DNA from: a virus
Virus record (IMG/VR): IMGVR_UViG_3300018080_000693
Coordinates: 1 to 20,301 of that record
Direction: 5' to 3' (one strand)
DNA: 20,301 bases
Part shown: positions 1 through 20,301 of the stretch, one piece after another
How positions within the stretch are numbered: the first letter of the stretch is position 1
How the letters are laid out: each line of letters opens with the position of its first letter
Notes under the pieces: generated by a model
What the model was told of the DNA's origin: nothing
Databases searched by the model: none
Seen by the model: the letters and a program-made list of their open reading frames with translations, nothing else
Translations under genes and position numbers: made by a program

Positions 1-135
1 AGAGTGTCTAGAGGTAAATATTTGGATGAAAGAGGAAGGGCTTCTTTTATTGGAGAAACTAAGCAAGAGCCTGTATCAATAGTTTCTTCAGTTTTGGAAG
101 GTGTAAGTACTAGAACTGATAAAAGGAATAAATAA
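1..135 (+). CDS. C-terminal end of an upstream phage gene (partial)
   Basis: An open frame enters from the left edge and reads 44 codons to a TAA at 133-135. The last A of the stop is the first base of the next gene's ATG (TAATG), a tight coupling seen again in this operon. The visible residues are polar and basic, ending TRTDKRNK, with no recognisable motif. Position just upstream of the spike would suit a baseplate hub or tail protein, but that is inference from gene order only. Codon use matches the neighbours. The start lies outside the window. Confidence 0.75.
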   Translation, partial: RVSRGKYLDERGRASFIGETKQEPVSIVSSVLEGVSTRTDKRNK

Positions 136-1307
136 TGCCTCAAAATAACGATGGTTCCTATATAACAAATTATTTTGGATTAAGAAGAGATCCTAATGAG
201 TCTGATGTTTATAGTGAAGGCTTACAGTTTATGTTAGGTCAGGTTAATAAAATCCATTATGTGGATGATTTGAGTAATAAATCCAAGCAGTTTGTAGAAT
301 ATGATGTTGTTGTAGATGATGCGGATGGCGGTAGGAGTACTTATACTAATTTATTAAGCCTAGTTGATGTATATGGTACTACTGATTTTAGTGAGTTCAT
401 TTTAGAGGCTAACGAAGTTGCTTTTTCTAAAAAATTAAATATAAAAAACCAATTTACTAATAAAAATGGATCTTATGTAGTAGTAGGTTCTATAAATGGT
501 AGTTTAGATAAGCCTTTTATAATTGGTTGTTTAAACCATCCTAGAATGCCGGGAGCGAAACGCTCTAAAGGCATTCATAGACAGGGGGAGTTTAGAGGGA
601 TTCAATGGGAAATAAATAAAGATGGCGAATTATCTGTAATTTATAAGGGCGTAAGATCTGCAAAAGGTTTATTTACTAATGCCGCTACAGCCCCCACTTC
701 CGTAAAAATAGATAATACTGGAGCTTTTGCTTTAGAAGACAAAGAAAATAAAGTAGTTAAATTAAATAGGGCTGATAAGACGGTAGCTATAGAACAGTAT
801 GCCAATGTTAAGCCAAATGATCCGGGGCAGAATTGGGCGTTAGGGACTAGGGAAGATTATGTAGACGTTTCAAGTCCGGGAGCTTTAGTTAATTCTATAA
901 AATTAGATAAGGCGAATAAAAAAATAACATTTACTGCTGGAACTGATAGTATTATTGAAGAGTTAGATGGTTTAAACGAGAAGCTATCTATCTTATTAAA
1001 ATCTGGAATAATAGTAAAATTAGATGGTTCATCAGATTCTATAGAACTAGAGGATTCTGTAGGTGGAAAACTTAAGATATCTAATGGAAAAGTTGGTCTA
1101 GGCCGTAATACTACGGAATTAGTAGAGCAAGTTATAGAGCTAATAACTCAGTTAGAGGGCTTAATCACAGAGATGGCCACAGAGACACATATTGGAAATT
1201 TACTACTCCCAACATCACCACCGCAGAATGCGGCTCAATACACGGCTATTAAGGCGCTTATAACGGCAATTAAAACGCTGTTACAAACAATTTCAGGAGG
1301 AATTTAG
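135..1307 (+). CDS. Baseplate central spike protein, gpV/gp5-like
   Basis: A 390-aa protein. Residues about 30-140 look like the OB-fold of phage spikes: a 'GSYVVVGSINGS' strand followed by 'DKPFIIGCLNHP', the usual 'G..DKP.I.G.v.n' signature of gpV/gp5 proteins. Residues 150-170 (GEFRGIQWEINKDGEL) and 185-325 are short beta repeats, fitting a trimeric beta-helical needle. 'KISNGKVGLG' at 314-323 is followed by an amphipathic helix (ELVEQVIELITQLEGLI) and a C-terminal segment ending 'AIKALITAIKTLLQTI', typical of long spike proteins. In this family the trimer sits under the tail tube and is driven through the outer membrane on contraction. I see no lysozyme domain. The ATG at 135 has AAAAGGA at 121-127. 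The stop overlaps the GTG of the next gene by one base. Confidence 0.83.
   Translation: MPQNNDGSYITNYFGLRRDPNESDVYSEGLQFMLGQVNKIHYVDDLSNKSKQFVEYDVVVDDADGGRSTYTNLLSLVDVYGTTDFSEFILEANEVAFSKKLNIKNQFTNKNGSYVVVGSINGSLDKPFIIGCLNHPRMPGAKRSKGIHRQGEFRGIQWEINKDGELSVIYKGVRSAKGLFTNAATAPTSVKIDNTGAFALEDKENKVVKLNRADKTVAIEQYANVKPNDPGQNWALGTREDYVDVSSPGALVNSIKLDKANKKITFTAGTDSIIEELDGLNEKLSILLKSGIIVKLDGSSDSIELEDSVGGKLKISNGKVGLGRNTTELVEQVIELITQLEGLITEMATETHIGNLLLPTSPPQNAAQYTAIKALITAIKTLLQTISGGI
1295..1300 (+). promoter_or_regulatory. Strong ribosome binding site for the GTG-started gene
   Basis: A full AGGAGG lies 6 nt before GTG at 1307. It falls inside the last codons of the spike gene and justifies the non-ATG start: the next in-frame ATG is 40 codons further in and would remove a conserved-looking Cys-containing N-terminus. 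Confidence 0.8.
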
Positions 1308-1912
1308 TGCCGGAACCTGCAGATTTCGTAAGTCCATGTTTAGAATGTATAGGCGGTGAAGGATCGTTACCTTTATGGCCTTCGATAAATGCGAGAGGTG
1401 GTTTACCAGCATTGCTTTTAGGGGCAATGACTTCCATGTTTGTTGGTATAGATTTAGTACTAAAATGGCTACCAATACCAGATCCAACAGATCCAGACTT
1501 TCCTCCTTCGTTACCTACTATTGATTTATTTATTGATGGATTTTTAGGTGGAGTACCAAATTTGCCACCATTGCCAGATATTGAAGTGTTAGGTATTACT
1601 ATTCCGGGAACTGCCGAATTAGACCCTATCACAAATACTATTGAATTAGATTTTGATGGTCAATTAATAAAGGTTAACCCTCTTGGATTTATTGCTATTT
1701 TAAAGATGTTTATTATGGCTCCGTTTCAAATATTTTTTGGAATTATAGATAGTATTATTAATTTAAGTCCGGAAATTCCGGGATTGTCTTTAATTATTAA
1801 TATTTTATTAGATGTGGCCGCCAGTGTGGGAATTCCGGTAGAAGTTGGAAATATATTAATACCATGCGTAGCACACGCTTTTTCTAGTATATTAGAAATT
1901 TTACCAGTATAA
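1307..1912 (+). CDS. Proline-rich hydrophobic protein of unknown function, next to the spike
   Basis: A 201-aa protein starting at GTG, whose G is the last base of the spike gene's TAG. I do not recognise the family. Residues 10-13 hold a CLEC motif. Residues 54-100 are very proline-rich (for example LPIPDPTDPDFPPSLP). Residues 124-150 and 158-178 are long hydrophobic stretches; a lone Cys lies at 187. No signal peptide is apparent, and the hydrophobic parts are interrupted by Pro and Asp, so a normal membrane protein is not certain. Its setting between spike and LysM protein, with translational coupling to the spike, suggests a spike-associated tail protein, a folding partner, or a component that meets the host envelope. 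These are guesses; the function is unknown. Confidence 0.72.
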   Translation: MPEPADFVSPCLECIGGEGSLPLWPSINARGGLPALLLGAMTSMFVGIDLVLKWLPIPDPTDPDFPPSLPTIDLFIDGFLGGVPNLPPLPDIEVLGITIPGTAELDPITNTIELDFDGQLIKVNPLGFIAILKMFIMAPFQIFFGIIDSIINLSPEIPGLSLIINILLDVAASVGIPVEVGNILIPCVAHAFSSILEILPV

Positions 1913-1934
1913 TAGTTAAATATGAGTTAAAAAC

Positions 1935-1950
1935 TATGATATAATAGAGA
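1935..1950 (+). promoter_or_regulatory. Candidate promoter (extended -10), site 1
   Basis: In the 70-bp gap between 1912 and 1983 lies TATGATATAATAGAGA. It contains a perfect extended -10 (TGnTATAAT; hexamer 1940-1945). A -35 box at normal spacing (around 1917-1922, taaata) is not recognisable. A 14/16 match to it occurs at 10404-10419, in the only other sizeable gap of the region. Transcription would begin about 1952 and serve the LysM gene onward. An AT-rich genome can make such matches by chance; the paired positions raise confidence. Confidence 0.55.
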
Positions 1951-1982
1951 TTGTAACAAAAAATAAAAAGAAAGAATAAAAA

Positions 1983-3692
1983 ATGCCATTTAATATAGGT
2001 AAGATAGATATAGCTGAAGATTTTATTAGTAGTTTCAAAGACATATTTGGTCTTGCTACTCCGGGGGCTTTGGCTTATAAGGGCGGCAATGCTACTAAGC
2101 TTTTTAAAAAAGAATTTGGGGGATCAAGTCGTTTAGAATCAGAAAATTGGGTAGGTAACGCAACTAAAACCAGAAGAGTACGCTATGGTTTTACTGTTAT
2201 GACGGGAGATTCAGTAAAATCTGGATTTACTACAGCTTTAGTTAATTTATGGCCTGAGGATTTAGATGATGCTACGTTTTACTTACAGATCGCTCCCACG
2301 TCCATAAAACAAAAAGAAAACTTTTCTACTAACATTTCTGCTACTCGTAGAGGTATTATTGTAGAATCCGAAGGTGTTGTTTTTAAAGATATTATAATAC
2401 AAGGTACTACTGGAGTATTCCCCGGAGATAGAGGAAATTCAAATGCTCCTAGAGCTGATCTTAATCCTTTAAATTGGACTTCTGCTCCATCGCCTCCTGC
2501 TGGAGTTGATGAGCGTGGTAGATCCAAAGCTGATGGTGTTAAAACTATTTCTGGTTATGAAGAATTTTTAAGATTAAGACAATTTTTTCTTCGATACGCT
2601 AAGACAAAATTAAATAGAGATGGTGATTTATTTTTAATCTGGATTAATGAAAAAGACGGAGAAAGTTTAATAGTAGAACATATGGATTTTACTATGGATA
2701 GGGATGCTAGAAGACCTATGGAATACCAGTACACAATAACACTTAGAGCTATAGGTAATTTAAACGCACTATTTGGTAGTGCGGAAGATCCCGAATATGG
2801 TATTTTTGGAGCTATCCAAAACATTTCTGCAAACGCTTCTGCAGCAATTCAGCAAGCAAGGCAAGCTATGAATCAAGGCTTTAGAACTTTACAACGCATA
2901 TCTCAAGCAATAGATCAAACTTTTATAAACCCGTTAAGGCAAGCTAACTTAGCACTGCAAGATTTTAATGACGGCCTTTCGTCTACCTTAGCTTTACCTT
3001 CTATACTATACCGCAATGCAACAAACGAAATTTTAGGGATTGCTGAGTCTGCCAAAGGAATCGCTTTAACCGTGGAAGAGGCTGGAACGTTTGGAGTAAA
3101 AGATATTACAAATGATACCGAAAGACAAGCAGCAGCCGCCACTGATTCTAGAAAGCAGACTATTAGAGATCAGATCAATAACGATAATAGAGTCCCAATA
3201 CCAAGGCGTTTTTTAGAGACTATTAAAAGCGAGGCAGTAAGTTTAAGAGATAATCTTAATGATTCTGTAGGATTAGGTGATACTTTTTATGATGCAATAA
3301 AAAAGCGTACTCCAACGCAAAGCGCAGGCCCTTTAAAAGAAGTTACTGAAGATGAATATATTTTAATTTCTGAAATTTTTAATACAGAAAATGTCTTAAA
3401 TCAAACTATGGCGACTAACGAAATATTTCAAACAGGTGCTGATGAAGTTACAAATAACACTAATAATATTTATAATGCTGAAGGATTTGATCTTAAAACA
3501 CCGCAAACAGTTCGAGAAGTTACTATAGAAAACAATGATACTTTAGAGAGGATAGCTGCTAGAGAGCTAGGAGATCCTTTAAGATGGCCTGAATTAATGA
3601 TTTTAAATAGATTAAAACCTCCATACATTTCTGCAGAAGGTGGAACTAACATTAAAAAGTATGGTGATATTATTTTAGTAGGGAATAGATAA
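1983..3692 (+). CDS. Baseplate/tail protein with C-terminal LysM domain
   Basis: A 569-aa protein. The C-terminal 60 residues (about 510-567: 'VREVTIENNDTLERIAA', then 'PLRWPELMILN', then 'GDIILVG') are a LysM-type fold. LysM modules occur in tail and baseplate proteins such as XkdP, P2 gpX and T4 gp53, where they work in assembly rather than as lytic enzymes. Residues about 65-260 form a beta-rich domain containing 'LQIAPTSIKQKENFS', 'GIIVESEGVVF' and 'DIIIQGTTGVFPG', features I associate with baseplate or tail-tip proteins. Residues 275-500 look helical and Gln/Ala/Asn-rich, a likely linker. The ATG follows only a weak purine stretch (aaaaagaaag, 1965-1974), so initiation may be modest. It is the first gene after candidate promoter 1. 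The exact wedge or hub role is inferred from order. Confidence 0.75.
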   Translation: MPFNIGKIDIAEDFISSFKDIFGLATPGALAYKGGNATKLFKKEFGGSSRLESENWVGNATKTRRVRYGFTVMTGDSVKSGFTTALVNLWPEDLDDATFYLQIAPTSIKQKENFSTNISATRRGIIVESEGVVFKDIIIQGTTGVFPGDRGNSNAPRADLNPLNWTSAPSPPAGVDERGRSKADGVKTISGYEEFLRLRQFFLRYAKTKLNRDGDLFLIWINEKDGESLIVEHMDFTMDRDARRPMEYQYTITLRAIGNLNALFGSAEDPEYGIFGAIQNISANASAAIQQARQAMNQGFRTLQRISQAIDQTFINPLRQANLALQDFNDGLSSTLALPSILYRNATNEILGIAESAKGIALTVEEAGTFGVKDITNDTERQAAAATDSRKQTIRDQINNDNRVPIPRRFLETIKSEAVSLRDNLNDSVGLGDTFYDAIKKRTPTQSAGPLKEVTEDEYILISEIFNTENVLNQTMATNEIFQTGADEVTNNTNNIYNAEGFDLKTPQTVREVTIENNDTLERIAARELGDPLRWPELMILNRLKPPYISAEGGTNIKKYGDIILVGNR

Positions 3693-4111
3693 TGCCAACA
3701 ATAACCAATATCGAATCTCAAATTACTAAAAGTCTAACCCAAACAGAGAAAGATTTAGGTGTAGATTTAAAATTATCAGATGGCGGAGATTTGATTTTAA
3801 ATAATACTAATGATTTTGTATTAATAGCAGGAGGAGCTAATGCTGCCCAAGCTATAAAAATTCAATTAGCTATTGAACCCGGAAGTTTACTATATCATCC
3901 TTCTTTAGGAACAGGGTTGTCAATTGGTACTAAAACTGTTGATGCCTTTGAGATTAAAACTCAGATTTTAAGATCTTTAAGTAAGGATACTAGATTTGAA
4001 GAGGTTAATGCTAAAGTTAAGATAGACGGTTCTGCCGCTTTGATTACTTTAAAAGTTCGTATAAAAAACACGGATAAACAAATACCACTTCAATTTGCTG
4101 TTACGATATAA
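3692..4111 (+). CDS. Baseplate wedge protein, gp25/gpW-like
   Basis: A 139-aa protein, the normal size for this family. Its middle holds 'AIKIQLAIEPGSLLYHP' followed by 'GTGLSIG', matching the region in gp25/gpW proteins where a conserved E-P pair begins a 'l.t..ge...p..G.gl' segment. The C-terminal half (ILRSLSKDTRFEEVNAKVKI ...) fits the usual beta-rich end of the family. In T4 and P2 this protein belongs to the baseplate wedge core and starts sheath polymerisation. The ATG overlaps the upstream TAA by one base (TAATG), with a weak AGGGA at 3680-3684. The position directly before a J-like gene is the classic arrangement and strengthens the call. Confidence 0.82.
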   Translation: MPTITNIESQITKSLTQTEKDLGVDLKLSDGGDLILNNTNDFVLIAGGANAAQAIKIQLAIEPGSLLYHPSLGTGLSIGTKTVDAFEIKTQILRSLSKDTRFEEVNAKVKIDGSAALITLKVRIKNTDKQIPLQFAVTI

Positions 4112-4122
4112 AGGATTATAAT

Positions 4123-7100
4123 ATGGCCGATTTTCAATTGAAATCATTTTCTCAGATTGTATCTAGCATGGCTGCAAAGATGGCTACGGAAACACCTATT
4201 ACGGATTTTAATCCGGGGTCAGTAGTGCTAACACTTTTAGAAGCTGCAGCTCAAGAAGATTATCAGCAATATGTTCAAATGCTACATATTTTAAGAGCGT
4301 TTTATTTGGATACAATTGAAGGCGAGGACCTTGATAAAAAAGCAAAAGAGTATAATTTAACTAGGCTTGCACCACTCCCTCATAGCGGTTATGTTACTAT
4401 ATCTGATGTTAGGTTTAATAAAATATCTTCTAAAATATACGCTGGGTTAGCCGGGCCAACTGCTGGTGCGTTTACTTTAAATATAGATGATGCTAGTTTA
4501 TTTACTTCTACAGGAGAGTTATATATAGGCAGGGGTACTGTAAATTCAGAAGGCCCCATAGCTTATTCCGCATCCCCGGTTGATAATTCAGCCTATTGGA
4601 CTATCACCCTTGATACTGCTTTAGTAAATGATCATGGTACCGATGAGACTGTTATTTTAGCTCAAGAAGGTACTAGAGTTATTGAAGCAGGTACCGAAGT
4701 GGCAATTCCAGAAACTGATTATAACGAACAAATATTGTTTGAGTTAAACCAAACAGTAGAGCTATTAGATGGTGAAGATACTTTAGAAAATGTGTTAGTC
4801 ACAGCATTGGAGCCCGGTGGATATACTGTTTCTGCCGGAGCTATAGCTGAATTTACCAATCCTCCATTTCCGGGAGCAGCGGTTACTAATCCACTCCCTT
4901 TTACTAATGGTAGAGATGAGGAAAGTGATCAATCATTACGAGATCGTATAAGAGAAACTATTCAGTCTCTTTCCAGAGGAACTACCCAATCAGTTAGAAC
5001 TGGAATTATAGGTTTAGTAGACGAAGATACTAATAGTAGTATTGTCAGTGCTAAAGTTGTAACTCCGGTTACTTTGGCAGATGGCCCTAGTCAAGTGTTT
5101 ATTGATAATGGTAGAGGTTTAGAGCCGGACTTAACTACAGTGGGCTTAGAGACTGTAATTTCTTCTGCTAAAGGTGGTGAGCAGTTTCTTCAATTAAAAG
5201 AATTTCCATTAGTCAAAGCTAGTGTTATTTCCCAGAACGTGGAACCATTTAATCTTTCAGGTAATGAGACTTTAATTATAAAAGTGGGAATTAATGAAGA
5301 GACCTTTACTTTTAGCTCAGATGATTTTTCTGTAGTAGGAAGAGCCGAAGCTACTGAAATTAGTGAGGCTATAAATAATAGAGCTTCGTTAGTAGAAGCT
5401 CGAACTATAACGGATTCTGATGGAAAAAGAATAATATTAACTCCAAGAGTTAGTGAAAATGAGGATTTACAGATTGATTCAGCTTCAACCGCTCAAACAG
5501 CTTTAAACTTTCCTACAATTAAAGTCAGAACTTTAAAATTATATAAAAATGATCAGTTACTTACTAAAGATGGATCAACGGCTTCTTTATTAAGTGAAGA
5601 ACAGCCTTTTAATTTAAATACTGAAATAGTAACTACTACAGACGGAGACTTTACGGTTACAGGAGATTCTAGAATAGTTTCAAAATCTGTAGCAGGTAGT
5701 TTTCCTTTTAGACAGTATATTCATACTGGTGATTATATTAAGTTGTCTTCTGATCCAGACGATTATTATAGTAGAGTTAGAACAGTAGTATCAGATACTA
5801 AATTAATTTTAGAGTCTTCATATAATAATTTAGGCGGTGGAGTAGGTGATATAGTTATATGGAATTCTCCTCAGCTAGAGGTTGCGGCTAATGGGGATAA
5901 AGAGGAGACAGAAGTTGTTTCTTTTTCCCCTAACGATTTCATAAATCCAGCGCAGGCTACTTCTAATGAAGTTTATACAAGGATGATTCAGGAGATTAAT
6001 TTATCAAACGTGAGTTTGTCTGTAAATAATTCTAGATTAAAAATAGTTTCTAATTTAGAAAACAGCGCTAATTCTAAAATTCAAGTTTTAGGAGGGGCGG
6101 CTGCAATAGCTATGGGATATTCTAGTACGGTATCTCTGACTGGGACTATTAGTTTTACGGGTGGTAATGTTATAGTAGTAGGTAGTGGGACTTCGTTTTT
6201 ATCTGAATTAGAAGAAGGGCAATGGATTAAAGCAGATAGTCATGGAAATGGATCTTGGACAAAAATAGAAACCATAGAAAGTAATACTATTCTATATTTA
6301 ACTGAAGGATACCGAGGAGCTACAGTTTCTGGAGCAGCAGCTAGTAAGATAGAATTTAGTGAATTAGCTGAAGGTAAGAATAAAGATTACGTTCTAAATA
6401 GAACTAATGGTCAAATAGAGCTCACAACTCCATTAGTTGCAGGAGATAACGTAACTGCGGGGTCGGTAGATACTAGAGCTTTCGTTGATTCAGTTTTAGA
6501 AACTTTCGATTTTGATAGTATAGGTGCCACGTCTACACTGATAGTGGCTGTTGATAAAGGGTTTGAAGCTTCAGTTACTACTGGAGATGGATCAGCTCCT
6601 TATAATACTTTTAGAGCGTCCAGTTTAATAGGATATGAGCCTAACTTTTTTGTAGGTTTTCAGATTGAATGGGTAGGTGGAAATAACAATGGTGAAGTTG
6701 ATTTTGTAGCTTCATATGATAATACTACTGGAGAAATAGTTTCAGTTAATAATTTTTCTGGAAGTATAAATATAGGCGACCAATTTGTATTAAATCAGGT
6801 TATTACTTTTACAAATGCTACTGATTTTGTAGATGCTCAAAATGTGACAGCTGCCGAAGTAGTAGCGGCTATTAATTCTCAGATTTTAGGTGGAAAATCA
6901 GAAGAACTATCTACTGGAGCAGTCAGACTTAGAACTAGTAATTTTGGGGATTTGGGAGCTATTCAGGTTAAAGGCGGAAGTGCTAATAATGTGTTAGGTT
7001 TTGAGTTAACTGAGAATTTAAACCAAGTTACTAACTTAGCTTATGTCATATCTGGAAATTCTGATAGATCAGGATTAGATGATTTCTTAGGCTATACATT

Positions 7101-8481
7101 AGGCCCCGATCAAAATCTTGTTGTAATATTAGATGACGATAGTGCTAATAAAACTTTTGGTGTGAAATTGCAAGTTAGTGATACAGTAGATACTGGAGGA
7201 ACTGGAACTTTTACTGCATCTAGCGATATACCTAGTAAATACACTATAGATGATTATTTTAAGGATTTTTGGGTCTATTGGACTAGCGGTTCAAACGAAG
7301 GTAGTGTTCAAACTGTAGACTCTTATAATGCTACTACTGGCGTGTTTACAGTCACTGACGTATTTCCAGCATCAGTAGGTGCTATAAGCGCGGGAGATGA
7401 ATACGTGTTAGTTCCTAGAACTGCAGAGAATGTTTCAGCCTTAATAAATAATTATAATGTAACAACTTTTTCTATTGAAGGAACTTCCGAAGTTATAGAA
7501 ATTACTGGAGATTATGTTCAGCTTTCTACCAAAACTTCTGGAAGTGTTGGAAAAGTATACGTTACTGGAGGAAGCGCAAATAGTTTAGGTATAAGCATTA
7601 CTGGTACTCCAGTTGGAGCCCCAGTTAATGACGTAACTGTCAATTCTAAAGCAGGATTAGCTAAAGGTTTATTTGTTAAACTATCTGTAGATGCTGAAGT
7701 TACTACAGCAGACACAACAGTTCCGTATAATACTTTTAGATCTTCAGATTTGATTTCCTCTTTACCTAATTATTTTCAAAATCATGAAATAGAGTTTTTA
7801 ACTGGGTTTAATGCGGGAAGTAAGACCACTATCACTTCTTACGATAATACTACTGGTGAGATTATTTTAGCAGATAATATGACAAATGCTATAAATTTAG
7901 AAGATACTTTTAGAGTTAGTCAACCCGCAGTAGTAGTGGATATACAAGGCTCTGCATCGCCATATACTATAAGCTTTAACGATCTATCAAATAGTGCTAT
8001 TGATGTATCTGGATATACTACAGCGTTGAGTTCAGCTATTAGAGATTATAACGGTTTAAATTTTGATACTATTCAGGTAGAGGGTGTGGATGGTTATAAG
8101 CATTATAGCGGTTTAATACAGCTGGCTCAATGGACTATTGATGGGTTGGATCGAGATTCTTTAAATTATCCCGGAATTGGAGCCGGAGGAACTCAATTTG
8201 AAGTTCTAACTTCAGTTATTGTGAAGTTGAAAATTACTTTAAACGTTACTCCAGAAGAAGGGAAGAGCTTGAGTTCAATTAGTGGTGATGTTTCTAACGC
8301 TGTTAGTGAATATATAAATTCTAGAGGTGTTGGAGATGATGTAGTATTGACTGAGATTATAGCTTCAGTACAAAATGTTATTGGAGTGTATGACGTTGAG
8401 ATAGTCAATCATGACGAAAATATAATTATCGCAGACAACGAGTTAGCTCGTATAGATGTTAATGATATAGTAATCGGATAA
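4123..8481 (+). CDS. Giant baseplate J-like wedge protein with a long modular insertion
   Basis: A 1452-aa protein; ordinary baseplate J proteins are about 300-500 aa. Residues 1-310 show the family: 'FNPGSVVLTLLEAAAQ' (29-44), 'DTIEGEDLDKKAKEYNL' (63-79), then 'TNGRDEESDQSLRDRIRET' (261-279) and 'RGTTQSVRTGI' (285-295). The family's end reappears at about 1363-1452: 'NVTPEEGKSLSSI' and 'DVVLTEIIASVQNVIGVYDV'. Between lie about 1000 residues of repeated beta-rich modules, listed separately. The protein should form the inter-wedge ring of the baseplate (T4 gp6 analogue), with the extra modules projecting as an elaborated rim. AAAGGA at 4110-4115 precedes the ATG. The next gene starts 3 bp after the stop. 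I see no frameshift. Confidence 0.85.
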   Translation: MADFQLKSFSQIVSSMAAKMATETPITDFNPGSVVLTLLEAAAQEDYQQYVQMLHILRAFYLDTIEGEDLDKKAKEYNLTRLAPLPHSGYVTISDVRFNKISSKIYAGLAGPTAGAFTLNIDDASLFTSTGELYIGRGTVNSEGPIAYSASPVDNSAYWTITLDTALVNDHGTDETVILAQEGTRVIEAGTEVAIPETDYNEQILFELNQTVELLDGEDTLENVLVTALEPGGYTVSAGAIAEFTNPPFPGAAVTNPLPFTNGRDEESDQSLRDRIRETIQSLSRGTTQSVRTGIIGLVDEDTNSSIVSAKVVTPVTLADGPSQVFIDNGRGLEPDLTTVGLETVISSAKGGEQFLQLKEFPLVKASVISQNVEPFNLSGNETLIIKVGINEETFTFSSDDFSVVGRAEATEISEAINNRASLVEARTITDSDGKRIILTPRVSENEDLQIDSASTAQTALNFPTIKVRTLKLYKNDQLLTKDGSTASLLSEEQPFNLNTEIVTTTDGDFTVTGDSRIVSKSVAGSFPFRQYIHTGDYIKLSSDPDDYYSRVRTVVSDTKLILESSYNNLGGGVGDIVIWNSPQLEVAANGDKEETEVVSFSPNDFINPAQATSNEVYTRMIQEINLSNVSLSVNNSRLKIVSNLENSANSKIQVLGGAAAIAMGYSSTVSLTGTISFTGGNVIVVGSGTSFLSELEEGQWIKADSHGNGSWTKIETIESNTILYLTEGYRGATVSGAAASKIEFSELAEGKNKDYVLNRTNGQIELTTPLVAGDNVTAGSVDTRAFVDSVLETFDFDSIGATSTLIVAVDKGFEASVTTGDGSAPYNTFRASSLIGYEPNFFVGFQIEWVGGNNNGEVDFVASYDNTTGEIVSVNNFSGSINIGDQFVLNQVITFTNATDFVDAQNVTAAEVVAAINSQILGGKSEELSTGAVRLRTSNFGDLGAIQVKGGSANNVLGFELTENLNQVTNLAYVISGNSDRSGLDDFLGYTLGPDQNLVVILDDDSANKTFGVKLQVSDTVDTGGTGTFTASSDIPSKYTIDDYFKDFWVYWTSGSNEGSVQTVDSYNATTGVFTVTDVFPASVGAISAGDEYVLVPRTAENVSALINNYNVTTFSIEGTSEVIEITGDYVQLSTKTSGSVGKVYVTGGSANSLGISITGTPVGAPVNDVTVNSKAGLAKGLFVKLSVDAEVTTADTTVPYNTFRSSDLISSLPNYFQNHEIEFLTGFNAGSKTTITSYDNTTGEIILADNMTNAINLEDTFRVSQPAVVVDIQGSASPYTISFNDLSNSAIDVSGYTTALSSAIRDYNGLNFDTIQVEGVDGYKHYSGLIQLAQWTIDGLDRDSLNYPGIGAGGTQFEVLTSVIVKLKITLNVTPEEGKSLSSISGDVSNAVSEYINSRGVGDDVVLTEIIASVQNVIGVYDVEIVNHDENIIIADNELARIDVNDIVIG
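4441..4659 (+). repeat. Protein module D, copy 1 (residues 107-179 of the J-like protein)
   Basis: A segment with an 'IDDAS.F....GELYIGRGT' strand followed by 'SEGPIAYSA' and a later 'DHGTDETVIL'. The same pattern recurs in the neighbouring wedge protein at 9943-10137. The similarity is at protein level only. Confidence 0.55.
5308..5514 (+). repeat. Protein module A, copy 1 (residues 396-464)
   Basis: Pattern shared by six segments of two adjacent wedge proteins: F..DDF....(A)ATEI..AIN, a variable strand, 'R+ILT.R', then a closing strand and 'ALNF'. This copy runs from FSSDDFS to LNFP. It is more divergent than copies 2 and 3. Confidence 0.55.
5626..5856 (+). repeat. Protein module C, copy 1 (residues 502-578)
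   Basis: Pattern: variable strand, 'I.TGDYIKL', 'YYSRVRTVVSDTKLILES'. It resembles segments at 6136-6342 and 8875-9105, which share 'GT.FL.EL..G.(W/Y)I' and 'I...T(I/L).L'. This is the weakest copy of the three. Confidence 0.45.
5917..6126 (+). repeat. Protein module A, copy 2 (residues 599-668)
   Basis: Runs from 'FSPNDFINPAQATSNEVY' through 'RLKIVSNLENSANSKIQVLGG' split elements to 'AIAMGYSS'. It shares the DFINP..AT..EV opening with copy 6 in the next gene, and the 'I.+.GG.A' closing with copies 3 to 6. Confidence 0.65.
6136..6342 (+). repeat. Protein module C, copy 2 (residues 672-740)
   Basis: Contains 'GNVIVVGSGTSFLSELEEG' then 'QWIKAD' and 'WTKIETIESNTILYLTE'. It is clearly similar to the segment at 8875-9105 of the next gene (GT.FL.EL..GD.I, V.KI.DD.TLEL). 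Confidence 0.62.
6553..6792 (+). repeat. Protein module B, copy 1 (residues 811-890)
   Basis: Contains 'PYNTFRASSLIG', 'FQIEWVGGNNNGE', 'SYDNTTGEIVSV' and 'INIGDQFVL'. Copies 1 and 3 share PYNTFR.S.LI and SYDNTTGEI exactly in places. It alternates with module A. Confidence 0.72.
6805..7008 (+). repeat. Protein module A, copy 3 (residues 895-962)
   Basis: Contains 'ITFTNATDFVDAQNVTAAEV', 'VAAINSQILGG', then 'AVRLRTSNFGDLGAIQVKGG' and 'SANNVLGFEL'. It is the clearest A copy and close to copies 5 and 6 of the next gene. Confidence 0.7.
7156..7410 (+). repeat. Protein module B, copy 2 (residues 1012-1096)
   Basis: Contains 'FTASSDIPSK', 'FWVYWTSGSNEGS', 'SYNATTGVFTVTD' and 'ISAGDEYVLV', aligning with module B copies 1 and 3. 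Confidence 0.7.
7408..7602 (+). repeat. Protein module A, copy 4 (residues 1096-1160)
   Basis: Starts 'LVPRTAENVSALINNYNV' and ends 'VYVTGGSANSLGISITG'. The N-terminal 'DF' segment is lost or replaced where it joins module B, so this copy looks shortened. Confidence 0.6.
7672..7923 (+). repeat. Protein module B, copy 3 (residues 1184-1267)
   Basis: Contains 'PYNTFRSSDLISS', 'HEIEFLTGFNAGSK', 'SYDNTTGEIILAD' and 'INLEDTFRVS'. It is the last module before the protein returns to the J-family C-terminal domain. Confidence 0.72.
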
Positions 8482-8484
8482 AAT

Positions 8485-10386
8485 ATGTCAGATTTTGATG
8501 AAAAATTTAAAAGACTAACAAAGTCATTACCCTCTTTGTATAAACCGGAGCTTAATACGATGATCAGAGGTCTTCTGCAAGCATGGGCTGTAGGAGATAG
8601 TGACGTGGAATTTAATATTGCGGCAGCTAAAGATCAGTTATTTACCGAAACTGCCGGAGGTAAGTATTTAAATAGATTAGGCAGTGATGCGGGAGTTGAC
8701 AGGTCTGCTAATTTAGGTATAGACGATGACACTTATAGGGAATTAGTTCCCGTTATGTCTTTTCACCCAAAGCAGGTTAGAAAAACTATAATTTCTCTTT
8801 TGGATGTTTTTTGGGGAGCTGGGTTTACTAGAGCTAATATAGATAGCGGTAATGTGGAGACTTATAATTTTGGGGCAGAAACGGTTATTGGCGGAACCGT
8901 TATTTTTAGAGCCGATATGACTACTGTAAAAGGTCTCGGGACTAATTTTTTAACAGAGTTATCTGCGGGAGATTATATAAGACCTAATGGTTTAGATGGT
9001 TATCATTATGTAAAAGTATCTAAAATAATAGATGATGAAACTTTAGAATTATCAACTAAATGGGAATTTGATCCGGCAGTTAATGTGAATATAGTTAAGG
9101 GCCTAGTTAGAACATTAGATTATACAGTAGACCAAAGAATAAGCAAAACGATTAGGTTTATACCTAGCGCATTTGCGGATTTATCGCAAGTTACTAATGC
9201 TGAAATCATTAATTTTATTAATAATAATCCAGAACATAGTACATATATTACCGCTAGTGTTAAAATAGACCCTATTAGTGGGGATCGGTTGAATATAAGA
9301 ACCAATACTCCCGGACTTCAAGGAGCTATTCAAATTACTGGCGGAGATGCGAATTATGTAACTAGATTAAATTTTGATTCAGCTTTACAGACTGAAACTA
9401 AAGCATCTGTTTATGAAATAAACCCAAACGAGATAGTAGTAAAAATACCTAGTTCGGTACCAGTTTTAAGACGATACTTAGCAGGATCTGCGCATCCTAG
9501 AGAAACTAAGGCAAGGATTTTTTCTAATGAAGAGATTTTTAATTTTGCAGGTTTGGGAGCAAATTCTACATTAGATATTATTATTGATGGAACTTTGTAT
9601 GTAGTTAATTTTAACCACGCCACGGACTTTATTAATCCGTCAAAGGCTACTGCATACGAGGTTGCTCAAGTAATTGATTCTCAACTCACGTTTCTTAGAG
9701 CAGAAGCTAGTTGTGATGAAAGTATAAGAAAAATAGTACTTTATACTACAGAAGGTAGTTCAGAATATCAAGTAACTGGAGGTACGGCCAATTCAATTTT
9801 AGGTTTTGGTACTTCCTTACAGACAGATCGAGATATTATAGAGACTGATTTTCCATCAGCTTATATTTTTGATCCTGTAGGCCAGCTTTATACTGTAACA
9901 GGTGTAAAATCAGAATTAACTTCAGATATAAATATTGGATCAGTTTTATCTTATATTTCTGTTGGAGACGCTTCTTCTTTTCCTAATGCTCCGGGTAAAT
10001 TGCTTTTTGATTTTGGGAGAAGTGCGGAAGAGGGGCCTATATCTTATACTAGTAGACCTAATAACTCTACTTTGTTAATTGATGCTAGTCATGTATTTGA
10101 GAAAGAGCATTTAGCTGGTAGTGTGGTAAATTATATAGTTAACCAACCGTCACTTCCTAGAGTCACTGGGGATGATTATCCCGTATATATTACAGGGACT
10201 TCCGAGGCTAGGCAGGCGGCTCAAGATTTAATAAAAAAATTACTAGCTGCTGGAGTAGTAGTTAGATTTATTATAGAATTTCCGGAATTTTTGTTTGAGT
10301 GTATAATAGCGTCAGCAGATCCGTCTATATATGATCCTGATTATCAAGGATCTTTAACAAGCTCTGATCCGTTAACGTTTTATTAG
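8485..10386 (+). CDS. Baseplate wedge protein, tail-protein-I-like, modular
   Basis: A 633-aa protein. Residues 1-120 carry 'LTKSLPSLYKPE', 'AAAKDQLFTETAGGKYLNRL' and 'HPKQVRKTIISLLDVFWGAGF'. This layout of a short helical N-terminus followed by a 'TA.GK.L..LG...GV.R' segment is typical of wedge proteins that sit next to baseplate J. P2 gpI is the positional analogue, though P2 gpI is far shorter (roughly 180 aa). Residues 131-551 hold one module C, two module A and one module D copy. The C-terminal 'EARQAAQDLIKKLLAAGVVV' returns to a helix-strand structure. The protein probably links the J-ring to the fibres. The ATG comes 3 bp after the upstream stop with only a weak CGGA before it, so translational coupling is likely. 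The name rests on context plus N-terminal features; the exact family is uncertain. Confidence 0.72.
   Translation: MSDFDEKFKRLTKSLPSLYKPELNTMIRGLLQAWAVGDSDVEFNIAAAKDQLFTETAGGKYLNRLGSDAGVDRSANLGIDDDTYRELVPVMSFHPKQVRKTIISLLDVFWGAGFTRANIDSGNVETYNFGAETVIGGTVIFRADMTTVKGLGTNFLTELSAGDYIRPNGLDGYHYVKVSKIIDDETLELSTKWEFDPAVNVNIVKGLVRTLDYTVDQRISKTIRFIPSAFADLSQVTNAEIINFINNNPEHSTYITASVKIDPISGDRLNIRTNTPGLQGAIQITGGDANYVTRLNFDSALQTETKASVYEINPNEIVVKIPSSVPVLRRYLAGSAHPRETKARIFSNEEIFNFAGLGANSTLDIIIDGTLYVVNFNHATDFINPSKATAYEVAQVIDSQLTFLRAEASCDESIRKIVLYTTEGSSEYQVTGGTANSILGFGTSLQTDRDIIETDFPSAYIFDPVGQLYTVTGVKSELTSDINIGSVLSYISVGDASSFPNAPGKLLFDFGRSAEEGPISYTSRPNNSTLLIDASHVFEKEHLAGSVVNYIVNQPSLPRVTGDDYPVYITGTSEARQAAQDLIKKLLAAGVVVRFIIEFPEFLFECIIASADPSIYDPDYQGSLTSSDPLTFY
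8875..9105 (+). repeat. Protein module C, copy 3 (residues 131-207 of the I-like protein)
   Basis: Contains 'GTVIFRADMTTVKGLGTNF', 'LTELSAGDYIRP' and 'YVKVSKIIDDETLELS'. It matches the module C segment at 6136-6342 in the J-like gene. Confidence 0.62.
9154..9375 (+). repeat. Protein module A, copy 5 (residues 224-297)
   Basis: Contains 'FIPSAFADLSQVTNAEIINF', 'RLNIRTNTPGLQGAIQITGG' and 'DANYVTRLNF'. It follows the same order of elements as module A copies in the J-like protein. Confidence 0.65.
9604..9810 (+). repeat. Protein module A, copy 6 (residues 374-442)
   Basis: Contains 'FNHATDFINPSKATAYEVAQ', 'KIVLYTTEGSSEYQVTGG' and 'TANSILGFGT'. It is close to copy 3 (ATDF, EV...I.SQ, GG.AN..LGF). 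Confidence 0.7.
9943..10137 (+). repeat. Protein module D, copy 2 (residues 487-551)
   Basis: Contains 'ISVGDASSFPNAPGKLLFDF', 'EEGPISYTS' and 'EKEHLAGSVVNYI', paralleling residues 107-179 of the J-like protein. Confidence 0.55.
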
Positions 10387-10403
10387 ATAAGTTAGCAGAA
10401 AAA

Positions 10404-10419
10404 TATGATAGAATAAAGA
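10404..10419 (+). promoter_or_regulatory. Candidate promoter (extended -10), site 2
   Basis: In the 46-bp gap between the wedge and first fibre gene lies TATGATAGAATAAAGA, identical at 14 of 16 positions to site 1 at 1935-1950. It contains TGnTAGAAT (hexamer 10409-10414). No clear -35 is visible (10386-10391 reads gataag). Transcription would begin near 10421, just ahead of the AAGGA of the fibre gene, and would let fibre genes be made apart from the baseplate genes. Confidence 0.52.
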
Positions 10420-10432
10420 AAAAGGAAAAATT

Positions 10433-12946
10433 ATGGCTTTATTGCAAAGAACACGCCTCATATCTCAAGAACGGTTGGATTTGCCAGATTACCGCAACAT
10501 CGAAGCGTTTGTTTGTGCAGATTTTGCAGCTTTGGGAAAATATGTATGGAGCGGGCAAAATTTTGTATTAACTGGGTTTGAAGCAAGTGGAGTAGGAGCT
10601 TCGACTTTTAATCTTCAAGTAGCTGGTTCAGTGGCTATAATAGGCTCCAATCAAGGAACCATGTTTATAGGAGCCCCTTCGCTTAGCGCTTTAACAACAA
10701 CTAATTTAACGCCATCAACTACTAATTTTGTAGAAGTTTATATAGATCAAGATAGTGGTGGTTCAGACTCTAGAGCTTTTTGGGATCAGACCGCATTAAG
10801 TGGATCTGGAGCCGAGTTCTCTCAAATAGTTGACACTTTTATATTTTTAAAGGCAGCACTTAGTATTAATACTTCTAATTTTACTGGGGATGCTGATAAG
10901 GTTGCTGTTTGTGAAGTGGATGTTAATTCTTCTGGCGTTATTACTGAAATAAGAGACTCCAGAAATATGTTTTTTCGCTTAGGAAGAGCTAGTAATTTAA
11001 CATATAGTCATCCTTGGGCTACTAGAGTAGAGCCCTTAAATACGCAGTTTACTGGAGCTGATAAAGACATTTCTACTTTAAAAGAGTTTTTTGATGCTTT
11101 AATGAGCTCTTTTCAGGAAATAAAAGGTACTACCTATTGGTATGAAAATGCCGCTGTTTCTCTGCAATCTTCATTTAGAAATTTAGGCATGTCCGTTCTA
11201 ACTGGAGTAAATTCCAGTGCTAGATTTAGTTGGTCAGGAAGTGAACTAAGTATAACTGATAACTCCCTTTCTCCCAGCTCATCTGATACTATTGCTTTTT
11301 TGAGATTGTTTGATAGTTTAGCGGATTTAGAATTAACTAGGCAGGACAGTGGTAGTACAATTAGCCTAGCAAATGGAGAAGTGTTATATATAGAAATACC
11401 AGATCCATTAGCGAATGTAACTTATGATGGCGTGGGCCTTACTTCAGTTAATTATCAAGTAGCTTCAAGAGGTAGTGTTCCGCTAGAAGATAATATTTAC
11501 TGGCTAGCTTACAGAGAAGATACTAAATTATATTTAAGAGGTTTAGGAGAACTAGAAGCTGGAGAAGAAAGACAAATAAATGATGAAACTCCAGAATCTC
11601 TATCACAATTTCTAGGCTTTAATCCCGAAACAGCCACCTATGTACCTTATTCAGCTTTACCTGATTCAGCTATCTTTAGTAACATTTTTGACACTAGTGA
11701 TACTTTAGTTACAGCTATTTCAACGAATACTGCTAATATAAACATTATAGGAACTACGCTTGATACGAATGCTTATACAGAATTAATGGATGTTGTATCC
11801 GGGGCTCCTGCTAATAGTAATGAAATTACGGGCCCAGTTTCTTCTGGAGCTTTAATAACCCTCCCCAACGACTCTAGAGATAGCGGCAGTGCCGAAGAAT
11901 ATTTAGTAGGCAATGGTACTTTAAAAGTATTTTTAAATGGAGTTCTTTTACATTTAGGTCGAGGGTATGCTGAAGTAGGAACTGCGGGAACTTTAAGTGA
12001 TCAAATACAAATTCTACAAGACTTACCTGTAGGTGATGTTTTAACATTTAAAATAGATAGTTTAGGCGGCTTTAATATAGGAGGCGGTGGTACGGGTGAT
12101 GTAGTAGGTGCTAGTAATGTAGGTAGTGGTAATGGTGAAGTTTTTAAACAAAAAGTATCTGGTAATTTAGAGTTAAGAAAAATAAAAGCCGGTGCTGGTA
12201 TTAGTGTTATTACATCTGGTGATGATATTATTATAGCTCTTACTGGAGGAACCCCTGAGGCATTTTTTGCTAATTATATTACGGGTCAGACTTCTACATT
12301 AATTGGGACGGGTGGTGATTATAATTTAAGTACTAACAAATTAGGCGTTTATAGAAATGGCGTGCTGATGTTTAATAGTACTACTGCTGGAGGAGCTATT
12401 GATAGATATCAAGAAGCTACCAATAATAGCATATTAGTGGAGACCACACCCCTATCTTCAGAAGTATTTACTTTTATTAATTTAGATAGTATTCCGACTT
12501 ATAGAAATATCATTACAGGCGTAACTGGTACAGTTTTAACAGTGGCTACATATACCATGGGAGATAAATCTTTAAGAGTATTTAGGAATGGTGTATTAAT
12601 GAATGCGGCTGGTTATGGTAGTGCTGTTGATCAATATTCAGAAACCACTAGTACATCGATAACATTGAATTCGGCGGCTGTAGCTAGTGATGTTTTTGTA
12701 GTAGAGAGTGGTCCTTCTTTAGTAGCAAGAGAAGATATAACTGGAGTAACAGGAACCACTTTAAACATTACCACGCCTTATACGGTGGGTAATGGCCGCT
12801 TACTAGTTTACAGAAATGGAATTTTAATGGTTAATAGTACAACTTTATTAAGTGCTACTGATAGATATCAAGAAACAAGTCCGACTACTGTAGAGCTCGA
12901 AACTGCCGCAGTTGCGTCTGATGTTTTTACTTTTATACAAGTATAA
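10433..12946 (+). CDS. Modular tail fibre/baseplate-distal protein with tandem beta modules
   Basis: An 837-aa protein. The N-terminal about 240 residues are one domain (LISQERLDLPDYRNIEAF, 'FVEVYIDQDSGG', 'EIRDSRNMFFRLGR', 'ADKDISTLKEFFDALM', 'IKGTTYWYEN'). It probably attaches the protein to the baseplate, but I cannot name the family firmly. Residues 250-420 are another beta-rich region. Residues 448-544 form a long 'R' module, 555-606 a 'SNVG' module, and 615-684, 691-758 and 768-836 three tandem R modules. Each short R module has 'L.V(Y/F)RNG(V/I)LM' followed by D.Y.E and a hydrophobic 'S(E/D)VF' close. AAGGA at 10422-10426 precedes the ATG by 6 nt. It is the first gene after candidate promoter 2. 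Its role in host adhesion or fibre attachment is inferred. Confidence 0.72.
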   Translation: MALLQRTRLISQERLDLPDYRNIEAFVCADFAALGKYVWSGQNFVLTGFEASGVGASTFNLQVAGSVAIIGSNQGTMFIGAPSLSALTTTNLTPSTTNFVEVYIDQDSGGSDSRAFWDQTALSGSGAEFSQIVDTFIFLKAALSINTSNFTGDADKVAVCEVDVNSSGVITEIRDSRNMFFRLGRASNLTYSHPWATRVEPLNTQFTGADKDISTLKEFFDALMSSFQEIKGTTYWYENAAVSLQSSFRNLGMSVLTGVNSSARFSWSGSELSITDNSLSPSSSDTIAFLRLFDSLADLELTRQDSGSTISLANGEVLYIEIPDPLANVTYDGVGLTSVNYQVASRGSVPLEDNIYWLAYREDTKLYLRGLGELEAGEERQINDETPESLSQFLGFNPETATYVPYSALPDSAIFSNIFDTSDTLVTAISTNTANINIIGTTLDTNAYTELMDVVSGAPANSNEITGPVSSGALITLPNDSRDSGSAEEYLVGNGTLKVFLNGVLLHLGRGYAEVGTAGTLSDQIQILQDLPVGDVLTFKIDSLGGFNIGGGGTGDVVGASNVGSGNGEVFKQKVSGNLELRKIKAGAGISVITSGDDIIIALTGGTPEAFFANYITGQTSTLIGTGGDYNLSTNKLGVYRNGVLMFNSTTAGGAIDRYQEATNNSILVETTPLSSEVFTFINLDSIPTYRNIITGVTGTVLTVATYTMGDKSLRVFRNGVLMNAAGYGSAVDQYSETTSTSITLNSAAVASDVFVVESGPSLVAREDITGVTGTTLNITTPYTVGNGRLLVYRNGILMVNSTTLLSATDRYQETSPTTVELETAAVASDVFTFIQV
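11774..12064 (+). repeat. R module, long form (residues 448-544)
   Basis: Contains 'YTELMDVVSGAPANSNEITG', 'LKVFLNGVLLHLG' and 'LPVGDVLTFKID'. It aligns along its full length with the stand-alone 109-aa protein at 16753-17082 (DVVSG.P....I.GPVS.G...TLP; L.V.LN.V.L; VGDV..F.ID). Confidence 0.72.
12095..12250 (+). repeat. SNVG module, copy 1 (residues 555-606)
   Basis: Order of elements: 'GASNVGSGNGEVFKQK', 'LELRKIKAGAGISVI', 'DDIIIALTGGTP'. The same order occurs in the next gene at 13258-13410. This short module recurs in many phage fibre proteins. Confidence 0.75.
12275..12943 (+). repeat. Three tandem short R modules (residues 615-837)
   Basis: Units at 12275-12484, 12503-12706 and 12734-12943, about 70 residues each with short linkers (ITGVTGT begins units 2 and 3). 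Shared elements: L.V(Y/F)RNG(V/I)LM, D(R/Q)Y.E, a beta strand, and S(E/D)VF. DNA identity looks low, so these are old duplications. Confidence 0.78.
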
Positions 12947-12957
12947 GGAGATAAATA

Positions 12958-13773
12958 ATGCCTATTAAACAAAATCAAATAGCGGGTGAACCTAATGTAT
13001 TGGATAGCCTTTCGTCCGCTCCGTCAACTGGAAGCGGGGTAGGAACTTTTTGGGTTAAGGATATAGGTGGCGGTCAAACCGAAGGTTATTTTGCTGATGA
13101 GGCCGGTAATGAAATCCAGATAACAAATGGTGGAGCTCTGAAGATGGGAGCTTTGGATGATATTAGTGATGTAGATGCCGCTTCCCCTTCTGACGGTCAA
13201 GTCCTGACTTGGAATAACAGTGCTAGTAAATGGGAAGCTCAAACCCCGTCATCAAGTGGAGAAGCTAATACAGCTTCTAACGTAGGTACGGGGTCTGAGG
13301 TTTTTAAAGAAAAGTCCGGAGTTGATTTAAGATTTAGAAAAATAAAAGCTGGTACTAATGTTATTGTGACTCAGAATGCCGATGATGTAGAAATTTCATC
13401 CAGTGGAGGAACTCCTTCAAATGAATTTAGAGTAGAGCTGGGATCTGGTTCTACTATAGCAGATAAAGTTTCCAATGCCCCAGTAGGTGGTATTCCCTCC
13501 GGCTGGAGTATTGTGGATGCTACAGATGGAAGTGTTGATGCCCAACTTTCAGGAGCTGCCGATGATATAGTTTTTATTCATGGGGAATCCAAGGCAGCCT
13601 TAGTTGTGACGGCAGTAAAAATAGATGGTTTATTTGGTGGAGCTTTGAATGTAGATTTTACAGCAGCTGGTGTTATAAAAACTGAAACTAATAATTATAA
13701 TCAGACTAGAGTTACGGGTTTTAACACAGCTATTGGAAATAATGCTTCAATAATATTTTTAAAGATTATATAA
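12958..13773 (+). CDS. Short modular fibre protein with SNVG module
   Basis: A 271-aa protein. Residues 25-60 carry 'GTFWVKDIGGGQTEGYFAD' and 'GNEIQIT', a motif common near the N-terminus of small phage fibre proteins. Residues 67-97 (DDISDVDAASPSDGQVLTW, then 'KWEAQTP') are a second common fibre motif. Residues 101-151 are the SNVG module also found in the preceding gene. The C-terminal about 115 residues (from 'FRVELGSGSTIADK') form a beta-rich domain ending 'ASIIFLKII', unrecognised, and could be the binding tip or trimerisation part. AAGGAG at 12945-12950 sits 7 nt before the ATG, one of the best ribosome sites here, so high expression is possible. The stop is 11 bp from the next ATG. Confidence 0.72.
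   Translation: MPIKQNQIAGEPNVLDSLSSAPSTGSGVGTFWVKDIGGGQTEGYFADEAGNEIQITNGGALKMGALDDISDVDAASPSDGQVLTWNNSASKWEAQTPSSSGEANTASNVGTGSEVFKEKSGVDLRFRKIKAGTNVIVTQNADDVEISSSGGTPSNEFRVELGSGSTIADKVSNAPVGGIPSGWSIVDATDGSVDAQLSGAADDIVFIHGESKAALVVTAVKIDGLFGGALNVDFTAAGVIKTETNNYNQTRVTGFNTAIGNNASIIFLKII
13258..13410 (+). repeat. SNVG module, copy 2 (residues 101-151)
   Basis: Contains 'GEANTASNVGTGSEVFKEK', 'DLRFRKIKAGTNVIVT' and 'DDVEISSSGGTP'. It matches 12095-12250 element by element, including 'RKIKAG' and a GGTP end. Confidence 0.75.
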
Positions 13774-13784
13774 GGATATAAATA

Positions 13785-14834
13785 ATGTTATCTACTAGTG
13801 TTGCCATTATAAACCCAGCGTCAATTGGAGGAGGTCAATATACTTTTGATCTTTATTTTAGCGATTCTGCTAGAGCTAAATTTTTAAGAGCTGGGGATTA
13901 TGTAGAGGATAATGTAGGAAATAGATATTCGATAGATACTTGGAGTGGGTCTCCTAGTGATTTTGTCTCCGGTAGTTCAGTTACGACAACTTACGTGGAC
14001 ACTGATACTTTACCGGCAGTTTCTACTGGATATGATTCTACAGTAGTTACTCCAGATCAAATTGATGTACGACCTCAAATGAGGACTCAGGGAATTGTAG
14101 GAAACATTTCTTTATATTCCGGTCAAGATTATGAATATCAATTACAGGCTTCTTGGAATGATTCTGTCGAAGAAAATAAGGCACAAGTAGGTGATAGTAT
14201 TTTAGATGCTTCTGGAAAAGAGTTTGAAATTTCTTATTTAGATGGAAGCAAATTCGCTACCTTTTTTAGGATGAAAGAGGTAGAAAAGGAAGGTATAGCG
14301 CCTATTTCGGGAGATGCCTCACTTTATAGACCTACTGTTAATAATAGTTTTTATCAAGGAAATGCTTTATCTGATCCTGCTAGAACTAATATTTTTAACA
14401 GAGATAAATTTTTAATAGATGTTCAATTAGCTTCTGATACGGCTTTGGAATCTACTTTAGATAATACTTCAGGATCTTCTATTGCAGCTGAAGTTCCTGT
14501 TTGTTCAGTATCAGGTGATATGGAGTTAATAGATGTTTCAGATGAGGCTAAAATATTTGCTTTAGCAGGAATTACTAAGGCCGCAGTTAACAATGGAGCT
14601 AAGGGGACTATTGTGACAGCCGGCTTGCTAAAGAACGTATCTATTACAGGAAACGTAGACGATCCTGTTTTTATTAGTAAATCTGGAGGATTGACTACTA
14701 CTAAACCAAGCCTTGGAGTGGCTGGTTTTGTTGCTGGTGATTTTGTTGTGCAAGTTGGAGTGTTATTAGAAAATCAATCAAATCCAGCAAATAAGGATTT
14801 AAAAATAAATTTTGAAATGCGAGGACAAATTTAG
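13785..14834 (+). CDS. Structural protein with an internal duplication and C-terminal decoration-like domain
   Basis: A 349-aa protein of unrecognised overall family. Residues 16-54 ('GGQYTFDLYFSDSARAKF', 'AGDYVEDNVGNRYSI') and 113-154 ('GQDYEYQLQASWNDSVEE', 'VGDSILDASGKEFEI') look like an internal duplicate: Y.(F/Y).L, a D/S turn, (A/V)GD...D..G..(Y/F).I. Residues 185-215 contain 'NNSFYQGN' and 'DPARTNIFNRDKFLIDVQ'. Residues 246-349 have 'AAVNNGAKGTIVTAG', 'DDPVFISKSGGLTTTKP' and 'VQVGVLLEN', the 'G...V...G.....V.(D/N).(V/I)(F/Y).....G.LT...P......VG' order of beta-tulip-type decoration domains, also at the end of the 560-aa protein. AAGGA at 13772-13776 precedes the ATG. A role in fibre or baseplate structure is inferred. 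Confidence 0.68.
   Translation: MLSTSVAIINPASIGGGQYTFDLYFSDSARAKFLRAGDYVEDNVGNRYSIDTWSGSPSDFVSGSSVTTTYVDTDTLPAVSTGYDSTVVTPDQIDVRPQMRTQGIVGNISLYSGQDYEYQLQASWNDSVEENKAQVGDSILDASGKEFEISYLDGSKFATFFRMKEVEKEGIAPISGDASLYRPTVNNSFYQGNALSDPARTNIFNRDKFLIDVQLASDTALESTLDNTSGSSIAAEVPVCSVSGDMELIDVSDEAKIFALAGITKAAVNNGAKGTIVTAGLLKNVSITGNVDDPVFISKSGGLTTTKPSLGVAGFVAGDFVVQVGVLLENQSNPANKDLKINFEMRGQI
14520..14831 (+). repeat. Decoration-like domain, copy 1 (residues 246-349)
   Basis: Shares with 16332-16739 the order: 'ELIDV/ELSLV' strand, I(T/A)..A, a V.G segment, 'DPVFI/EPIYL', 'SGGLTTTKP/SGALTNTAP', 'VVQVGV/VVKVGV', and a short D(L/V).I.(F/I)E end. Confidence 0.6.
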
Positions 14835-14842
14835 GATAATTT

Positions 14843-14846
14843 GAGG
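14843..14846 (+). promoter_or_regulatory. Ribosome binding site that decides the small gene's start
   Basis: GAGG lies 6 nt before the ATG at 14853. This favours 14853 over an in-frame TTG at 14841, which has only AGGA at 14833-14836 with a tight 4-nt spacing. Confidence 0.6.
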
Positions 14847-14852
14847 TATAAT

Positions 14853-15056
14853 ATGATAGAGAGGCAAAGAAAAATTGATATTAATAAAATGGATATTGAA
14901 ACCGCAGACGCCGTTAGCAAGCAATTGGGTGATAAAGTAAACACTATATTAAAAAAAGCGTATAAAGAAGCGAATGCTTTATTGAATATTTATGGTTTAA
15001 AATTTGAAATAGGTTATGATATTCAACCTATTTCTTCAGACAAAGAAGGAGAATAA
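14853..15056 (+). CDS. Small helical protein (67 aa), unknown, between fibre genes
   Basis: A small charged protein. Residues about 12-48 of the ATG-started form are predicted by eye as a long amphipathic helix ('DIETADAVSKQLGDKV', 'TILKKAYKEANALLNIYG'), followed by a short strand ('LKFEIGYDIQP') and an acidic tail (SDKEGE). There is no signal peptide, no Cys and no known motif. An in-frame TTG at 14841 would add four residues, but GAGG spacing supports ATG 14853. The gap to the upstream gene is 18 bp and to the next gene 3 bp. Its place just before the fibre gene raises the idea of a fibre assembly chaperone or minor structural protein; nothing in the sequence proves either. Confidence 0.7.
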   Translation: MIERQRKIDINKMDIETADAVSKQLGDKVNTILKKAYKEANALLNIYGLKFEIGYDIQPISSDKEGE

Positions 15057-15059
15057 TAT

Positions 15060-16742
15060 ATGGCTGACATTAGTAGGATTTCCCGATTATTAAATGGGGT
15101 TCAACGAGGCATTGATCTTCCTAATAACTCGCTAGTAATGCAGAGTTTGAAGGTCAGTTCCGATGGTGGATCGACTTCTACCGAATTAACTAAAACTATT
15201 TTAGATCAACTGATAACACACAGAATCAGTGATGGTTCCGATCACTCTATTGTTGTTTCCAACCAGACACATGCTACTGGAGATGGATCAGACCACGCTG
15301 ACGTAGCAACCAACACTACTCATAGTACTGGTGACGGTAGTGACCATGCTGACGTAGCATCCAATACCACTCATAGTACTGGTGACGGTAGTGACCATGC
15401 TGATGTAGCATCGAATACTACACATAGAACTAGTAATGGTTCTGACCATAGTTATGTTGGTAATTTGCAGAGTTTATCTGGTGTTGCTGCTGGATCTGCT
15501 GATCTAGGCTCGTTTACTGGATCTACTATTCCAGATTCGCAGACAATGAAGCAGGCATTGCAGGCTTTAGAAACTTATGCTGAAGCTTCAAGATCTTTAA
15601 TTAACAATTTTGAATGGCTAAACTCAGCTAAAGATTATATCGCAGATAATACGCAAGCCCCACCTACAGAAGTTAGTGGTGATAGATATATTCTTTCCCA
15701 TGATGGTGGCTCTCCACATGCAGATTGGGATGGCGCTAGTGCTGGTGATGTAGTTGAATTTGACGGATCTTCTTGGAATGCTACCACTCCATCACTTGGA
15801 ACTTTCATTTCTGCTGACGATGAAGCTGATGTGTTGTACTATTGGGGCGGATCTTCTTGGGCATCTAAGGCTTTTGAATCAACAACTGCGAGTACTGGTT
15901 TAACAAAATCAAGTTTTGATATTCAATTGGCTGACGCAGCTGCTGCTAATGGTATACAGGTTTCTAGTGGCGCTATTTCTGCTGTAGTTGATGACAGTTC
16001 AATTGAAATTAATGGTTCTAATCAAATAGCTATTAAAACAGGTGGAGTTTCTAACGCTGAAGTAGCTGCTGATGCCGCAATCGTAGAATCTAAACTATCT
16101 CTTGATTATAGTACTTCTAGTTTAAATACTGCTGTTTCTAACGCACAAAGCGAAATTGACGGTATTGAAACTGCAATGGGATCTGTGATAGATTCTAATG
16201 GTGATTACAGTGCCCACAGTGGTACTAATTATATAGACGGTAATTCAAATGTAACTGAGGATTTAACAGATTTAGATACTCAGGTTAAATCTAACACAGA
16301 TGCGATAGCCGCTATTTCAGTCGCTGCTATTAAAGAAGACTTGGTTGCTGGCGAATCTTTCCTTTCTGCAAATGCTCCTTTCGCAGTAAGATGGGGTGTT
16401 ACAGATCTTGATACTCCAGAAACCGCTGGAAGAGTTTACAAAGCAGATCCAACTGAACTTAGTTTAGTTAAGAGCGGTGGAAATAAAGATCCATTTCATG
16501 TTATTGGTATAGCAAATCCAGCATCAGATGTTGCTGCTAGTGAAAGTATGGAAGTTGTTAAGCATGGCCCTGTTACTGTTTCAAGTCATGGTCTTGCTGT
16601 TGGCGAACCTATTTATTTAGATTCAAGTGGAGCTTTAACAAATACAGCTCCTTCTGCAGCTAGTGAAGCAGTAGTTAAAGTTGGAGTTGCAAAAGATGCT
16701 AACGTTATTGATGTAGCAATTGAGATAATGGGAGTTAACTAA
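15060..16742 (+). CDS. Tail fibre with five His-containing 17-residue repeats
   Basis: A 560-aa protein. Residues 1-35 have 'RISRLLNGVQRGIDLP', a common phage fibre start. Residues 53-137 are five tandem 17-residue repeats (T-H-x3-(D/N)-G-S-D-H), listed separately. Residues 139-175 carry 'AAGSADLGSFTGSTIPDS' and 'ALQALETYAE', recurrent in fibre proteins. Residues 185-272 ('NSAKDYIADNTQAPP', 'SGDRYILS', 'DGSSWN', 'YYWGGSSWASK') resemble the DUF2793-like domain. Residues 365-410 ('MGSVIDSNGDYSAHSGTN', 'DLTDLDTQVKSN') are another widespread fibre motif, probably coiled-coil to beta. Residues 425-560 form a decoration-like C-terminal domain. It is a trimeric adhesin-type protein by analogy. AGGAG at 15047-15051 precedes the ATG by 8 nt. 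Confidence 0.76.
   Translation: MADISRISRLLNGVQRGIDLPNNSLVMQSLKVSSDGGSTSTELTKTILDQLITHRISDGSDHSIVVSNQTHATGDGSDHADVATNTTHSTGDGSDHADVASNTTHSTGDGSDHADVASNTTHRTSNGSDHSYVGNLQSLSGVAAGSADLGSFTGSTIPDSQTMKQALQALETYAEASRSLINNFEWLNSAKDYIADNTQAPPTEVSGDRYILSHDGGSPHADWDGASAGDVVEFDGSSWNATTPSLGTFISADDEADVLYYWGGSSWASKAFESTTASTGLTKSSFDIQLADAAAANGIQVSSGAISAVVDDSSIEINGSNQIAIKTGGVSNAEVAADAAIVESKLSLDYSTSSLNTAVSNAQSEIDGIETAMGSVIDSNGDYSAHSGTNYIDGNSNVTEDLTDLDTQVKSNTDAIAAISVAAIKEDLVAGESFLSANAPFAVRWGVTDLDTPETAGRVYKADPTELSLVKSGGNKDPFHVIGIANPASDVAASESMEVVKHGPVTVSSHGLAVGEPIYLDSSGALTNTAPSAASEAVVKVGVAKDANVIDVAIEIMGVN
15216..15470 (+). repeat. Five tandem 51-bp in-frame repeats (17-residue units)
   Basis: Units cover residues 53-69, 70-86, 87-103, 104-120 and 121-137, with consensus THSTGDGSDHADVASNT. 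Histidines fall at unit positions 2 and 10 in every copy (54/62, 71/79, 88/96, 105/113, 122/130). Copies 3 (15318-15368) and 4 (15369-15419) differ at only 3 of 51 bases, all silent, which points to recent duplication or gene conversion. Outer copies are degenerate. Confidence 0.9.
16332..16739 (+). repeat. Decoration-like domain, copy 2 (residues 425-560)
   Basis: Contains 'MEVVKHGPVTVSSHGLAVG', 'EPIYLDSSGALTNTAPS' and 'VVKVGVAKDANVIDVAIE'. This element order is typical of beta-tulip capsid or tail decoration domains and parallels 14520-14831. Confidence 0.62.
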
Positions 16743-16752
16743 GAGGAGATAG

Positions 16753-17082
16753 ATGGCTAAGTTCCTTAGATTAGTAAACGGTGTTCCTAGAATGGTGGAT
16801 GAGTCAGCCTCACCCACCATCTATGACGAAAGTATAGACGTAGTGTCCGGTACTCCCGGGGCTGGAGAAATCCAAGGCCCCGTAAGTGCCGGTACACCCG
16901 TCACATTACCAAGTAGTAAAACGTATGATAGTGAAGAATTAGAAGTCTGGCTAAATAATGTTAGATTAGAAGTTGTGGCAGACTATAACTATGAAGGCTC
17001 CACCCCTAGAACTCAAGTTAGTTTTACTTTTAATTTAGAAGTAGGCGATGTTGTTAGGTTCAGGATTGATAGAGGGGCTTAA
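16753..17082 (+). CDS. Single-module protein paralogous to the R module of the 837-aa fibre
   Basis: A 109-aa protein. Residues 1-18 (MAKFLRLVNGVPRMVDES) form a short conserved-looking start, also reminiscent of 'SRLLNGVQR' in the preceding gene. Residues 24-106 are a single R module: 'YDESIDVVSG', 'IQGPVSAGTPVTLPS', 'LEVWLNNVRLEV', 'LEVGDVVRFRID'. They align throughout with residues 448-544 of the 837-aa protein. A module otherwise found inside a large fibre is therefore here a separate gene. It may be a fibre cap, adaptor or collar subunit that binds between the neighbouring large proteins; this is inference. A strong AGAGGAGA at 16743-16749 precedes the ATG; the gap to the previous stop is 10 bp. 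Confidence 0.74.
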   Translation: MAKFLRLVNGVPRMVDESASPTIYDESIDVVSGTPGAGEIQGPVSAGTPVTLPSSKTYDSEELEVWLNNVRLEVVADYNYEGSTPRTQVSFTFNLEVGDVVRFRIDRGA

Positions 17083-17101
17083 AAAATAAAAGGATAAAAA
17101 T

Positions 17102-20100
17102 ATGGCCGGTGTAAAAATTGATGCACGACAAATAATTTCGAGAGATGCTCTTGATCAACTAAAAGGCTCAGCTAATACTGAACTTGACGATCTTTTACGG
17201 GCAATAAATTCAGAAATAACTCCCCCGCTTAGAATGGACGCCTCCAGTCCTGCTGATTTAACAGTTAGTATAGGAGCTGTTCAGATAAGCGACTCTGAAA
17301 ATAACAGAGTTAAATCGGGAGCTCATATAAACGGAACCCTTCCGACTTTTACTTCGGGAAGTATAACTTTTCCATCCTCTAGCGGTGGCACAGTGACCAT
17401 TTCTCCCGGAACTAATACTACTGTAAGTATTACTAGTAATAATTATAGAAAGGGTTTAATCTATTTAAAAGAAAACGGGGATTTGGATATAGCTTTTGGC
17501 GTAGAAAACGCCACTGAAGCAAATGCTACGGTTCCCGATGTTATAGTTAATACATACCCAATTGGTTATGTTACTTTATTTAATAACGCTGGAACTATTG
17601 ATAATGTTAGTCAGGATAAAATAGTTCAGTTTTTCTACCCTTCGGGTATTCGTGGTAGTAATTCCCCTCTTGACTCGGCTTCTGGAGGACCTCTGTTTCT
17701 AGCATCCTCTACTAAAAGTGCTAATTATACTATAACTGATACTGATAATTTATCAGTTATATTAGTAGACGACACTTCCTCAGATAGAACTATCACGCTA
17801 CCAACCGCAACAGATAATACTGGTAGATTTATTATTATTAAAAACGTTTCTTCTGATGGTGGGAAAGTCACAGTTGATGGGGAAGGTAGTGAAACCATTG
17901 ATGACGTATTAACTAAAGATTTACTTTATATAAATGATTTTATAGCAGTGCATTGTGATGGAAGTAATTGGAATATTGTAGCTACAAATATTAGAGGTGA
18001 GTGGTTTAGTTATTTTAATAACTTTGTCGCTCCAGCAGAAAGCACCGATTTAACTCAAAATACTATTACAATAGTCGATTACACCAATCTTGGGTCAGAT
18101 ACGTGGGTGATAAGAACTCCTCAAGGAGATGTTACTTTAACAGAAGGAACAGATTTTACAGCAGCGACAAGCAACGATGCTACGGCATCTAGTTTACAGT
18201 CAGCTATTGCTGCAATAGCAGGATACGAAAGTTCCACAGTAGACGGAGCAGTTATTTCTCTTGTCTGTGATTATAAGATAGAGATGACTCCAAGTGACAA
18301 TTCAAATGCAACCACTAAGATTAATAACCCTAATGCGTTTGAAGTATTCTTTGATGATAGACATCCATATTATGGTGAAGAGAAACTGATCATTGAAGAT
18401 TTAATACCTACTGGTAAGGCCGACTTTGACGGACTTCCAATATATGAAGTAAAAATCAAAGGTGATAAGTACGGATATTGGAGAGATAAGATAAAAGCAG
18501 TTGGAAGTTGGAAGTTTTACTCAGCAGCGGCTGGTCAAGGAATATTTTTAGATAATGAAGATGGATCTTATTTGGAAGTTTCTGGTAGATATACAGATGT
18601 ATATTTGCTTGGCAGAGTACATAGTTCTACTCAGATTTCTGATTTTAACGTATATGAAAATGGGGTGGATAGTGGTAATGACCTAAGTTTAATAGGGTCT
18701 GGAGTATTGCTTAATTTAAGTTTTAATGCACTTAATCAAATCGAAATTAAAAAAGGGTTTTCTTCTGGGTTGAATTCTATTAAACTTCAAGCACAAACTT
18801 CAGGTACTGATGATGCATTGATTTTTGGTTTCATAATAAACAACAGCGATTCAAGCACTAACATAGGTTATACCAAGGGCGATTCTTATATAAGTGGGTA
18901 TAAAGATTCTCATACTTCAGAAAATGAACTTGTAAAACCCGCAAGTTATACAGGCGAACATGGCGCAAGGGTTATTCAGTATCAAACAAGAACAGGCATT
19001 GAAACTGCCTATACAGAATCAGATAGGCCGGCAGACGCTTCTAGCGTGTCTGGATCTTCAGGTACCACAGGATTGACAGTAGGATCTGGAGGAACAGTAT
19101 ATAAAAATGGTGACATGGTAAGAATCACAGAGGGTTCAAACGAAGAGATTAATTGTATAGCTTCGGGTGGTGGTACAGGATCTTGGACAATGAAGAACAA
19201 CTTGTCTGCTACTTATACAAGTGCGACAATTGAGTTTTATGGTCATACAGGAGATTCGGTAACAGATCTTTATAGTGAAGATATTAGAAGAATACATTAT
19301 AGAGAATTTCCTGAATTCAGTAGTGGTAGTGGATCAGGTCAAGATAAGGCTGGTGTATTAGAGGATGGTGTTACTTCTTTGGTAGGTAATGACCTAGTAT
19401 TTACACAGGGTTATATTGGTAATACAGCAAGTGCACAAGATGATTATGTTATTTTTAGTGCTTTTTGTTCTGGTTTAAGACTTTTTGGTAAAGATTACAC
19501 TGGAACAAATTTTATGCAGGTTATTGTAGATGGAACAGAAGTTAATAATTTTAATAATCAATCATTGTCTGGTGTAGCAGGAGATCGATATTTTGATATA
19601 GCAAGTGATTTACCGCTTGGACTTCATACATTTAAGATTTCTGCAAATATAGCAAATGGCAACTTCTTGATAAAAGAATTTATCCCACTTCAACCAAAGA
19701 AACCAGTAATCACGGAAGATCATATCGAATTAAGAGATTATTGCGTATTGGCAGATCATGTTCCGTTCACGGGTGCATCTAACGTACTTAAAATAGATCA
19801 AGGCGTTGTAAGATATCATTGTGACCGATATTTTCATTACAATAATGTGGATGATAATGGAGATTGGGGTAGAACTGGATATAACGCTAATATTGGTGGT
19901 CGTCATATATATGGCGCAGATCAAAATGATTATCTCGAACTTACTAAGTGGTGTCGGGGCTTTGTATTAAGGTATGAAGATGCAGACAATGCTTCTGAAC
20001 AAGTTGGCATTAAAATAAATGGATTGGATGCTACAACTGCGAATTTCGCTAATTTAACTACGAGTTATTCGGATACAGATCCCTTTAATGGCACTGATGA

Positions 20101-20301
20101 GATCGATCAGAATGAAGAATCTGTGACTGTAAGAGATAAAGCAGTTAGGTGGATTATTGATTCTTCAGAGCATAGTTATCACACATTTCGAGCCACTAAG
20201 GAGGATGCTGATAGTACAAGCGACCTTATAAAAGTCTCCGCAGTAGACATTATCACCGACTGCTACGCCCCGTTAAACGAAGTAGGCGGTCAGCATTATG
20301 G
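17102..20301 (+). CDS. Very large tail fibre/adhesin, 3' end outside the window
   Basis: Open from ATG 17102 to the right edge, 1066 codons without a stop in my translation. AAAGGA lies at 17088-17093. Residues 1-35 are helical (RDALDQLKGSANTELDDLL). Residues about 45-185 ('PPLRMDASSPADLTVSIGA', 'LPTFTSGSITFPSSSGGTV', 'YPIGYVTLFNNAGTI') match a beta domain recurrent in large phage fibres. Residues 209-293 are a 'YTIT.TDN...L.D', 'TITLPTA', 'ETIDD', 'CDGSNWNIV' module, also widespread. Residues about 485-585 and 765-870 look like jelly-roll domains; the second has 'QVIVDGTEV', 'LPLGLHTFKIS' and then QPKKP, after a segment 'YSEDIRRIHYREFPEF'. A third beta-sandwich starts near 900. Several Cys occur late (for example CSG, YHCDRY). 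Probably a host-binding fibre; receptor unknown. Confidence 0.76.
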   Translation, partial: MAGVKIDARQIISRDALDQLKGSANTELDDLLRAINSEITPPLRMDASSPADLTVSIGAVQISDSENNRVKSGAHINGTLPTFTSGSITFPSSSGGTVTISPGTNTTVSITSNNYRKGLIYLKENGDLDIAFGVENATEANATVPDVIVNTYPIGYVTLFNNAGTIDNVSQDKIVQFFYPSGIRGSNSPLDSASGGPLFLASSTKSANYTITDTDNLSVILVDDTSSDRTITLPTATDNTGRFIIIKNVSSDGGKVTVDGEGSETIDDVLTKDLLYINDFIAVHCDGSNWNIVATNIRGEWFSYFNNFVAPAESTDLTQNTITIVDYTNLGSDTWVIRTPQGDVTLTEGTDFTAATSNDATASSLQSAIAAIAGYESSTVDGAVISLVCDYKIEMTPSDNSNATTKINNPNAFEVFFDDRHPYYGEEKLIIEDLIPTGKADFDGLPIYEVKIKGDKYGYWRDKIKAVGSWKFYSAAAGQGIFLDNEDGSYLEVSGRYTDVYLLGRVHSSTQISDFNVYENGVDSGNDLSLIGSGVLLNLSFNALNQIEIKKGFSSGLNSIKLQAQTSGTDDALIFGFIINNSDSSTNIGYTKGDSYISGYKDSHTSENELVKPASYTGEHGARVIQYQTRTGIETAYTESDRPADASSVSGSSGTTGLTVGSGGTVYKNGDMVRITEGSNEEINCIASGGGTGSWTMKNNLSATYTSATIEFYGHTGDSVTDLYSEDIRRIHYREFPEFSSGSGSGQDKAGVLEDGVTSLVGNDLVFTQGYIGNTASAQDDYVIFSAFCSGLRLFGKDYTGTNFMQVIVDGTEVNNFNNQSLSGVAGDRYFDIASDLPLGLHTFKISANIANGNFLIKEFIPLQPKKPVITEDHIELRDYCVLADHVPFTGASNVLKIDQGVVRYHCDRYFHYNNVDDNGDWGRTGYNANIGGRHIYGADQNDYLELTKWCRGFVLRYEDADNASEQVGIKINGLDATTANFANLTTSYSDTDPFNGTDEIDQNEESVTVRDKAVRWIIDSSEHSYHTFRATKEDADSTSDLIKVSAVDIITDCYAPLNEVGGQHY
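17726..17980 (+). repeat. Common phage fibre beta module (residues 209-293)
   Basis: Contains 'YTITDTDNLSVILVDDTSS', 'RTITLPTATDNTGRFIIIKN', 'GEGSETIDD' and 'CDGSNWNIV'. This element order is known from many tail-fibre and tail-spike proteins, where it acts as a spacer or trimerisation fold. Confidence 0.68.

Follow-up and report, generated by a model that had tools for sequence, protein, structure and literature searches.

The locus studied here raises the question of how a protein of the baseplate wedge can be enlarged several-fold, and what the additional part of it may do. The wedge ring is a conserved core of contractile tails and is usually regarded as fixed, while the fibres vary. The window, i.e. 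the whole stretch of DNA that was analysed, is a virus record of 20,301 bases and represents a metagenomic fragment. It contains an open reading frame at 4123-8481 (+) encoding a product of 1452 amino acids, designated here as J.

The interrupted core of J

The product of this reading frame is a genuine baseplate J (gp6-like wedge) protein of the contractile-tail type. Pfam Baseplate_J (PF04865) matches residues 181-288 (42.2 bits, cut-off 21.1, E 7.9e-11), PHROG 6 (baseplate wedge) matches residues 4-309, and tail/baseplate family matches resume at about residues 1356-1446 (Pfam, PHROGs). Three parts of the core can be distinguished. The first is the N-terminal helical segment (residues 1-96; 4123..4410, +), recognized by PHROG 6 and by the profile alignment of J 9-85 to residues 23-97 of pyocin R2 Tri1a, which correspond to the N-terminal helical segment of the wedge core bundle. 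The second part (M, residues 181-369; 4663..5229, +) carries the Baseplate_J beta core, whose profile matches nine solved wedge proteins (E up to 0.01). The third part (Z, residues 1312-1452; 8056..8478, +) is the C-terminal domain; its model resembles the C-terminal domain of pyocin PA0618 (5ces_A, Z 9.9) and phiCD508 (Z 10.3), and PDB profile matches support this domain as well. Furthermore, the gene order gp25/W-J-I is present in the window, with a W-like gene at 3692-4111 (PHROG 975/120), J and the gene for a protein of 633 amino acids, and the same order is found in the relatives.

In phi812 ORF62, residues 95-205 correspond to J 186-299 and residues 246-332 to J about 1353-1439; in diffocin TRI-2, the two core blocks are located at 93-185 and 249-341. 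As the two blocks are thus only 40-65 residues apart in solved wedge proteins, compared with more than 1000 residues in J, the interruption of J is real, and the split of the J-family core proposed in the earlier note, is borne out, as the matches stop at residue 309 and return at 1356. Indeed, the compact J proteins (pyocin R2 Tri1a PA0618, phi812 ORF62, phiCD508 gp65, Mu gp47) have the N-terminal, beta-core and C-terminal domains in common with J, but comprise only 295-378 amino acids and possess about 40-65 residues where J possesses about 1050. The insert itself extends over residues about 370-1311 (nt 5230-8055), has a length of about 940 residues and precedes the C-terminal domain. It is therefore wider than the span of 5308-7923 to which the array had been assigned from the sequence, although an array is found there. 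A row of four similar domains, into which smaller domains are plugged, enlarges the core protein three- to five-fold. That baseplate J proteins are normally about a third as long holds for the solved ones (295-495 amino acids), but not for the uncultivated family to which J belongs, where complete proteins have 913-2949 amino acids.

Modules of the insert and their nesting

Repeats in J were detected by all-against-all hhalign comparison of segments cut from the orthologue alignment. A probability of >90% was reached by 46 of 990 forward segment pairs and by none of 576 reversed-profile controls (maximum 34.5%), so the repeats are far beyond chance and an array of repeated modules, as had been suggested for this protein, does exist. 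By hhalign, copies of module A are located at about 362-466, 596-672, 891-967 and 1097-1160 (the fourth was also found by HMM), copies of B at about 815-893, 1018-1097 and 1190-1268 (E about 1e-24 for B1 against B3), and copies of C at 492-568 and 665-748. A search for tandem repeats at the DNA level returned nothing within J, as the module copies are too diverged, and internal matches were likewise absent when J was compared with itself by plain BLASTP, so that the repeats had to be detected by profiles.

The late part of the array had been described as an alternation of A and B. The order B1-A3-B2-A4-B3 is found, but it is not a plain alternation, because B and C are inserted inside A copies. 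As judged from the sequences, the four A domains are a fixed chassis and the B and C domains are inserted into its copies, a nesting that was missing from the earlier note. There are five plug-ins on the four chassis: C1 and C2 in A2, B1 in A3, B2 and B3 in A4. Indeed, 18 shorter relatives lack exactly residues 500-579 (C1), 813-889 (B1) and 1156-1311 (B3 with its flanking hairpins), all three runs are kept in 11 of 11 long orthologues, and A3 is contiguous across the B1 point in the shorter relatives. B2 is retained in shorter relatives too, including the type with 1175 amino acids.

The borders of the chassis were located by a motif scan, in which a scoring matrix made from contiguous A domains at other loci was run blindly over the orthologues. 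The four best places of the A start motif were 369, 489 (second best), 1274 and 788, and 984 was obtained with a longer matrix; the A end motif was found at 953, 456 and 1307. The third-best start place (J about 1274-1297, nt 7942-8013, SPYTISF...) lies after B3 and outside the four-chassis scheme. In the relative with 1175 amino acids (L028), the four best start motifs are at 367, 761, 489 and 867, and the end motifs at 451, 845, 1030 and 710. This protein possesses four A frames, with a different insert of ~130 residues in A2 and a B domain in A4. The plug-ins enter either at the first hairpin of A or at the point before its last strand.

Upstream of the insert, J possesses a smaller additional domain, D (residues 97-180; 4411..4662, +), between the helices and the beta core, which was recognized by hhalign and HMM. 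J 97-177 matches residues 474-548 of the neighbouring protein I at 93-94% (hhalign), and the D HMM gave 100 matches among the J and I proteins of the family; a sequence-profile comparison of D with solved structures gave no match. The insert begins with A1 (residues 370-466; 5230..5520, +), an uninterrupted chassis resembling flagellin/FliD D2 and delimited by its motifs for start (369) and end (456). It is followed by A2 (5587..6379, +; start 489, body 583-668, end near 744-752), assigned by motif and fold, which hosts the barrels C1 (residues 500-579; 5620..5859, +; pLDDT about 90) and, before its last strand, C2 (residues 669-748; 6127..6366, +; PHROGs, PDB profile, pLDDT about 94). The location of C2 inside A2 is the least certain of the five placements; it was chosen because of the end motif in relatives (710 in L028) and a fold alignment that spans C2. 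Linker E (residues 749-787; 6367..6483, +), with its YVLNRTNGQIEL hairpin, is the most conserved segment of the array (73.7% mean identity), and J 740-813 matches residues 292-370 of I (hhalign). A3 (6484..7020, +; body 893-966) extends from the start motif at 788 to the end motif at 953 and hosts B1 (residues 813-889; 6559..6789, +), a barrel of the RcGTA hub fold, in its first hairpin. The last chassis, A4 (7072..8061, +; start 984, body 1097-1155, last strand about 1307-1313), was identified by HMM and motifs and carries B2 (residues 1016-1096; 7168..7410, +), which matches B1 and B3 at 96-97% (hhalign), and, before its last strand, B3 together with flanking hairpins (residues 1156-1311; 7588..8055, +), recognized by BR0599.

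Predicted folds and conservation

An AlphaFold2 model of J 280-1452, based on a shallow alignment of 30 sequences, had a mean pLDDT of 77.9, with values mostly of 80-95 over residues 749-1309. C2 was without confidence in this model, probably owing to the shorter relatives, in which another module takes its place. In a second model covering J 467-815 and based on a shallow alignment of orthologues only (11 sequences), C1, A2 and C2 were mostly at pLDDT 75-97, and C2 was predicted with high confidence. In line with the array proposed earlier, the insert is thus predicted as separate domains with independent fold matches rather than as one continuous fold, and the same array recurs in J homologues of equal length.

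Module A has the fold of flagellin and FliD D2 (Z 8.8-10.4), a likeness at the fold level. The A1 model matches residues 172-276 of Vibrio cholerae FlaA (D2 region; Z 10.4, rmsd 2.5, 95 residues) and the D2 region of FliD (Z 10.0). A2 matches flagellin D2 (Z 8.8) with a model range spanning C1 and C2, and one FliD alignment covers A3 while skipping B1. In sequence comparisons, the Flagellin_IN motif was found weakly in 2 of 13 members of module A (best E 0.0035), and flagellins head the list of PDB profiles, also weakly (E 0.27-1).

The C modules are related to other tail proteins. C2 matches PHROGs of tail fibre/minor tail proteins (E 6e-8 and 2e-7), the C profile matches the distal tail protein gp20 (E 5e-8) and the F2-pyocin side fibre (E 0.003) in the PDB, in both cases near their N-termini, and C is 42% identical to the N-terminus of phage N15 gp25 (E 0.003), annotated as a probable tail fibre component.

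For the B modules, both the fold and the sequence family point to the C-terminal domain of the RcGTA and R4C hub proteins (BR0599). The model of A3 with B1 matches residues 145-265 of the RcGTA hub (6tba; Z 11.7, rmsd 3.1) and the hub of siphophage R4C (Z 10.3), so that a part of the host A3 is included in the likeness. BR0599 (PF09356) matches J 1217-1266 in B3 (E 1.2e-5, 26 bits, cut-off 22.9), and its profile matches 8 of 12 B copies (best E 5e-4). However, the hub is not a wedge protein and carries one B-like copy per chain. Pfam matches of J to Ten1, Ubiquitin_DCDC1, KH_1, Vel1p and EcoRII-C were below the cut-off and were rejected. C1 also resembled ubiquitin E1 (Z about 7), and B3 resembled elongation factor 1A; both likenesses were taken as common barrel arrangements. 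Note that the matches of J domains to fibre, hub or flagellin-like domains do not make J a fibre, hub or flagellin protein, and annotations should be treated with corresponding caution.

Relatives of J were sampled from 57 IMG/VR loci, two bacterial MAG contigs and phage Mx1. The frame N-D-M-A is common to all readable relatives, and A4-Z forms the end of nearly all complete ones. J and its ten closest complete orthologues have 1451-1455 amino acids and the same module order, nearly all of these orthologues coming from other samples. A single metagenomic contig might contain a gene fusion due to misassembly, or its modules might resemble each other by chance through low complexity; given these ten orthologues and the reversed-profile control, the probability of such an artefact is practically negligible. 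The length of J follows the clade, and members of a clade keep the same kinds of plug-in.

Among 50,697 cultivated phage records, the protein WNM70274 of the Myxococcus phage Mx1, whose J has 1925 amino acids, is the only relative over the whole of J at E <1e-5. Proteins of the same shape from uncultured Caudovirales, called 'Baseplate protein J-like', are present in BFVD (A0A6J5KUV1, A0A6J5L250); like WNM70274, they are long J proteins annotated merely as J-like. A search of the literature yielded papers neither on the Mx1 baseplate nor on a nested array architecture. This architecture thus appears to be undescribed in the literature searched, though sequences of such J proteins are already in the databases. 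The longest relative seen, with 2949 amino acids, is encoded on a Mariprofundaceae MAG contig (L076:5221-14067). On an Elusimicrobia MAG contig (L075:8977-16465), J is split into overlapping reading frames of 443 and 2081 amino acids with core parts in each, due to either a frameshift or an assembly error.

The neighbouring gene encodes I (8485-10386, +), a gp7-like wedge protein of 633 amino acids with weak baseplate-protein matches. According to the motif scan and the HMM map, I possesses a fifth A (start 120, end 290) that hosts a C module (about 123-211), a sixth A without interruption (345-446) and a D module (476-552). The modules of J and I match at 97-99% in hhalign and at 1e-8 in BLASTP; that two adjacent wedge genes have modules in common is notable in itself. 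The lengths of J and I are correlated (Spearman 0.74), but this was not significant after tree contrasts (P 0.12), and the coupling was dropped as evidence.

J, I and the first part of a protein of 837 amino acids are the best conserved long proteins of the locus. Across relatives, identity to the window is 57-63% for J, 55-60% for I and 56-60% for the first 540-600 residues of the 837-amino-acid protein. The spike and LysM proteins are 29-45% identical, and the fibre tips and the proteins of 271, 349 and 560 amino acids are exchanged or partial. Within J, orthologues are 68-71% identical in the core, 54-68% in A, 56-58% in C and 49-55% in B.

Possible role of the array, and other genes of the window

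The main adhesin or receptor-binding part of a phage is usually hypervariable, like fibre tips. That the array varies less than the fibre tips argues against it being this part; by its sequence conservation, it behaves like a scaffold rather than like fibre tips. The B modules, which change fastest, would fit a surface-contact role as well.

Large additional domains of wedge proteins are known from other contractile systems. In AlgoCIS, the gp6-like wedge protein Alg11 (PDB 7AEB) carries an insert (278-643) with two predicted carbohydrate-binding modules, and its domain IV forms a spike cage (PMC8894135); opening of this cage has been proposed to precede the expansion of the iris, i.e. to have a role in firing (PMC8894135, PMC13314943). 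Of the additional domains of Anabaena Cis11, one contacts a fibre-like protein and another forms a cage (PMC8894136). J resembles Alg11 and MAC / T6SSiv / Anabaena Cis11 in being a gp6/J-like wedge protein with a very large insert containing beta domains. In Alg11 and its counterparts, the copies of the insert build an additional baseplate structure (PMC8894135, PMC8894136), and the insert of J may do the same. The two differ in that the insert of J comprises ~940 residues, consists of a flagellin-D2-like chassis with nested barrels and occurs in a phage, whereas the cage of Alg11 is made of different domains, predicted carbohydrate-binding modules; the sequence profiles did not recover Alg11. 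In the insert of J, a Pfam search found no carbohydrate-binding module family, and B resembles the oligosaccharide-binding domain of the GTA hub. Among phages, an insertion domain is found in the J wedge protein gp31 of the Anabaena myophage A-1(L), where one copy holds the long tail fibre (PMC10966104). Its chain 8kea matches the core of J. However, gp31 has 390 amino acids and a single insertion of roughly 100 residues without a repeated or nested array.

On balance, we favour the view that the ~940-residue insert of nested domains makes J part of a skirt or cage supporting fibre attachment, cell contact and pre-contraction signalling. Four tandem A domains resembling flagellin D2 are inserted in J, three of them carrying B or C barrels, which gives domains inside domains inside J, and the wedge partner I carries an array of the same kind. 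Six or twelve copies of the insert might then surround the baseplate and extend below it as a large outer skirt or cage, although the insert may also take the form of an outward rim or of side projections, as the earlier note had supposed. If each of six wedges contained two J proteins, as in A-1(L), about 11,000 residues, i.e. >1 MDa, would be contributed by the inserts alone. The skirt or cage would support the attachment of fibres, touch the cell surface and, as proposed for Alg11, signal attachment to the wedge ring before the sheath contracts. Variation in host range would lie mostly in the fibre tips and not in the J array, and contact of the B modules with glycans would be a secondary possibility.

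Binding of glycan by B modules, as the earlier note had considered, is possible by analogy. It is consistent with the match of B to the RcGTA hub (Z 11.7), where residues 168-249 have been given the name oligosaccharide-binding on the basis of structural similarity (PMC7296036). The array might even act mainly as a secondary adhesin, in which B and perhaps C barrels would bind cell-surface or capsule glycans at numerous places around the baseplate, in the way proposed for RcGTA, and A would serve as spacers. Besides the hub domain and the BR0599 matches, the predicted carbohydrate-binding modules in the Alg11 insert (PMC8894135), the fast evolution of B and a Kelch propeller within the array of one lineage (L073) speak for such a role. 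This propeller is located at about 720-950 (Pfam Kelch_4, E 3.9e-17) of a J protein of 2270 amino acids (L073:8980-15789). However, the oligosaccharide-binding assignment was made by resemblance, elongation factors and tail-tube proteins contain similar barrels, the array shows no hypervariability and keeps a constant length within the clade (1451-1455 amino acids), and variation is concentrated in the fibre tips. We regard a mainly adhesive array as unlikely.

Alternatively, the array could be a passive adaptation of size or strength, giving a wider or reinforced baseplate without fibre docking or signalling. At the fold level, the modules resemble many long tail proteins from uncultured phages, so such beta modules may accumulate widely, and lengths differ by lineage with no obvious pattern. 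Plug-in identity is nevertheless kept within clades, and the occurrence of C at the N-termini of fibre and distal tail proteins suggests interaction surfaces; a purely passive array appears quite improbable.

Returning to the skirt or cage, the wedge core protein owes its enlargement here to nested domain insertion; J and I have related modules, and the plug-ins differ by lineage. Tentatively, A might be a dedicated acceptor in both proteins, receiving foreign domains at two fixed sites. The wedge ring would then be a modular platform for a lineage-specific cage or docking collar, and J would represent the first spike-cage-like extension of a J protein in a tailed phage. Should the insert be a cage or docking collar, it would connect tailed phages with the model of two-step firing put forward for AlgoCIS and would define sites where wedge proteins tolerate additional domains.

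Several other features of the window were observed. A hydrophobic, proline-rich reading frame of 201 amino acids (1307-1912) is located between the spike-like and LysM-like baseplate genes; tblastn of the tested loci gave no orthologue of it. The 837-amino-acid protein (10433-12946) is conserved like J across relatives in its first about 540-600 residues, while the remainder is exchanged; three similar segments of ~75 amino acids (RNGVLM...DRYQE) were seen by eye in its C-terminus. The gene for the putative fibre protein of 560 amino acids contains a 51-nt tandem repeat at 15259-15449 with units of the HSTGDGSDHADVASNTT type. Finally, a reading frame of 1066 amino acids (17102-20299) is open at the contig end, and relatives have further fibre genes in this position.
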